From Myxococcota bacterium (GTDB lineage: Bacteria > Myxococcota_A > UBA9042 > DTJE01): 64,000 bases of DNA. Location of the stretch: assembly GCA_017994695.1 (NCBI GenBank), contig JAGOKF010000011.1:1-64000 (forward strand), read 5' to 3'. The notes below the pieces were generated by a model. That model saw only the letters and a list, made by a program, of their open reading frames with translations. It ran no database searches and was not told where the DNA came from. Of the stretch, positions 1 through 64,000 are shown in pieces. Positions within the stretch are counted from its first letter, which is position 1, and each line of letters begins with the position of its first letter. The position numbers and the translations under genes were made by a program.

Positions 1-1
1 C

Positions 2-703
2 TTACCCCCGGCTGATTACCCCGGTCCTCGCTCCGCTCGTCCCTTGCCGTGTTCCCCATCTCCTTGAACCTCCTTCCTCGGGGTCATTACCCCAAGTTCG
101 TGTCCAAGGAAACCGGGTGCAGGTCATGCCCATGTAGCGGGTCCCGTCAGGGCCGGTCGGGACCTTCCAGCCCATCTTCACCCCTCCGTCGGTGGTGTGC
201 AGCACCACCGTGGCCCCGTTGCACAGCCACAGTTCCCGGTCCGCGACGGGAGCGATCCGGCTGACGGTGCGCCCCATCAACTGGGTCGCCGGCGGCCACG
301 TCCAGGTCTTCCCCCCGTCGATGCTGGGAATCAGGTTGGTCCGGATGTCGATGCCCGCGGCCTGGCTGACGCTGTTGGCCATCGCGTAGCAGCGCCCCGA
401 GGGGAAGCAGACCATGTCGCCGACGAAGAGGATGGCGTCCGGCTTGTGGCCCTTGGCCTCCTCGATCGTCCACTTCGCGCCGTCCGACGTCATCAGTTTC
501 ACCGGTGCCGCGTTGTCGCTGCCCGGCTGCTTCTGCAGGCCGAAGGCCACCGCGTGGGTCCGATCCACCGCGCCGATGGAGGTCACCGCGCTGTCCTTGT
601 TGCCGTCCCCCGCCTGGAGCACCCAGGGAGCCGCCCTGCCGGGCACGCCCGACAGCCAGAGGGCCGCCAGGGCGACCCATCCCGGAACCGTCCTTCCGTT
701 CAT
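2..703 (-). CDS. Ycf48/BNR-like secreted protein, C-terminus truncated
   Basis: The N-terminus is a signal peptide (hydrophobic stretch to about residue 24, ending GRAAP). Residues about 30-190 carry motifs typical of Ycf48/BNR beta-propellers: DGGKTWTW near residue 130 and HTTDGG near 170. Such proteins are usually 350 residues or more, but this one is 233. After about residue 195 the translation turns into low-complexity R/G/T-rich sequence unlike a propeller. The DNA there (about positions 5-120) holds a GGGGT/ACCCC hairpin and reads like non-coding sequence, so the gene seems broken or cut by a rearrangement. It is last in a minus-strand run after the OmpA-like lipoprotein gene (36 bp gap), so its product may act at the cell surface. 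No specific function can be assigned. Confidence 0.6.
   Translation of the reverse strand: MNGRTVPGWVALAALWLSGVPGRAAPWVLQAGDGNKDSAVTSIGAVDRTHAVAFGLQKQPGSDNAAPVKLMTSDGAKWTIEEAKGHKPDAILFVGDMVCFPSGRCYAMANSVSQAAGIDIRTNLIPSIDGGKTWTWPPATQLMGRTVSRIAPVADRELWLCNGATVVLHTTDGGVKMGWKVPTGPDGTRYMGMTCTRFPWTRTWGNDPEEGGSRRWGTRQGTSGARTGVISRG
80..93. repeat. Short palindrome GGGGT-CATT-ACCCC
   Basis: A perfect 5-bp stem with a 4-nt loop. The related string GATTACCCC recurs at 14-22. It lies in the abnormal tail of the Ycf48-like gene and may belong to a small palindromic element or mark a junction. Confidence 0.4.
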
Positions 704-739
704 CGCTTCCTCCCGCCTGCCACGGCTGTCCTCGCCGCC

Positions 740-1486
740 CTACTCGTCCTCGAACCCCAGCAGTTCGTCCAGGTTTGGCACCAGCACGATCTCGATCCGG
801 CGGTTCTGGGCCCGGCCCTCGGGGGTGTCGTTCGGGGCCACCGGAGAGAACTTGCCGTATCCCGCCGCCGAGAGGCGCTCCGGGGGCATCCCCATCTCGA
901 TCATCTGGAGCACCACCTCCCGGGCCCGGTTCAGGGACAGGGTCCAGTTGTACTCGTCGCCGCCCACGTCGTCGGTGTGCCCGGTGACCTGGAACGCCCG
1001 TCCCTCGATGGACCGCAGCACCGAGGTCAGCTGTGCCAGGGCCTCCAGCCCCTCGGGCTTCAGTTTGAATTTCCCCGAATCGAACAGCACCTTCTCGGCC
1101 ATCTCGACGATCATCCGACCCTTGTCCACCCGGACCTTCAGTTTCCCGGCGGCTACCATCTCCTGCAGCTTGGCCCGCAACTCCCGCAGTTTCGCCTTGC
1201 GGCGCTCGGCCTGCTGCCGCAGTTCCTCCATCCGGGCCAGGGCCTTCTGGAGGTCCGCCGACAGGGCGCTCCGGTCCCGCCCCAGGGCCGCCAGTTCCTC
1301 GGTCAGGCGGTCCCGCTCGCCCCGCAGGCCGTCCCGGGCCTGGACGCATTCCGCCTTCTCCCGCTCGGTGGCGTTCAACTGGTCCCGCAGGAGCCCCACG
1401 TCCTTCTGGTACACGTCCTTCGAGATCCCGCAGGCCGCCAGGGGCAGCAGCGCCAGCCCCCACACCCATGTCCTTGCCGTCTTCAT
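740..1486 (-). CDS. OmpA-family peptidoglycan-binding lipoprotein
   Basis: A 248-residue outer-membrane lipoprotein. It has a signal peptide with lipobox LAAC (Cys19). A long Arg/Glu/Lys-rich coiled coil spans about residues 25-115 and an OmpA C-terminal domain about 120-245. The OmpA domain shows VTGHTDDVGG and NRRIEIVLVP, the usual peptidoglycan (diaminopimelate) binding signatures. The start is placed at the ATG at 1486 because GGAGGTGA sits 5 nt upstream; an in-frame ATG at 1501 has no such site. The Shine-Dalgarno overlaps the ubiB stop codon, so the two are probably co-translated. A role as an envelope tether is inferred from the family; the coiled coil could span the periplasm. Confidence 0.9.
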   Translation of the reverse strand: MKTARTWVWGLALLPLAACGISKDVYQKDVGLLRDQLNATEREKAECVQARDGLRGERDRLTEELAALGRDRSALSADLQKALARMEELRQQAERRKAKLRELRAKLQEMVAAGKLKVRVDKGRMIVEMAEKVLFDSGKFKLKPEGLEALAQLTSVLRSIEGRAFQVTGHTDDVGGDEYNWTLSLNRAREVVLQMIEMGMPPERLSAAGYGKFSPVAPNDTPEGRAQNRRIEIVLVPNLDELLGFEDE

Positions 1487-1490
1487 CCTG

Positions 1491-3167
1491 TCACCTCCCA
1501 TCTCCGGTCAGGAACGACCACAACAGCCCCATCAGGAAGAACCAGGCCAGCACCGCCGAGGTCCACCCGGCCCAGGTGGACCAGGACCCTCCGCGCTCCA
1601 GCAGGAACACCGACCCGAAGAAGAACGCCGGGAACAGCACCGCCAGGATCGCCCGGTTGATCAGCGCGCCCAGGAGCGCCCGGCGGGCCGGTTCCGCCGG
1701 GGACCGGACCTGGATCGCGAACTCCCCCCGGCGGACCTTCCGCAGAACCCGCCGGATCTCGAAGGGGGCGTCCTTCAGCAGGTTCGCCAGGTCCACCGAG
1801 GTCCGGGCCAGGGTCTGGGAGTGCTTCTTCGCGTCGAGCATCCGCTGGACATAGACCTCGGTCAGGTAGGGCCGGATCGCCTCGAGGGGGCGGAACTCCG
1901 GGTACACCTGGTGGCCGAGGCCCTCCATCGTCGCCACCGACTTGCCCACCAGCAGCAGGTCCGTCGGGAGCATCACGTGGTGCCGAACCGTGACGGTCGA
2001 GACCTCCTGGAGGAAGCCCGCCACGTCCACGTCCCCCAGTTGCACGTCCTGGTAGCGCACCAGGATGGATCGAAGGTCCGTCCGCAGGGCCCGGAGGTCC
2101 GTCTCGTCGGATACGAGGTCCGCCTCCATCAACTGGTCCACCACCATCTCGACGTCGCCGGTCAGCACCGCCACCAGGAAGCCCAGGATCTCGTCGATCC
2201 GCCGCGGCTCCAGGGTCCCCATCATGCCGAAGTCCAGCAGAACGATGGTCCCGTCGGGACGGACGAAGAAGTTGCCGGGGTGGGGATCGGCGTGGAAGAA
2301 CCCGAACTCGAAGATCGATCGCATCGTGATCCGCATCCCGAGTTCCACCAGGGCCTTCAGGTCCACCCCCATCGCCTCCAGGGCGTCCCGGTCCGACACC
2401 TTGACCCCTTCCACGCGCTCCATCGTCAGCACGCGCCGCCCGCTGGCCTCGATCAGGGGCTCCGGGACCTTCAATCCCGGCTCGTCGGCGAAGTTGCGGG
2501 CGTAGAGCATCATGCTGTGGGCCTCGGTGCGGAAATCCGTCTCCCGTCGCAGGGATTTCGTGAACTCCTCGACGATGGCCAGGGGGCGGAAGATCCGGGC
2601 CTCGGGGATGCCGGCCTCGATCCGCTGGGCCAGGTTGCGCAGCAGCCGCAGGTCCGCCGAGATCTGCCCCTCCAGGGAGGGCCGCTGGACCTTGATCACC
2701 ACCTCGCGGCCGTCCAGCAGCACCGCCCGGTGCACCTGGGCGATGGAGGCCGCGGCCACGGGAACCGGGTCGATGGTCCGGAAGACCTCGTCCCACTCCC
2801 GGCCCAGGTCCTCGCGGATGGTCTGGAGGACACCCTCGAACGGAAAGGGTTCGACCTCGTCCTGGAGGTGCCGCAGTTCCTCCACCAGGGACACGGGCAC
2901 CAGGTCCGGGCGGGTGGCCAGCATCTGTCCCAGTTTCACGAAGGTGGGGCCCAGTTCCTCCAGGACCCGCCGGATGCGCCGCTCGATGGGAAGGTTTTCC
3001 GCGGGTCCCCGGCGCAGGACGCCCCGCCAGACGGACCGCACCCAGGCCAGGGGCCCCAGGCGCGCCGCGACATCCGCCAGGCCGTGGCGGGCCAGCACCC
3101 CGGCGATCATCCGCAGGCGGCGGACCTCGCTCCAGTGCCACGGCATCAGCAGCGAGAGGACGCTCAT
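1491..3167 (-). CDS. ubiB: UbiB/ABC1 (AarF) family atypical kinase
   Basis: 558 residues, the usual length for UbiB. The family-defining KxGQ motif is at residues 78-81, the Ala-rich nucleotide loop AAASIAQVH at 138-146, the VIKVQRP strand at 157-163, HADPHPGN at 291-298 and the metal-binding DFG at 311-313. The last 45 residues are hydrophobic and form one or two membrane helices, as in bacterial UbiB. Members support quinone biosynthesis, probably as ATPases that help extract or present lipid intermediates. The start overlaps the stop of the upstream 124-codon gene by 4 nt. No other quinone gene lies nearby, so the exact substrate is not shown. Confidence 0.92.
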   Translation of the reverse strand: MSVLSLLMPWHWSEVRRLRMIAGVLARHGLADVAARLGPLAWVRSVWRGVLRRGPAENLPIERRIRRVLEELGPTFVKLGQMLATRPDLVPVSLVEELRHLQDEVEPFPFEGVLQTIREDLGREWDEVFRTIDPVPVAAASIAQVHRAVLLDGREVVIKVQRPSLEGQISADLRLLRNLAQRIEAGIPEARIFRPLAIVEEFTKSLRRETDFRTEAHSMMLYARNFADEPGLKVPEPLIEASGRRVLTMERVEGVKVSDRDALEAMGVDLKALVELGMRITMRSIFEFGFFHADPHPGNFFVRPDGTIVLLDFGMMGTLEPRRIDEILGFLVAVLTGDVEMVVDQLMEADLVSDETDLRALRTDLRSILVRYQDVQLGDVDVAGFLQEVSTVTVRHHVMLPTDLLLVGKSVATMEGLGHQVYPEFRPLEAIRPYLTEVYVQRMLDAKKHSQTLARTSVDLANLLKDAPFEIRRVLRKVRRGEFAIQVRSPAEPARRALLGALINRAILAVLFPAFFFGSVFLLERGGSWSTWAGWTSAVLAWFFLMGLLWSFLTGDGR

Positions 3168-3538
3168 GGCTTCTCCCCGGGCCCGGAGGCGTCTTCCGCC
3201 GACTCCTCCTCCCCCCTCGCGGCCGTCCCGGATCCGGGCGTTCCGGCCCCGCCATGGGACTCCCCGGCGAACCTCCAGAGGGTCGCCAGGACGTCCCCCA
3301 GGGGACCCGCCGCCGCCCGCAGGCCCCGGATCGCCGCCAGGGCGGTCTCCCGGTCGGCCCGGCCCTCCTCCTCGCTCCGGGCCAGCCGGTCCAGGACCTT
3401 CCGCTTCAGCCGGTCCAGGGCCTCGGGAGACAGGTTCCGGGTCACCTCGGGCCGGGCCAGCACCCGGTCCAGCACGTGGAGCCGGAGGCCCTCGGCCACC
3501 AGCGACTCCAGCCCTTTTTCCAGGGATCCCCTCTCCAT
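3164..3538 (-). CDS. Small charged protein upstream of ubiB
   Basis: 124 residues and not recognised. Residues 1-95 are predicted largely helical and Arg/Leu/Glu-rich. The last 30 residues are Gly/Ser/Glu-rich and probably disordered. There is no signal peptide, membrane segment or cysteine. It ends in a 4-nt overlap with ubiB and begins 25 bp after the glycosyltransferase gene, with GGGAAGG just before the ATG, so it is expressed with ubiB. A phasin-like or UbiK-like accessory helix protein is possible by position and character, but no diagnostic motif supports this. Confidence 0.6.
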   Translation of the reverse strand: MERGSLEKGLESLVAEGLRLHVLDRVLARPEVTRNLSPEALDRLKRKVLDRLARSEEEGRADRETALAAIRGLRAAAGPLGDVLATLWRFAGESHGGAGTPGSGTAARGEEESAEDASGPGEKP

Positions 3539-3563
3539 GGGCCTTCCCCGACCTCCCGACCCG

Positions 3564-4262
3564 TCAGGAATCCCGCAACTCCCGGCGCAGCACCAGCATC
3601 TCCCGGACCACCCGTCGAATCCGCCCCGGGGTCAGCACCTTCGACCGCCCGTGGGCCCTCGGACGCGGCGGATCCAGCGTCACGAAGACCGGGCGGACCC
3701 CCTGGCGCATCCAGCGCAGCGGCAGTTCCACGTTGACCAGGAAGGAAGCGGACCGGGGCGAGACCCCCTCCAGCAGCCGTCGCCGGAACAGCATCGTGCC
3801 GGTGAACCGGCAGCGGTTGCCCAGCAGCGCCCAGGCCGTCGCCTGGAACCCCAGGCTCACGAGCCGCCGCAGCGGCCCATCGCCCCGATCCCGGTACGCC
3901 GACAGCACCAGGTCTCCCTCGCCCCGGCGGGCCATCAGGGCCTCCAGGGCCTCGGGCGGCACCTGCCCGTCCCCGGGCAACTGGGTCACCCACTCGCCCC
4001 GGGCTGCGACATAGCCGCTCCAGATCGCCCGTCCCATGCCCAGGTTCCGGGGATGGTGCACCACCGTGACCTCGGGGTGTTCCGCCGCCAGGCGGTCCGC
4101 CAGTTCCCCGGTCCCGTCGGTGGACCCGTCGTCCACCACCACCACCTGCCCGCCTTCCGGGCACGCCCGTCCCAGCCACCGGACCGTCGCCTTCACCTGT
4201 CCCGGGAGATTCTCCGCCTCGTTGTAGGCCATGATGACCACCGACAGGGACTCCCCGGACAT
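3564..4262 (-). CDS. Family 2 glycosyltransferase
   Basis: A 232-residue soluble GT-A enzyme of the dolichyl-phosphate-mannose-synthase-like group. It opens with SVVIMAYNEAENL. VVVDDGSTDG lies at residues 41-50, where Asp44-Asp45 would bind the sugar nucleotide. QLPGDGQ near residue 95 stands where the second DxD-type motif is expected, with only one Asp. There are no membrane helices, so the product would act at the cytoplasmic membrane face on a lipid or glycan acceptor that cannot be named. GGAGG precedes the ATG. The 5' flank carries a strong palindrome at 4272-4306. Downstream genes follow closely enough for one operon. Confidence 0.85.
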   Translation of the reverse strand: MSGESLSVVIMAYNEAENLPGQVKATVRWLGRACPEGGQVVVVDDGSTDGTGELADRLAAEHPEVTVVHHPRNLGMGRAIWSGYVAARGEWVTQLPGDGQVPPEALEALMARRGEGDLVLSAYRDRGDGPLRRLVSLGFQATAWALLGNRCRFTGTMLFRRRLLEGVSPRSASFLVNVELPLRWMRQGVRPVFVTLDPPRPRAHGRSKVLTPGRIRRVVREMLVLRRELRDS

Positions 4263-4271
4263 GATCGCCTC

Positions 4272-4306
4272 CGAACGGCCTTCGATTCTACCCTAGAAGC
4301 CGTTCG
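4272..4306. promoter_or_regulatory. Palindrome upstream of the glycosyltransferase gene
   Basis: Perfect 8-bp arms CGAACGGC (4272-4279) and GCCGTTCG (4299-4306) enclose a second perfect 5-bp palindrome, TTCTA-CCC-TAGAA (4286-4298). On the minus strand the inner palindrome overlaps a -10-like TAGAAT, 22 bp from the start codon. This suits a repressor operator or a 5'-leader hairpin. No T-tract follows, so a plain terminator is less likely. Confidence 0.4.
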
Positions 4307-4444
4307 CGAAGGAACCGGAGGCCGATCCCGACTGCCGCACCCGCCCCCCGTTCCCCTGGCGATTCGCGGTGGCGGGTTCCCGGGTCCCGATCCGGGAAGC
4401 CGCGGGATTCCCCGGCCTGTCTCCCGCCGGCGCCTCCCCTCGGA

Positions 4445-5245
4445 TCACGGGCGGCGGACCTCCCGGGTGAACCAGCGCCGGGCGTTTCCCTGGAGGATCG
4501 CCCGGCGATCCTCGTCGGCCAGGTCCAGGGCCTCGATCACCGCCAGGAACGAACGGGGTTCGTTCAGGTTGTGGTCGCTTCCGAACACCAGCCGGGAGGC
4601 CCCCAGCCTCCGCACCGCGTGGGCGATCAGCCACGGTTCCCGGATGCTCTCGGTGCCCAGCGACACCCGGGGCAGGTCCCTCTGGCGGAGCGCCTCCACC
4701 ACCCCCGCCACCAGGCCCGGCGAGTCCCCTCCCATGTGGGCCAGCACCATCGGCAGTCCCGGCAGGGATTCCGCGACCTCCAGGGCGATGGGCCAGCCCG
4801 CCACCTCCTGCCAGCGGCCGCAGTGGACCACGCAGGGAACCCCCCGCTCGGCGGCCCATTCCAGGAAGGGCCGGAACGAGGGATCCCGCAGAGGCGTGCG
4901 ATGGAATGACGGGTGGAACTTCAGCGCCGCGATGGACGCCTCCTCCCGCTGGAGGAACCCGGGCAGGTCCGGGTTCCCGGGGTCCACCCAGGCCGCGAAC
5001 CGCCAGCCCGGTTCCCCTTCCTCCCGGATGGCCCGGAGGGTCCCCTCGTTGTCCCCGCTGTCCGTGGGCATCACCAGGGCCTCCCGGATCCCGGCCCGAC
5101 GCAGCACCTCGGCGGTCTTCCTCGCGGGCATTCCGTGTCCCAGGAAGTCCGGGGTCTTCCAGGTCCCCAGGTGCACGTGGCCGTCGAAGACCCCCAAGTC
5201 GCCCTGTTCTGCCTCCACGGCTGCCTCCCGTCCGGGGTCCTTCAT
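4445..5245 (-). CDS. Amidohydrolase-2 family TIM-barrel metal-dependent hydrolase
   Basis: 266 residues from the chosen start, the normal size for this family (ACMSD / dihydroorotase-like amidohydrolases). The metal-site signatures occur in order: HxH in FDGHVHLG (His23, His25), ALKFHPSFH, VVHCG, LAHMGG and the terminal Asp in FGSDHN. The protein has no signal peptide and is cytoplasmic. The reading frame stays open a further 36 codons upstream to a GTG. That extension is low-complexity and overlaps the divergent fmdB start, so the ATG at 5245 is preferred, although no clear Shine-Dalgarno is visible. The substrate is unknown. Confidence 0.8.
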   Translation of the reverse strand: MKDPGREAAVEAEQGDLGVFDGHVHLGTWKTPDFLGHGMPARKTAEVLRRAGIREALVMPTDSGDNEGTLRAIREEGEPGWRFAAWVDPGNPDLPGFLQREEASIAALKFHPSFHRTPLRDPSFRPFLEWAAERGVPCVVHCGRWQEVAGWPIALEVAESLPGLPMVLAHMGGDSPGLVAGVVEALRQRDLPRVSLGTESIREPWLIAHAVRRLGASRLVFGSDHNLNEPRSFLAVIEALDLADEDRRAILQGNARRWFTREVRRP

Positions 5246-5285
5246 GGTAACCGGGATCGGAAGGATCGGCGAAGGACTGGGCCGA

Positions 5286-5314
5286 TTGACAGAAGGGGCC
5301 CCGAGTCCCATTCT
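5286..5314 (+). promoter_or_regulatory. Candidate sigma-70 promoter for the FmdB gene
   Basis: TTGACA (5286-5291), 17-nt spacer, CATTCT (5309-5314). It lies about 30 nt before the fmdB start in the divergent intergenic region. Confidence 0.35.
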
Positions 5315-5345
5315 TCGGCCGGTCCTGTCGGAGGCCATGGTCGCC

Positions 5346-5720
5346 ATGCCCACCTACGAATACCACTGCAATGCCTGCAACCGGGACTTCGAGGCGGAGA
5401 AGCGGATGTCGGACCCGGTGGACCAGGAATGCGCCCACTGCGGATCCCCGGACACCCAGCGGCTCATCAGTCATACCTCCTTCGTGCTGAAGGGCAGCGG
5501 GTGGTACGTCACCGACTACGCCCGCAAGAACGGGTCCAACGGATCCGGCGGGTCGAACGGCAGCAGGCATTCCTCCGATCACCACGCGGGGTCCGGGAAC
5601 GGGGGAAACGGCAGTTCCTCCACGACGTCCGGCAAGACCCCCGAGGCGAAATCTTCGGAGACGCCTCCGGCCTCGAAGACGGGTTCGACCGCCGCGCCGT
5701 CCACCGGAAGCGCCGGATAG
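5346..5720 (+). CDS. FmdB-family zinc-ribbon protein
   Basis: 124 residues. The N-terminal zinc ribbon has Cys8/Cys11 (CNAC) and Cys29/Cys32 (CAHC) and begins MPTYEYHC, the classic FmdB/CxxC_CxxC_SSSS start. It is followed by the conserved SGWYVTDY segment near residues 51-58. The last 60 residues are Gly/Ser/Asn/Thr-rich and disordered. The start at 5346 gives the family N-terminus and has GGAGG 11 nt upstream; an in-frame ATG at 5337 is too close to that site. Members are putative regulators, but their role is not firmly established. The next gene, for L3, has its own leader. Confidence 0.88.
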   Translation: MPTYEYHCNACNRDFEAEKRMSDPVDQECAHCGSPDTQRLISHTSFVLKGSGWYVTDYARKNGSNGSGGSNGSRHSSDHHAGSGNGGNGSSSTTSGKTPEAKSSETPPASKTGSTAAPSTGSAG

Positions 5721-5803
5721 GGCGATCCGGCCGGCCCGGATGCCGCCCCGGAGCCGGGGACCGGAGGGAACGTCCGGCGCGGCGCTGCCCTCGCATTTTC
5801 CGG

Positions 5804-5832
5804 TTGACGGCGGGAGGCAGGCAGGATAACCT
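5804..5832 (+). promoter_or_regulatory. Candidate promoter for the L3 gene
   Basis: TTGACG (5804-5809), 17 nt, TAACCT (5827-5832). It would give a leader of about 60 nt before the L3 start. The -10 match is weak. Confidence 0.3.
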
Positions 5833-5899
5833 TCGCCGCCCTGGGCCGGGACCCGGTCCCGCCCCGACGAGACAAGAAACGTTTGCAGAGAGTGAAACC

Positions 5900-6559
5900 A
5901 TGGCCATTGCAATCCTGGGAAAGAAGATCGGGATGACCCAGTTCTTCGACGACATGGGGAACCGGATCCCCGTGACCGTCGTGGAGGCGGGTCCCTGCCA
6001 GGTGCTGAAGGTGAAGACCGCCGAGGGCGCCGACGGGTACGACGCCGTGGTCCTCGGTCTGGGCAAGGCGCGCCTGAAGTCCCTCACCCGGCCCGAAAAG
6101 GGCGTCTTCGCGAAACTGAACGTCGAGGCCCCCGAGGTGGTCCGGGAAATCCGGGTCTCGCCCGAGGAGGCCCTCCTCTACAGCCCGGGAAGCGCCGTGG
6201 ACGTTTCCCTGTTCCAGGTCGGCGAGCGGGTGGACGTCACCGCGAAATCCCGCGGCCGGGGATTCACGGGCGTCATGAAGCGGCACGGCTTCCACGGTTT
6301 CGGCCGGACCCACGGCGTCCACGAGTACCAGCGCCACTCGGGGTCCATCGGCTGCCGCACCACGCCGGGCCGGGTCCAGAAGGGCATGCGGATGGCCGGC
6401 CGTCACGGCGACCACCAGTTCACGATCCTGAACCAGCGGGTGATCGCGATCTACCCCGCCCAGAACCTGATCCTGATCGAGGGCGGCGTGCCTGGGGCCC
6501 CGAATTCCCTGGTGACGATCCGCAAGGCCGTGAAGGTGCCGATCAAGAAGTCCGCCTGA
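5900..6559 (+). CDS. rplC: 50S ribosomal protein L3
   Basis: 219 residues, close to the usual 205-215. It begins MAIAILGKKIGMTQFF, the standard bacterial L3 N-terminus, and contains GRGFTGVMKRHGF, the GSIGCRTTPGRVQKGMRMAGR loop and the basic C-terminus of the family. L3 binds 23S rRNA near the peptidyl-transferase centre and is an early assembly protein. The unusual feature is context: rplC normally sits in the S10 cluster before rplD, rplW and rplB. Here it stands alone, with an FmdB gene before it and a lipoprotein operon after it. It could be the only copy relocated, or a second copy. Confidence 0.97.
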   Translation: MAIAILGKKIGMTQFFDDMGNRIPVTVVEAGPCQVLKVKTAEGADGYDAVVLGLGKARLKSLTRPEKGVFAKLNVEAPEVVREIRVSPEEALLYSPGSAVDVSLFQVGERVDVTAKSRGRGFTGVMKRHGFHGFGRTHGVHEYQRHSGSIGCRTTPGRVQKGMRMAGRHGDHQFTILNQRVIAIYPAQNLILIEGGVPGAPNSLVTIRKAVKVPIKKSA

Positions 6560-6594
6560 TCCCGTCTCCCCGCTTCCCCGAAACGACCATGGAA

Positions 6595-6616
6595 CGCCGG
6601 TCCTCCGATCCCGGCG
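6595..6616. terminator. Hairpin after the L3 gene
   Basis: CGCCGG (6595-6600) and CCGGCG (6611-6616) form a perfect 6-bp stem with a 10-nt loop, 36 bp after the L3 stop. Only a short CCCTTT run follows, so intrinsic termination is uncertain. Confidence 0.35.
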
Positions 6617-6671
6617 AGGCCCTTTCCGCGACCCGGAGGCTTCTGCTATCCTCCCTCCAATCGGGGGGACG

Positions 6672-8648
6672 ATGGCCAGGGCGCTCCGTGCGGCAGGCTG
6701 GGGAATCCTGATCGGCCTTCTGGCCTGTGCCACCCCGGAACCCGAGGTCCCGGTGACGGTCCTCAAGGGGTCCTCGTACCAGAGGGGCCTGGAACACGGC
6801 CGCGTGCATCGGGACCGCATCCGGTCGTTCTACACGCTGCTGCTGACCAACTCCCTGATGCCCTACCTGAACCGGGAGCGCCCCGACGTCGCCTCGGTGC
6901 TGACCCGCTACCTGTCCCGGGAGGAGGGCCGTGAGGACAGTCCCTACCAGCAGTGGCGGGACCGGTGCCTGGCGGACTGCACCTACAACTGCACCGAGAC
7001 CTGCGGCTTTTCCTACCTGCTGATGAAGGAGAGCGCGGCCCGCCTGAAGTCGTTCATCCCCCAGGAGGCCCTGGACGAGATGCAGGGGATCGCCGACGGA
7101 TCGGGCCTGCCCTTCGAGAAGGTGCTGATCCTGAACACCTTCTTCGACACGCTGCTGTCGTTCCGGGCCATCACCGCCTACATCCGCCAGTCCCAGGCCC
7201 CGATGCTGGTCCGGGTGGAGGTGCCGGCGGCGGCGGGCGACGGGCGGGACAACGACGAGGACGGCCGGACCGACGAGGACGGGGAGGCGGTCCTGGATCC
7301 CTTCGATCCCTCCCCGCACGCCTCCTGGGCCGAGGTTCCCGGCGACGGACCTGTGCGCCTGCGCCTGCACGACATCAAACTGGCCATCGGGGTGGACAAG
7401 GGGGACGTGCCGGGGGTGGATCCGGCCACCGTGCGGGTCCGACACAACGGCACGCTCTACCGGATCCCCGAGGATCGTCCCTCGCTGGAGACCGTCGCGG
7501 TGGAAGGGGATCCGGGGTCCCTGGACGTGATCTTCCAGCCGCCCGGAGGCTTCCCCCCCGCGACGGTCCAGGTGCTGGAGATCCAGGCGGGGGACTTCAA
7601 CCGGATCGTCCGCCCGCCGCCGGTCCACGCCCGGTTCATGCGGGAGGAGCGCATCGTCTTCACCACCGCGGGGACCGGACGGCCCCGGATCGCGGTCCCC
7701 AACCGCGCGCCGCCGTCGGTCCCGGTCATCCCTCCCTCGATCGCCTTCGCCGCCCGGGGCGGGGCGACATCCGACGGCCGGACGCTGCTGGCCCAGCACT
7801 TCGCCCTGCTGGACTCCAACGCCTCCCACCGGCACGCCACGGTCTTCGTGCACCTTCCCGAACAGGGGATTCCCTACGCGATCCTCGGCTACCCCGGGCT
7901 GGTCTGGGGGCTCGCGGGGATGAACGGCGAGGGCCTGTCCTGGACCTTCACGCTGTCCGACTCCCTGAACAACCCGATGGTCGAGGCCTTCCTGAAGGAC
8001 CTCTTCGACGCGCGCCTGCTGGAAGAGGGCGTCCCCATCGGGATCCTGGGCCGGGAGGTCCTGTCCCGGCGCCGGGACACCGCCGGGGCCCTCGAGGACC
8101 TGACCCGGGTCAAGGCCTCCTTCGGGTGGAACGTGCTGGTGGCGGACCGGAGCGGGGACCTGGCCGCCGTGGAGATGGACACGGACCTCCAGGGACGACC
8201 GGAAGGGGGGGCCTTCGTGATCCGTCCCTCGGAGCCCGGGGAAGCGGCACCGGGGCAGGAAACGGGGGATCCGGGACCGAGCGTCGGCCCCGACGACCTG
8301 CGGATCGCCAGCCATTTCCAGAGGAATCGGGACGACCTGACGACCCGGGTGCTGGTCTTCGACATCCGGCCCCAGCGGACCTGGAGCACCTTCTGGTACC
8401 GGTCCATCCAGGCCCACCTGGCCCTGGGGGAGGAGATCGCGGCCCGCTACGGCCGCATCGACCGGGACGAGGCCATCGCCATCCTCCGGCAGCCGGCCCT
8501 GGTGGACCCCCGGGACTCGATGATCGCCTCGGTGATGGAACCCGCCCTGGGACGGATCTGGTACGCCATGGGACAGGTGCCCGCCACCGACGGGGAATTC
8601 CGCCTGCTGGACCTCCGGGACTTCCTGGACGACGGGGGCTCCCCATGA
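6672..8648 (+). CDS. C45-like Ntn hydrolase / acyltransferase lipoprotein
   Basis: 658 residues with a lipoprotein signal (LLAC, Cys about 19). Residues about 30-160 resemble the N-terminal part of C45 autoproteolytic acyltransferases and phospholipase-B-like proteins: RGLEHGRVHRD, then a helical region ending ILNTFFDT. An insertion of about 190 residues follows, starting with an Asp-rich, calcium-binding-like DGRDNDEDGRTDEDGE near 190. Then comes the catalytic-core-like stretch SIAFAARGGATSDGRTLLAQ, with YPGLVWGLAGMNGEGLSW later. The nucleophile in this family is normally Cys; the equivalent position here is Ser356 by my alignment. The gene heads a four-gene coupled operon. It probably cleaves amide or ester bonds in the envelope or outside the cell; the substrate is unknown. 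Confidence 0.7.
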   Translation: MARALRAAGWGILIGLLACATPEPEVPVTVLKGSSYQRGLEHGRVHRDRIRSFYTLLLTNSLMPYLNRERPDVASVLTRYLSREEGREDSPYQQWRDRCLADCTYNCTETCGFSYLLMKESAARLKSFIPQEALDEMQGIADGSGLPFEKVLILNTFFDTLLSFRAITAYIRQSQAPMLVRVEVPAAAGDGRDNDEDGRTDEDGEAVLDPFDPSPHASWAEVPGDGPVRLRLHDIKLAIGVDKGDVPGVDPATVRVRHNGTLYRIPEDRPSLETVAVEGDPGSLDVIFQPPGGFPPATVQVLEIQAGDFNRIVRPPPVHARFMREERIVFTTAGTGRPRIAVPNRAPPSVPVIPPSIAFAARGGATSDGRTLLAQHFALLDSNASHRHATVFVHLPEQGIPYAILGYPGLVWGLAGMNGEGLSWTFTLSDSLNNPMVEAFLKDLFDARLLEEGVPIGILGREVLSRRRDTAGALEDLTRVKASFGWNVLVADRSGDLAAVEMDTDLQGRPEGGAFVIRPSEPGEAAPGQETGDPGPSVGPDDLRIASHFQRNRDDLTTRVLVFDIRPQRTWSTFWYRSIQAHLALGEEIAARYGRIDRDEAIAILRQPALVDPRDSMIASVMEPALGRIWYAMGQVPATDGEFRLLDLRDFLDDGGSP

Positions 8649-9895
8649 CCGGCGGAAGAAGGACCAGGGACAGGGGACGCCTCCTGCTCTTCCCCGGATT
8701 CCTGCTGGCCTGCACCTGCCTCGCCTCGCCGGGAATCCGGGCCGGGGGGCTCACGGACACCCTGCCCCGGAACGCCTTCCTGCTGGACGTTTCCTACCAC
8801 TTCGCCTGGCTCGACGGGGCCTGGGACGGCAAGGGCCGTTACGGGTCCCTGCTCCCGGACATCGATCGCTACGAACCGGGGGGCAGCCTCCAGGGAACTC
8901 TGACCCCGGACGCGAAGGTCCGCTACCACCTGACCATCTTCCAGTTGCAGGTCGGGCTGGCCGACGCGCTGTCCCTGGGCATCGGGATCCCCCTGGTGAT
9001 CCGGACCGACATCACGCCGGACCTCCGGTGGACTCCGGGGGACTTCCAGCCGTTCCTGGGCCGGGCCTACACCGAGGAAGACTTCTGGCAATGGGCGGCC
9101 AGCATGGGGCAGCCCAAACCGGGACCGTGGACCGGGAACCGGAACGTGCTGGGGGACGTGGTGCTGGGCCTCCGGTTCCGGTTCACGGACTTCCTGCCGA
9201 AGGTGCGGGCCGTCGGGATCCAGGGCGCCGTCACGGTCCAGGGAGCCCTTCCCACCGGCCGCCAAGCGGACCCGGAGGAGGTCGTCGCCGCGGGAACCAC
9301 CATGTGGGACCTCCAGGCCCAGGGGGACCTGGGCATCCACCTGGCCCTGGAAAAGACCTTCGGAGGGGCCCTCCAGGGGCGACTGACCCTGGGCCTGGAC
9401 CTGTTCTACGAGGCCTTCCTGCCCCACCGCTACGCCTCGGCCTTCGGACGGAAGAATCCCCTGCTGCTGAACTACGGACCGTATGCCGGAAAGGCCTACT
9501 GGATCGACGGGGGGGACCTCGCCGGAGCCGCCCTCCAGGTCGAAGGGGTGATCTGGAAGGGCCCGGCCAGGGCCTCCTTCGTCAGCGGCGGCAGCCTGGA
9601 CCGGGCCCGGATGCTCCCGCCCCTCTGGACCGCCTCGGTGCGCCTGGCCAGCGCCTTCATCGGCCAGACCGGCTTCACCTCGCAATCGTCCGTCTGGGAC
9701 GCGATGCAGGAGGAGAAATGGAGACCCGGCTATCGCAACGTACTGGTCCTGTCCACGGTCCTGAGCCTGCTGCGCCTGGGGGCCCCGCTGCAGGTCACCG
9801 CGGCCTGGCGTTCCACCAGCCTGATCCCCGGGAAGAACACCCGGGCGTCCGACAGCCTGTCCGTGGGCATCCGCATTCCCGGCGTCTTCTGGTGA
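8645..9895 (+). CDS. Outer-membrane beta-barrel protein
   Basis: 416 residues. A Sec signal peptide ends near GIRAGG (about residue 33). The mature part alternates hydrophobic and polar residues in short strands rich in Gly, Tyr and Trp, and ends in V-F-W, a terminal aromatic residue typical of outer-membrane barrels. Strand-like segments such as ALSLGIGIPLVIRTDI and VVLGLRFRFTDF recall the transporter-type (FadL/MetA-pathway) barrels of Gram-negative bacteria. The start overlaps the upstream lipoprotein stop (ATGA). Its stop overlaps the next start (GTGA), so the barrel is made with two Ntn hydrolases. It could import or export their product or substrate; this is inference from the operon. 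Confidence 0.75.
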   Translation: MTGGRRTRDRGRLLLFPGFLLACTCLASPGIRAGGLTDTLPRNAFLLDVSYHFAWLDGAWDGKGRYGSLLPDIDRYEPGGSLQGTLTPDAKVRYHLTIFQLQVGLADALSLGIGIPLVIRTDITPDLRWTPGDFQPFLGRAYTEEDFWQWAASMGQPKPGPWTGNRNVLGDVVLGLRFRFTDFLPKVRAVGIQGAVTVQGALPTGRQADPEEVVAAGTTMWDLQAQGDLGIHLALEKTFGGALQGRLTLGLDLFYEAFLPHRYASAFGRKNPLLLNYGPYAGKAYWIDGGDLAGAALQVEGVIWKGPARASFVSGGSLDRARMLPPLWTASVRLASAFIGQTGFTSQSSVWDAMQEEKWRPGYRNVLVLSTVLSLLRLGAPLQVTAAWRSTSLIPGKNTRASDSLSVGIRIPGVFW

Positions 9896-12471
9896 GGACC
9901 GGGATCGGATTTCGCGGCCCTGTCGTTGGGCTTCTCCTGCTGGCGTTCGCCCTCCCGGGGGACACCGGCTGTGCCACCTCCCGCTACCTGAACTACCGCA
10001 CTCGTCCCGACTACCCCCGGACCCGGGACGATTCCCTGCGGATCCCGGGCCTCCGGGAACCGGTGCAGACCTTCCTGGACCCTTCCGGAATCCCCCACAT
10101 CCAGGCCCGGAACGAGGAGGATCTGGCCCGGGTCACGGGGTTCTTCCAGGGGCGCTACCGCTTCTTCGCGATGGACATGCTCCGGCGCCTGGCCCGTGGA
10201 CGGGTCTCCGAACTGGTCGGGGAGCAGCCCCTCTTCGAGGGGACCACGGTGGAGTTCGACCGGGCCATGCGGGGATGGGGCATCGACCGGGACATCGCCC
10301 GGGACGTCCAGGAACTGTCCCCGGAGATGCGGGGGCTGCTGGCGGCCTTCACCGAGGGGGTCAACGAGGCCCTCCGTCGCTATCGCCCGATGGAGCACCG
10401 GGTGCTGGGGATCGCCCCCGAACCCTGGACCATCGAGGACTGCTTCGCCATCGGGCGCCTGAACGCCTGGTCCGTCACCCACAACTGGCAGCAGGAGTTG
10501 TCCCGCCTGCTGCTGGCCTGGCACGTGGGCCTCGACCGGGCGGAGGCCATCTACGGCCATGCGCCCTGGGCCGGGGGGACCACCCTGCCCCCATCGGGCC
10601 CCCCCCGGGAACTCCCCCCGGCGGTCGCCGCGGAACTCCGGAACCTGTTCCCGTCCCGGCCTCCCAGGACCGCGCCCCCGCGCAGCGAAGCCGGGCCGGT
10701 CCTGGACCCGGGAGTGCTGACCGGCGCCAGCAACTCCTGGGTGGTGGCGGCGGACCTCTCGGCCTCGGGCCGGCCGCTCCAGGCCAACGACCCCCACCTG
10801 ACCCACATGCTGCCCTCGCTGATGTTCCAGCAGCACCTGTCGGCCCCGGGGGTGGACGTCATCGGGGCGGGCATCGCCGGACTGCCCTTCGTGCTGGCAG
10901 GGCACAACGGGCATGTCGCCTGGGGCACCACCTCCCTGGTCGGGGACGTGGTGGACCTCTTCGTGGAACGGGTCGATCCGGGCCGCCCGGACTGCGTGCT
11001 GCGGGACGGGGTCCCGGTCCCCCTGGAGGTCCGGGAGGAGATCGTGCGCGTCCGCCGGGGCAAGGTCCTGGAGGAACGCCGGTTCCGGATCCGGGTCGGC
11101 CCCCACGGACCCCTGCTGAACGACCTCTACCCCCACCTGCTGGACTCGGAGATGCCCCTGGTGTCCCTCCAGTGGGATCCCCCGGGCATCGCCGACAGCC
11201 TGGAGGCGATCCGGAAGGCCGCCCGGGCCACGACGGTCAGGGAACTGCGGGAGGCCCTGTCGGGCATGATGTCGCCGGCTTCGGCCTGGACGGCCGCCGA
11301 CACCGACGGGACCATCGCGTTCTTCGTCACCGGGGCGATCCCGGTCCGTCCCCGGCACCTCGGGACCTTCCCGGCCCCGGGATGGGACTCGTCCTACGAC
11401 TGGACGGGGATCGTGAACCCCGCCGCCCTGCCCTACGCCGAGGCTCGGGAGGGCTTCTTCGCCCACGCCAACAACCTGGTGGCGGACCCGGCCCGCAGCC
11501 CGGTGTTCCTCCACGTGGACACCGCGCCGTCCTACCGCTACGACCGGATCGCCGAGTTGATCCGCACCACCGGACCCCACACGCTCCAGAGCCTGGCGGA
11601 CATCCAGATGGACGTCCGCCTGAACCGCGGCAAGCGCCTGCTGCCCTTCCTGGTCCAGGATCTCTCGCGCCGGGAGGCCCGGTGGAGCCCCCTGGAGCGG
11701 AAGGCCCTGGACCTGCTCCGGTCCTGGGACTTCGAGGCCGGCACCGGGTCCGTGGGCACCACCCTCTTCTTCTCCACCTACCGGGAGGCGGTGATCCTGG
11801 CCATCCAGGACGAACTGCCACCGGACGCCTACCGGTTCTTCCTCTCCCAGCGCTACTCGACCAACGTGGCGGACCTCTGGTTCGACCGTCCCGACCATCC
11901 CGTCTGGGACGATCGGCGAACCCCCCGGGTCGAAATGCGCCGGGAGGTGATCCAGGAGGCCTTCCGGAGGGCCGTCCGGAGGCTCCAGCGGGAACTGGGA
12001 CCCAACCCCGAGGAGTGGCGGTGGGGCAAGGTCCACACCCTCCAGATCCGCCACGCCTTCGGGGGACAGAAGGCCATCTCCCGCTTCATGAACCTCCGGC
12101 CCTCCCCGGTCGGCGGGGCCCTGGACTCCGTCTGGAAATCCCACTTCGACCTGGGCAACGAAGAGCATCCCTTCGCGGTGGTCGCCGGGCCCTCCTACCG
12201 GCAGGTCGTGGACCTGGCGGACATCGATCACGGCCTGTGGGTCAGCGACACCGGCATCTCGGGCTGGCCCGGATCCCCCCAGTACGGCGACCAGCACGAG
12301 GCATGGAAGCGCGGCGAGTTCCTCCCGATGATCTTCCGGTGGGACGAGGTGCGATCCCTGGCCCGGGCGACCATCCGCCTCGTGCCCCTCGGCCGGGACG
12401 AGGAGCCGGACCCCGAAGGCCCCCTGGAGGACGACACCCCGGCAGCGGCCAGCGAGGAGGAAGCCCCATGA
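9892..12471 (+). CDS. Penicillin acylase (S45) family Ntn hydrolase
   Basis: 859 residues, within the range for S45 precursors. The order is a membrane or lipoprotein signal (TGC near residue 27), an alpha-chain region opening DPSGIPHIQARNEEDL, a spacer, then the beta-chain start GASNSW. Ser280 is the expected autocatalytic nucleophile, followed by QANDPHL and a typical GHNGHVAWGTTSLVGDVVDLF segment. NLVADP and a C-terminal LRPSPVGGALDSVW match the beta chain of acyl-homoserine-lactone and penicillin acylases. The start is GTG, overlapping the barrel gene stop. Family members cleave N-acyl amides such as penicillin G, cephalosporins and AHLs. Expression with a second Ntn hydrolase and a barrel suggests scavenging or destruction of an acylated compound in the envelope. 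Confidence 0.9.
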   Translation: MRTGIGFRGPVVGLLLLAFALPGDTGCATSRYLNYRTRPDYPRTRDDSLRIPGLREPVQTFLDPSGIPHIQARNEEDLARVTGFFQGRYRFFAMDMLRRLARGRVSELVGEQPLFEGTTVEFDRAMRGWGIDRDIARDVQELSPEMRGLLAAFTEGVNEALRRYRPMEHRVLGIAPEPWTIEDCFAIGRLNAWSVTHNWQQELSRLLLAWHVGLDRAEAIYGHAPWAGGTTLPPSGPPRELPPAVAAELRNLFPSRPPRTAPPRSEAGPVLDPGVLTGASNSWVVAADLSASGRPLQANDPHLTHMLPSLMFQQHLSAPGVDVIGAGIAGLPFVLAGHNGHVAWGTTSLVGDVVDLFVERVDPGRPDCVLRDGVPVPLEVREEIVRVRRGKVLEERRFRIRVGPHGPLLNDLYPHLLDSEMPLVSLQWDPPGIADSLEAIRKAARATTVRELREALSGMMSPASAWTAADTDGTIAFFVTGAIPVRPRHLGTFPAPGWDSSYDWTGIVNPAALPYAEAREGFFAHANNLVADPARSPVFLHVDTAPSYRYDRIAELIRTTGPHTLQSLADIQMDVRLNRGKRLLPFLVQDLSRREARWSPLERKALDLLRSWDFEAGTGSVGTTLFFSTYREAVILAIQDELPPDAYRFFLSQRYSTNVADLWFDRPDHPVWDDRRTPRVEMRREVIQEAFRRAVRRLQRELGPNPEEWRWGKVHTLQIRHAFGGQKAISRFMNLRPSPVGGALDSVWKSHFDLGNEEHPFAVVAGPSYRQVVDLADIDHGLWVSDTGISGWPGSPQYGDQHEAWKRGEFLPMIFRWDEVRSLARATIRLVPLGRDEEPDPEGPLEDDTPAAASEEEAP

Positions 12472-13064
12472 CCCCGCGCCTGCCCCTCCTGGCGGCCGGG
12501 ATCCTCGCCGCCGGCGCCGGCTGCACGCTGACCCCCGGGGACTTCCCCGTGGAATCGGGGGAGATCTCCTCGACGGGGGGCGCCGACGGCCTGCCATCGG
12601 CCCCTGCCCGGGACCTTCCGCAGCCCGACGGCGGCATTGCCGGGTCGCCCGCAGGGGCCCCCTGCGAAACCGCCGAGGAGTGCCGGACCGGATTCTGCAT
12701 GACCACCGAGAACATCGGGGGCTTCATCGCCGGGGCCTCGGTCCCCGGGGGCTACTGCTCGGGCCTCTTCTGCGCCGTGGATGGGTCCGACGGCGCCTGC
12801 ACCCCCGAGATGGGAGGCGTGTGCTTCAGCCTGTTCCCGTTCCTGGGGGAGTCCTTCGCCGAACAGGGAATCTGCCTCGCGCCCTGCGAAACGGACGACG
12901 ACTGCCGTCCCGAAGACGATCAGGTCTGCTTCGACGCGATGGAACTGCAGCAGGCGGGGCGCCTGACCCCCGATCAACTGGCCCTCTACTACGGGGACCT
13001 CCGGAGGGCCTGCCTGCCCCGGACGGTCCGGGACGCGGCGATGGCCCCGCCGAAGACCCGGTAG
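12468..13064 (+). CDS. Small cysteine-rich lipoprotein
   Basis: 198 residues. The lipobox is AGAGC near Cys19, followed by a Pro/Gly/Asp-rich linker to about residue 65 and then about ten cysteines in pairs (CETAEECRTGFC, CAPC-type spacing, CETDDDCRPEDDQVC). This layout is common among myxobacterial surface lipoproteins, whose function is generally unknown. The ATG overlaps the penicillin-acylase stop, so it is the last gene of the four-gene operon. It may be a surface scaffold or substrate-capturing partner of the two hydrolases; the sequence does not show which. Confidence 0.75.
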   Translation: MTPRLPLLAAGILAAGAGCTLTPGDFPVESGEISSTGGADGLPSAPARDLPQPDGGIAGSPAGAPCETAEECRTGFCMTTENIGGFIAGASVPGGYCSGLFCAVDGSDGACTPEMGGVCFSLFPFLGESFAEQGICLAPCETDDDCRPEDDQVCFDAMELQQAGRLTPDQLALYYGDLRRACLPRTVRDAAMAPPKTR

Positions 13065-13084
13065 CCGTCCCCGGGCAGCCTTCC

Positions 13085-13939
13085 CTAGGGCATCCAGCGG
13101 GGGTCGAGGCGTCCCTGGAACACCCGGATCGCCGGTCCCTCCAGGAAGACCTCCCGGAAGTCCTCGGCCACCGTCAGCGTCAGGGTACCCCCCGGCAGGT
13201 CCATCCGCAGCGGTTCCCCCGGCCGGGCCTGCCCCGTCCGCACCGCCGCGACGGCCGTGGCGCCGGCCCCGGTCCCGCAGGCCATGGTGACCCCGCAACC
13301 CCGCTCCCGGACCACGACCCGGAAGTGCCCCGGCCCCAGGCGTTCCACGAACTCGACGTTGGTCTTCCGGGGAAACGCCGGGTGTTCGGACAGCACGGAC
13401 CCGAAGGTCTCGGCCTCGGGCACCGACATCCCCTGGAAGATCACCAGGTGGGGATTGCCCATGCCGACCCCGTGACCCTCGAACGATCGCCCGAGGGCCT
13501 CCACCACCAGTCGGCTGTCCGTTCCGGCCATCGGGATGGCCCCGGGATCGAGGGTCGGACGCCCCAGGCCCACGCGAACGGTCCGGACCTGCCCCTGGTC
13601 GTCCAGGAAGACCCGGCAGGGCTTCACCCCGGCCAGCGTCTCGATGGCGATCTCCTCGCCGGATGCGTCCATGCAGTCGTGGAGGTGTTTCGCCACGCAC
13701 CGGATGCCGTTGCCGCACATCTCGGCCTCGGACCCGTCGGCGTTGATCACCCGCATGAACCAGGGAGCCTCGGTTCCCCGCTCCACCAGCAGCACCCCGT
13801 CGGCGCCCACCCCGAAATGCCGGTCGCAGAGGAGGACCGCCGCCTCGGGGGTCAGCCACCGGGGACGGCCCTCCAGGACCTCCAGCACCACGAAGTCGTT
13901 CCCGGTCCCGTGGTATTTCCAGAACGTCGCCCCATCCAT
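13085..13939 (-). CDS. dapF: Diaminopimelate epimerase
   Basis: 284 residues, the usual length. It converts LL- to meso-diaminopimelate for lysine and peptidoglycan synthesis. Both catalytic cysteines are present in their motifs: Cys75 in MCGNGIRC and Cys221 in [20 protein letters not shown] at the N-terminus and [11 protein letters not shown] near 160 complete the family pattern. A good Shine-Dalgarno (GGGAGGAG) precedes the ATG. The gene is convergent with the lipoprotein operon and divergent from folE, with its own promoter-like pair upstream. Confidence 0.97.
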
Positions 13940-13965
13940 CGGTCTCCTCCCGGTTGCCGGGGGCG

Positions 13966-13994
13966 ATGGTAGGGGGCTTCCCCAGTCCTGGCAA
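13966..13994 (-). promoter_or_regulatory. Candidate promoter for dapF
   Basis: On the minus strand TTGCCA (13994-13989), 17 nt, TACCAT (13971-13966). The predicted leader is about 20 nt and contains the Shine-Dalgarno. Confidence 0.5.
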
Positions 13995-14067
13995 TCCCCG
14001 GAAGCCGGTCGATGCCCCCGGGCCCCGCAGTTGCGCTACAATGCCCTCCCGTCCGGAAGGAGGCCCG

Positions 14068-14643
14068 ATGGCCGTTTCCGAAGATCAGGCGATGCAGGGA
14101 ATCCGCCACCTCCTGGAGGCCCTGGGGGACGACCCGAACCGGGCCGACCTCCAGGCGACCCCGGGCCGGGTGATCGATTCCCTCCGGTACCTGACCCGGG
14201 GCCAGCGGGAGTCCCTGGAGGAGGTGCTGGAGGGAGGCCTGTTCGAGGGGGACTACCGGGACCTGGTGCTGGTCCGGGACATCGAGTTCGCATCCCTCTG
14301 CGAGCACCACCTGCTGCCGTTCCTGGGCCATGCCCACGTGGCCTACCTTCCCGACGGCCGCATCCTGGGACTGTCCAAGATCGCCCGGATCGTGGACCAC
14401 TTCGCCGCCCGGCTGCAGGTCCAGGAGCGCCTGACGACCCAGATCGCCGAGTGCCTGGAGGAGGTCCTGAAGCCCCGGGCCGTGGGCGTGGTGATCTCGG
14501 CCACCCACCTCTGCATGAAGATCCGGGGCGTCCGGAAGGCCGACGGCGAGGTGGTGACCTCCGCCTGGCGCCAGGACCGGGGCGACCCCGCGGACCTGGA
14601 CCGCCTGAAGCACGAACTGGTCGCCGCCGGGATGCGGCGGTGA
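14068..14643 (+). CDS. folE: GTP cyclohydrolase I
   Basis: 191 residues. It opens the GTP ring to 7,8-dihydroneopterin triphosphate, the first step to tetrahydrofolate or queuosine-type pterins. The zinc ligands Cys78, His81 ([11 protein letters not shown]) and Cys149 (SATHLCM) are all present, as is [13 protein letters not shown]. The start at 14068 is chosen for GGAAGGAGG 5 nt upstream; the open frame extends further 5' without a comparable site. A -10-like TACAAT lies at 14037-14042 with no clear -35. The Nudix and DHH genes follow within 20 bp, so the three probably share a transcript. Confidence 0.96.
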
Positions 14644-14659
14644 ACCGACGAGGATTCCA

Positions 14660-15262
14660 ATGAGCCCCCGCCCGCCCCCGTGGACTCCCCCGGGCACGCC
14701 CAGCCCGACGCTCCATCATGTCCGGGAGGCCCTGGAAGCCCGGAAGCCCCAGGTGATCCCCCCGACCCGGGACCTGCGCCCGGCCGCGGTGCTGGTGGCC
14801 CTCTGCCCCGGTCCCCAGGGCCTGGAGGTGCTGCTGACCCGTCGATCCCGGGAGGTGGGGGACCACCAGGGCCAGGTCGCCTTCCCGGGAGGGTCGGTGG
14901 ATCCCGAGGACCGGGACAGCCTCGACGCGGCGATCCGGGAGGCCCGGGAAGAGGTCGGGCTTGCGGCGGATCGGGCCCAGGTGCTCGGTCGGCTGGACGA
15001 CTTTCCCACGATCACCGGCTTCCTGGTGACCCCCTGGGTGGTCCAGGTCCCCTCCTTCGATGGGGTCGCTCCGGCCACCGGGGAGGTCGATGCGGTCTTC
15101 CCCTTTCCCATGTCCTGGCTCGCCGACGACCGCCACGTGATCCGTCTTCCGTGGCGTCCCGGGGACGTCCTGGTGGAGGTGCTGTTCATCCCTTACGGAG
15201 AGTTCCTGATCTGGGGCGCCACCGCCCGGATCCTCTGGCAGTTCTGGGAGATCATCCGATGA
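14660..15262 (+). CDS. Nudix hydrolase, CoA-pyrophosphatase-like
   Basis: 200 residues. The Nudix box runs from Gly77 (FPGGSVDPED) to REAREEVG near 93-100, giving the GX5EX7REXXEEXGX pattern. Just before it, LLTRRSREVGDHQGQVAFPGG matches the UPF0035/CoA-diphosphatase signature of the NudL group. The expected activity is hydrolysis of CoA or acyl-CoA to phosphopantetheine and 3',5'-ADP with Mg2+. The gene follows folE by 16 bp (GAGG 7 nt before the ATG) and overlaps the next start by 4 nt. CoA as substrate follows from the family; it is not shown here. Confidence 0.88.
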   Translation: MSPRPPPWTPPGTPSPTLHHVREALEARKPQVIPPTRDLRPAAVLVALCPGPQGLEVLLTRRSREVGDHQGQVAFPGGSVDPEDRDSLDAAIREAREEVGLAADRAQVLGRLDDFPTITGFLVTPWVVQVPSFDGVAPATGEVDAVFPFPMSWLADDRHVIRLPWRPGDVLVEVLFIPYGEFLIWGATARILWQFWEIIR

Positions 15263-16296
15263 CGACGGACCCGCGAACAGAGGCCCTCCTCGACGGCGAG
15301 GGGGCCCGGCGACTGATCGAGGCCCTCCAAGGCGCCCGGACCCTGCTGCTGACCACCCACGAAGGCCCCGATGCCGACGGTCTCGGGTCCGAACTGGCCC
15401 TCGCCCGGGCGCTTCGCCGCCTGGGGAAGCGGGTCTTCATCCGGAACACCGATCCCCCCGCCCGGCGCTTCCAGTTCCTGAACGAGGGCGGCGACCTGGT
15501 GGCCTTCCGCAACGAGGACCAGTCCCTGGTGCGGGACGCGGACCTGGTCCTGCTGGTGGACACCGCCGAACTGCGCCGCACCGGGCGGGTCGGCGAGGCG
15601 ATCCGGCGGCGGGAGGGGCCGACGCTGGCCCTGGATCACCACGCCGCCGGCGACGAGACCCTGCCGGGCCTCCTGGGCCCCGACTTCAGCAGCACCGGCG
15701 AGATGGTCGCGGGCCTGCTGTCGGGCCTGGGCGTTCCCCTGACCCCCGACCTGGCGGCCCCCCTCTACGCCGCGATCCTCTTCGACACCGCCCAGTTCCG
15801 CTTCTGCCGGAACGACCCCGGGACCTTCCGGGTCGCCGCCGCGCTGGTGGAGGCGGGGGCCGACGCCGAGGCCATCGGCAAGCGGCTGTTCGGGAGCGCC
15901 CGGAGGGATGCCCGGGTGCTGGAGGCCCGCATCCTGAACGACGCCCGCTTCGAGTGCCACGGGCGGCTGGCATGGGCCGCCGTGGAACCCCGTCACCTCC
16001 AGGGCCTCCAGGTGGACCGGGACGAAATCCGGTCCCTGGTGAACCTCCTGGGGGACATCGAAGGAGTCGAGGTCGCCTGCCTGTTCAAGTCCGGCGAGTC
16101 CACCCTGAAGGTGAGCCTGCGATCCCGCGGAAGGCACCCCGTGCTGCCCGTCGCCGAAGCCCTGGGAGGCGGGGGTCACCCCTTCGCCGCGGGGGCCGAC
16201 GTCCCCTGGGACCTGGCCACGGCCATCGACCGGACCCTGCCTTCGCTGCGCCGGATGCTGGGAGAGGACGGGGCGGGCGCTACTCCTCGCCCGTGA
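15259..16296 (+). CDS. DHH/DHHA1 phosphoesterase, NrnA-like
   Basis: 345 residues. It has the DHH domain with THEGPDADGLGS (His34, Asp38, Asp40 as Mn ligands), VDTAE near 100 and LALDHH near 120. The DHHA1 domain ends with GGGGHPFAAGA. This is the architecture of nanoRNase/pAp phosphatase NrnA, which degrades 2-5 nt RNAs, pAp or pGpG. The preceding Nudix enzyme would release 3',5'-ADP (pAp), a known NrnA substrate, so the pair may form a short CoA or nucleotide salvage step; this link is inference. The start overlaps the Nudix stop, and the 3' end overlaps the convergent stress-protein gene by 17 nt. Confidence 0.9.
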   Translation: MTTDPRTEALLDGEGARRLIEALQGARTLLLTTHEGPDADGLGSELALARALRRLGKRVFIRNTDPPARRFQFLNEGGDLVAFRNEDQSLVRDADLVLLVDTAELRRTGRVGEAIRRREGPTLALDHHAAGDETLPGLLGPDFSSTGEMVAGLLSGLGVPLTPDLAAPLYAAILFDTAQFRFCRNDPGTFRVAAALVEAGADAEAIGKRLFGSARRDARVLEARILNDARFECHGRLAWAAVEPRHLQGLQVDRDEIRSLVNLLGDIEGVEVACLFKSGESTLKVSLRSRGRHPVLPVAEALGGGGHPFAAGADVPWDLATAIDRTLPSLRRMLGEDGAGATPRP

Positions 16297-16774
16297 TGTC
16301 CTCGTCGGGGCGGTACTTGTCGGGCTTGATCGTCAGCACCATGCAGTGGGCCCGGCGCACGACCTTTTCCGTCTGACTGCCCAGCAGCATGTGCTTCACC
16401 CCGGTGTACCCGTGGCTGCCCAGCACGATCAGGTCCATCTTCTCCTGCCAGGCCATGCGGGCGATCTCCAGGTAGGGCTTTCCGGCCCGGACCTCGATGC
16501 GGACCTTGCGACGGTCCACCTCCGCCAGCCCGCCTTCCTCGAACAACTCGTTGACCCGCCGCCGGACTCCCGTCTGGATCCGCTCCATCTCCAGGGCCTG
16601 GCGCTCGATGTCCTCCCCCTTGTCGAAGGACGCGATGGGCTCCACCACGTGGAGCACGGTCACGTCCGCCCCGTACTGGCGGGCCAGTTTGAGGCCGATG
16701 TAGAAGGCCTTGCGCGAGGTGTCCGAGAAGTCCACCGGGATCAGGATCCTGTCGATCTTGAGGGTCACTTCCAT
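16280..16774 (-). CDS. Universal stress protein (UspA family)
   Basis: 164 residues, a single Usp domain. It begins ILIPVDFSDTS and contains the ATP-binding pattern VLGSHGYTG followed about nine residues later by GSQTEKVV, so it is probably an ATP-binding member. The start at 16774 has GGAAGGAGA upstream; upstream in-frame codons lack this. A charged C-terminal tail (DKYRPDEDITGEE) follows the core. It is last in a minus run with glgA and the carboxylase gene, 31 bp behind the latter. A role in stress or energy state is known only for the family. Confidence 0.93.
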   Translation of the reverse strand: MEVTLKIDRILIPVDFSDTSRKAFYIGLKLARQYGADVTVLHVVEPIASFDKGEDIERQALEMERIQTGVRRRVNELFEEGGLAEVDRRKVRIEVRAGKPYLEIARMAWQEKMDLIVLGSHGYTGVKHMLLGSQTEKVVRRAHCMVLTIKPDKYRPDEDITGEE

Positions 16775-16805
16775 GGCGCATCTCCTTCCGGAATCTTCCC
16801 GACGG

Positions 16806-18365
16806 TCAGAGCGGGATGTTACCATGCTTCCGGGGCGGATTGGAGTCCCGTTTCTCCTGGAGGGTCTGGAGGGCCGCCGCCAGGTACCGCCGGGTGTCCC
16901 GGGGGGCGATCACCGCGTCCACGAAACCCCATTCCGCGGCCTGGTAGGGGTTCGCGAACCGCTCCCGGTAGGCTTCGATCAGGGCCGACCGGGCCGCCTC
17001 GGGGTCCTTCGCCTCCTGGAGGGACTTCCGGTGCAGCACCTCGATGGCCGCCTCGGGGCCCATCACGGCAATCTCGGCCGAGGGCCAGGCCAGGTTCAGG
17101 TCCCCCCGCATGTGCCTTGACGACATCACGATGTAGGCGCCGCCGTAGGCCTTCCGGAGGATCACGGTGAGTTTCGGGACCGTCGCCTCGGCATAGGCGT
17201 AGATCAGTTTCGCCCCGTGGCGAATCAGGCCGCCGGCCTCCTGGTCCACCCCCGGCAGGAATCCCGGCGTGTCCACCAGCGTCAGCAGGGGGATGTGGAA
17301 CGCGTCGCAGAACCGGACGAACCGGGCCCCCTTCACGCTCGCGTCCACGTCCAGGCATCCCGCCAAGTGGGCCGGCTGGTTCGCGACCACCCCGACGGTC
17401 CGGCCGCCCAGGCGGGCAAAGGCGGTCACGAGGTTCCTGGCGTGGAGGGGCAGGACCTCCAGGTACCGGGCATCGTCCACCACCCTGGCGACGACATCCC
17501 GGACGTCGTAGGGGCGCTGGGACTCGGTGGGAACCACCTCGTCCAGCACCGGATCCACCCGGTCCGGGGGATCCTCGGTGGCCACCCGGGGCGGGTCCGA
17601 CTGGTTGTTCTGGGGCAGGTAGGACAGGAGTTCCCGGATCAGTTCCAGGGCCCCCTCCTCGTCCGGGGCGGCGAAGTGGGCCACCCCGCTCCGGCAGGCG
17701 TGCATGGCCGCCCCCCCGAGTTCCTCCTTCGTGACCTCCTCGTGGGTGACGGTCCGGATCACGTCGGGGCCCGTGATGAACATGTGACTACCACGCTCGG
17801 TCATCACCACGAAGTCCGTGATCCCCGGGGAATAGACTGCGCCTCCCGCACAGGGACCGAGGATGGCCGAGATCTGCGGGATCACCCCGGACGCGAGGGT
17901 GTTCCGCAGGAAGATTTCCGCGTAGCCGGACAGGGCCACCACCCCCTCCTGGATCCGGGCGCCGCCCGAGTCGTTCAGGGCGATGAGGGGGCAGCCGACC
18001 TTCAAGGCCATGTCCTGCACCTTGCAGATCTTCCGGGCGTGGGCCACCCCCAGGGATCCGCCGAGCACCGTGAAGTCCTGGGAATAGACGCAGACCGGCC
18101 TGCCGTCGATGCGCCCGAAGCCCGCCACCACCCCGTCCCCCGGAAAGTCCTGGGCTTCCATGCCGAAGTCGGTGCAGTGGTGGCGCACGAAGGCGTCGGT
18201 CTCCACGAAGGACCCGGGGTCCAGCAGCAGCCCGAGGCGCTCCCTGGCCGACAGATGCCCCTCGGCCCGGCGCCGCTGCTGCTTCTCCGGTCCCCCGCCG
18301 GCCTGGGCCCGGCGTTCCATCTCGGCCAGGCGGTCCGCCTGCTTCTGCCGATCCTGCCGACTCAT
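16806..18365 (-). CDS. Acyl-CoA carboxylase carboxyltransferase subunit
   Basis: 519 residues, the size of PccB/AccD5-type beta subunits. An N-terminal helical region carries HLSARERLGLLLDPGSF. The carboxyltransferase N-half has NDSGGARIQEGV and GPCAGGAVYSP, which form the oxyanion-hole loops. The C-half has VDTPGFLPGVDQE and KAYGGAYIVM, and GPEAAIEVL near the end. It transfers CO2 from carboxy-biotin to an acyl-CoA, typically propionyl- or methylmalonyl-type substrates. The biotin carboxylase subunit is not in the window. Its ATG overlaps the glgA stop, an unusual pairing of acyl-CoA and glycogen metabolism. Confidence 0.93.
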   Translation of the reverse strand: MSRQDRQKQADRLAEMERRAQAGGGPEKQQRRRAEGHLSARERLGLLLDPGSFVETDAFVRHHCTDFGMEAQDFPGDGVVAGFGRIDGRPVCVYSQDFTVLGGSLGVAHARKICKVQDMALKVGCPLIALNDSGGARIQEGVVALSGYAEIFLRNTLASGVIPQISAILGPCAGGAVYSPGITDFVVMTERGSHMFITGPDVIRTVTHEEVTKEELGGAAMHACRSGVAHFAAPDEEGALELIRELLSYLPQNNQSDPPRVATEDPPDRVDPVLDEVVPTESQRPYDVRDVVARVVDDARYLEVLPLHARNLVTAFARLGGRTVGVVANQPAHLAGCLDVDASVKGARFVRFCDAFHIPLLTLVDTPGFLPGVDQEAGGLIRHGAKLIYAYAEATVPKLTVILRKAYGGAYIVMSSRHMRGDLNLAWPSAEIAVMGPEAAIEVLHRKSLQEAKDPEAARSALIEAYRERFANPYQAAEWGFVDAVIAPRDTRRYLAAALQTLQEKRDSNPPRKHGNIPL

Positions 18366-19804
18366 GTCGTCCTTCCTTCCTCGGCGGCCCGGTAGAGGTC
18401 GTCGTAGTCCCGGGCCGACCGGTGCCAGGAGAAGTCCTCGGCCATCCCCCGCCTCCGGACCCGGTCCCACTGGTCCGGGTCCTGCCACAGCCATCCGGCC
18501 CGCAGAAGCGCCCGCCCCAGGGCCTCCCGGTCGAAGGACCGGAACCGGATGCCGTTTCCCCCCTCCGGGTCCTCGTCCACGTCCCGGACCGTGTCGGCCA
18601 GCCCACCGACGGCCCGGACCAGGGGCAGCGTGCCGTAGCGCAGCGAGAACATCTGGTTCAGGCCGCAGGGCTCGTATTCCGAGGGCATCAGGAAGGCGTC
18701 GGCCCCCGCCTCGATCCGGTGCGCCAGGGCCTCGTCCATCCCGACGCGCAAGGCGACCCGGTCCGGGTGTTCCTGCCGGGCCTGCTCCCATGCCTTCCGG
18801 ATGGTTTCATCCCCGCTTCCCAGGACCACCACCGCCCCGCCGGTCAGCAGCAGGTCCGGCAGCGCCTGGATCACCAGACCGTGCCCCTTCTGGCGGTCCA
18901 TCCTGCCGACCATCCCGAAGAGGGGCCCCCGGGGAACCGGCAGCCCGACCTCCCGGCACAGCGCCTCGCGGCAGGCCGTCTTGCCCCGGAGGTCCTCCGC
19001 CGAGTAGCGGGCCGGGATCAGGGGATCCGTCTCCGGGGACCAGGTTTCCTGGTCGATGCCGTTCAGGATGCCCCGGAAGCGGGGTCCCAGGGCTCGGAGC
19101 ACCCCGTCCATCCCGGCGCCCCGCTCCGGGGTCAGGACCTCCCGGGCGTAGGAAGGGCTGACCGTGTTCACCTGGTCGGAAAAGACGATCCCGGTCTTCA
19201 GGAACGAGACCTGTCCGTAGAACTCCACGGCTCCCGGGTGGAACAGCGCCCGGGGAATCCCCGCCTCGGGCAGCCGTTCCGGCGGGAAGTTGCCCTGGTA
19301 GGCCAGGTTGTGGATCGTGAAGACCCGCCGGGGGTCCTCCCGCCCGGCGAGCGCCAGGTACAGGGGCACCAGGCCCGCCTGCCAGTCGTGGCAGTGCACC
19401 ACGTCCGGCCGCAGGTCCAGGACCTCGACGGTCTTCAACACCGCCCCGGCGAAGAAGGCGAAGCGGATCGCGTTGTCCGGGTAGTCCTGGCCCCGAGGTC
19501 CGTAGAGCGTCTCCCGGTCGAACCACTCGTCGCACCGGAGCAGCCACACCGCGGTCCCCCTCGGCCGATCCGACCGGAAGACCTGGAACCAGCAGGTCCG
19601 TGGCCCGATGGTGACCGGGAACTCCAGGTCGGTCTGCCGGAACGGAATCCCCGCTTCCCGGACCGTCCGGTAGAAGGGGGTGATCACGTGGGTCCGGTGC
19701 CCCAAGCCGGCCTGGGCCTCCGGGAGGGCCCCGACCACGTCGGCCAGGCCCCCGGTCTTGCTGTAGGGAAAGACCTCCGAGGCCACGTGAACGATGCACC
19801 CCAT
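18362..19804 (-). CDS. glgA: Glycogen synthase (ADP-glucose type, GT5)
   Basis: 480 residues, the standard length. It extends alpha-1,4-glucan chains from ADP-glucose. The N-terminal KTGGLADVVGALP (Lys16 region) binds the nucleotide diphosphate. The HCHDWQAGLVP motif, TIHNLAYQG, GILNGID, GRMDRQKGH and the C-terminal MPSEYEPCGLNQMFSLRYGT all match GlgA. It is followed in the operon by the acyl-CoA carboxylase subunit (4-nt overlap) and the stress protein. A small gene of unknown function lies 24 bp upstream. No glgB, glgC or glgP is in the window. Confidence 0.95.
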   Translation of the reverse strand: MGCIVHVASEVFPYSKTGGLADVVGALPEAQAGLGHRTHVITPFYRTVREAGIPFRQTDLEFPVTIGPRTCWFQVFRSDRPRGTAVWLLRCDEWFDRETLYGPRGQDYPDNAIRFAFFAGAVLKTVEVLDLRPDVVHCHDWQAGLVPLYLALAGREDPRRVFTIHNLAYQGNFPPERLPEAGIPRALFHPGAVEFYGQVSFLKTGIVFSDQVNTVSPSYAREVLTPERGAGMDGVLRALGPRFRGILNGIDQETWSPETDPLIPARYSAEDLRGKTACREALCREVGLPVPRGPLFGMVGRMDRQKGHGLVIQALPDLLLTGGAVVVLGSGDETIRKAWEQARQEHPDRVALRVGMDEALAHRIEAGADAFLMPSEYEPCGLNQMFSLRYGTLPLVRAVGGLADTVRDVDEDPEGGNGIRFRSFDREALGRALLRAGWLWQDPDQWDRVRRRGMAEDFSWHRSARDYDDLYRAAEEGRTT

Positions 19805-19828
19805 CGTGCCTCCCAGGGGAAAGGGGCG

Positions 19829-20170
19829 TCAGGAGGAGGGGCCGCCCCCCGGCGCCGCACCCGCCGATCCCCGGGCCGCGGGGCGCAGTGCCAGCCACTC
19901 GCCCCACGTCCCCTGGCCCCACTGCCGGTAGCGACTGGCCTCGAAGCCCCGGTGATCCAGTTCGGCCAGGAAGCGCTGGAGCAGCGTCTCGAAATCCGGG
20001 GCGTCCCGGACCACGAACTGCAGCAGGAAATGGTAGGGGTCCGAGCACTGGGTCTCGGCGTACAGGCGCGTCCGGTTCCGGTCGGTCCGGGCGAAGACCG
20101 TGACCTGGAAGACCACCGTCCTCCCCAGTTTCGTGGCCTCCAACTGGAAACGCCCGTGTTCCTGCATCAT
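19829..20170 (-). CDS. Small protein upstream of glgA, probably leaderless
   Basis: 113 residues and not recognised. It has an alpha/beta character with Thr/Arg/Phe-rich strands (RTVVFQVTVFARTD, HFLLQFVVRD) and a Pro/Gly/Ala-rich disordered tail of about 25 residues. There is no signal peptide. The frame allows a start at 20197, but a good promoter pair (TTGACG, 17 nt, GACAAT) overlaps that region. Its predicted +1 coincides with the ATG at 20170, so a leaderless message starting there is preferred. glgA follows 24 bp downstream and may depend on this promoter. No function is proposed. Confidence 0.6.
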   Translation of the reverse strand: MMQEHGRFQLEATKLGRTVVFQVTVFARTDRNRTRLYAETQCSDPYHFLLQFVVRDAPDFETLLQRFLAELDHRGFEASRYRQWGQGTWGEWLALRPAARGSAGAAPGGGPSS

Positions 20171-20176
20171 GGCGGG

Positions 20177-20205
20177 ATTGTCCGTCCCCGGTTCCATTCC
20201 GTCAA
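20177..20205 (-). promoter_or_regulatory. Candidate promoter for the glgA run (leaderless)
   Basis: On the minus strand TTGACG (20205-20200), 17 nt, GACAAT (20182-20177). Six bases separate the -10 from an ATG at 20170, so transcription would start at the start codon. Confidence 0.5.
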
Positions 20206-20270
20206 GAGAATGGGCCTTGCTGGCTCCGCCGTCCGCGGCGATCCCGCCCGGAAGGTTTTTTCCCCATCGA

Positions 20271-20300
20271 TTGACGGAACCTCCGGGAAGCGGTATAAAC
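20271..20300 (+). promoter_or_regulatory. Candidate promoter for the PilZ gene
   Basis: TTGACG (20271-20276), 18-nt spacer, TATAAA (20295-20300). It is one of the best sigma-70-like pairs in the window and diverges from the glgA-side promoter. Confidence 0.55.
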
Positions 20301-20366
20301 AGCCTGTTTCAACAGGAATCGGAAACCTCGGCCAGCGTCGTGGTTTCACCTTGCGAGGGTGCACCG

Positions 20367-21050
20367 GTGGACGTTCGCGGGCGTTCGGGGGAGACAAGGC
20401 TTCCATCGACCTTCCGGGCCCGGGTCTCCCTGGACGGCCGGCAGGGCATGGGCGTCGCGGTGAACCTGTCCAGCGAGGGGCTGTGCCTCCACACCGATGT
20501 GGTGTTCCGGTCCGGACAGCAGGTCGATCTGGGGCTCGAGGTCCCGGAATGGAAGGACGCCCTGGCGCTGGCCACCGAGGTCCGCTGGGTGCGGGAGGTC
20601 TCGCCCCTGCTGGAGCCCCTGTGGACCTACGAGGCGGGGCTCCTGGTCAGGCAGCCTCCGCCGTCCTACCTGGAACTGGTCGAGCAGTATTCCCGGCGGT
20701 TCCTGGACCAGCGGGACGATCCCCGCTTTCCCCGGGAGATGCGCGTCCAGCTCTCGGGCCCGGGGACCTGGGAAATGACCTTCGCCCGGAACATCGGGCG
20801 CAAGGGCCTGTTCATCCGGACCCGCCAGGCGATCCCGCCGGGATCGCTGGTGGAGGTCCATCTCTACCTGCCCGGACTGGACCGGCCGGTCCCGATGCGG
20901 GCCGAGGTGATCCACCACGTCACGACGGAGAAGGCGATGATGGTCGGGAGCGAGCCCGGAATCGGCGTCCGCCTGGGCACGGTCCCGGAATGGGCCCGGG
21001 AGACCTACCTGGCGTTCCTCCGATCCCTCGAAAAGGGCCCTTCCCGCTGA
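20367..21050 (+). CDS. Tandem PilZ-domain protein
   Basis: 227 residues. Two PilZ-type beta-barrels are separated by a helical linker near residue 100. The first has RLPSTFR and NLSSEG, matching the c-di-GMP pattern (Arg-rich loop plus NxSxxG). The second has DDPRFPREMR and NIGRKG, where the usual Ser is Gly. The first barrel is therefore the more likely ligand site. There is no signal or membrane segment. The start GTG at 20367 has GAGGGT 6 nt before it; an in-frame GTG at 20340 is an alternative. It probably reports c-di-GMP levels to an output not encoded next to it. An HD-GYP phosphodiesterase lies elsewhere in the window. Confidence 0.82.
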   Translation: MDVRGRSGETRLPSTFRARVSLDGRQGMGVAVNLSSEGLCLHTDVVFRSGQQVDLGLEVPEWKDALALATEVRWVREVSPLLEPLWTYEAGLLVRQPPPSYLELVEQYSRRFLDQRDDPRFPREMRVQLSGPGTWEMTFARNIGRKGLFIRTRQAIPPGSLVEVHLYLPGLDRPVPMRAEVIHHVTTEKAMMVGSEPGIGVRLGTVPEWARETYLAFLRSLEKGPSR

Positions 21051-21090
21051 CCCGCCCCCCTTTCCCGAAGACGTGGCACAATCTGCGTCG

Positions 21091-22785
21091 ATGAAGGATC
21101 GCCTCCCCGGTCGGACGTCCCTGCTGGCGGGAATTGCCATCGCGCTCTACCTGGCGCTGCTGGTGGGCCCCCGGCTGGACCCCTGGACCTTCCTGTTCCG
21201 GGACGGGTCCTTCTACGCCCAGACGGCCCGGGCCCTGGAGCAGGAGGGGACCCTCCGCCAGGAAACCGTGCAGCCCCGGTCCTGGTACGACGGCAGCCTT
21301 CCGTGGTACCGGAACGTCGACGATGCATGGTCCAACGTGTCCGTCGGCGCCGACGGGGAGTGGTACCCGAAGCACTCCTACCTCGCGCCGCTGATCGCCC
21401 TTCCCTTCCAGTGGGCCCTTGGACCCTGGGGGCTGCTGGTCTTCAACCTGGCGGCCCTCTTCGTCGGACTGTTCCTGGGCTACCGGCTGGCGGCGATCAC
21501 CACCGGGGAGTTCCCGGCCCTGGCGGCCCTGGGCCTGGTCCTCGCCTCCCCCCTGGTTCCCTGGATCGCCTACGCCTTCAGCCACGACGTCCTTTGCGGT
21601 TCCCTGGTCGCGATCGCCGCCTGGTCGATGGCGACGGGGCGCATGGTCCCGTCGGGGCTGGCGACGGGCCTGGCCCTGGTGGCCAAGCCCACCAATGCGG
21701 TCCTCCTGGTGCCGCTGCTGCTGGCATGGTTCCCGGGCGGGAGGATCGGGGGGCTCCTGCGGTTCGCGGCGGGATCCTTGCTGCCGCTGGCGGCCTACGG
21801 CATCGCCAACTGGCGGATGTACGGGGCGCCCTGGACGACCTCCTACCACCGCATCCTGACCGTCCGGAACGGGGTTCCGGAGATCGTCTCCTACGGGCAG
21901 GCCTTCGACTTCCCCCTGGCCCGGGGGATCCGGCGGTTCTTCCAGCCGTCGCCCGAAGGGGAGGTCTGGCCGATGGCCTTCCCGGCCGTGCTGGCATGGC
22001 TCGGGGTGCCGTTCCTGGCCCGCCGGCACTGGCGGCTGGCCCTGGGACTCGCCGCGGCCTTTGCCGGCTTCGTCTTGACCTTCGGGAAGTACCGCTACGG
22101 CGGCGCCCGATTCTTCCTGCCGATGCTGGTCCTGGCCCCCGTTCCCGGGGCCGCCATGGTGGACGCCGCGGCCCGGTTCCTCGACGGGGCCGCCGGGGTG
22201 ATCCGGCGCCGGGCAGGGGCCCTTCCCCGGGGCTGGATTCCGGTCCTGGGGCTGGTGTCGCTGGCGCTGCTGGCAGGGGCGATCCGCTGGGTCCGCACCC
22301 GGGGAATCCCTCCCGAGGGAACCACCCTCGCCTCCTCGGTGGAACGCCTCGAGGTCCGACTGGGAGACGTCCCCTGCGACTACTTCAACCTGGCCCACCG
22401 CCGGTGGGAGTGCAGCGGGCTGGATCGGAGCGCGGATCGCTTCACGGGGTCCCCCGCCGGGACGGAATGCGAGGACTGGTGGGACGGGCAGGCGGTCTAT
22501 CTTCCTCCGGGGCCGAAGGGACACGACCGGCGCATCGACTGGCGCCCCTCCACGGCGGGAAGCGGGTTCCGGATGCGATGGGGACGCACGGAACGGGGAC
22601 CCCCGCTGGAGGTGCGGGTGCTGGTCCAGGGTCGGGAGGCCTGGCGGCGCGTCCTCGAGGAGGGATCGGCCCGGGGGGAGGGGGATGTGGCGATGTCCTG
22701 GGAGTCCGGCACGACCTTCACGATCGAGGTGGGACCGGCCGGGGCGCCGGGAGCGGTCTGCCTGGACCTCCTCCCCGCCCCCTGA
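21091..22785 (+). CDS. Multi-pass membrane protein, GT-C-like
   Basis: 564 residues. About ten hydrophobic segments fill residues 10-420. The rest is a soluble domain of about 140 residues with three cysteines and several Trp. The first loop, with FRDGSFYAQTARALEQEG and later EWYPKHSYLAPLIALP, follows the layout of GT-C enzymes (acidic residues in loop 1, then an aromatic/His segment), as in ArnT/PMT-like proteins. It would use a lipid-linked sugar at the periplasmic face. The family match is by architecture only. The start at 21091 lacks a clear Shine-Dalgarno; a GTG at 21073 is possible. Confidence 0.65.
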   Translation: MKDRLPGRTSLLAGIAIALYLALLVGPRLDPWTFLFRDGSFYAQTARALEQEGTLRQETVQPRSWYDGSLPWYRNVDDAWSNVSVGADGEWYPKHSYLAPLIALPFQWALGPWGLLVFNLAALFVGLFLGYRLAAITTGEFPALAALGLVLASPLVPWIAYAFSHDVLCGSLVAIAAWSMATGRMVPSGLATGLALVAKPTNAVLLVPLLLAWFPGGRIGGLLRFAAGSLLPLAAYGIANWRMYGAPWTTSYHRILTVRNGVPEIVSYGQAFDFPLARGIRRFFQPSPEGEVWPMAFPAVLAWLGVPFLARRHWRLALGLAAAFAGFVLTFGKYRYGGARFFLPMLVLAPVPGAAMVDAAARFLDGAAGVIRRRAGALPRGWIPVLGLVSLALLAGAIRWVRTRGIPPEGTTLASSVERLEVRLGDVPCDYFNLAHRRWECSGLDRSADRFTGSPAGTECEDWWDGQAVYLPPGPKGHDRRIDWRPSTAGSGFRMRWGRTERGPPLEVRVLVQGREAWRRVLEEGSARGEGDVAMSWESGTTFTIEVGPAGAPGAVCLDLLPAP

Positions 22786-22792
22786 TCCCGGG

Positions 22793-23500
22793 TCACGCTC
22801 CCCCGAGGACCGGGGGAGCCTCCATCCGCTTCAACTGGTCCGTGGACAGCAGCATCTCGGGACGGTCGAGGGCCTCGCCCTTCAGCAGGCGGACCTCGGC
22901 CGTGGCCCCTCCGAACTGGATCATGTCCAGGTGCCTGACCCGGGTCCGGGACTCCACCGTGCGTCCCTGGATCCGGACGGGCCCCGGAGCCCCTTCGACC
23001 GGCACCGCGAAGACCCCGCAGGATCCGAAATTCTCGAGCAGCAGCCAGGTCCCCTGGAGGCCCGGGACCGGCAGGTCCGTGCCGCTCCCGCCCAGCAGGA
23101 ACTCCCGCCGCCGACACAGGTAGGTCTGGGAGAGATGGCCTCCCGATCCCTCGGGCGGCGTGACCAGCAGGTGGACCGCCACGTCGGACACCGCCCCCCC
23201 CTCCGCCAGCCAGAGGTGCACGTCCCCCAGGCGCATCACGCTACCGACCTCCAGGTCGTCGGACCAGCGATCCATGCGCTCCCCGTTGACGAAGACCGGG
23301 GCCTCCTCCACCCGGCGCAGGTGGAAGCGCCCCTCGACGAAGGACAGCAGCACGTGGTGGGCCGCCACCGAGGGCAGCTGGATCCGCACCTGGTTGTCCT
23401 CGGCGGACCCCACGGCCACGACGCTCTGCCGGATGCGGTACCGGTAGATGCGCCGCCCCGTGTCGATCAGCAGCCAGAACTCGGCAGGCAGTTCGGCCAT
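22793..23500 (-). CDS. FHA-domain protein
   Basis: 235 residues. The N-terminal FHA domain (about 20-100) shows VVAVGSAEDNQVRIQLPSVAAHHVLL, close to the Gly-Ser-Asn-His pattern that binds phosphothreonine, and later VFVNGERM. The second half repeats a beta-rich pattern and may be a degenerate second FHA domain. It has no signal peptide. GGGAGGAGG precedes the ATG. It lies 22 bp behind valS, last in the ftsY-valS-FHA run. The partner kinase is not in the window. Confidence 0.82.
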   Translation of the reverse strand: MAELPAEFWLLIDTGRRIYRYRIRQSVVAVGSAEDNQVRIQLPSVAAHHVLLSFVEGRFHLRRVEEAPVFVNGERMDRWSDDLEVGSVMRLGDVHLWLAEGGAVSDVAVHLLVTPPEGSGGHLSQTYLCRRREFLLGGSGTDLPVPGLQGTWLLLENFGSCGVFAVPVEGAPGPVRIQGRTVESRTRVRHLDMIQFGGATAEVRLLKGEALDRPEMLLSTDQLKRMEAPPVLGGA

Positions 23501-23522
23501 CGGAACCTCCTCCCGGGACGGC

Positions 23523-26195
23523 CTAGGCCTTCAGCAGGGACAGGGCTTCCACCAGTCGATCCCGGGTCTCCTGGAACAGCGCCTCCTTCTCCCGCTCGGC
23601 CTCGACCACCTCCTCCCGGGCACGGGCCAGGAAGTCCGGGTTGCCGAGCTTCTGGCGCACCACCTGGAGTTCCCGGTCCACCTTGGCCAGTTCCTTCTCC
23701 TGGCGGGCGATTTCCGCCTGCAGCCGCTCCTGCCCCACCTGGACGTAGCAGTCCGCCGCGTCTCCCACCTTCACCGCCGTCCCCTCGGGCCGCGCCGCCT
23801 CCCGGGAAATCGCCAGGCTGCCGGTTCCCGCCAGGCGCTCAATGTCCCCCCGGTGGGCCAGCAGGTGCGCCTCGATGCGATCCGAGAAGGGACGGATCAC
23901 CACCTCCGGCCGTTCCGACGGGCTCATGCGCACCTCGGATCGGACCGCCCGGATGTCCCCGATCACCCCGATCACCTCGTCCATCTCCCCGGCCATCTCC
24001 GGGTCCCGGGGCAGGTCGTCCCCCCGGGGATAGGACGCGATCATCACGCTGTCCGGCGGGTCCCGGAGCCACGGCCGCAGGCGCTGCCACAGCTCCTCGG
24101 TCACATAGGGCATGAAGGGATGCAGGGCCCGCAGGATCCGGTCCAGGGAGGCCACCAGCACCGCCTGGGTGGCTCGCCGCCGCTCCCCTCCCTCGCCCAG
24201 GGCCCCCTTCGCCAGTTCCAGGTACCAGTCGCAGAAGCGGTGCCAGGTGAACTGGTAGAGGCCCGAGGCGGCCTCGTTGAACCGGAAGTCCTGGAGGGCC
24301 CCCCGGGTGTCGTCCAGGGCCTCGGCCAGCCGGGTCAGCACCCAGGTGTCCGCCGGGGTCCGATCCACCTCTCCGGGCTCCGGGAGGGGAGCCGGCGCGT
24401 CCTCGAGGTTCATCAGCACGAAGCGCGCCGCGTTCCAGATCTTGTTGACGAACTCCCGGTAGCCCCGGAGCCGGTCCATCGACAGCTTGATGTCCCGCCC
24501 CTGGGCGGTCATCTGGGCCAGCGTGAACCGCAGGGCGTCGGCGCCGACCTCCTCCACGACCTCCAGGGGGTCGATCACGTTGCCCTTGGTCTTGGACATC
24601 TTCAGGCCCTTCTCGTCCCGGACCATCGCGTGGAGATAGACCGTCCGGAAGGGCACGTCCCCCATGAAGTGCAGGCCCATCATCATCATCCGGGCCACCC
24701 AGAAGAAGATGATGTCGAAGCCGGTCTCCATCACGCTGGTGGGGTAGAAGGTCTTCAGGGCCGGCGTCCGGTCGGGCCAGCCGAGCGTGCTGAAGGGCCA
24801 CAGGGCCGACGAGAACCAGGTGTCCAGCACGTCCTCGTCCTGCCGCAGGGATGTCCCGCCGCAGGCCGGGCACCGCGTGTCCGGCCCCGGGTCCTCGGTG
24901 TCCACCACCATCCCGTCGCAGCCGGGACGGGTGCAGTACCACACGGGGATCTGGTGCCCCCACCAGAGCTGCCGGCTGATGCACCAGTCCCGGATGTTCT
25001 CCATCCAGTTCATGTAGGTCTTTTCCCAGTGGGCCGGGATGAAGACCGTCCGCCGGTCCCGGACGGCCTGGATCGCCGCCTCGGCCAAAGGCTTCGTCCG
25101 GACGTACCACTGGAGACTCACGGTGGGTTCGACCACCACGCCCGACCGCTGGCAGTGCCCGACCCGGTGGGTGTAGTCCTCGACCTTCACCAGCAGGCCC
25201 TGGGCTTCCAGGTCCTCCACGACCCGCTTCCTTGCCTCCTCCCGGCTCAGGCCCCGGTAACGCTCGGGCACCGCGTCGTTCATCCGGGCGTGGGAGTCCA
25301 GCACCTGGATCATGGGCAGGCCGTGGCGACGGCCCGTTTCGAAGTCGGCGAAGTCGTGGGCCGGGGTGATCTTCAGCGCCCCGGTTCCGAAGGAGAGGTC
25401 CACCGCCTCCCCGTCCCCGATGACCGGGATCAGGCGATCCGTCAACGGCAGCCGGACCTTGCGGCCGATCCAGGGAGCGTGTCGGGGGTCCTCGGGATGG
25501 ACCGCCACCGCCGTGTCCCCGAATAGGGTCTCGGGCCGGGTGGTGGCCACCACGAGCCGGTCGCTCCCGTCCTCCAGGGGATAGGCGATGTACCAGAGAT
25601 GCCCCCGGACCTCCTTCTCCTCGACCTCCAGGTCCGACAGCACCGTCTGGATCCCCGGCGACCAGTTCACCATCCGCTGGTCCCGGTAGATCAGTCCCTC
25701 CCGGAAGAGCTGCACGAAGACGTGGCGCACCGCCCGGGAAAGCCCCTCGTCCAGCGTGAAGCGCTCCCGGTCCCAGTCCACCGACACCCCCAGGGCGCAC
25801 ATCTGCTCGGTGATGCGGGCGTGGGCCGACTCCTTCCAGCGCCAGACCTCCTTCAGGAACGCCTCCCGTCCCAGGTCGTGGCGGGACACGCCCCTCTTCT
25901 GCAGTTCCCGCTCGACCACCATCTGGGTCGCGATGCCCGCGTGGTCGGTGCCGGGCAGCCACAGGGCGTTGAAGCCCTCCATCCGCTTCCACCGGGTCAG
26001 GATGTCCTGAATGGCGAAGGTCAGGGCATGCCCCATGTGGAGGTGCCCCGTCACGTTGGGCGGCGGGATGACGATGCAGAAGGGTTCCCGGTCGCTCTGG
26101 TCCTTCGCCCGGAAGTACCCCGCCTCCCGCCACGAGCGGTACCAGCGGGCCTCCACCTCCCGGTGGGAATATCCTTTCGACAGCGGGTCCATCAT
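23523..26195 (-). CDS. valS: Valyl-tRNA synthetase
   Basis: 890 residues, a typical length. It charges tRNA-Val with valine. The HIGH-type motif HMGH is at residues 53-56 in [29 protein letters not shown] and [11 protein letters not shown] belong to the CP1 editing domain, and KMSKTKGN is the KMSKS loop. The C-terminus is the coiled coil that clamps tRNA ([16 protein letters not shown] region). The start codon overlaps the ftsY stop. AGGAGG sits only 1 nt before the first ATG, so the second ATG (26192) may be the true start. Confidence 0.98.
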
Positions 26196-27394
26196 GCCTC
26201 CTGGTGCACCGGCTCGAACAACGCCTCGGCGAACTCCCTCGGGTCGAACGGCCGGAGGTCCTCGATCCCCTCCCCCACCCCGACGAACCGGATCGGCAGG
26301 CCCATGTCCCGGGCGATCGACAGGACCACCCCTCCCTTCGCGGTGCCGTCCAGTTTGGCCAGCACGATGCCGTTCACCCGGACCGCCTGCCGGAAGATGT
26401 CGGCCTGCCGCACGGCATTCTGCCCCATCGTGGCGTCCAGCACCAACAGCACCTCGTGGGGAGCCCCGGGAACCGCCTTGCCCAGGACACGGTGAATCTT
26501 CTTCAGTTCGTCCACCAGGTTCGCGTTGGTGTGGAGCCTCCCGGCCGTGTCGGCGATCAGCAGGTCGTATCCCTCCTGGCGGGCCCGCTTCGCCGCGTCG
26601 AACATCAGCGACCCCGGGTCCTGTCCCGGGTTGCCCACCACCACGGGAACACCGACCCGCTCGCCCCAGATCGCCAGTTGGTCCATCCCGGCGGCCCGGT
26701 AGGTATCCCCGGCGCACAGGATCACCTTCCGCCCCCGGTCGCGGTAGAAGCGGGCCATCTTCCCGATGGTCGTGGTCTTCCCGGTGCCGTTGACGCCGAC
26801 GACCATGATCACCCCGGGTCCCTCGGGGCTGCCGGGGACGTCGGGGGCGCCGTGGGGCAGCGGGTCCATCCACTCGAGGGTTTTCTGCTGCAGGAAGGCC
26901 AGCACCTGGGGTCCCAGGTCCCCTCCCGAGGGCCGGAACTCCCGGCGCAGGGCCTCCACGAAGTCCCCGGCGGTCCGCACGCCGACGTCCGCCGTCAGCA
27001 GCACCTCCTCGGCCTGGGCCAGGAAGGCGTCGTCCAGGGTCTGCCGCCCGAAGGAGGCCGCCAGGCGTGCGACGAATCCCTCCTTCCGGGTCCGCTCCAG
27101 GCCGGCGCCCAGGGGCCGCGCCGCCGGGACCTCGACGATCAGGGGGCGGGGCGGCTCCTTCTCCTCGTCCTTCCGGGCCTTCTGCGGCACTCCCTTCGGG
27201 GGTTCCGGGGCCGCTTCCCGGGGCGCTTCCTTGCGGGGTTCGGGTCGTGGCGCAGGGGCCTCGACCTCCGGCTCCTCCCGGGCCTCGATTCCCCGGCCCA
27301 GGCGTTTCTTCCGACCCATCCGGGACGCGGCCAGGGCCACCAGCACCGCGAACCCCAGCACCAGCACCAGGAAGAAGATCGCGGACGCCTCCAT
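26192..27394 (-). CDS. ftsY: Signal recognition particle receptor FtsY
   Basis: 400 residues. It is the SRP-receptor GTPase that docks ribosome-SRP complexes at the membrane. An N-terminal membrane helix (residues 3-25, [11 protein letters not shown]) anchors it, unlike the amphipathic anchor of E. coli. A charged Pro/Glu/Arg linker follows to about residue 105, then the N domain and the GTPase. Motifs are [10 protein letters not shown] (G1), [20 protein letters not shown] (G3) and [10 protein letters not shown] (G4). The start at 27394 is supported by GAGGATCCCG. It is first in an operon with valS and the FHA gene. Confidence 0.97.
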
Positions 27395-27423
27395 CGGGAT
27401 CCTCCCCGCGTTTCGCGGCGCGA

Positions 27424-27452
27424 ATGGTAAGCGACCACCCCGGGACAATCAA
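27424..27452 (-). promoter_or_regulatory. Candidate promoter for ftsY-valS-FHA
   Basis: On the minus strand TTGATT (27452-27447), 17 nt, TACCAT (27429-27424). The leader is about 25 nt and contains the Shine-Dalgarno. Confidence 0.5.
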
Positions 27453-27530
27453 GGCTTCAGGCCGCCGGCACCTTGGCAGGAACGGCCGGGACTCCTACAC
27501 TTCGCCTGGTTCTTCGCAGGGACAAGGCCC

Positions 27531-29456
27531 GTGGAATCCCGCCACTCGTCACCGGTCCGGGAGGGCCATTTCCGGATCGTGCTGGCCGCCACTCTGGGAA
27601 TGGCCCTGGTCTTCCTGCTGCGCAACCTGGAGGAGGCCCGCGTCCTGGATCCGTCCCTGCTCCATTCCCTGCTGACCCAGGGGGGACCCCTGGCGATGAC
27701 CCCCTATCGCCTGGAGTCCTTTCCACGACCCCTGCTGATGGACCCGGCCCTGGAATTCGGCCTGATGGGCTATCTGGTGGTCCTGATGATGGCCCCGGCG
27801 AAACTGGTCCTCGGGACGGTCTTCTCGCCCCTGGGAGTCGCCCTGACCCGGTCGTTCGTGGCGGCGATGAACCTGGCCGGCGGCCCGATCCTCTACCTGC
27901 TGGCCCGGCGCAGGGGCCTGGCTCCGGGAGCCGCTCTGCTCCTGGCGATCCTGTACCTGGGCAACCCCTTCCTGCTGGACAAGGTCTCCTGGGACATCGT
28001 GGGATGCCAGGGGACCCTGCTGATCGCCGCGGGACTGGCCCTGGCCTCCTCGCGCCCCCGGTGGGCGGTCCCGGCCTGGATCCTGGCCGCCGGGGGCCAC
28101 CCGGTCACGACCTTCGGGACCATGATCTGGGTCCTCCGGGAAGCGCGGACCCGGCTGCGGGAAGGTCCCCGGACGGGCATCCGTGCGGTCCTCGTCGGCG
28201 CGGGAATCCTGGCGCTGCTGTCCCTCCTCTTCTTCCTGGACCTGTTCCTGCCTCCCCTGCTGGATCGCTACTCCGGATTCTCCCTGACCTTCGCCCTCAA
28301 GGTCGGCGGCCCCGGCCTCCTCGAGGCCCTCCCGGATCACCTGTTCTCCCTCCTGGGAATCCTGGCATCCTTCGGGTTCCTGCCACTTGCCGCTGCCGTA
28401 TGGCTGCTGCCGGCGGTCCCCGACATGCTGTACTACGTCGTCCTGGGATCGAACCATGGCAGCCTCCCCGGGACGGCGGGGATCCTGGCCCTTGCCTCGG
28501 TGGAGGGGATGCGGCGACTTTGGGAATGGATGGAACGGACCGGGCCGCATCCCTGGAGCCGGTGGCTCGCCCCCTCGGGGAGCCTCCGGACGATGGTGGC
28601 CGCCGTGACCGGAATGCTGCTGCTGGTGGCCAACCTCCATGGAGACCCCCGGAACCAGATCCGGCGGCTGTTCCATCCCCCGCGATGGGACGGGGCCTGG
28701 GTGCCCGATGCCGAGGCCCTGGTCCGCTCGATTCCGGGGAACCCGGACCTCTGCGTGGTGCAGGTGCCCCTGCTGCCCATGGCCGACGGCCGCTGCGCCC
28801 GGAACCGCACCTTCGACGCCTGGCCGGACGTGATGCCCTGGGAACGCCGGCAGGCCTTCTTTCTGTTCCACGTGGACCTCTTCGACCCGGACCGCTTCGT
28901 TTCGCGATGGACCCGGGACCACGAGGCCCTCCGGGTGGAGATCTGCCGCCACTACCGGGAGGGCCGGCTGGCCGTGCACCGGGCCGTCGGCGGAGCGATC
29001 TTCGCGGGTCCTGCCGAGGACGCCTGGAAGGCGCCATCCCGCCACCCCCAGATGGAGTGGCTCTGCCGGTTCGACCGCCCCACGGGGCACGAGGATTCTG
29101 TCAGACGTACCAGCGGGCCTTCTTCCACAGGTGGACCCAGTTCTCGGGGCGCCGGACGTCCAGCAGCAGTTGGAGCAGCCGCCGTGGATGGAGGTAGAAC
29201 TCCAGGTAGGCCTTGCGCTTCAGCCCCACCAGGACCTCCCGGGAAATCTCCGGATGGGGCAGACCGAAGGAATAGAAGTCCATGTCCTCCAGGCCCAGCG
29301 TGCCCAGGGCTTCGAGCCCCCCCAGGCGGTTCCAGTCCGGAGTCCCCGGGATGGGCACGTAGGCCGAGAAGTGGGCCCGGTCCAGGGGCAGTTCCCGGGC
29401 CAGGCGGATCGTTTCCTCCATGCCCTCGACCGTGTCCTGGAAGTGCCCCAGGATGA
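27531..29456 (+). CDS. Multi-pass membrane protein, DUF2079-like
   Basis: About 640 residues in the open frame. Roughly nine hydrophobic segments occupy residues 10-370, followed by a soluble tail with FDLCVVQVP-type and CARNRTFDAWPDV segments. The general layout, with a loop of His/Gly residues between helices and a C-terminal soluble domain containing an xPGNPDL motif, resembles DUF2079 and other GT-C-fold proteins. The start is a GTG at 27531 with weak support. After about residue 525 (position 29104) the frame runs antisense through the radical SAM gene. The last 115 residues are Gly/Pro/Arg-rich and probably not natural coding, so a frameshift or an unusual end is possible. Confidence 0.6.
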   Translation: MESRHSSPVREGHFRIVLAATLGMALVFLLRNLEEARVLDPSLLHSLLTQGGPLAMTPYRLESFPRPLLMDPALEFGLMGYLVVLMMAPAKLVLGTVFSPLGVALTRSFVAAMNLAGGPILYLLARRRGLAPGAALLLAILYLGNPFLLDKVSWDIVGCQGTLLIAAGLALASSRPRWAVPAWILAAGGHPVTTFGTMIWVLREARTRLREGPRTGIRAVLVGAGILALLSLLFFLDLFLPPLLDRYSGFSLTFALKVGGPGLLEALPDHLFSLLGILASFGFLPLAAAVWLLPAVPDMLYYVVLGSNHGSLPGTAGILALASVEGMRRLWEWMERTGPHPWSRWLAPSGSLRTMVAAVTGMLLLVANLHGDPRNQIRRLFHPPRWDGAWVPDAEALVRSIPGNPDLCVVQVPLLPMADGRCARNRTFDAWPDVMPWERRQAFFLFHVDLFDPDRFVSRWTRDHEALRVEICRHYREGRLAVHRAVGGAIFAGPAEDAWKAPSRHPQMEWLCRFDRPTGHEDSVRRTSGPSSTGGPSSRGAGRPAAVGAAAVDGGRTPGRPCASAPPGPPGKSPDGADRRNRSPCPPGPACPGLRAPPGGSSPESPGWARRPRSGPGPGAVPGPGGSFPPCPRPCPGSAPG

Positions 29457-30483
29457 AGTTCCCCGTCAGGCGGATCCGGGTGGTCCGGCGGATCATCGCC
29501 AGGTTGCGCCGGATGTCGGCGACGGTCATCCGCCGGTTCATGCGCTTCAGCATGCGGTCGCTGCCGAAGTCGATGCCGAAGGTGATCGTGTGGACCCCGG
29601 CGGCCTCCATCCTGCGCATCAGGTCCTCGTCCACCTGGTCCAGACGCATCCCGTTGGGGAAGGACATGGGGACCTTCCAGGGCATCCTCGCGTAGGACGT
29701 CATCAGTTCGTCGGCCTGGGCCCGGTCGTACCCGAAGCAGTCGTCCAGGACCTGGATCTCCCGGGCCCCCCACTTCCGGACCAGTTCCTCCATTTCGGCC
29801 AGCACCCCCGCAGGGGACCGGAAGCGCATGCCCCGGCCGTGGATCACCCGGGCGGCGCAGTAGGGGCAGGCGAAGGCGCACCCGCGGCTGGTGATGATGG
29901 GGGCCACGGGAAAGGCCCGGGCCAGGCCGCCCACCGGGGCCATCGGGTAGGCTCCGGGAGGCATCAGGTCCCAGGCGGGGATCCCCAGGCGGTCCAGGTC
30001 CGGGGCCCTTGGGGCAGGACCCTGGCGGATCCCCTCGCCTTCCCGGAACAAGACACCCGGGATCGATGACAGGTCGCCGCCGGACTCCAGGGCACGGACC
30101 AGGGCCACCAGGGACTCCTCGGCCTCCCCCCGGACCACGAAGTCCAGGTTCGGATGCCTGGCCAGCAGCCAGTCGGGCAGACCCGAGGCCAGGGGCCCCC
30201 CCGCCAGGGTCTTCGTCCCGGGACGGAGGCGCTTCAGGAAGGCGAGGTCCTGTCGGAACGACCGGAGGCCGTTGTTGAAGACCTGGAATCCCACCAGGTC
30301 CCAGGGGTCCGACAGGACCCGGGCCGCCACCTCCTCGGTGACGCCGACCTGTTCCCGGTCCAGCAGGGCCACCACATGCCCGGCCCCCCGGAGTGCCGTC
30401 GCCAGGTAGCCCAGTCCCAGTTTCGGGATCATCGCCGCCCCGCCGCTCCGGGACGGCGTCGGATAGACCAGCAGCACCCTCAC
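29101..30483 (-). CDS. B12-binding radical SAM protein
   Basis: 460 residues. The N-terminal cobalamin-binding-like domain (1-170) starts MRVLLVYPTPSR and holds IPKLGLGYLATALR and LAGGPLAS. The radical SAM core has SRGCAFACPYC, giving the CxxxCxxC cluster ligands, then VLDDCFGYD. The C-terminal helical domain follows FSAYVPIPGTPDW. The N-terminal DxHxxG cobalamin signature is not evident, so B12 may be bound base-off or not at all. The gene is third in a run after an RlmI-like methyltransferase and a second radical SAM enzyme. The reaction, probably methylation or ring chemistry on a lipid or metabolite, cannot be assigned. Confidence 0.9.
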   Translation of the reverse strand: MRVLLVYPTPSRSGGAAMIPKLGLGYLATALRGAGHVVALLDREQVGVTEEVAARVLSDPWDLVGFQVFNNGLRSFRQDLAFLKRLRPGTKTLAGGPLASGLPDWLLARHPNLDFVVRGEAEESLVALVRALESGGDLSSIPGVLFREGEGIRQGPAPRAPDLDRLGIPAWDLMPPGAYPMAPVGGLARAFPVAPIITSRGCAFACPYCAARVIHGRGMRFRSPAGVLAEMEELVRKWGAREIQVLDDCFGYDRAQADELMTSYARMPWKVPMSFPNGMRLDQVDEDLMRRMEAAGVHTITFGIDFGSDRMLKRMNRRMTVADIRRNLAMIRRTTRIRLTGNFILGHFQDTVEGMEETIRLARELPLDRAHFSAYVPIPGTPDWNRLGGLEALGTLGLEDMDFYSFGLPHPEISREVLVGLKRKAYLEFYLHPRRLLQLLLDVRRPENWVHLWKKARWYV

Positions 30484-30561
30484 GTCCCGATCCCTCCGGT
30501 GCGAGGCAACCCGGGTCGTCCAAAGGAAACCGCAGGCACGGCCGTTTGTCCACTCCCCAAC

Positions 30562-30588
30562 GTCCCGCGCCCTGGACGGCCGCGGGAC
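30562..30588. terminator. Strong hairpin between two radical SAM genes
   Basis: GTCCCGCG (30562-30569) and CGCGGGAC (30581-30588) are perfect 8-bp arms with an 11-nt loop. No T-tract follows on either strand. It may attenuate or separate expression of the two radical SAM genes, or stabilise an mRNA end. Confidence 0.4.
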
Positions 30589-30601
30589 TCGCCGGCATTC
30601 A

Positions 30602-32005
30602 TCAGACCTGGGGTTCTTCCGGGGACCAGCCCATCATGATCATCGAAAAGTTCTGGAGCCTGTGCCACAGGTGCGTCTTGTCCGGGTAGGCTGCCAGGAG
30701 CCTCGCCAGACGCCTGGGATTGCCGTAGAAGCGGAGCCAGGCCAGCCGGTAGAGGCTCTTCATCACCACGTCCGGAACCTCGCTCAAGTTCAACGGATTG
30801 AGGAAATAATCCTCCTCCACCTGGTCCAGTTCGATGTTCCGCTGCCCGTGGACCTCCTGCCACAGGGCGGTACCGGGCATCGCGACGACCCGGAAGAACA
30901 GGGCCATGTGCAGCGGGGATTCCACCGCGAACCGGATCGTCCGCCACATCTGGTCCAGGCGCTCCCCGGGAAACCCCATCATGAAGAAGCCATTCGAGAA
31001 GATCCCCCGGCGGACCGCCTCGTCGATGGCCTGGCGGGCCGCATCGAGGTCCAGGTTCTTGCGGATCCTCCGTTGCATGTCCGGGTCGCCCGTCTCGATG
31101 GCGAACGACATGAACGCCGTCCGGACCCGGGCCATCAGGGCGATCAGGTCCCGGTCCAGCCGGTCCGACCGCACGCCGTTGGGAAATGCGGGCCGCAGGG
31201 TTCCCCCCATCCGGATCAGGGTCTCCAGGACCTCCGAGGCCCACGCCTGGTCCATGTTGAAGTTGTCGTCCAGCACCTCCAGGACCCCTTCCCCCAACTG
31301 GTGCTGGATCACCTCCAGTTCCTCCCGGACCGCCTCCAGGGGGCGCCGCCGCAGGCGCTTGCCGTGGATCGCATGGCAGTAGGAGCACCGCCAGGGGCAG
31401 CCCCGGGTGGTCATGATCGTCGCGTAACGCCAGGGGCTCAGGGCCGACATGGACTTGCGCCGGGCGTAGGCATCCAGGTCCACCAGGTCCCAGGCCGGGA
31501 TCGGCAGCGCGGCCAGGTCCGGGACCGGGGCCCGGCAGACCTCCCGGTCCTCCTGCCCCCGGAGCAGCACCCCGGGCAGGTCCGGCGGCCTGGACCGTTC
31601 CGCCAGGGCCTCGAACAGCGGAACCACCACCTCCTCGCCTTCGCCCACCACGACCGCGTCCGCCCCGGTCCGTTCCAGGGATTCCCGGGGCATCGCCGTG
31701 GGCTGGGGCCCCCCCAGCACGATGGGCATCTCCGGCGCGATGGAGCGAATCCATTTCACCTTTCGCTGGGTCGCGGGCAGTTCGAACGTCAGGGTGGAGA
31801 TCCCGACCGCATCGGGCCGGTATTCCTCCATCATGCTCGTCAGGGCCTGGGCGGGGTGCCGTTCCAGGCGCAGGTCCAGCAGGCGGACCTGGTGGCCGCT
31901 CTTCCGCAGGACCGCCGCCAGCGACAGGAGCCCCATCGGCGGCACCAGGGCATCCTGGTAGGCCCGCAACCGGGAAGGCTTCAACAGCAGGATGCGCCGT
32001 CCCAT
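30602..32005 (-). CDS. B12-binding radical SAM protein (paralogue)
   Basis: 467 residues with the same architecture as the downstream gene. The N-terminal Rossmann-like B12 domain has LVPPMGLLSLAAVLR, VRLLDLR and VLGGPQPTAMP. The radical SAM motif is TTRGCPWRCSYCHAIHG, giving the CxxxCxxC ligands. VLDDNFNMD and FAIETGDPDMQRRI follow, then a C-terminal helical part. AAAGGA lies 6-7 nt before the ATG. The two paralogues differ enough in sequence to suggest successive steps rather than recent duplication. HpnP-, BchE- or P-methylase-like roles are possible; nothing in the sequence decides between them. Confidence 0.9.
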   Translation of the reverse strand: MGRRILLLKPSRLRAYQDALVPPMGLLSLAAVLRKSGHQVRLLDLRLERHPAQALTSMMEEYRPDAVGISTLTFELPATQRKVKWIRSIAPEMPIVLGGPQPTAMPRESLERTGADAVVVGEGEEVVVPLFEALAERSRPPDLPGVLLRGQEDREVCRAPVPDLAALPIPAWDLVDLDAYARRKSMSALSPWRYATIMTTRGCPWRCSYCHAIHGKRLRRRPLEAVREELEVIQHQLGEGVLEVLDDNFNMDQAWASEVLETLIRMGGTLRPAFPNGVRSDRLDRDLIALMARVRTAFMSFAIETGDPDMQRRIRKNLDLDAARQAIDEAVRRGIFSNGFFMMGFPGERLDQMWRTIRFAVESPLHMALFFRVVAMPGTALWQEVHGQRNIELDQVEEDYFLNPLNLSEVPDVVMKSLYRLAWLRFYGNPRRLARLLAAYPDKTHLWHRLQNFSMIMMGWSPEEPQV

Positions 32006-32091
32006 CGGTGTTCCTTTCGCCCCGGAGGATACCGGAAACGAGGCGCCAGAGGAAGCGGAAGGCCCCCTCGGCCCGGGGTTCCGCCGGGTTC

Positions 32092-33255
32092 TCATTCCAG
32101 GGACAGCAGGACGGCCTTCAGGTACTCCCCCTCCGGGAAGGCCGGATGGACCGGGTGATCGGGACCCGCCCCCCGGACCTCCAGGCACCGGACCCGCCGG
32201 TGGGCCCGGGCGGCGGCGTCCCGGAGGATTTCCAGGAAGTGGTCCCGGCGCATCGCCGCGCTGCACGAGCAGGTCAGCAGCAGCCCCCCGGGAGCCACCT
32301 TCTCCATCGCCGCCCGGTTCAGGTGGAGGTAGCGTTCCGCCGCCGCCGCGAGGTCCGAACGGCTGGCGGCCAGTTTCGGAGGGTCGCAGACGATCAGGTC
32401 CCAGCGGTCGTCCCGGGCCAGGACCTCCCGAACGTCGGCCTGGAGGAACTGCACCGCCAGGCCGTTCCGGGCCGCCGCCTGGCGACCCAGTTCCAGGGCC
32501 GGGGCCGACGTGTCCACCGCCAGGACCTCCGCGGCGCCTCCGGCGGCGGCGTGCAGCGCGAAGGCCCCCGAGTGGCAGTAGAGATCCAGCACCCGGCGCC
32601 CGGCGGCCAGCCGCCTGACCAGAGCCCGGTTCTCCCGCTGGTCGCAGTAGAAGCCGGTCTTTTGTCCCTTCCAGGGGTCCGCCAGGAGCCGCAGCCCCCC
32701 TTCCAGCACCTCCACGGGGTCCCGTTCCGGAACCTCGGGCGGCGCCGCCATCCCCTCCTCCCTCCGCAGCGCCGGCGGCACCCGGTGCACCACCTCGCGA
32801 CATCCCAGCACGTCCCGGAGCACCCCATCGATCTCCGGCCGGTAGCGCTCGGTCCAGAAGGCCGTGTCCGACGCCACGGCGACGTCTCCCAGCAGGTCCA
32901 CCGCCAGTCCCGAAATCCCGTCCCCCTCGCTGTGGACGACCCGCCAGGCCGTGCAGTCCGGCGCCGGGATGCCGATGGATCGCCGGACCGCCACCGCCCG
33001 CTCGATCCGCGCCCGGATGATGCCCGCCGGGTCCCCGGGCAGGCCGTCCTCCCCGGCCCACCGGACCAGCCGCACGCGGTAGAGCGAGGCCGGGTGGAAC
33101 CAGCCCCACCCGATCGCCCGGTCCTCGGCGTCCACCACCTCCACGAGGTCCCCGGCTCCCGGGTCCCCCTCGACCGATTCCACCGCGCCGGAAAAGACCA
33201 GGGGATTCCCGTGCCAGAAGGGCCGCGCCCTCCCCTTCGCCAGCCGAACCTTCAT
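32092..33255 (-). CDS. RlmI/RlmK-like class I SAM rRNA methyltransferase
   Basis: 387 residues. An N-terminal PUA-like domain (1-75) begins KVRLAKGRARPF with the characteristic FSGAV segment. The central EEHUD-like domain has VHSEGDGISGLAVD and WKGQKTGFYCDQRENR. The Rossmann methyltransferase follows with DLYCHSGAFALHAA (motif I) and VCDPPKLA (motif IV, close to the DPPxF type). This architecture is that of the 23S rRNA m5C methyltransferase RlmI. GGGAGG precedes the ATG. The two radical SAM genes follow on the same strand. rRNA cytosine as substrate is inferred from the family. Confidence 0.88.
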   Translation of the reverse strand: MKVRLAKGRARPFWHGNPLVFSGAVESVEGDPGAGDLVEVVDAEDRAIGWGWFHPASLYRVRLVRWAGEDGLPGDPAGIIRARIERAVAVRRSIGIPAPDCTAWRVVHSEGDGISGLAVDLLGDVAVASDTAFWTERYRPEIDGVLRDVLGCREVVHRVPPALRREEGMAAPPEVPERDPVEVLEGGLRLLADPWKGQKTGFYCDQRENRALVRRLAAGRRVLDLYCHSGAFALHAAAGGAAEVLAVDTSAPALELGRQAAARNGLAVQFLQADVREVLARDDRWDLIVCDPPKLAASRSDLAAAAERYLHLNRAAMEKVAPGGLLLTCSCSAAMRRDHFLEILRDAAARAHRRVRCLEVRGAGPDHPVHPAFPEGEYLKAVLLSLE

Positions 33256-33311
33256 CCACCCTCCCGGACCCTTCCCGGCCACCCGGGATCCGGGTCTTCC
33301 GAGCCGTCTTG

Positions 33312-33341
33312 TTGGCCCTTCGCCCGCGCCAATCCTACGAT
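33312..33341 (+). promoter_or_regulatory. Candidate promoter for the small lytic transglycosylase
   Basis: TTGGCC (33312-33317), 18 nt, TACGAT (33336-33341). The leader to the ATG at 33386 is about 38 nt. The -35 match is weak. Confidence 0.35.
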
Positions 33342-33385
33342 CAATTCCCGGGTTCGTCGTCCCCGGGGTGGACGGGAGGTCCTTC

Positions 33386-33967
33386 ATGGTTCCCGGGAGG
33401 GGTTGCATCCCGGCGGCGCTGCTGGCCTGCCTTGCAGGCACGGCCTGCGCCTCGACCTCCGCCGTGTCATCCTCCTCCCCACGCTCCCCCTCGCCCCCCC
33501 CTCGCACCGCCGCCTCGCTGTCGGACCGCGTCTCGGCAGGTCGGAGCCCATCCGCTTCGGACCGCTGCCGGCAGTTCCTGCCCTTCATCGAGGAGGCTGC
33601 CCGGGAGTTCCGGATCGACCCCGCCCTGCTGGTCGGGCTGGTCCGCACCGAATCGAACTTCCGCCCCGATGCCCGGAGCCCCGTGGGAGCCCTGGGCCTC
33701 ACCCAGGTGCTGCCCACCACCGCCCGGGCCAAGCAGTGCGGCGACCTCCTGGACCCGAAGGAGAACCTTCGCTGCGGCGCGAAGGTGCTTCGGGCCTTCC
33801 TGGAGTGGTACCGCGGGGACCTCTACCTCGGCCTGTCGGGCTACAACGCCGGCCACGGCCTCCCGAACCGGGCCGCCCGGGAGGGGACCCTGCCCGGGAA
33901 CGTGGACTACGTGGAGTCGGTGCTCTGGGGAGCCGCCCGGTTCCAGCGGAAGGGTTGCGCCTTCTAG
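33386..33967 (+). CDS. Small lytic transglycosylase (SLT domain)
   Basis: 193 residues. The signal peptide ends in LAGTAC, so it may be a lipoprotein with a weak lipobox (Cys21). A Ser/Pro-rich linker leads to the SLT domain (about 62-190). Glu89 in VRTESNF is the catalytic acid, followed by GALGLTQVLPTTA and SGYNAG, the family signatures. It cleaves peptidoglycan strands with formation of 1,6-anhydro ends. The start is the ATG at 33386, supported by GGGAGG 6 nt upstream; an in-frame GTG at 33368 lacks it. It sits next to the surface-lipoprotein operon and may help remodel the wall for it. Confidence 0.9.
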   Translation: MVPGRGCIPAALLACLAGTACASTSAVSSSSPRSPSPPPRTAASLSDRVSAGRSPSASDRCRQFLPFIEEAAREFRIDPALLVGLVRTESNFRPDARSPVGALGLTQVLPTTARAKQCGDLLDPKENLRCGAKVLRAFLEWYRGDLYLGLSGYNAGHGLPNRAAREGTLPGNVDYVESVLWGAARFQRKGCAF

Positions 33968-34016
33968 TGCCGTCCTCGGGGGATCGGGCGCCGCCGGGAC
34001 GCGGGCGCGCGGCTCC

Positions 34017-34418
34017 TCACTCGGCGTACAGCAGCAGGAAGGCGGCGACCTTCCGCTTCATCGAGTCGCTGTCGGTGTAGCCGTCCACCGTGTAGGCGAT
34101 GGACCCATGGCGCCGGACCGTGCCGTTCGGCTCGATCTCCCAGGCGATGGACCCCTGCTTCCGGAGGTACCGGCCGTCGATCTCCGCGACGATGCTCCCC
34201 CGCTGGCGGAGGTACCGGCCGTCGAACTCCAGCACGATGCTGCCCCGCTCCCGGACATAGCGCCCGTCGAACTCCGCGACGATGCTGCCCCGCTGGCGCA
34301 GGTAGTCGCCGTCCAGTTCCGCGACGATGCTGCCCTGCTTCCGGATGTAGGGTCCCGCCCAGGCGTCCAGGGCCGGGAGGCATGCCAGCACCACGAACGC
34401 AGCGATCCAGCGCTTCAT
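34017..34418 (-). CDS. Secreted 15-residue-repeat protein (beta-flower-like)
   Basis: 133 residues. A signal peptide (cleavage near DAWA-G, residue 22) precedes about six tandem 15-residue units of the form RYLRQRGSIVAEFDG, with small changes in each. A C-terminal tail of about 30 residues follows. Each unit holds one GSI strand and one acidic E-x-D-G turn, which would build a small closed beta structure. Similar DG.IRK.GSIVG repeats occur in the short proteins described as five-fold beta-flower. It is last in the operon of three giant cysteine-rich lipoproteins (30 bp gap), suggesting a partner or ligand role. No enzymatic motif is visible. Confidence 0.75.
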   Translation of the reverse strand: MKRWIAAFVVLACLPALDAWAGPYIRKQGSIVAELDGDYLRQRGSIVAEFDGRYVRERGSIVLEFDGRYLRQRGSIVAEIDGRYLRKQGSIAWEIEPNGTVRRHGSIAYTVDGYTDSDSMKRKVAAFLLLYAE

Positions 34419-34448
34419 GATTCCCCTCCCGACCTCGCGGGAAACCGG

Positions 34449-36638
34449 TCAGTAGACCCCGGTGATGGTGCCGCCGATGGCATTGAACTTGATCCCGATG
34501 GAGGCCGACTCGGGCTGCCCGTCCCCGTCGCCGTCGATGTCCGGTTCCACCAGGATCTCGATCAGGCTCAGGATGGTCCCCTTGTCCACGGGGATGTCCG
34601 GCGGCCACTGGCTGTCGGGGATTGCGGTGATGGCGTCGATGATCTGCTGCTTCGGCACCGCGCCGCCCAGGATGCCCGCCATCGCGGCGATCTTCCCGCC
34701 GGACAGGGTCACCGTGGCCTCGACCTTGGTGGCGTAGAGGTCCACGTGGAGGTTGATCCCGGCCACCAGGGGCAGGTCGAAGGGGAACCGGTACTGCCGG
34801 CCGCCCGCGGTCAGTCTGTTGCCGACCACCTTCGCGTTGTCCAGCGTCACCAGGGGATTGCAGTCCTTGTCGAAGATGTTGTGGTCCACGATGTACTTGC
34901 AGGACTGGGTCTTGAAGTCGCAGGTGGGGTTCGTGGGATCGAGTTTCCCGGCGTAGAACGCCAGCGTGTAGGCCCCGCCGTCGGTCCGGAAGTTCCGGTG
35001 CTCGAAGAGCAGCACGATCTGCCCCTCGTCCATCGCCTTCTTGATGCCGTCGTTGGCCACCGGCAGGCCCGCCACCGGGCCCAGAGAGTTGTCCACGCCG
35101 CAGCAGCAGTTGCTGGAGGGCGCGCAGGTGGTGGCGTTGTCGTCCAGGTTCAGTCCGTTTCCCGCCTGGCCGTTGTCGGCGATGGACATCGACACGAACT
35201 TGTTCACCACCGGGGAGAAGGTCGGCTGGCAGACGCAGGGCGAGGTGTCCGCCACGCAGACGCCCGCCTCGCAGTGGTCGTTGACGCTGCACTCCAGGCC
35301 GTCGTCGCAGGGAATCCCGTTCTGGGCCTCGTGGAAGCACTTGCCCTTGTCGCACCAGTCCCGGGTGCAGGGGTTCCCGTCGCTGCAATTCTTGGACACG
35401 CCGGCGCAGAAGCCGTCGCTGCACGTGTCGTTGACCGTGCAGGAGTTCCCGTCGTCGCACCGGGCAGTGTTCGGCTCGTTCAGGCAGCCGAGGCCGTCCT
35501 CGGTGCAGAGGTCGTTCGTGCAGGCATTGCCGTCGTCGCAGCGGCTCACGCCGCCCTCGCAGCAGGAGTTGGTGGCCAGGTCGTGCCAGCAGCCGGTGAT
35601 GGCGTTGCATCCGTCCACGGTGCAGATGTTGCCGTCGTCGCAGGTGTCCGGAAGGCCGACGCAGGCGCCGTTGAGGCAGTAGTCCTCCAGCGTGCAGGCG
35701 TCCAGGTCGTCGCATGGAGTGTCCGAGAGGGGCGTGTGGACGCAGCCGCCCAGTTCGGGCCTGCACTCGTCCAGCGTGCAGGGATTGCCGTCGTCGCAGG
35801 AGGCCGACGGCAGAATCACGCACCGTCCCTGGCGGCAGGTCCCCACCTTGCAGGGGTCGTCCAGCACGCAGGCCGGGCCGGTCACCGCCTCGTGGGAGCA
35901 CCCGGCCGGCTCGGAGCACCGGTCGGTGGTGCAGGGATTCAGGTCGTCGCAGTCGTTCGGCACGACGTTCTGGGGAATGCACGCCCCGTCCTGGCAGGCC
36001 CCGACCGCGGCCAGTTCGCAGGCGGCCAGCGCCCCGGAGGGGTCGCACTCGGTCCCGGTCCCGGCGGCGCTCCACTCGCCCGGTTTCGCCGGGTCGCAGA
36101 CCTGGCAGGGGACGTCGGGATTCGCCTCGTCCTTCTGGCGACAGATGCCGTGGATCAGGCATGCGTCCTTCTTCACCGTGAACCGGCAGTTGCCCTTGCC
36201 GTCGCACTGGTCCTCGGTGCAGGGCCGGCCGTCGTCGCAGGCGTAGGCCGTTCCCCCCTCGCAGACCCCGGCCGCGGAGCACTTCTCCCCGTAGGTGCAC
36301 GGATTCCCGTCGTCGCAGGGATCCCCGGCGATGCAGGTCCCTCCGGGGTCATGTCCCGGGTCCGCCGGCGGCGTCCCATCCCCGCCCGGATCCGCCGGCT
36401 GGCTGTCCGGAGCCGTGTCCGTGCCCCCCGGATCCCCGGCCGGGTCGGTGCCCGGATCCCCCGGCGTCACGTCGCGGGGCGAGTCCTCCGGGACATCCCC
36501 GGGTTCCGGGACGTCCGGGAGGTCCGTCGTGCCCGGATCCGTCCCCGTCAGGTCCGTGCCCGGAGTCGAGGACCCGCCGCAGGCCAGGGCCCAGCCCAGA
36601 ATCGCCATCGCCACGAACGACTGCATCCATCGCCGCAT
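34449..36638 (-). CDS. Cysteine-rich CTDC-repeat lipoprotein C
   Basis: 729 residues. The lipobox is ALAC (Cys20), followed by an Asp/Pro/Gly/Thr-rich linker to about residue 100. About ten CDDGNPCTxDxC units (about 105-470) match the Dictyostelium-type CTDC repeat found in myxobacteria. The C-terminal domain (472-729) is not repetitive. It has CCCGVDN, IVLLFEHRNFRTDGGAYTLAFY, a beta-rich core and a calcium-type DIDGDGDGQPE near the end. This domain differs from those of the two upstream lipoproteins, though the stalk is alike. The start at 36638 has AGGAGGTG upstream; the frame extends 40 codons further without support. Predicted location is the outer surface. Function unknown. Confidence 0.85.
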   Translation of the reverse strand: MRRWMQSFVAMAILGWALACGGSSTPGTDLTGTDPGTTDLPDVPEPGDVPEDSPRDVTPGDPGTDPAGDPGGTDTAPDSQPADPGGDGTPPADPGHDPGGTCIAGDPCDDGNPCTYGEKCSAAGVCEGGTAYACDDGRPCTEDQCDGKGNCRFTVKKDACLIHGICRQKDEANPDVPCQVCDPAKPGEWSAAGTGTECDPSGALAACELAAVGACQDGACIPQNVVPNDCDDLNPCTTDRCSEPAGCSHEAVTGPACVLDDPCKVGTCRQGRCVILPSASCDDGNPCTLDECRPELGGCVHTPLSDTPCDDLDACTLEDYCLNGACVGLPDTCDDGNICTVDGCNAITGCWHDLATNSCCEGGVSRCDDGNACTNDLCTEDGLGCLNEPNTARCDDGNSCTVNDTCSDGFCAGVSKNCSDGNPCTRDWCDKGKCFHEAQNGIPCDDGLECSVNDHCEAGVCVADTSPCVCQPTFSPVVNKFVSMSIADNGQAGNGLNLDDNATTCAPSSNCCCGVDNSLGPVAGLPVANDGIKKAMDEGQIVLLFEHRNFRTDGGAYTLAFYAGKLDPTNPTCDFKTQSCKYIVDHNIFDKDCNPLVTLDNAKVVGNRLTAGGRQYRFPFDLPLVAGINLHVDLYATKVEATVTLSGGKIAAMAGILGGAVPKQQIIDAITAIPDSQWPPDIPVDKGTILSLIEILVEPDIDGDGDGQPESASIGIKFNAIGGTITGVY

Positions 36639-36684
36639 CACGCACCTCCTCCTGCTGCCCGGGGCGATGCCCCGCGCGGGAATC

Positions 36685-39600
36685 TCACGGATGTCCCACG
36701 TTTCCCGAAACCACGTTGTAGGCATTCCGCCGCAGGACCTCCCGGATCTCGATGGCAATCTTCGTGTCCGGCGGCAGTCCCGGCATCAGGCCCGACAGGT
36801 CGAACTCGGGCAGCGGGAACGAGCCCAGGGTCTGGCCGGTCAACGAAGAGAGCAACTGGGGCAGCAGCACGTTCCGGATCAGGTTCCCCAGGACGTCCTC
36901 GGCCCCCACCAGGCCTCCCGAGAGGCTCGCGATCTCGACGTCCAGGAAGGTCGGCTGCTGCACCGCGATGGAAATCTCCTTGCCGGTCGGGGTGTCCACG
37001 GTGGTCAGGTTCGCCTCGGCCTCCAGCGTGGCGAACAGCCGCATCTGGACCGGGGATCCGAAGAGTTTCATGCCGACGTCCACCCCGAGGTCCCCGATCT
37101 GGAGCATCAGGCGGGCCTCTTCGTTGCAGGCCGACAGGATCGGCGGCAGCCACAGGTCCAGCGACACCTGGAGGTCCGTGATGCCGTAGGACGACAGGTC
37201 CACGCCGCCCAGCAGGTCCGGCGGCAGGGGCATCGTCAGGGACCCGGCCCAGTACAGGCCAAAGGGAATCTGGTTGAAGAAGTCGTCGTGGAGTCCCATT
37301 TCCAGCGCCGGCGGCTTCGGGTCGGGGGTCCCGGCCGGGAAGGACGGCCTCGGCTCCGGGACCCCGGTGAGGCAGGACGCCCGGCCGATCGACCCCAGGA
37401 CCTGGTGCTGGACCCCGTGGGGCGCGACGACCGTGGCGGCCAGGCCCAGCAGCCCTCCCGCCGGCGTGAACTCGATGGAACTGAAGCGGCTGCGCAGTCC
37501 CAGCGTCACCGGGGTGCCGCCGGGGAAGAAGGCCGGGACCTCGAAATCGGTGTTGATGGCCAGCCCGGCCAGTGCGTCCTCGAGGGCCGGGATCAGGGAG
37601 TTGATCTGGTCCCGGAAGGCCGCCTCGATCTGGTCCGCGAAGGTCCCCTCGAAGAAGTTGATCAGCCAGTTCAGCAGGAAGCCCCAGACCCCGCTGAGGT
37701 CGATGTTGAGCCCCTGGATCTGGACGTCGGTCCCCTGGGCGGTCACCACCGGCTGTCCGGTCACGGGATCCAGGGAGATCAGGAGCGTGGTGTCGATCAC
37801 GATGGCCGTGGCCGTCACCGTGCCGCTGAAGTCCGGGCACCCGAACCCGGATGTCGGGACGCTGACGTTGGCCCGGAAATTCGGGATCACGGCGTGCATC
37901 TTGAGCCCGCCGTTCATGGGCACCAGGTCCACCGAGGGTGGTCCGTACTGGATGTTGGTGACGTTGACCCGGTAGTCGCACCAGCCGAAGGTCCCGGTGG
38001 TCACGGGGTTCCGGATCATCGCGTTCAGGTCCATCGACTGGATGTAGAGGGTCAGGATCGTGGCGATGTCATCGACATCCGACGTGTCGTTGTCGTCCCA
38101 GACCTCGGGTCCCAGGAACAGCAGGATGCCGTCGGGGACCTGGGACTGGGCCGGGTTCGCCTGGTCCACCGGGTACCACTGGTGGCTCAGGTAGTAGGAC
38201 TGGACCACGTGGTCCTTCAGGCCCATCAGGTCCTCAGCGTCGATCACCAGGGGATTCATGCCCTGGCGTGAGGGGATGTCCACCTGGAAGGACCGGTCCA
38301 CGGGGTTCACGATCAGGGGGATGTCGTTGACCGTGAGGCGGGTCACGAACCACCCGTCCAATCCCGTGTCCACATGGCCCCGGACCGTGATCGTCCGCCC
38401 GTCGGGCCCGGCGGCGGTGGCGTCCAGCGTCGCACCCCGGGGCGGGAAATCCACCACGACCTGGGGACGGCACTCGGGCCGGTTGTCCACCGCGTGCTGG
38501 CAGCCGTTGACCGGGTGGCAGGTGTCCTTCGTGCACTGGAGGCCGTCGTCGCAGAGGTCCACGATGGGTGTTCCGACGCAACGCCCCTCGCCGTTGCAGG
38601 CGTCCCCGCCGGTGCAGACGTTGCCGTCGTCGCAGGGGGCGGTGTTCCAGGCATGGCCGCAGCCGCTGTCCTCCAGGCAGAAGTCGTCCGTGCAGGGATC
38701 GTCGTCGTCGCAGTCCAGCGATGCGGCCCCCGACTGGCAGGCCCCCAGGCCGCAGGTGTCGCCCACGGTGCAGGCGTTGCCGTCGTCGCAGGGATCGGCA
38801 TTGGGCACGAAAGCGCAACCGACGCCGGCCACGCAGGAGTCGTCGGTGCAGAGGTTGCCGTCGTCGCACTCCAGGGCCTCGGGCCCCGCGGTGCAGGCCC
38901 CCGCCCGGCAGCGATCCCCCAGCGTGCAGGGGTCCCGGTCGTCGCAGGGGGCGGCGTTGGGCACGAAGACGCATCCCCGGGAGGGCACGCACCCGTCGTC
39001 GGTGCAGGGATTGTCGTCGTCGCAGGACAGGTTCTGGTCGCCCGGAGCGCAGACCCCCTGATGGCATTGGTCGCCCACCGTGCAGAGGTTGCCGTCGTCG
39101 CACGGATCGTCGTTCGGGTCGAACAGGCACCCGAAGTCCGGGTCGCAACGGTCATCGGTGCAGGGATTGTCGTCCCGGCAGGTGATCGGTCCTCCCACGC
39201 AGGCGTCCTCGACGCACCGGTCCCCCTCGGTGCACAGAGAACCGTCGTCGCAGGGAGCCCCGTCGGCGGGATCGTTGCGGCAGGCGCCGTTCCGGCAGGA
39301 ATCGACCGTGCAGGGATTCCCGTCGTCGCAGTCCCGGGTCGTCCCCGGCAGGCAGAACCCGGCGGAGCACCGGTCGCCCGCGGTGCAGCCGTCCCCGTCG
39401 TCGCAGGTCCGGGCGTCGTCGGGCAGCAGGCGATCCTGGGCCAGGGCCGAAATGCAGGACTGGCACGGGATCTCCTCGAGTCCCTTCCCCTCCTCGACGC
39501 ACCGGTCCCCGACCAGGCACCAGCCGGCCTTCACCTGGTGCGTGCAGGCGTCGGCCCCGGTGCAGGCGTCCTCGGTGCACTCGATCCCGTCATCGCAGTC

Positions 39601-39963
39601 CTCGGCCAGCGTCCCCCGGCAGACTCCCTCCCCATCGCAGGTATCGCCGTAGGTGCACGGGTCCCCGTCGTCGCAGGGCGTGTCCGGGCGGCAGAGGGGA
39701 ACGAACACCTCCCCGTCGCCTGCGATTCCGTCCTCGCCGGGGTCGCCCTCCCCGGGGTCCCCCGGGCGGTCGGTCCCGGGCTGATCCGTTCCTCCGAGGT
39801 CCGGGCGCCCTCCCTCGTCCTCCACGATGCCCGGGTCCGCCGGGAGGTCCACCCCCGGCTGCCCGTCGCTGCCCGGAACGTCGGGCAGGGAAATTCCGCC
39901 CCCGCCGCAACCCCAGGACCACCCCGCGGCACAGACCACCAGGACCCCGATCCAGCGCCTCAT
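36685..39963 (-). CDS. Giant cysteine-rich CTDC-repeat lipoprotein B
   Basis: 1092 residues. Signal and probable lipid site (WGC, Cys19) lead to an Asp/Pro/Gly linker. Fourteen CTDC units (about 95-500) follow, mostly CDDGNxCT alternating between GDxC and DDxC endings. The C-terminal 590 residues form a separate domain closely paralogous to that of lipoprotein A: LPPILSACN, MGLHDDFFN and the ending KIAIEIREVLRRNAYNVVSGN. That domain has amphipathic strands and helices that recall lipid-binding TULIP/BPI folds; this is inference. A strong GGGAGG precedes the start. The gene lies 27 bp behind A, so both are made from one message. Confidence 0.88.
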   Translation of the reverse strand: MRRWIGVLVVCAAGWSWGCGGGGISLPDVPGSDGQPGVDLPADPGIVEDEGGRPDLGGTDQPGTDRPGDPGEGDPGEDGIAGDGEVFVPLCRPDTPCDDGDPCTYGDTCDGEGVCRGTLAEDCDDGIECTEDACTGADACTHQVKAGWCLVGDRCVEEGKGLEEIPCQSCISALAQDRLLPDDARTCDDGDGCTAGDRCSAGFCLPGTTRDCDDGNPCTVDSCRNGACRNDPADGAPCDDGSLCTEGDRCVEDACVGGPITCRDDNPCTDDRCDPDFGCLFDPNDDPCDDGNLCTVGDQCHQGVCAPGDQNLSCDDDNPCTDDGCVPSRGCVFVPNAAPCDDRDPCTLGDRCRAGACTAGPEALECDDGNLCTDDSCVAGVGCAFVPNADPCDDGNACTVGDTCGLGACQSGAASLDCDDDDPCTDDFCLEDSGCGHAWNTAPCDDGNVCTGGDACNGEGRCVGTPIVDLCDDGLQCTKDTCHPVNGCQHAVDNRPECRPQVVVDFPPRGATLDATAAGPDGRTITVRGHVDTGLDGWFVTRLTVNDIPLIVNPVDRSFQVDIPSRQGMNPLVIDAEDLMGLKDHVVQSYYLSHQWYPVDQANPAQSQVPDGILLFLGPEVWDDNDTSDVDDIATILTLYIQSMDLNAMIRNPVTTGTFGWCDYRVNVTNIQYGPPSVDLVPMNGGLKMHAVIPNFRANVSVPTSGFGCPDFSGTVTATAIVIDTTLLISLDPVTGQPVVTAQGTDVQIQGLNIDLSGVWGFLLNWLINFFEGTFADQIEAAFRDQINSLIPALEDALAGLAINTDFEVPAFFPGGTPVTLGLRSRFSSIEFTPAGGLLGLAATVVAPHGVQHQVLGSIGRASCLTGVPEPRPSFPAGTPDPKPPALEMGLHDDFFNQIPFGLYWAGSLTMPLPPDLLGGVDLSSYGITDLQVSLDLWLPPILSACNEEARLMLQIGDLGVDVGMKLFGSPVQMRLFATLEAEANLTTVDTPTGKEISIAVQQPTFLDVEIASLSGGLVGAEDVLGNLIRNVLLPQLLSSLTGQTLGSFPLPEFDLSGLMPGLPPDTKIAIEIREVLRRNAYNVVSGNVGHP

Positions 39964-39990
39964 GTCGTCCCTCCCTGAAACGGCAGGTCC

Positions 39991-42900
39991 TCAGCGGACG
40001 TTGCCGGACACCACCGTGTTCCCGTCAATCCTCAACAGTTCCCGGATGTCAATGGCGATCTTGCTCCCGGCGGGCATCTCCGGCGCCAGGGCATGGAGGT
40101 CGATCTCCGGGATCGGGAAGGACACCAGCGTGCTCCCCGACAGGGCCCGGAGCAGCATCGGGATGGCGGTGTTCCGGATCAGGTTGCCCAGGCTGTCCTC
40201 GGCCCCCACCAGGCCCCCGGCGATCGAGGCGATCTCGATGTCGATGAAGACCGGCTCCCGGATGCCGAAGCCCAGTTCGTTCTGTCCGGTCTGGGGATTG
40301 CGGGTCACGGTCAGCACGGTCTCGCTGTTCAGCGACGCGAACATCCGCATCGTGACGGGCTGGCCGAACAGTTTCATCGTCCCGTCGATCTGGATGTCCC
40401 CGGCCTGGAACATCAGTTTCCCCTGGGGATTGCAGGCCGACAGGATCGGCGGCAGCCGGAAGTCCAGGTTCAGCACCAGTTCGCTGATGCCGTAACTGCC
40501 CAGGTCGAAGGCCCCGCCTCCCAGGGCCGCGGCTTCGATGGGAAGCCGCAGGCCGCCTCCCCAGTAGAGGGCGTAGGGCACCAGGTTGAAGAAATCGTCG
40601 TGGAGGCCGATTTCCAGGGCGCCGCGCTTGGGGAAGTTCAGGGGCCCCTCGGCGGGTCCCAGGCACGACGCCCGGCCGATGGACCCCAGGGGCGTCCAGG
40701 GGATGCCCTTGGGCGTGACGACGGTGGACGCCATCCCGATCACGCCCCCGGCGGGGGTGAACTCCAGCGTCGAGGGCTTCGCCAGGATCCGCAGCGTCAG
40801 GGGCTTCGCCCCCGGAAGGAAGGCGGGGATCTCGAAGTTCTGGTCCAGGGCCAGGTTCTTCACGGCGTCGGCGACCATCCTGCTGATGTCGTTGGCCATC
40901 GTCTTCTCGAACTCGTCCTCGATCATCCGGGCGAAGTCGTCCTCGAAGAAATCGATGATCCAGTTGAACAGGAAGCCCCAGATGCCGTCGATGCTGACGT
41001 CGAGCCCGTTCACGGTGACCTTGGGGTTGGCGATGGACCCCTGGGGATTGCCGTCGGCCCCCATCGACAGCATCACGGTGGCCTGGATCACGATGGACGA
41101 GGCCGAGGCCCGCCCGCTGAAATCCGGGCAGAGGAAGCCGCTGACGGGAATGTCGATGTCCACCCGGAACGAGGGGATCGTGGCCTTGAAGAACAGCCCT
41201 CCCCAGGTGGGCACCAGGTCCACCGAGATGGGCCCGTACCGGACGTTCCGGATGTTGACCCGGTACTTGCACCACCCGAAGGACCCGGACGTGACGGGGT
41301 TCTGGATCAGGTTGGCGATGTTCAGGTTCTGGACCAGCAGGGTCAGCACCGTGGCGATGTCGTTGGGGGTCCGGGTGTCGTTGTCGTCCCACACGGTGGG
41401 TCCCAGGAACATCTTGAGGCCGTCGGGAACCCGGGAGGCGTCGGGATTCGCGGCGTCCACGGGGTAGTACTTCGGGGAGTAGTAGATCGACTGGACCAGG
41501 TGGTCCGCGAAGCAGACCGTCCCGGTCATCTGGCAGGACACGTCCTCGGCGTTGGCGACGATGGGATTGAATCCCTGGTTCAGGGTCATGGGATACCCGT
41601 TCAGGGACCCGTCGTCGTTCCGGGTGCAGACCCCGGACCCGTCGTCCATCGTCCGGGGACAGACGAAGTGCTGATCCAGGGGGCTGACGAGGCACTGGCG
41701 CCCGTTCAGGGTCACCCAGGGCACCAGCAGGCCACCCATCGGGTACTCGATGTGCCCCCGCACGCAGATCTTCCGTTCCCCGCTGGCATTCAGGGCACCG
41801 TAGGTGTTCATCGTGACCCCCCGGGCCGGCCAGTCGATGACGATCTGGGGCCGGCACTCGGGCATGGCCTTGTGGGCGCAGCCTCCCCCGGGGGTGCAGA
41901 AGTCGGCGGTGCAGTCGTTCCCGTCGTCGCAGACGCCCGGCAGCAACTGCCCGACGCAGGACCCGGCGGTGCACCGGTCCAGCATCGTGCAGACGTTGTT
42001 GTCGTCGCAGGGCAGGTTGTTCGGCCTGGGCACGCAGCCGATGAAATCCTCGCAGGTGTCGTCGGTGCAGACGTTGCCGTCATCGCAGTTCAGCAGGGTC
42101 GGGCCGGGACGGCACTCCCCTCCCAGGCAGCGGTCGTCCAGGTGGCAGGGGTCGCCGTCGTCGCAGGGATCCTGGTTGGGTTCGAAGACGCAGCCGACCC
42201 CGGGCTGGCAGCGGTCGTCGGTGCAGAGGTTGCCGTCGTCGCACTCCAGGCCCACGGGGCCGGGGCGGCAGGTGCCACCCTGGCACCGATCCCCGACGGT
42301 GCAGGGGTCCCGGTCGTCGCAGGGAAGAACGTTGGGAATGTGGACGCACCCGCCGGCATGGTCCGGAACGCAGGAGTCGTCCGTGCAGGGGTTCCCGTCG
42401 TCGCAGTTCGGCCGTCCCTGGCCGGGCCGGCAGGTCCCCTGGACGCAGGCGTCGCCGATCGTGCAGATGTTGCCGTCGTCGCAGGCCGCCGTGTTGAAGG
42501 CATAGACGCAGCCGAACAGCGGGTCGCACCGGTCGTCCGTGCAGGGGTTCCCGTCGAAGCATCCCAGGGGATCGCCGAGGCACTCGCCGTCCTGGCAGCG
42601 GTCGTTCTCGGTGCAGAGGCTCCCGTCGTCGCATGGCCCTTCGCGATTCTCGAACCGGCAGGTCCCCTGGTCGCAGGTGCCGGTGATGCAGGGATTGCCG
42701 CTGTCGCACCGCATGGGGGATCCAAGACAGACCCCGGCCCGGCAACGGTCCTGGACCGTGCAGGGATTGCCGTCGTCGCAGGGGAGCGAGTCGTCGGGGA
42801 TCAGGGCGTCTGTCCGGATGGCGGTGACGCAGGAGTGGCACGGCAGGACCGGGTCCGACTCCCCTTCCCGGTAACAGGTCCCCTCAACCAGGCACCAGCC

Positions 42901-43401
42901 GGGTTTCAGGTCGTGGCGGCAGTCCTCGGCCGAAAGGCACCGGTCCTCGGTGCATTCCAGGTCGTCCTCGCATCCCTCGACGGGGGTTCCGATGCAGGAC
43001 AGATCGTCCTGACAGAGGTCGTCCACCGTGCAGGGGTCCCGGTCGTCGCAGCGTTCCCCTGGGGTGCACCTTCCCGCCGGAGGAGGTCCGTCGGATCCCG
43101 GATCCTGCGGGGTGGCGTCGGAGGGAGGGTTCTCGCCGCCCTGGCCGTCCCGGAGGCCTTCCGTTCCCGGGACATCTTCGCCCGGTGCCTCCCCGTCCTG
43201 GCGCCCGGAGTCCTCGTTCGACGCCTCGTCGCCTGGAAGGCGGTCGCCCTGGAGGTCCAGGGCCAGGCCGTCCCCCAGGGGCAGGTCCTGGAGGCCCGTG
43301 TCGAGGTTTCCGACGGACCCGCCTCCGCAGCCCGCGATCAAGGCTGCCAGGCACGCGGCCTGAACCAGGGCTCCCGTTCCGAGGCGAGGCAGGATCCGCA
43401 T
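39991..43401 (-). CDS. Giant cysteine-rich CTDC-repeat lipoprotein A
   Basis: 1136 residues, first gene of the surface-lipoprotein operon. The lipobox is LIAGC (Cys25). A Gly/Asp/Pro linker runs to about residue 105 and fourteen CTDC units span about 110-515. The C-terminal domain (516-1136) is shared with lipoprotein B, with GLHDDFFNLVPYALYWGG, LPPILSACNPQ and the end SKIAIDIRELLRIDGNTVVSGN. Equal repeat number and a shared C-domain show A and B arose by duplication of the whole gene. The rigid, disulfide-rich stalk would hold the C-domain away from the outer membrane. A clear promoter (43430-43458) lies just upstream. Confidence 0.88.
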   Translation of the reverse strand: MRILPRLGTGALVQAACLAALIAGCGGGSVGNLDTGLQDLPLGDGLALDLQGDRLPGDEASNEDSGRQDGEAPGEDVPGTEGLRDGQGGENPPSDATPQDPGSDGPPPAGRCTPGERCDDRDPCTVDDLCQDDLSCIGTPVEGCEDDLECTEDRCLSAEDCRHDLKPGWCLVEGTCYREGESDPVLPCHSCVTAIRTDALIPDDSLPCDDGNPCTVQDRCRAGVCLGSPMRCDSGNPCITGTCDQGTCRFENREGPCDDGSLCTENDRCQDGECLGDPLGCFDGNPCTDDRCDPLFGCVYAFNTAACDDGNICTIGDACVQGTCRPGQGRPNCDDGNPCTDDSCVPDHAGGCVHIPNVLPCDDRDPCTVGDRCQGGTCRPGPVGLECDDGNLCTDDRCQPGVGCVFEPNQDPCDDGDPCHLDDRCLGGECRPGPTLLNCDDGNVCTDDTCEDFIGCVPRPNNLPCDDNNVCTMLDRCTAGSCVGQLLPGVCDDGNDCTADFCTPGGGCAHKAMPECRPQIVIDWPARGVTMNTYGALNASGERKICVRGHIEYPMGGLLVPWVTLNGRQCLVSPLDQHFVCPRTMDDGSGVCTRNDDGSLNGYPMTLNQGFNPIVANAEDVSCQMTGTVCFADHLVQSIYYSPKYYPVDAANPDASRVPDGLKMFLGPTVWDDNDTRTPNDIATVLTLLVQNLNIANLIQNPVTSGSFGWCKYRVNIRNVRYGPISVDLVPTWGGLFFKATIPSFRVDIDIPVSGFLCPDFSGRASASSIVIQATVMLSMGADGNPQGSIANPKVTVNGLDVSIDGIWGFLFNWIIDFFEDDFARMIEDEFEKTMANDISRMVADAVKNLALDQNFEIPAFLPGAKPLTLRILAKPSTLEFTPAGGVIGMASTVVTPKGIPWTPLGSIGRASCLGPAEGPLNFPKRGALEIGLHDDFFNLVPYALYWGGGLRLPIEAAALGGGAFDLGSYGISELVLNLDFRLPPILSACNPQGKLMFQAGDIQIDGTMKLFGQPVTMRMFASLNSETVLTVTRNPQTGQNELGFGIREPVFIDIEIASIAGGLVGAEDSLGNLIRNTAIPMLLRALSGSTLVSFPIPEIDLHALAPEMPAGSKIAIDIRELLRIDGNTVVSGNVR

Positions 43402-43429
43402 GGGGACTCCGGGTCATGAAGCCGCGGAC

Positions 43430-43458
43430 ATTCTAAAGAAAGACAGGGACCCTCACAA
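43430..43458 (-). promoter_or_regulatory. Promoter of the cysteine-rich lipoprotein operon
   Basis: On the minus strand TTGTGA (43458-43453), 17 nt, TAGAAT (43435-43430). The leader is about 22 nt, with GGAG before the start. It would drive genes A, B, C and the repeat protein. Confidence 0.55.
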
Positions 43459-43570
43459 GCATTCCGGAGTCCCGGGAGCCTGCCGGACGACGGGCCTCGC
43501 TGCAGCGGACTCCCACCGGGTGACGCGGCCCCTTCCCGGGGCGGAACGTCCCGGCGCCGATCCCCTGCGG

Positions 43571-43600
43571 TTGCCCAACTCCGATCGGTCCGACTAGCAT
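43571..43600 (+). promoter_or_regulatory. Candidate promoter of the Slt gene (leaderless)
   Basis: TTGCCC (43571-43576), 18 nt, TAGCAT (43595-43600). The ATG at 43607 follows after 6 nt and has no Shine-Dalgarno, the same geometry as the gene before glgA. Confidence 0.4.
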
Positions 43601-43606
43601 TGACCC

Positions 43607-45811
43607 ATGATGACCCCCCTCCCACGTGTCGTCGCGGTCTGGATCGTCGGAATCCTGTCTGTCCTGGCGGCGCGGGAACCGCTGGCAGGCATGGTGATCC
43701 GGGAGGCGGACCTCCAGCCCGTCTTCCGGAACCCCCAGGCGATCCAGGCGGCCCAGGCCGCGGCGTCGGGAGACTGGGCCACCGCCCGGTCGATCCTGCT
43801 GGACCTGTCAGCCCGGGGTCCCCTTCCCGAGGCTCCGGAACGCCTGCGGTTCCTCCTGGGAGCCGCCTGCCTGCAGGTCCAGGACCACCTCTGCGCCGCG
43901 TCCGTCCTCGAAGACCTGGAGCGGGAGGTCCCTCTGGTCGCGGACCGGGTGGCCTGGATGAGGGCCCAGGCCCTGTTCCTGCTGGACCGGGCCGCCGAGG
44001 CGGCGGACCTCCTGGCCCGGTTCCCCGGGGACTCCACGAAGGCGAAGGAGGCCGCGGACCTGCGTCTGGAGGCCCTCTGGAAGGCGGGCCGGAAAGGCGA
44101 GGCCGAGGACCTGCTGAGGCAGCGGGCCACCCAGGACGCGTCGGCGGCGGCCCGCCTGTCGGAGATCCTGCGGGATCGGGGGGACCGGGCAGGCGCCCTG
44201 GAGGTCCTGCAGAAGGCCTGGAGCCGCCTTTCCTTCCCGGGCCGGAAGACCCTGGAGGAGGCCTGGAAGGCCCTGGGGGCCGAGGCGCCCCCGACGCCCC
44301 CGCCCTCGGCCCTGGACCGGGCCCAGGCGCTGCTGGACGCCCAGCGGAGCCAGGAGGCCGTGGAGGCCGTCCGGCCCCTGGTCCAGGACCCGGGAACCCG
44401 GTGCGAGGCCCTGCGCATCCGGGCCCTGGCCCTGGGGAAACTGCGGAGGCATCCCGAGGCATGGCAGGACTGGAAGACGCTGATCGAGCAGTGTGCCGGG
44501 CGCTTCGATCTGCCCCGGACGCTCTTCCAGGCGGCCCGCAGCGCCTGGCGTGCGGGCCAGGGGTCCGAGGGGGACCGGCTGGTGGAACGACTGGCCCGGG
44601 AGGCTCCCGATTCCAGCCTCAACGACGACCTGGCGGTCGCCCGGGCCCGGCAGGCCCTGTCGGCGGGACGGCCCGGGGAGGCCCGGCGCCTGCTGCGGGA
44701 ATCCCTCTCCCGGTGGCCGGCGGGGGACATGGCCCTGGAATCCCGGTGGCTCCTGGCCTGGTCCCTCTGGGTGGCCGGGGAGTTCCCGGAAATGGCCCGC
44801 GCGTGCCAGGAAGCCGAGGCGGAGGCCGCCGGCGACCCCGAGATGGCCGCCCGGTTCGGGTACTGGAAGGCCCGGGCCCTCCAGAAGGCCCGGCATGCCC
44901 GGGAGGCCATGGAGGCCTACCGGGAGACCGCCGAGCGGTATCCCCTGACCTTCTACTCCTTCCTGGCCCTGTCGCGCCTGGCCGACGCCCGGAAGGCCAC
45001 CCCCGACGCCGTGCTGGCGGCCGTTCCCGCCGGGAAGGCACGCCCGGGCCCCTTTCTGACCCTCCAGGAGGACCCCGTCCCCGGGGCCCTGCAGAAGGCC
45101 CTCTGGCTGATCCAGGCGGGGCTGGCCCCCTGGGGCCTCGAGGAGGCCCTGGCAGCGGCGGACCGGTCCCGGGACGCCGCCTGGGTCGCCGCCTGGATTC
45201 TCGAACGCCAGGAACAGTGGACCCAGGGCCACCGCCTGGCGGACCGGAACCTGTCGGCGTCCCCCTTCTGGCCGGACAAGGCGACGGCCCGGTACGTGCA
45301 ACTGGCCTTTCCCCGGCCCTTCCGCCCGCTGGTGGAGGCGGCGGCCCGGGAATCCCGGATCGACCCCCTGCTGATCTGGGCGGTGATGCGGACCGAAAGC
45401 GCCTTCTCCCCCCGGGCCGAGTCCTGGGCCAACGCCCTCGGGCTGATGCAGTTGATCCTCCCGACGGCCCGGTCGATGGGAAAGAAACTGGGGCTTCCGG
45501 CCGGTCGGGAGGACGTCCTGCGCCCCGAGGTGAACATCCGCCTGGGAGCGGCCTACCTGGCCCAGTTGCTCCAGTCCCTGAAGGAGCCGCTCCTGGCCAT
45601 CCCCGGCTACAATGCCGGCGGTGGGGCGATCCGCCAGAAGATCCGGGAAATCCCCCACGCCCAGGCCGACGAGTTCGTCGAGTCCATCGGGGCCAACGAG
45701 ACGAGGGAGTATGCCCGGAAGGTCTTCCGGAACTGGGCGATCTACCGGCTGGTGTACGGCGAGGGCCGGGAGCGGGTGCCCCGGGTCCGGTTCCCGCTGC
45801 CGGCCCCGTAG
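43607..45811 (+). CDS. Slt70-like soluble lytic transglycosylase
   Basis: 734 residues, longer than E. coli Slt70 (about 618 mature). A signal peptide of about 28 residues is followed by an alpha-superhelical, TPR-like region (about 40-560) rich in Ala/Leu/Arg helices. The C-terminal SLT domain has Glu597 in VMRTESAFSPRA as the catalytic acid, ALGLMQLILPTA and GYNAGGGAIR. It degrades peptidoglycan exolytically in the periplasm. It diverges from the cysteine-rich lipoprotein operon. No Shine-Dalgarno is visible and a promoter-like pair places the transcript start at the ATG. Confidence 0.93.
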   Translation: MMTPLPRVVAVWIVGILSVLAAREPLAGMVIREADLQPVFRNPQAIQAAQAAASGDWATARSILLDLSARGPLPEAPERLRFLLGAACLQVQDHLCAASVLEDLEREVPLVADRVAWMRAQALFLLDRAAEAADLLARFPGDSTKAKEAADLRLEALWKAGRKGEAEDLLRQRATQDASAAARLSEILRDRGDRAGALEVLQKAWSRLSFPGRKTLEEAWKALGAEAPPTPPPSALDRAQALLDAQRSQEAVEAVRPLVQDPGTRCEALRIRALALGKLRRHPEAWQDWKTLIEQCAGRFDLPRTLFQAARSAWRAGQGSEGDRLVERLAREAPDSSLNDDLAVARARQALSAGRPGEARRLLRESLSRWPAGDMALESRWLLAWSLWVAGEFPEMARACQEAEAEAAGDPEMAARFGYWKARALQKARHAREAMEAYRETAERYPLTFYSFLALSRLADARKATPDAVLAAVPAGKARPGPFLTLQEDPVPGALQKALWLIQAGLAPWGLEEALAAADRSRDAAWVAAWILERQEQWTQGHRLADRNLSASPFWPDKATARYVQLAFPRPFRPLVEAAARESRIDPLLIWAVMRTESAFSPRAESWANALGLMQLILPTARSMGKKLGLPAGREDVLRPEVNIRLGAAYLAQLLQSLKEPLLAIPGYNAGGGAIRQKIREIPHAQADEFVESIGANETREYARKVFRNWAIYRLVYGEGRERVPRVRFPLPAP

Positions 45812-45840
45812 CGATCCGCCCACCGGGATTGCGGGATCGC
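45811..45840. terminator. Bidirectional hairpin between convergent genes
   Basis: GCGATCC (45811-45817) pairs with GGATCGC (45834-45840), extended inward by two more pairs with one bulge. It lies between the convergent Slt and lipoprotein D genes. There is no long T-tract. Confidence 0.4.
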
Positions 45841-45873
45841 TCCATTCCCGGGGCGGTTCCAGGCCGGGAGACG

Positions 45874-48800
45874 TCAGGGCACCAGCATCTCGCCGGCGTT
45901 GATGACCTGGTAGCCGTTCTCGGACCCGTCGGCCCCGGGGCCCGCATTCAGGTCGCAGTAGAGCCAGGTGGCGCCCCGGTCCCCGGAGAACCGGTAGGCG
46001 TAGTCGTGGTTCCCCGCCGCCGGGACGGTCAGGCTGGCCATCCACTCGTCGTTGTTCGCCTCGCCCCAGACCGTGCCGTCGTAGCCGTCGTTCCAGGTGG
46101 CGTTGATCCAGATCCACTGGGCCCCGGTCGGGTCGGACCCGTCGGGACCGTACCCCACCTGGGCCCGGAGGGTCGGGTAGTGCTCGGTCCGGGGCGTCCG
46201 GTTGGTCAGGCCCGCGGTGTAGAAGCGCCCGTACACGGTCACCACCGTCCCCTGGGCCTCGCGGATGCTGGCCGGGTACTGGAGCCGGCACCACTGGATG
46301 GGGACGATGCAGGCGGGGTAGGTTTCGCAGTCCGGGTCCCAGCAGTCCGTCAGGCCGTCCAGGTCGTCGTCGCCCGAGTTGTTGCAGCAGGTCTCGTTCT
46401 TCGGCCGGCAGGCCCCGGCGGCGTCGCAGGTGTCGTCGGAGGTGCAAGGGTTGCCGTCGTCGCAGGCACGGCCGGGAACGGGGTCGTACCGGCACTGCCC
46501 GGTCGCCGGGATGCAGACGTCGTCCGTGCAGACCTGGCCGTCGTTGCAGACGACGGAAGTCCCCGGGAGGCAGCCCCGCACCGGGTCGCAGGTTTCGATG
46601 CCGTCGCAGAAGTCGTGGTTGTCGCAGGCCAGCGGCGTCCCGGGCACGCAGAGGTCCAGCGTCTCGTTGCAGACCTCCTGCCCGTTGCAGACGTTGTCGT
46701 CCACGCACCGGTCATGGCCCGCCCGAGGCGGCAGGCACCCGCCCAGGGGGTCGCAGACCTCCTCGCCGTTGCAGAACAGGTCGTCCTGGCAGTCCAGCGT
46801 CACGCCCGGCAGGCAGCCCAGCAGCGGATCGCAGGTCTCGATCCCGTTGCAGACGTCCTGATCGTCGCAGACGGGGGGAATGCCTGCCAGGCACCCCTCC
46901 AGAGGGTCGCAGGTCTCGGCCCCGTTGCAGAAATCCCCGTCATCGCAGGACAGGGGCGTCCCCGCCACGCAGCCGATGCCCTCCACGCACGTCTCCAGGC
47001 CGTCGCAGGCGTCGTGGTTGTCGCAGGGCGGAGGCGCCCCGGGCACGCAGCCCGCCGCCGGGTCGCAGGTCTCCGCCCCGTTGCAGAACAGGCCGTCGTC
47101 GCAGGTCAGGGGCGTCCCCGCCACGCAGCCGATCCCTTCCACGCACGCTTCCAGCCCGTTGCAGGCGTTGTGATCGTCGCAGGGCAGCGGGGTGCCCGGC
47201 ACGCAGCCCACCGCCGGGTCGCAGGTCTCCACCCCGTTGCACGAAAGCCCGTCGTCGCAGACCGGCGGGGTCGCCGGGCGGCACCCCAGCACCGGGTCGC
47301 AGGTCTCCACCCCGTTGCAGGCGTTCCCGTCGCTGCACTGGAGGGGGCTTCCGGGCACGCAGACCTGCAGGGTCTCGAAGCAGATCTCCTGCCCGTTGCA
47401 GACGTCGCCGTCGTCGCAGGGCGGGCGGTCCACCACGCATCCCCTGGCCGGGTCGCAGTGGCCTGCCCCGTTGCACCAGCCGGGCTGATCGCACACCGGG
47501 GGCGTCCCGGGCAGGCAGGCTCCCGTCTGGGGGACGCAGGTCTCGACCCCGTTGCAGGCATCCCCGTCGTCGCACGGGACGGGGGTTCCCGGGACGCAGC
47601 CCACGGCGGGGTCGCAGGTCTCGACCCCGTTGCAGGCGTCGTGGTCGTCGCAGGTCAGGGGCGTCCCCGCATGACATTCCCCGGTCGCGGGGTTGCAGGT
47701 CTCCACCCCGTTGCAGGCGTTCCCGTCGTCGCAGGTCACGGGAACCCCAGGCAGGCAGCCCGTCGCCGGGTCGCAGGTCTCGGCCCCGTTGCAGGCGTCG
47801 CCGTCGTCGCATGTCGGTGGCGTCCCGGGCAAGCAGCCCCTCGCCGGGTCGCAGGTCTCGACCCCGTTGCAGGCGTCGCCGTCGTCGCAGGCCAGGGGCG
47901 TCCCGAACACGCAGCCCGTCGCCGGGTCGCAGGTCTCGACCCCGTTGCAGGCGTTCCCGTCGTCGCAGGTCGGCGGCGTCCCGGGCAGGCACAGTCCCGT
48001 GCCCGGGTCGCAGGCCTCGATCCCGTTGCAGGCATCTCCGTCGTTGCAGTCCACGACCAGGTGGCGGATCTCTCCGGTGGTGGGGATGCAGAGGTCCACG
48101 GTGCAGGGATCGTGGTCGTCCACGGGAACGGGGAAGGACCGGCACTCCCCGGACCCGGCGTCGCAGCGCTCGACCGTGCAGAGGTTGGCGTCCTGGGCAC
48201 AGGTGTCCCGGTGCGTCACCTCGCCGGTCGCCGAGTCGCAGAGGTCCTCGGTGCACGCCAGTCCGTCGGAGATGTCCCGGGCCACGGAAAAGCACCTGCC
48301 GTCCGCGGGATCGCACTGGTCGTCGGTGCAGAGGTCCTGGTCGTCGCAGGTGACGGGAACCCCGGGCCGGCAGCCCAGGAGGCCATCGCAGGTCTCGACG
48401 CCGTTGCAGGCGTTCCCGTCGTCGCAGCGCAGGAGCACGCCGGGCCGGCAGGCCCCGTCGGCCGAGGCGTCGCACCATTCCAAGCCGTTGCAGAGGTCCC
48501 CGTCGTCGCAGAGGACCGGGTTCCCCGGAACGCATCCTCCCGCCTCGGGGTCGCAGGTCTCGAGCCCGTTGCATGGATCCCCGTCGGTGCAGGACCGCCA
48601 CCGGAGCGGCTGGCAGGACCCGTCCCGGCACCGGCTTTCCAGCACGCAGGGGTTCGCCAGGACGCACGAATCCGTGTTGGCCTCGTGGACGACCCCGACG
48701 GCCGGATCACACCGGTCGTCGGTGCAGAGATTGTCGTCGTCCAGGGGCAGCGGGGTCCCGACGCAGGTCCCCTGGTCGCACCGGTCGTCCACGGTGCAGG

Positions 48801-49767
48801 CGCTCCCGTCGTTGCATCCGGTCCCGGTCAGCGGGTCGTGAATGCAATCCCCGGCCTCGCAGCGGTCCGCCGTGCACGAGTTGCCGTCGTTGCAGTCCGG
48901 GGTCCCGCCGGGAACGCAGCGTCCCTCGACGCACCGGTCCCCCGCCGTGCAGGGGTCCCCGTCCTCGCAGCCTCCCTCCCGGGCCCGGTACACGCACCCC
49001 TGCCCCGGGACGCAGGCGTCGTCCGTGCAGGCCTCGTGGTCGTCGCAGACCACCGTGGCCTCCCCCTGGCAGAGGCCCTCCCGGCAGACGTCGTTCCGGG
49101 TGCACGGGTCCAGGTCGTCGCAGGACTCCCCCTCGGCGGTCGGAACCGCCACGCACTGCCCCGTGGCCGGATCGCAGGCCTTTCCCAGGCATGGGTCCGG
49201 CAGGTCGTCGGGGCAGGACACCACGGTCTCGGGGTCCACCTCGCAGGCCCAGGGGGTCTTCGACCGGTCGCAGAACAGCGTCCCGTTGCAGAGGTCCCCG
49301 TCCTCGCGGACGGCGCAGTCCACGTCCTCGGCGCACTGGCAGACGTTGGTCCCGGACACGCAGTCCCCGGAACGGCACGCGTCCCCGGTCGTGCAGGGAT
49401 TCCCGTCCTCGCAGGCCGCCTCCTCGGCGGCGTCCTGCCGGACGCACTGGCAGGTGCCCGGGTCGCAGACGGCCACCTCGCAGAGGCCCAGGTCCGGGAA
49501 CGCGTCCTGGCAGTCCCGGTTCTCGCGACACTGACACGCATCGGCCACCTCGCCGGGTCCCGGGTCGGCCGCCGGGACCTCGGAAGGCGAATCGCGCCCC
49601 GGGTCCCCCGGTCCCGGATCGTCCCCTCCGCCGGGGTCCACCGCCAGGTCCGGGAGGTCCGGGGAGGCATCGGACCCCGCGTCCCCGGGGGATACCGATC
49701 CCCCGGAGCAGGCCCAGGCGAAGAGAACCACGGCGGTCGCCGCCATCCGCCATCCGGTCGTCCTCAT
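45874..49767 (-). CDS. Giant cysteine-rich lipoprotein D with secreted C-terminal domain
   Basis: 1297 residues. The lipobox region is FAWAC (Cys20), then an Asp/Pro/Gly linker. The first third holds CTDC-type units. The middle (about 400-1080) is dominated by about 22 units of the form CNGVETCDPATGC-x-PGTP-x-CDDGD. The last 138 residues (from IQWCRLQYP near 1160) form the domain often found at the end of secreted myxobacterial proteins, with AQVGYGPDG, NDEWMASL and YAYRFSGDRGATWLYCDL. It probably binds carbohydrate or another surface ligand. The start at 49767 has GAGGTGACC upstream. It is separate from the A-B-C operon and has its own promoter. Confidence 0.87.
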   Translation of the reverse strand: MRTTGWRMAATAVVLFAWACSGGSVSPGDAGSDASPDLPDLAVDPGGGDDPGPGDPGRDSPSEVPAADPGPGEVADACQCRENRDCQDAFPDLGLCEVAVCDPGTCQCVRQDAAEEAACEDGNPCTTGDACRSGDCVSGTNVCQCAEDVDCAVREDGDLCNGTLFCDRSKTPWACEVDPETVVSCPDDLPDPCLGKACDPATGQCVAVPTAEGESCDDLDPCTRNDVCREGLCQGEATVVCDDHEACTDDACVPGQGCVYRAREGGCEDGDPCTAGDRCVEGRCVPGGTPDCNDGNSCTADRCEAGDCIHDPLTGTGCNDGSACTVDDRCDQGTCVGTPLPLDDDNLCTDDRCDPAVGVVHEANTDSCVLANPCVLESRCRDGSCQPLRWRSCTDGDPCNGLETCDPEAGGCVPGNPVLCDDGDLCNGLEWCDASADGACRPGVLLRCDDGNACNGVETCDGLLGCRPGVPVTCDDQDLCTDDQCDPADGRCFSVARDISDGLACTEDLCDSATGEVTHRDTCAQDANLCTVERCDAGSGECRSFPVPVDDHDPCTVDLCIPTTGEIRHLVVDCNDGDACNGIEACDPGTGLCLPGTPPTCDDGNACNGVETCDPATGCVFGTPLACDDGDACNGVETCDPARGCLPGTPPTCDDGDACNGAETCDPATGCLPGVPVTCDDGNACNGVETCNPATGECHAGTPLTCDDHDACNGVETCDPAVGCVPGTPVPCDDGDACNGVETCVPQTGACLPGTPPVCDQPGWCNGAGHCDPARGCVVDRPPCDDGDVCNGQEICFETLQVCVPGSPLQCSDGNACNGVETCDPVLGCRPATPPVCDDGLSCNGVETCDPAVGCVPGTPLPCDDHNACNGLEACVEGIGCVAGTPLTCDDGLFCNGAETCDPAAGCVPGAPPPCDNHDACDGLETCVEGIGCVAGTPLSCDDGDFCNGAETCDPLEGCLAGIPPVCDDQDVCNGIETCDPLLGCLPGVTLDCQDDLFCNGEEVCDPLGGCLPPRAGHDRCVDDNVCNGQEVCNETLDLCVPGTPLACDNHDFCDGIETCDPVRGCLPGTSVVCNDGQVCTDDVCIPATGQCRYDPVPGRACDDGNPCTSDDTCDAAGACRPKNETCCNNSGDDDLDGLTDCWDPDCETYPACIVPIQWCRLQYPASIREAQGTVVTVYGRFYTAGLTNRTPRTEHYPTLRAQVGYGPDGSDPTGAQWIWINATWNDGYDGTVWGEANNDEWMASLTVPAAGNHDYAYRFSGDRGATWLYCDLNAGPGADGSENGYQVINAGEMLVP
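46400..48560. repeat. In-frame tandem repeats coding CNGVETC units
   Basis: About 22 imperfect units of roughly 80-105 bp. Several neighbours (for example around 47690-47960) are nearly identical over 50 bp or more. The repeats are coding and in frame, with no spacer structure. They are a likely site of length change by recombination. Confidence 0.75.
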
Positions 49768-49833
49768 GGTCACCTCGCGCGAAAGAATCCCTTGCGACGC
49801 CCCTGTTCCTGTCACGACGTGCTTCCGGAGGGC

Positions 49834-49862
49834 ATTCTACGCAGGGAGGGGGGCCTCTTCAA
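49834..49862 (-). promoter_or_regulatory. Candidate promoter of lipoprotein D
   Basis: On the minus strand TTGAAG (49862-49857), 17 nt, TAGAAT (49839-49834). It overlaps the end of the HD-GYP gene and gives a leader of about 60 nt. The -10 is identical to that of the A-B-C operon. Confidence 0.5.
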
Positions 49863-51411
49863 ACGGGGACGGGGCCGTCGTCCCGGAAAAGGCCCGGAGG
49901 AAGGCCCGGACCACGGCGGGGTCGAACTGCCGGCCGGCTCCCCGCTCGATCTCCCGGCACGCCTCCTGGTGCGAGAGGGCGGCCCGGTAGGGCCGGTCCG
50001 AGGTCATCGCGTCGTAGGCGTCGGCCACGGCGATCACGCGGGCCACCAGGGGGATGCGCTCCCCGGCCTGGCCGTCGGGGTACCCCGTCCCGTCCCAGTG
50101 CTCGTGGTGGTGCAGCACCGCCTCCAGGGCCTCCCGCAGGAAGCCCACCGGGTGCAGGATGCTGTCGCCGATCACCGGGTGGCGCTCGATGGCCGCCCGC
50201 TCCTCCGTGTCCAGGTGCCCCTTCTTCAGCAGCACGCTGTCCCGGACGCCGATCTTGCCGATGTCGTGCAGCAGGGCCGCCTGCTCCAGGCACTCCCGGT
50301 CCGTCGGGGACATCTCGAGGCTGTCGGCGATGCGCAGGGCGTAGTTCCGGACCCGCTCCGAGTGCCCCCGGGTGTACGAGTCCCGCATCTCGAGGGCCTG
50401 GGCCAGGGCCCGGATCGTCTGGTAGAAGTTCCGCCGGTTCGCCTCGTTGAGCCGGGCGTTCTCCAGGGCCGCGGCGATCTGGTGCGCGAAGGTGGCGAAG
50501 AGTTCCAGGCTCGTGTCGTTGAAGGCGTGGGGCTTCGGGCTCTCGGCGGCCAGCACGCCCACCGCGCCGTAGGGTCCCATCAGCGGGGCGACCATCTCGC
50601 ACCGGGCGTCGGGGCGCCCCGGCAGGTGATCCGGCACGCCGGAGACGTCGGGGATCAGCAGGGGCTGTCCCTGCTCCAGGCACCGCCACGATACCCCCTT
50701 TCCCCGGGGAATCCGCTGGCCGTTCCGGACGCCGCCCTCGAAGCCGTAGTGGGCCCGGACCACCAGGTCCTCCCCGTCCCGGAGCAGCAATGCGCAGGAC
50801 CGGAAGAAGAGCGACTGCCGGGCCAGGTCCAGGGCGCCCGACACCAGCCCGTCCAGGTCCGTGAAGGTGGCGATCCGCAGGCCGATCTCGTTCAGGGCCG
50901 TCAGGTCCTTCGCCCACCGGGCCAGGCGCTCCTGCTCCCGGAAGGCCGTTTCCACCAGCCGGACGTTCCGGATGGCCACCGAAAGGTTCGCTCCGAAGAG
51001 GCCGAGGGCCTCCTCCAGGTCCCGGATCGCCCCCTCGGGCTCCTTCCGACGCCCGACCAGCAGCCCGACCCAGTCCGCGTCCACGGGCAGGGGCACCGCG
51101 CACCACCACTGCCCGTCCAGGCAGGCCGCCCGGGCCTTGGAAGCCTCCCGGAGGCCCGGCATCCACCGAGCGACGGCCTCCCGGGACAGGTACAGGGCCT
51201 CGGCCGGGTGGAAGCCCCGGGAGCACGCCAGCGTCCCCTCGCCGGCCAGGTCCCGGACCGGTTCCTCCCGGACCTCCCAGGCGATCACCGCGCCGGCCTC
51301 GAAGTGGAAGATCCGCTCGGCCCACCAGAGGCCTCGTTCCAGGACCTCCCGGAACGAGTGCCCCTGCTGGACCTCGACCCCGGCATTCGCAAGCCACCGG
51401 AACCAGCTCAT
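49837..51411 (-). CDS. GAF/HD-GYP cyclic-di-GMP phosphodiesterase
   Basis: 524 residues. Two GAF-like sensor regions (about 10-150 and 170-330) precede the HD-GYP domain (about 340-510). The catalytic signatures are complete: SYTRGHSERV, LLHDIGKIGV, HHEHWDGTGYPDG and DAYDAMTSDRPYR. It should hydrolyse c-di-GMP to GMP under control of ligands bound by the GAF domains. No signal or membrane segment is present, so it is cytoplasmic. The start at 51411 gives MSWFRW, with GGGGGT 9 nt upstream. It diverges from the GDP-mannose synthesis gene, which fits control of polysaccharide. The tandem PilZ protein may respond to the same signal. Confidence 0.92.
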   Translation of the reverse strand: MSWFRWLANAGVEVQQGHSFREVLERGLWWAERIFHFEAGAVIAWEVREEPVRDLAGEGTLACSRGFHPAEALYLSREAVARWMPGLREASKARAACLDGQWWCAVPLPVDADWVGLLVGRRKEPEGAIRDLEEALGLFGANLSVAIRNVRLVETAFREQERLARWAKDLTALNEIGLRIATFTDLDGLVSGALDLARQSLFFRSCALLLRDGEDLVVRAHYGFEGGVRNGQRIPRGKGVSWRCLEQGQPLLIPDVSGVPDHLPGRPDARCEMVAPLMGPYGAVGVLAAESPKPHAFNDTSLELFATFAHQIAAALENARLNEANRRNFYQTIRALAQALEMRDSYTRGHSERVRNYALRIADSLEMSPTDRECLEQAALLHDIGKIGVRDSVLLKKGHLDTEERAAIERHPVIGDSILHPVGFLREALEAVLHHHEHWDGTGYPDGQAGERIPLVARVIAVADAYDAMTSDRPYRAALSHQEACREIERGAGRQFDPAVVRAFLRAFSGTTAPSPFEEAPLPA

Positions 51412-51440
51412 GGCGCAGGCACCCCCGTGGACCTCGTCCC

Positions 51441-51470
51441 AGGCTAGCACCCGGCGGGAACCGTTGCCAA
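51441..51470 (-). promoter_or_regulatory. Candidate promoter of the HD-GYP gene
   Basis: On the minus strand TTGGCA (51470-51465), 18 nt, TAGCCT (51446-51441). The leader is about 22 nt. Confidence 0.45.
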
Positions 51471-51503
51471 ACCCGTGCAATGCCCGGGGAAGGGCGTTGC
51501 CAA
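51462..51503. repeat. Direct repeat CGTTGCCAA in a divergent promoter region
   Basis: CGTTGCCAA occurs at 51462-51470 and 51495-51503, 33 nt apart (about three helical turns). The first copy overlaps the -35 of the HD-GYP promoter. It may be an operator pair. Confidence 0.35.
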
Positions 51504-51561
51504 GAACAGCCCTTGATGGCACCCTTGGGTCCGGAGTCGGTCGCCGGAGGAGGGACCTCGG

Positions 51562-52656
51562 ATGAGTGATCACCCGTCGCTGTATGCCCTGCTGCTGGCC
51601 GGTGGCAAGGGGACCCGGTTCTGGCCCCTGTCCCGGGAGGACCACCCCAAGCAGTTGCTGAAACTCTTTTCGGAAAAGACCCTGGTCGAGGAGACCTACG
51701 ACCGGATCCACCCGCTGGTCCCCAGCGAGCGGGTCTTCGTGGCGACCTCCCTGGGACTGGCCCCGAGGCTGATGAGCCTGTTCCCGAACATCCAGCGGGA
51801 GAACTTCATCGTCGAGCCGCTGCCCCGGAGCACGGCCCCCTGCATCGCCGTGGCGGCCCGGATGATCCGCCGGCGGGACCCCCAGGCGGTGATCGCCGTG
51901 CTGCCCTCGGACCACTTCGTCGCCGACGTCCACACCTTCCAGGAGGTGATCGAGGCGGCGGCGCTCCGGGCGTCCCGGGGGTCCATCGTCACGCTGGGCA
52001 TCACCCCGACCCACCCGGAGACCGGGTACGGCTACATCCGCTTCGGGGAGTTCGAGGACGACATCGAGGTGGCCGAGACCCACTTCCGGCCCCGGGTGAT
52101 CCAGGCCTTCGTCGAGAAGCCGGACCACGCCACCGCCGTGGGCTACCTGAAGGCGGGGCGCTACCTGTGGAACAGCGGCATCTTCGTGTTCCGGGCCGAC
52201 ACGATGGACGAGGCGATCCGGCGGCACCTCCCGGGACTGGCGGAGGCGGTGGACTCCCTGTTCCAGATGGGGGCCGTGGACCCGGACAGCGACGAAGCGC
52301 TCCGGGTCTGGAGCGCGATGCCCGCCATCAGCATCGACTACGGGGTGATGGAGAAGGCCGAGGGGCTGGTGGTGATCCCCGCGTCCTTCGGGTGGTCCGA
52401 CGTGGGGACCTGGCGGGCCCTCACCTCCTTCCCGACCGACAGCAACGAGAACTTCGTCTACGGCCGGGTGCTGGCCGTCGATTCCCGGCGCAACGTCCTC
52501 TACTCGTCGTCGGGGCTCCTGGCGACCCTGGGGCTCGAGAACATGGTGGTGGTGGTGACCCGGGGGGCCGTGCTGGTCTGCCCGGCGGACCGGACGCAGG
52601 ACGTCCGGATGCTGGTCGAGGAACTCCGCAACCGCAACCAGACCGAGTACCTCTGA
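51562..52656 (+). CDS. manC: Mannose-1-phosphate guanylyltransferase
   Basis: 364 residues. It makes GDP-mannose from mannose 1-phosphate and GTP. It contains the nucleotide-binding LLAGGKGTRFWPLS, the FVEKP signature near residue 180 and WNSGIFVF, as in all GMP-pyrophosphorylases of this group. SIDYGVMEKAEG and GWSDVGTW follow. The length matches single-domain enzymes; it lacks the C-terminal phosphomannose isomerase domain of bifunctional ManC. GGAGGAGGG precedes the ATG. The YchF-like gene follows after 17 bp. GDP-mannose would feed exopolysaccharide or O-antigen; no such cluster is visible here. Confidence 0.94.
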   Translation: MSDHPSLYALLLAGGKGTRFWPLSREDHPKQLLKLFSEKTLVEETYDRIHPLVPSERVFVATSLGLAPRLMSLFPNIQRENFIVEPLPRSTAPCIAVAARMIRRRDPQAVIAVLPSDHFVADVHTFQEVIEAAALRASRGSIVTLGITPTHPETGYGYIRFGEFEDDIEVAETHFRPRVIQAFVEKPDHATAVGYLKAGRYLWNSGIFVFRADTMDEAIRRHLPGLAEAVDSLFQMGAVDPDSDEALRVWSAMPAISIDYGVMEKAEGLVVIPASFGWSDVGTWRALTSFPTDSNENFVYGRVLAVDSRRNVLYSSSGLLATLGLENMVVVVTRGAVLVCPADRTQDVRMLVEELRNRNQTEYL

Positions 52657-52673
52657 CCTTCGAGGAGACGTCG

Positions 52674-53732
52674 ATGAAAGTGGCGCTGGTGGGCCTGCCC
52701 CAGAGCGGCAAGACCTCGCTGTTCCAGGCCCTGACCGGGTCCTCGGGGCATTCCTCCCGGGGATCGTTGAACCTGGGCACCGTGAAGGTGCCGGACCCCC
52801 GGGTGGACCGGCTGGCGGAGATCTACCGGCCGAAGCGCCGGGTCTATGCCACGGTGGAGGTCGTCGAGGCCAACACCCCGGCGGCCACCGGGGAGCGGCG
52901 CCCGGGCCAGTCGGCCCTGGACGCGGCGTTCCTGAACCTGGTGAAGCCGATGGACGCCTTCCTGCTGGTGCTGCGGGCCTTCGACGAGGAGGGGCTCTGC
53001 GACCCCCGGGCGGACCTCCGGGTCCTGCTGGACGAAATGGCCTTCGCGGACCTGCTGGTGCTGGAGTCCCGGCTGGAGCGGGACGAGGCGGATCGCAAGA
53101 AGGGCAAGCCCGGCATGGCGGCCGAGGAGCGGGAGGCCCTGCTGGCCTGCCAGCGGCTGCTGAACGACGGGCGGCGCATCGTCGAGGACGAGTCCCTTGC
53201 CCGGAACCCCTGGCTGCGGGCCTACGCGTTCCTGACGGCCCGGCCGGCCATCGCGGTGCTGAACGTCCGGGACGAGGACGCCGCGGCCGGGGCCTCGGTG
53301 CGGGAGCGGTTCGGCCTGCAGGACCCCGGGCTTCCCTGCTTCCCGTGCAGCGCCCGCCTGGAGGCCGAGGTGGCCGAACTTCCCGAAGAGGATCGCCCGG
53401 CGTTCCTGCAGGAACTGGGCATCTCCGAGCCCGCGGTGAACGTCGTGCTGCGGGAGGTGTACCAGGCCCTGGGGCTCGTGTCCTTCCTGACGGCGGGCGA
53501 GGACGAGTGCCGGGCCTGGCCCATCCGCCGGGGGACCCTGGCGCCCCAGGCCGCGGGGGTGGTCCACAGCGACATCGAGAAGGGCTTCATCCGGGCCGAG
53601 GTGATTTCCTACGACGACTTCATCGCCCTGGGAAGCGAGGCGGCGGCCCGGAAGGCCGGCCGCTACCGCCTGGAAGGTCGCGACTACGCGGTCCAGGACG
53701 GCGACATCGTCCACTTCCGGTTCCACGTGTGA
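52674..53732 (+). CDS. YchF-like Obg-family protein with degenerate G3
   Basis: 352 residues, close to YchF (about 363). It has G1 in GLPQSGKTS and a NVRDED in place of the NxxE-type G4 that lets YchF bind ATP. An alpha-helical insertion and the C-terminal TGS-like domain follow, with LVSFLTAGEDECRAW, IEKGFIRAEVISYDDF and DGDIVHFRF. The G3 DxxG switch (normally VDIAGLVKGA in YchF) is replaced by VEANTPA, so nucleotide hydrolysis may be altered or lost. A second, canonical ychF is expected elsewhere. GAGGAGA precedes the ATG. It ends 131 bp before the first ORF of the defence island. Confidence 0.85.
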   Translation: MKVALVGLPQSGKTSLFQALTGSSGHSSRGSLNLGTVKVPDPRVDRLAEIYRPKRRVYATVEVVEANTPAATGERRPGQSALDAAFLNLVKPMDAFLLVLRAFDEEGLCDPRADLRVLLDEMAFADLLVLESRLERDEADRKKGKPGMAAEEREALLACQRLLNDGRRIVEDESLARNPWLRAYAFLTARPAIAVLNVRDEDAAAGASVRERFGLQDPGLPCFPCSARLEAEVAELPEEDRPAFLQELGISEPAVNVVLREVYQALGLVSFLTAGEDECRAWPIRRGTLAPQAAGVVHSDIEKGFIRAEVISYDDFIALGSEAAARKAGRYRLEGRDYAVQDGDIVHFRFHV

Positions 53733-53738
53733 AGCCTT

Positions 53739-53764
53739 CCGGCCAAACCCTGCACCGCAGGCCG
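53739..53764. terminator. Composite hairpin after the YchF-like gene
   Basis: CGGCC (53740-53744) and GGCCG (53760-53764) pair, with an inner TGC-ACC-GCA stem and a 6-nt bulge. It marks the left edge of the defence island. No T-tract is present. Confidence 0.3.
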
Positions 53765-53863
53765 ACCTTCCGGCGGCGGCCGCCTCCGTCTGCCGGGGGT
53801 TCCCCGCAGCGGTCGCCGGGAACGCCCTACCGTCCGGCGGAAATCTGGGGCAGAATCCCGCCC

Positions 53864-54015
53864 ATGATCGAGGCACCGGCCAGTCCTGAAGTCCGCGCCG
53901 TCCATCGCATCATGGCATGCACCGCAAGGGAGTCCTGTCGCACATTCATGCTAGACACGGCAGGCAGGGTCGGCGGTTCGACCAGCCGACCATGCAACGG
54001 TTCCCGGAGGTATTG

Positions 54016-54016
<1 letters not shown>
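53864..54016 (+). CDS. Possible 50-codon ORF leading into the helicase gene
   Basis: A 50-codon frame begins MIEAPASPEVRAV and ends with a TGA that overlaps the helicase ATG by one base (TGATG). There is no Shine-Dalgarno; a -10-like CAGAAT lies 7 nt before the ATG, with a poor -35. Three cysteines and many Arg occur, and no domain is visible. It could couple translation to the helicase, be a leader peptide, or simply be non-coding sequence at the island boundary. The rest of the 283-bp gap holds a hairpin (53739-53764) and Met-rich, slightly AT-richer sequence with no other recognised feature. Confidence 0.25.
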
Positions 54017-57521
<3,505 letters not shown>

Positions 57522-57525
<4 letters not shown>

Positions 57526-59156
57526 TCACTCTCGAGCAGATTGAACAATGGCTGGCCGCCCGTGAAGACGAGCACGTCGAGTTCAAGGAGGCCAGGAACT
57601 CCTGCTCCTTCGACGAGTTGACGCGGTACTGCGCGGCCATCGCCAACGAGGGCGGCGGCCACGTGGTCCTCGGGATCACCCCGAAACTGCCCCGCCGCGT
57701 GGTGGGCTCCCAGGCGTTCCTCGACCTCCCGGGCGCCGTCCAGGGTCTGCTCCAGAAGGTCCACCTCCGCATCGAGGCAGACGAGGTCCCGCACCCGGAT
57801 GGCCGCGTGGTCGTGTTCACCATCCCTCCGCGCCCCATCGGCACGCCCTTGGAGGTCGGCGGCACCTACTGGATGCGGGCGGGCGAGAGCCTGACCGGCA
57901 TGACGCCCGACAGGTTGAAGCGCATTCTCGATGAGGCCGTGCCCGACTTCTCCGCCGAGGTCTGCCCCCGCGCGACCTTCGCGGACCTCGACCCGACCGC
58001 CATCGAGACCTTCCGGTCGTTGTGGCGCAGGAAGTCCGGCAACGCCGCCCTCGATGGCCTTCCCCAGGTCCAGTTGCTGGAGGACGCGGGCCTCCTGGCG
58101 GGCGGGGCCGTCACCTACGCGGCCCTGGTCCTGCTGGGCACCCAGAAGGCGCTGGGCCGCCTGCTGGCCCAGGCCGAGGTGGTGTTCGAGTACCGCTCGA
58201 ACGAGGAACCCGGCCCGGCCAACCAGCGCGTCGAGTTCCGCCAGGGGTTCCTCCTGTTCTTCGATGAACTGTGGGGGCTCATCAACCTCCGCAACGACCA
58301 GCAGCATTTCTCGGACGGTCTGATCATGCGGTACGTCCCCACGTTCAACGAGGACGCCTGCCGCGAGGCCATCCTGAACGCGGTGGCCCACCGGGACTAC
58401 CGCAGCGGGGCCTCGGTGTTCGTGCGCCAGTACCCGCGCCGACTGGTGGTCGAGAGCCCCGGGGGGTTCCCGCCGGGCATCACCGAGGAGAACCTGCTGT
58501 ACCGGCAGAACCCGCGCAACCGCCTGCTGGCGACCTCGCTGGCCCGGTGCGGGCACGTGGAACGCGCCGGGCAGGGCGCGGACCGGATGTTCCGGCTGTC
58601 GGTGATCGAGGGCAAGCCGCTGCCCGACTTCACGCATACGGACGAGCACGGCGTGTTCCTGACGCTCCACGGAACCGTGAAGGACGGCCAGTTCGTGAAG
58701 TTCCTGGAGAAGGCCACTGCCGGGACGGGCGTGGCCTTCGGGCTCAATGAACTGCTGGTGCTGGCGCATGTCCACGACTGCGAGCGCCTCCCCGAGCGGC
58801 TCGGGCACGCCCTGGCGCGCCTGCTGGACCTGGGAGTGGTGGAGCGGGTGGCCCGCAACCGGCTGGTGCTCTCCAGCCGCTACTACCGTTTCGTCGGTCG
58901 GCCCGGCGAGTACACGCGGCGCCGTGGCCTCGACCGACAGACCAACAAGGAACTCCTCCTGAAGCACGTCCGGGAATGCGGCCCCGAGGGAGCGCCCATG
59001 GGGGAGTTGCAGCAGGTTCTGCCATCGAAGTCCCGGGCCGAGATCAAGCGCCTGCTGGCCGAATTGCGCGAGGAAGGTCGGGTGACCATAAAAGGTCGAA
59101 CCCGGGGTGCAAGATGGTTGATTCCCATTGGCTCCAAACCGGACGGTCACCCATGA
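57522..59156 (+). CDS. AlbA_2 (Schlafen-like) / HATPase_c_4 protein
   Basis: 544 residues. The N-terminal AlbA_2 domain shows HVEFKEARN and IANEGGGHVVLGI (about 18-52) and extends to about 140. A helical domain follows. The GHKL-type ATP-binding region has NEDACREAILNAVAHRDY (N-box, 276-293), ESPGGFPPGI and HVERAGQGADRM (about 345-356). The C-terminus (about 410-540) holds two winged-helix-like segments. These proteins are often annotated as transcriptional regulators or RecG-like ATP-binding proteins. The 4-nt overlap with the helicase gene means the two are made together, so it is probably a system component or its dedicated regulator. Confidence 0.85.
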
Positions 59157-59224
59157 AAACGAGCCAATCCCATCGCGCAACCCTGCTTGATGAAACGAGA
59201 AGATTGGATCGCACCCATTGGTTC
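59124..59224. repeat. Repeated CCCATTGGyTC motif before the methyltransferase gene
   Basis: CCCATTGGCTC (59124-59134) and CCCATTGGTTC (59214-59224) are 90 bp apart, with an inverted GAGCCAAT (59161-59168) between them. Read in frame, both direct copies give P-I-G-S: WLIPIGS at the end of the AlbA_2 protein and WIAPIGS in the gap. The gap may therefore contain a decayed duplicate of the gene end, or regulator sites. Confidence 0.4.
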
Positions 59225-59274
59225 GCTGTTCTTGTTCGAGCCGAACGACGAACATCCGAAGGAGACCGAGTCCC

Positions 59275-62217
59275 ATGATCACCCGCAGGAAGTTGATCGA
59301 GGTGGCCTTGCCGCTGAAGGCCATCAACGAGGCGTCGGCCCGGGAGAAGTCCATCCGCCACGGGCACCCGTCCACCCTGCACCTCTGGTGGGCGCGACGG
59401 CCCCTGGCCGCCTGCCGGGCCGTGCTGTTCGGTCAACTGGTGGACGACCCCTCGGCCTGGCCGGACCTGTTCCCGAACGAGGAGGCCCAGGACCGGGAGC
59501 GCAAGCGCCTGTTCGCCCTCATCGAGGAACTGGTCCAGTGGGAGAACTCGACGAACGAGCGGGTGATCGGGGCCGCCCGCCTGGAGATCGCCCGCAGCAT
59601 CGCCCGGGGCCGCAAGGCCGACGGAGTGGCCGACGGTCGGGACGAGGCGGTGCTGCGCATCGCACCCACGGCCGAACCGAACCACATCCGGGACCTCTCC
59701 CCCGAGGACCGGAAGGTCGTGGATGCCTACCTGGCCGAGGTGGCACCGCCCGTGCACGACCCCTTCGCCGGGGGCGGGTCCATCCCCCTGGAGGCCCAGC
59801 GCCTGGGACTCCGGGCCATCGCCACGGACCTGAACCCGGTGGCCGTGCTGATCAACAAGGCCCTCATCGAGATCCCGCCCAAGTTCGCGGGGCGTCCCCC
59901 CGTCAACCCGGAGGCCCGGGGCCGCCGGGAGACCGTGGCCCGGACGTGGAAGGGTGCCCAGGGGCTGGCCGAGGACGTGCGCTACTACGGCCGGTGGATG
60001 CGGGACGAGGCGCATCGGCGCATCGGGCACCTGTACCCCCCGGTCAAGGTCACCGAGGAGATGGCGGCCGGGCGGCCCGACCTGAAGGAGTACGTCGGGA
60101 AGGAGTTGACGGTCATCGCGTGGCTCTGGGCGCGCACGGTGGCGAGCCCCAACCCGGCCTGCGGCGGGGCCCACGTCCCGCTCGTGTCGTCCTTCTGGCT
60201 GTCGAAGAAGCCCGGCAAGGAGGCATGGGTCGAGCCCGTGGTGGACCGGGCCGCCGGGACATGGCGCTTCGAAGTGCGGGTCGGCAGGCCCGCCGACCCG
60301 AGGGCGGTGGAGGCCGGGACCAAGACGGGGCGGGGCTCCTTTCGATGCCTGCTGACGGGTGACCCGATTCCTCCAACCCATGTCCAAGCAGAGGGCAAGG
60401 CCGGACGCATGAGGGATCGCCTGATGGCCATCGTGGCCGAGGGCCAACGGGGGCGGGTGTACCTCGACCCGCTGCAAGAGCACGAGCAGGCCGCCCGGTT
60501 GCCACCGCCCGGATGGACCCCGGACTTCGAGTTCGCGAAGAACTCGCGTCACATGACGCCGTGGGTGTACGGACTGGACACCTTTGCCAAGTTGTTCACC
60601 CCCCGGCAACTGACCGCGCTGGTGACCTTCTCGGACCTCGTGGCCGAGGCCCGGGAGCGGGCCCTGGCCGATGCCCTCGCGGCGGGCATGCCCGAAGGAG
60701 AGGGCCTCGAAGCGGGCGGGTCCGGGGCAAGGGCGTACGGCGAGGCCGTTGCAACCTACGTGGCGTTTGCTACAGACCGTCTTGCAGACAAGTCCAGTGC
60801 CTTGTCATGGTGGATGCCTATTGGGGATAAGATGGCCCCAACGCTTTGTCGAAATGCGCTTGCGATGGTTTGGAACTTCGCGGAGATGAACGCCTTCTGT
60901 TCCGTGACATCGAACTTCGAGGCATCCCTTGAATGGGTCTCGGAAGTGATTGACGAAGCGCAATGCGGACTCATGGGACAGGTCGGACAGGCCGACGCAA
61001 CTGAATCAACAGGAAAAGGGAGTGTCTTCTGCATGGACCCTCCCTATTACGACAATGTCCCTTACGGCGACTTGTCGGACTTCTTTTACGTCTGGCTGCG
61101 TCGTTCACTTCGGACCGAACATCCGCGTCTCCTTGCAACACTTCTTGTGCCGAAGGCCCAAGAACTCATTGCAGAGCCGTTTCGACATGGAGGACGGGCT
61201 GGTGCCGAACATTTCTTCGTTCAAAAGATGTTCGTGCTGCTCGGGAAACTGGCCATGCATTCGGACGATGCAAGACCGACGACCATCTTCTACGCCTTCA
61301 AGCAGAGTGAGACCGGGGAGGATGGCACAAGTTCCACCGGGTGGGAGACATTCCTCAAAGGAGTCATCGAGTCCGGTCTTGCTGTCAGTGGCACGTTGCC
61401 GATCCGCACGGAACGAAGCGGAGGGCTGAGGGAATTGGGGCGGAACTCTCTGGCCTCCTCCATCGTGCTGGTCTGCCGCAAGCGCCCCCAGGACGCCCCC
61501 ACCATCACCAGGGCCGACTTCCGCCGCCTCCTCCGCTCCGAACTCCCGGCGGCCCTGAAGGCCCTCCAGCACGGCAACATCGCGCCGGTGGACATGGCCC
61601 AGGCCAGCATCGGGCCCGGCATGGCCATCTTCTCCCGGCACGCCAAGGTGCTGGAGGCCGACGGCACGCCGATGACGGTCCGCACGGCCCTCCAGTTGAT
61701 CAACCAGGCCCTCGACGAGTACCTGGCCGAGCAGGAGGGCGAGTTCGACACGGACACGCGCTTCGCCCTGACCTGGTTCGAGACCCGGGCCTACGAGACC
61801 GGGCCCTTCGGGGAGGCCGAGACCCTCGCCAAGGCCCGCAACGTGTCGGTCGCGGGCGTGGTCGAGGCGGGCATCCTCCACGCCGCTGCCGGGAAGGTCA
61901 GCCTGCTGCGCCGGGACGAGATGCCCGACGACTGGAACCCCGAGACCGACAAGCGCCTGACCGTGTGGGAGGCAACTCAGCACCTCATCAAAAGGCTGGA
62001 GACCAAGGGCGAGCAGGCAGCAGCCGACCTCCTGGCCCGCCTGGGGGCCCGCGCGGCCCCGGCCCGGGACCTCGCCTACCGGCTCTACACCACGTGCGAG
62101 CGAAAGGGTTGGGCAGAGGAAGGACGGTCCTACAACGGCCTCGTCGTGTCCTGGCCCGAACTGGAGAAACTGGCCGCCGCCCGGACGAGGCGCCCGACCC
62201 AGGGAGACCTGCTGTGA
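59275..62217 (+). CDS. DUF1156-type DNA adenine methyltransferase
   Basis: 980 residues. The N-terminal DUF1156 domain opens KLIEVALPLKAINEAS and contains IRHGHPSTLHLWWARRPLAA. Methyltransferase motif I is DPFAGGGSIPLEAQ (Asp162-Gly168). The catalytic motif is DPPYYDNVPY, with Asp588-Tyr591, of the N6-adenine (DPPY) class. The two motifs are about 420 residues apart because of a long insertion. The C-terminal 250 residues are helical. The gene begins 118 bp after the AlbA_2 gene, with AAGGAG somewhat far (about 10 nt) from the ATG. The segment 60745-61440, which includes DPPY, is much less GC-rich than the rest and probably came by recombination. It would mark host DNA so that the helicase partners spare it. 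Confidence 0.92.
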   Translation: MITRRKLIEVALPLKAINEASAREKSIRHGHPSTLHLWWARRPLAACRAVLFGQLVDDPSAWPDLFPNEEAQDRERKRLFALIEELVQWENSTNERVIGAARLEIARSIARGRKADGVADGRDEAVLRIAPTAEPNHIRDLSPEDRKVVDAYLAEVAPPVHDPFAGGGSIPLEAQRLGLRAIATDLNPVAVLINKALIEIPPKFAGRPPVNPEARGRRETVARTWKGAQGLAEDVRYYGRWMRDEAHRRIGHLYPPVKVTEEMAAGRPDLKEYVGKELTVIAWLWARTVASPNPACGGAHVPLVSSFWLSKKPGKEAWVEPVVDRAAGTWRFEVRVGRPADPRAVEAGTKTGRGSFRCLLTGDPIPPTHVQAEGKAGRMRDRLMAIVAEGQRGRVYLDPLQEHEQAARLPPPGWTPDFEFAKNSRHMTPWVYGLDTFAKLFTPRQLTALVTFSDLVAEARERALADALAAGMPEGEGLEAGGSGARAYGEAVATYVAFATDRLADKSSALSWWMPIGDKMAPTLCRNALAMVWNFAEMNAFCSVTSNFEASLEWVSEVIDEAQCGLMGQVGQADATESTGKGSVFCMDPPYYDNVPYGDLSDFFYVWLRRSLRTEHPRLLATLLVPKAQELIAEPFRHGGRAGAEHFFVQKMFVLLGKLAMHSDDARPTTIFYAFKQSETGEDGTSSTGWETFLKGVIESGLAVSGTLPIRTERSGGLRELGRNSLASSIVLVCRKRPQDAPTITRADFRRLLRSELPAALKALQHGNIAPVDMAQASIGPGMAIFSRHAKVLEADGTPMTVRTALQLINQALDEYLAEQEGEFDTDTRFALTWFETRAYETGPFGEAETLAKARNVSVAGVVEAGILHAAAGKVSLLRRDEMPDDWNPETDKRLTVWEATQHLIKRLETKGEQAAADLLARLGARAAPARDLAYRLYTTCERKGWAEEGRSYNGLVVSWPELEKLAAARTRRPTQGDLL
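60745..61440 (+). other. Low-GC mosaic segment inside the methyltransferase gene
   Basis: Hand counts give 31/60 and 30/60 G+C in lines 60841 and 61201, against 43/60 in line 61501 of the same gene. Codons such as CTT, GTT, CAA, TGT and ATT become common here and are rare on both sides. The segment encodes about residues 491-722, including DPPYYD. Boundaries are by eye. Confidence 0.75.
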
Positions 62218-62222
62218 TCCGC

Positions 62223-62251
62223 TTCGGGAATCGGCGTTTCGGATCTAGGAT
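62223..62251 (+). promoter_or_regulatory. Weak candidate promoter for the ATPase-TOPRIM pair
   Basis: TTCGGG (62223-62228), 17 nt, TAGGAT (62246-62251), followed by GGGAGGGGG before the ATG. It suggests the pair can be expressed apart from the methyltransferase. Confidence 0.3.
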
Positions 62252-62278
62252 CGACCCCGGACGAACGGGAGGGGGCCC

Positions 62279-63496
62279 ATGATCCGCAGTTTCACCGCGA
62301 AGGCCTTCAAGTCCCTCCTGGACGTCCGGGTCGATCTGGCCAGCGTGAACGTCTTCGTCGGGGCGAACGGAAGCGGCAAGAGCAATCTCCTGGAGGCCAT
62401 CGGCCTGCTCTCGGCGGCGGCCAGCGGCCGCGTGGATGACGGCCGCCTGATGGAACGGGGAGTCCGTCCCGGGCTTCCGCGGCTCTACAAGACCTCCTTC
62501 CGGAACACCCGGTCCAGCGCCGAGATTCGCTTCGGGGCCCAGGGCGACGGGGCCTCCTACGAGGTGGGCCTCTTCGCTCCGATGGACGACGCCGCGCCGG
62601 TCTGGCGCTATCACACGGAACTGCTCCGAGAAGGGCGAACCCGGATCGTGGGCCGTTCCCACCACTCCCGGGAGCGATACAACCCGGAAGCCGGGCTCGC
62701 GGCGCTGAAGCGGGTCGATCTCCGACCGGAGACCCCCGCCGAACGACTGCTGCGGGGTCTGGAGGAATACGGGATCTACTCTCCCGCCACCGATTTCCTG
62801 AGGGGCGTCATCCCTGATCCCTCCCAGCGGAATCCGGTGGGGCTCCGGGGCGGACGTCTTCCCGAGGCCCTCGCCGGCCTGATCTCCTCGTTGCGGGCGC
62901 GCCGGGACCTCTTCGACCGAACGGGCAGCGATGACGTCTTCGATCGTGTCCAGGACGAGATCCTGGAGATGATCGACTGGGCTGAGACCTACCGGGCGGT
63001 TCCCCTGGACCGGGCACCCCAGGCCTCCTCGGTGCCGAGCGCGAGGACGGTTCTGCTGTTCCGGGACCGCCATATGGCCCCGAACCGGAACACCCTGACG
63101 GGATACGATGCCAGCGAGGGTGCGCTGTTCGTGCTGTTCAACGCGGTCCTGGCGTTGCACCCGAAGGCCCCCCGGTTCCTGGCCGTCGACAACGCGGACC
63201 ACGGGCTCAACCCGAGACTGGCCCGGAGGCTGATGTCCTGCCTGTGCCGATGGGTCCTGGAACTGGCGCCGGAACGGCAGATCCTGCTGACCACGCACAA
63301 TCCCCTGGTGCTGGACGGACTCCCGATTCAGGACCCCCGCGTCCGGCTGTTCACGGTGAGCCGTTCCGCCAAGGGCAGGACGGTGGTCGCTCCGGTGGTC
63401 CTCGATGATCGCTTGAGGAAGATGGCGGCCCAGGGCTGGACCTTGTCCCGACTATGGGTGATGGGTCACCTCGGAGGCGGCGTCCCCGATGTATAG
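62279..63496 (+). CDS. AAA/SMC-like ATPase, partner of TOPRIM protein
   Basis: 405 residues. The N-terminus has IRSFTAKAFKSLLDV and the Walker A GANGSGKSN (Gly28-Asn36), typical of RecF/OLD-like ABC ATPases. A central region of about 200 residues is less conserved. YDASEGALFVLF may be the signature loop, LAVDNADHGLNP the Walker B (Asp-Asn instead of Asp-Glu) and LLTTHNPLVLDG the H-loop. Several two-gene defence systems pair such an ATPase with a nuclease, and the overlapping TOPRIM-like gene fits. It is not a single-chain OLD nuclease, since it ends before a TOPRIM domain. The ATPase would sense or load, and the partner would cut. Confidence 0.82.
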   Translation: MIRSFTAKAFKSLLDVRVDLASVNVFVGANGSGKSNLLEAIGLLSAAASGRVDDGRLMERGVRPGLPRLYKTSFRNTRSSAEIRFGAQGDGASYEVGLFAPMDDAAPVWRYHTELLREGRTRIVGRSHHSRERYNPEAGLAALKRVDLRPETPAERLLRGLEEYGIYSPATDFLRGVIPDPSQRNPVGLRGGRLPEALAGLISSLRARRDLFDRTGSDDVFDRVQDEILEMIDWAETYRAVPLDRAPQASSVPSARTVLLFRDRHMAPNRNTLTGYDASEGALFVLFNAVLALHPKAPRFLAVDNADHGLNPRLARRLMSCLCRWVLELAPERQILLTTHNPLVLDGLPIQDPRVRLFTVSRSAKGRTVVAPVVLDDRLRKMAAQGWTLSRLWVMGHLGGGVPDV

Positions 63497-64000
63497 GCTC
63501 CTGGTCGTCTGCGAAGGACCCACCGACCTGGCCCTGCTGGAGGCGGCCTTCGGCTGCCGACTGGACGACTACGTGGTGACCGTTCTGCAACCGGAAAGGA
63601 GCACCCTCCAGTCCCTGGGTCCCCACGGTGGAGGCTGGAAAGGGGTCCGCGCCTGGTGCGAACAGGTGCGGGAGCAGGGGGGGCTCGGACACCTGCTGAC
63701 CCAGGGTGACGTGCTGGTCCTGCATGCCGATGCGGACATTGCGGACGACCCGGAGGTGGGATGCCGGAAACCGTGTCCACCGGCATCAGACACCACCGAC
63801 GCCGTCCGAGGCGTGATCCGGGGGTGGCTCGGAGCAAACCGGATCCCGGACCGCGTCGTGCTGTGCGTGCCCTCCAAGGCGACCGAGGCCTGGGTCTTCG
63901 TCGCCCTGTTCCCGGACGATCCCAAGGTCGCGGGAATCGAGTGCCGCGATGCCCCCGAGAGCCTTCTGGTCGGACGTCATCCCAGGCTCGTGCGAAGAAA
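63489..64000 (+). CDS. TOPRIM-like protein, cut by the window end
   Basis: The first 170 residues are visible. The gene starts inside the ATPase gene (8-nt overlap), beginning MYRLLVVCEGPTD, where Glu9 would be the TOPRIM glutamate. LVLHADADIADD supplies Asp81 and Asp83 of the DxD motif, 72 residues later. CPPASDTTDA and PSKATEAWVF follow. This is the layout of small TOPRIM/DUF4276-type nucleases that accompany SMC-like ATPases, as AriB does in PARIS. No stop is reached, so the C-terminus and anything beyond are unknown. Catalysis is inferred from the acidic triad only. Confidence 0.72.
   Translation, partial: MYRLLVVCEGPTDLALLEAAFGCRLDDYVVTVLQPERSTLQSLGPHGGGWKGVRAWCEQVREQGGLGHLLTQGDVLVLHADADIADDPEVGCRKPCPPASDTTDAVRGVIRGWLGANRIPDRVVLCVPSKATEAWVFVALFPDDPKVAGIECRDAPESLLVGRHPRLVRR

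Follow-up and report, generated by a model that had tools for sequence, protein, structure and literature searches.

The window, the whole 64,000-nucleotide stretch of DNA analysed, is contig C158 of a genome of 3.96 Mb in 158 contigs, whose close kin are MAGs labelled Deltaproteobacteria or Myxococcota. Four consecutive genes lie on its forward strand. The two core genes encode a predicted pseudoenzyme, a lipoprotein of the C45 fold (6672-8648; P0001, 658 aa), and a 12-stranded outer-membrane barrel with a C-terminal Trp (8645-9895; P0004, 416 aa). They are followed by the gene, with a GTG start, for a predicted lipoprotein of the penicillin-amidase family, S45 (9892-12471; P0002, 859 aa), and by that for an accessory, lineage-restricted lipoprotein containing 13 Cys residues (12468-13064; P0003, 198 aa). 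Each junction is a 4-base overlap on the same strand: ATGA at 8645-8648, GTGA at 9892-9895 and ATGA at 12468-12471. The four genes and three overlaps described in an initial annotation of this DNA were confirmed. Upstream, a same-strand frame with a ribosomal protein L3 domain ends at 6559; downstream, dapF occupies 13085-13939 on the opposite strand. Promoter and terminator scans yielded no signal above chance.

P0001 matched NF040521 (97.9 bits; cut-off 85) and PF03417 (27.3; cut-off 23.2), both above the curated cut-offs. Pieces of the C45 family fell below cut-off in the genomic frame search. NF040521 aligned in two pieces, profile positions 1-84 and 92-222, and the unmatched junction, which is the expected site of the nucleophile, is occupied by a beta-rich insertion about 180 residues long. 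The profile gap and the secondary structure of the model place this insert, of ~178 residues, at approximately 7203-7736; it separates the alpha-like part of the C45 fold from the beta-like part and stops immediately ahead of the nucleophile position. Foldseek searches with the AF2 model (pLDDT 85.6) identified AAT (2x1c) as the best match (E 5e-11, TM 0.73 by target length), followed by NAAA and acid ceramidase. Sequence searches gave chance matches with the single protein and a weak AAT match (E 0.008) with a profile. The C45-like protein has the same fold as the autoproteolytic C45 acyltransferases, and the alpha-part motif E..G...G......NT and the beta-part motif G.AT.DG are common to both. 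It differs from these enzymes in being a lipoprotein, in its large insert, in always having a barrel partner, and in being without the catalytic Cys, Arg and Asp.

The loss of these residues was apparent in alignments. A profile-profile alignment with hhalign (probability 99.9), for which related genomes supplied 19 true C45s, placed Ser356 (codon 7737-7739) at the position of the catalytic Cys. Over 45 relatives, this column contained Ser in 26, Pro in 13, Ala in five and Thr in one, Cys in none, and was usually preceded by Pro. By contrast, among 22 aligned true C45 sequences of related genomes, 20 had Cys at this site and the other two were misaligned. The RNLD motif is replaced by Gln375-His376-Phe377-Ala378 in the window protein and by Q/H375-H376-F377-A/S378 across the relatives, such that the active-site Arg and Asp are gone. 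Thr332, just upstream of the nucleophile position, is invariant, as is the lipobox Cys19 (42/42 relatives in which that column is occupied). Judging from these substitutions, the C45-like protein is probably a pseudoenzyme, and it may have been kept for binding. Since the nucleophile and two further active-site residues were lost in all relatives, the locus most likely encodes one enzyme and one pseudoenzyme.

The S45 protein matched PF01804 over its full length (E 2e-186; profile positions 1-674 of 675). Ser280 (codon 10729-10731), with which the mature beta chain is predicted to begin and which would serve as its nucleophile, aligned with residue 1 in over 20 S45 beta chains of solved structure, and we predict from this alignment that the protein is cleaved before Ser280. 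Ser280-Asn281 is invariant, the Ser being kept in 24/24 relatives; Asn527, Arg549 and Arg552 are conserved in 23/23 and the lipobox Cys27 in 23/24. The S45 protein is therefore likely active and envelope-anchored. Among solved structures it is closest to D-succinylase and to cephalosporin/penicillin acylases, and no known ceramidase was among the S45 enzymes compared. With D-succinylase (7eby), glutaryl-7-ACA acylase (4hst) and PvdQ it has in common the whole-length PF01804 domain, the Ser nucleophile and the Asn/Arg residues; unlike them, it is a predicted lipoprotein whose gene is linked to that of a barrel and, in relatives, also to one of the S1P-lyase type. An AHL acylase identity was not supported, the protein scoring 51.1 bits against the PvdQ equivalog model NF051460 (cut-off 950). 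An outer-membrane protein of the penicillin-acylase family, MXAN_2906, has been described in M. xanthus (PMC3222651, PMC4158809). The Cys-rich lipoprotein had no Pfam match above cut-off.

AlphaFold predicted about 12 strands for the barrel (pLDDT 76.7, pTM 0.74). In Foldseek searches, the best match was the COG4313 channel 4rl8 (E 2.3e-13; TM 0.50 by query, 0.74 by target), followed by FapF and then by FadL-type channels. FapF is a polypeptide secretion channel. COG4313 proteins have been implicated in the uptake of hydrophobic molecules, and the family includes SphA, a sphingosine uptake channel (PMC4493636). The window barrel had no match in Pfam or NCBIfam, and so fell outside PF13557, which was reached by only one of 22 barrel relatives (E 0.0013); a sequence search against the PDB returned chance antibody matches only. 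While the barrel has 12 strands in common with the COG4313 / Phenol_MetA_deg channels (Pput2725, 4rl8; SphA), it differs from them in its low identity (about 12%), in lacking a Pfam match, in its own conserved segments, RYEPGGG and GDYQ..LGR.YS..DFW.WA.SMGQ, and in its constant C45-fold partner.

To establish which parts of the locus are conserved, we searched 52 genomes of the window's class for the C45-like protein. Matches occurred in 34 genomes, about 27 of them strong and near full length, and inspection of wider stretches showed a barrel gene adjoining all of these where the contig was long enough. Scanning the barrel alignment against 84,980 species genomes yielded 49 loci, labelled almost all as Myxococcota or Deltaproteobacteria; this set shares many genomes with the 52-genome search and the two are not independent. 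A C45-like gene lay just upstream in all 47 barrel loci with upstream sequence, and the 4-base overlap between the two genes was kept in 34 of these. Divergence of the C45-like protein is correlated with that of the barrel (Mantel r 0.94, 43 pairs). The barrel occurred in 31 of 379 sampled genomes of the phylum, all but one within the window's class. The conserved core of the locus is therefore the C45-fold lipoprotein and the 12-stranded barrel, a pair of which our literature search found no description.

The other two genes are less constant. An S45 gene follows the barrel in 24/49 loci, and relatives of the Cys-rich lipoprotein occur in 6/49 named loci. Mapped on the barrel tree, S45 adjacency requires seven changes and is present on both main sides. 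Within the class, the operon-type S45 subfamily (>1300 bits) was seen only beside the C45-like/barrel pair. Because S45 is missing beside the pair in half of the loci, the pair works without it. The initial annotation had treated the four genes as a set that relatives would keep together: genes 1 and 2 do stay paired, but genes 3 and 4 are missing in many relatives, and the set is complete in only 5/49 named loci besides the window. Its proposal that all four products are made in fixed proportion also failed. Outside the window's genus, only the C45-like/barrel overlap is general, the barrel and S45 genes being usually separated by a short gap, and an overlap implies translational coupling, not fixed stoichiometry. 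As for its two Ntn hydrolases, the S45 protein retains an intact active site but the C45-like protein does not, and we rejected the idea of two active enzymes made in fixed proportion.

Neighbour clustering of open frames, which was noisy on account of GC-rich shadow frames, first exposed lyase and DUF819 genes near the operon, and each of the two was afterwards examined on its own. Within a few kb of the operon, 12 of the 22 loci of the window's clade have a member of the S1P-lyase family, and 11 of those 12 also have a DUF819 (PF05684) membrane-protein gene. The linkage is found in both gene orders, often with gaps of <30 bases, and recurs on several branches of the barrel tree. In locus L072, the genes are arranged SPL-DUF819-C45like-barrel-S45 with gaps of 2, 15, -4 and 1; L075 has the same order with gaps of -4, -16, -4 and 8; and L080 has C45like-barrel-S45-DUF819-SPL with gaps of -8, 7, -4 and 13. 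The linkage of the operon to an S1P-lyase gene, sometimes in one tight five-gene operon, is new here. According to phmmer, the best match of the lyase among solved S1P lyases was 3mad (E 1.6e-107; next family, 8e-28), and the neighbouring lyases have the PLP-lysine motif S-[IMV]-SAD-x-HKYG. In L111 and L089, the C45-like gene is directly preceded by a fragment of DUF819 that lies at the edge of the contig.

The operon has no lyase gene nearby in the window or in its sister locus L065, and the other main clade has none near any of its 27 loci. Lyases were found elsewhere in many of these genomes, and the window's genome encodes one on contig C15, with a DUF819 gene about 6 kb away. Among 46 genomes, a strong lyase match occurred in 22 of 25 barrel-positive and 4 of 21 barrel-negative genomes (Fisher p 3e-6, not corrected for the relatedness of the genomes). 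The lyase had no lipid kinase gene beside it, and PF00781 is too common to be informative. In the Black Sea, one study attributed much Myxococcota_A DNA to potential sphingolipid producers (PMC11334938).

Given the S1P-lyase gene beside the operon in relatives, the four genes most likely serve to take up and break down ceramide-like lipids. We tentatively propose, with a confidence approaching an even chance, that the four products form an envelope module for capturing amphipathic N-acyl lipids, in the likeliest case sphingolipids of the ceramide type, and for bringing these or their products across the outer membrane. We infer the substrate, the direction of transport, complex formation and the binding role of the C45-like protein. 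The C45-fold lipoprotein, having lost its catalytic residues, would most likely bind an acyl amide as the partner of the 12-stranded channel, to which it is translationally coupled. The S45 lipoprotein, once cleaved before Ser280, would take off the acyl chain. The product is putatively a long-chain base; in the related genomes it would travel by way of a DUF819 inner-membrane protein to a cytosolic enzyme of the S1P-lyase type, which would act on it. A fuller version of this proposal is rather doubtful: that Myxococcota-related bacteria possess a previously undescribed ceramide/sphingoid acquisition system, in which a dead protein of the acid-ceramidase fold is the channel's substrate-binding lipoprotein, the S45 protein is a ceramidase and the S1P-lyase-type enzyme catalyzes the last step. 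The initial annotation had suggested a surface pathway for N-acyl compounds such as lipids, antibiotics or signals. Of this, the analysis supports a pathway in the cell envelope that includes a barrel in the outer membrane and, in the S45 protein with its intact Ser280 and conserved lipobox Cys, a plausible N-acyl hydrolase. As to substrates, the genomic neighbourhood favours sphingoid lipids over antibiotics or AHLs (PvdQ model, 51 bits vs 950; S1P-lyase gene adjoining in 12 relatives).

The main rival explanation, possible although somewhat unlikely, is that the pair serves more generally in the uptake of hydrophobic or amphipathic amides of other kinds, such as N-acyl amino acids, N-acylethanolamines, lipopeptides or AHLs, and that the lyase link reflects one lineage's use of a broader importer. 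The occurrence of the pair without S45 or lyase in half of the loci is consistent with this, as are the varied N-acyl substrates of S45 enzymes and a COG4313-like channel fold that suits many hydrophobic molecules. However, the tight lyase-DUF819 operons recur in both gene orders on several branches of the barrel tree, and the score far below the PvdQ cut-off argues against AHLs. We consider it improbable that the barrel instead serves secretion or lipid export, releasing a product as FapF does while the lipoproteins process it en route. FapF is the barrel's second-best structural match and sphingolipid synthesis is possible in related bacteria, but the best match is an uptake-type channel, the lyase is catabolic, and no conserved gene for a small secreted substrate was found next to the pair.

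A further alternative concerns the C45-like protein, which might still be an enzyme acting through Ser356 or another nucleophile, in which case amides would be hydrolysed by the one Ntn protein as well as the other. Serine is a possible nucleophile in Ntn enzymes and is the residue at the nucleophile position in 26/45 relatives, the window included; the invariance of Thr332 would also fit. This possibility is nonetheless a slight one: 19/45 relatives have Pro, Ala or Thr at the position, the residue before it is usually Pro, and in the RNLD motif Gln/His stands in place of Arg and Ala/Ser in place of Asp.

Under the reading we prefer, that of a sphingolipid-capturing envelope module, the locus may be likened to the sphingosine genes of Pseudomonas aeruginosa (SphA, SphR and sphBCD; PMC11893366) in combining an outer-membrane protein of the COG4313 type with presumptive sphingoid catabolism. 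It differs in its components, which here are a C45-fold partner, S45, DUF819 and an S1P-lyase-type enzyme, and there sphBCD. The pairing of a substrate-binding lipoprotein with a co-made outer-membrane channel also recalls the SusC/SusD-type pairs, by analogy only: the locus has neither a TonB-dependent 22-strand barrel nor the SusD fold. If the proposal is correct, it would assign a function to an unnamed barrel family, would represent a case of an Ntn-hydrolase fold put to new use, without catalysis, as the partner of a channel in the outer membrane, and would add sphingoid lipids to the substrates of S45 enzymes. It would also make sphingolipid uptake and breakdown in Myxococcota directly testable, with the predicted substrate, the catalytic residue and the dead residue named.

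Upstream of the operon, a forward-strand frame with a ribosomal protein L3 domain (rplC; 4913-6559) stops 113 bases 5' of it. The window's genome encodes a second S45 acylase on another contig (G000:C136:49595-51808, locus L061; 32% identical), around which the operon's other genes are absent. In a relative's locus with the gene order SPL-DUF819-C45like-barrel-S45 (L072), the same operon position is occupied by a distant S45 (L072:11169-13742; 33% identity, SNNW motif). This occupancy suggests that the S45 gene of this locus was swapped for one of a different subfamily.

Elsewhere in the window, the reverse strand encodes a set of four paralogous proteins (34449-49815), all of them large, lipoprotein-like and containing Dicty_CTDC repeats. 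Two of the four also matched the LBP/BPI/CETP lipid-binding N-terminal domain, one above the cut-off (36685-39963; 8.4e-07) and one below it (39991-43401; 4.7e-05). This domain is an uncommon find for a bacterium. Close to the window edge, the forward-strand genes for an HmaA-type SNF2 helicase (53917-57525; 1594 bits) and the adenine methylase HmaB (59275-62217; 1297 bits), together with a downstream AAA ATPase gene matching PDC-M31A, constitute a predicted Hma-type anti-phage defence locus.

Finally, the S1P-lyase gene of the window's genome is adjoined by a GH35-like glycosidase gene (contig C15; L157:9326-13192), which is kept beside the lyase gene in the sister genome too. The glycosidase is possibly glycosphingolipid-related.
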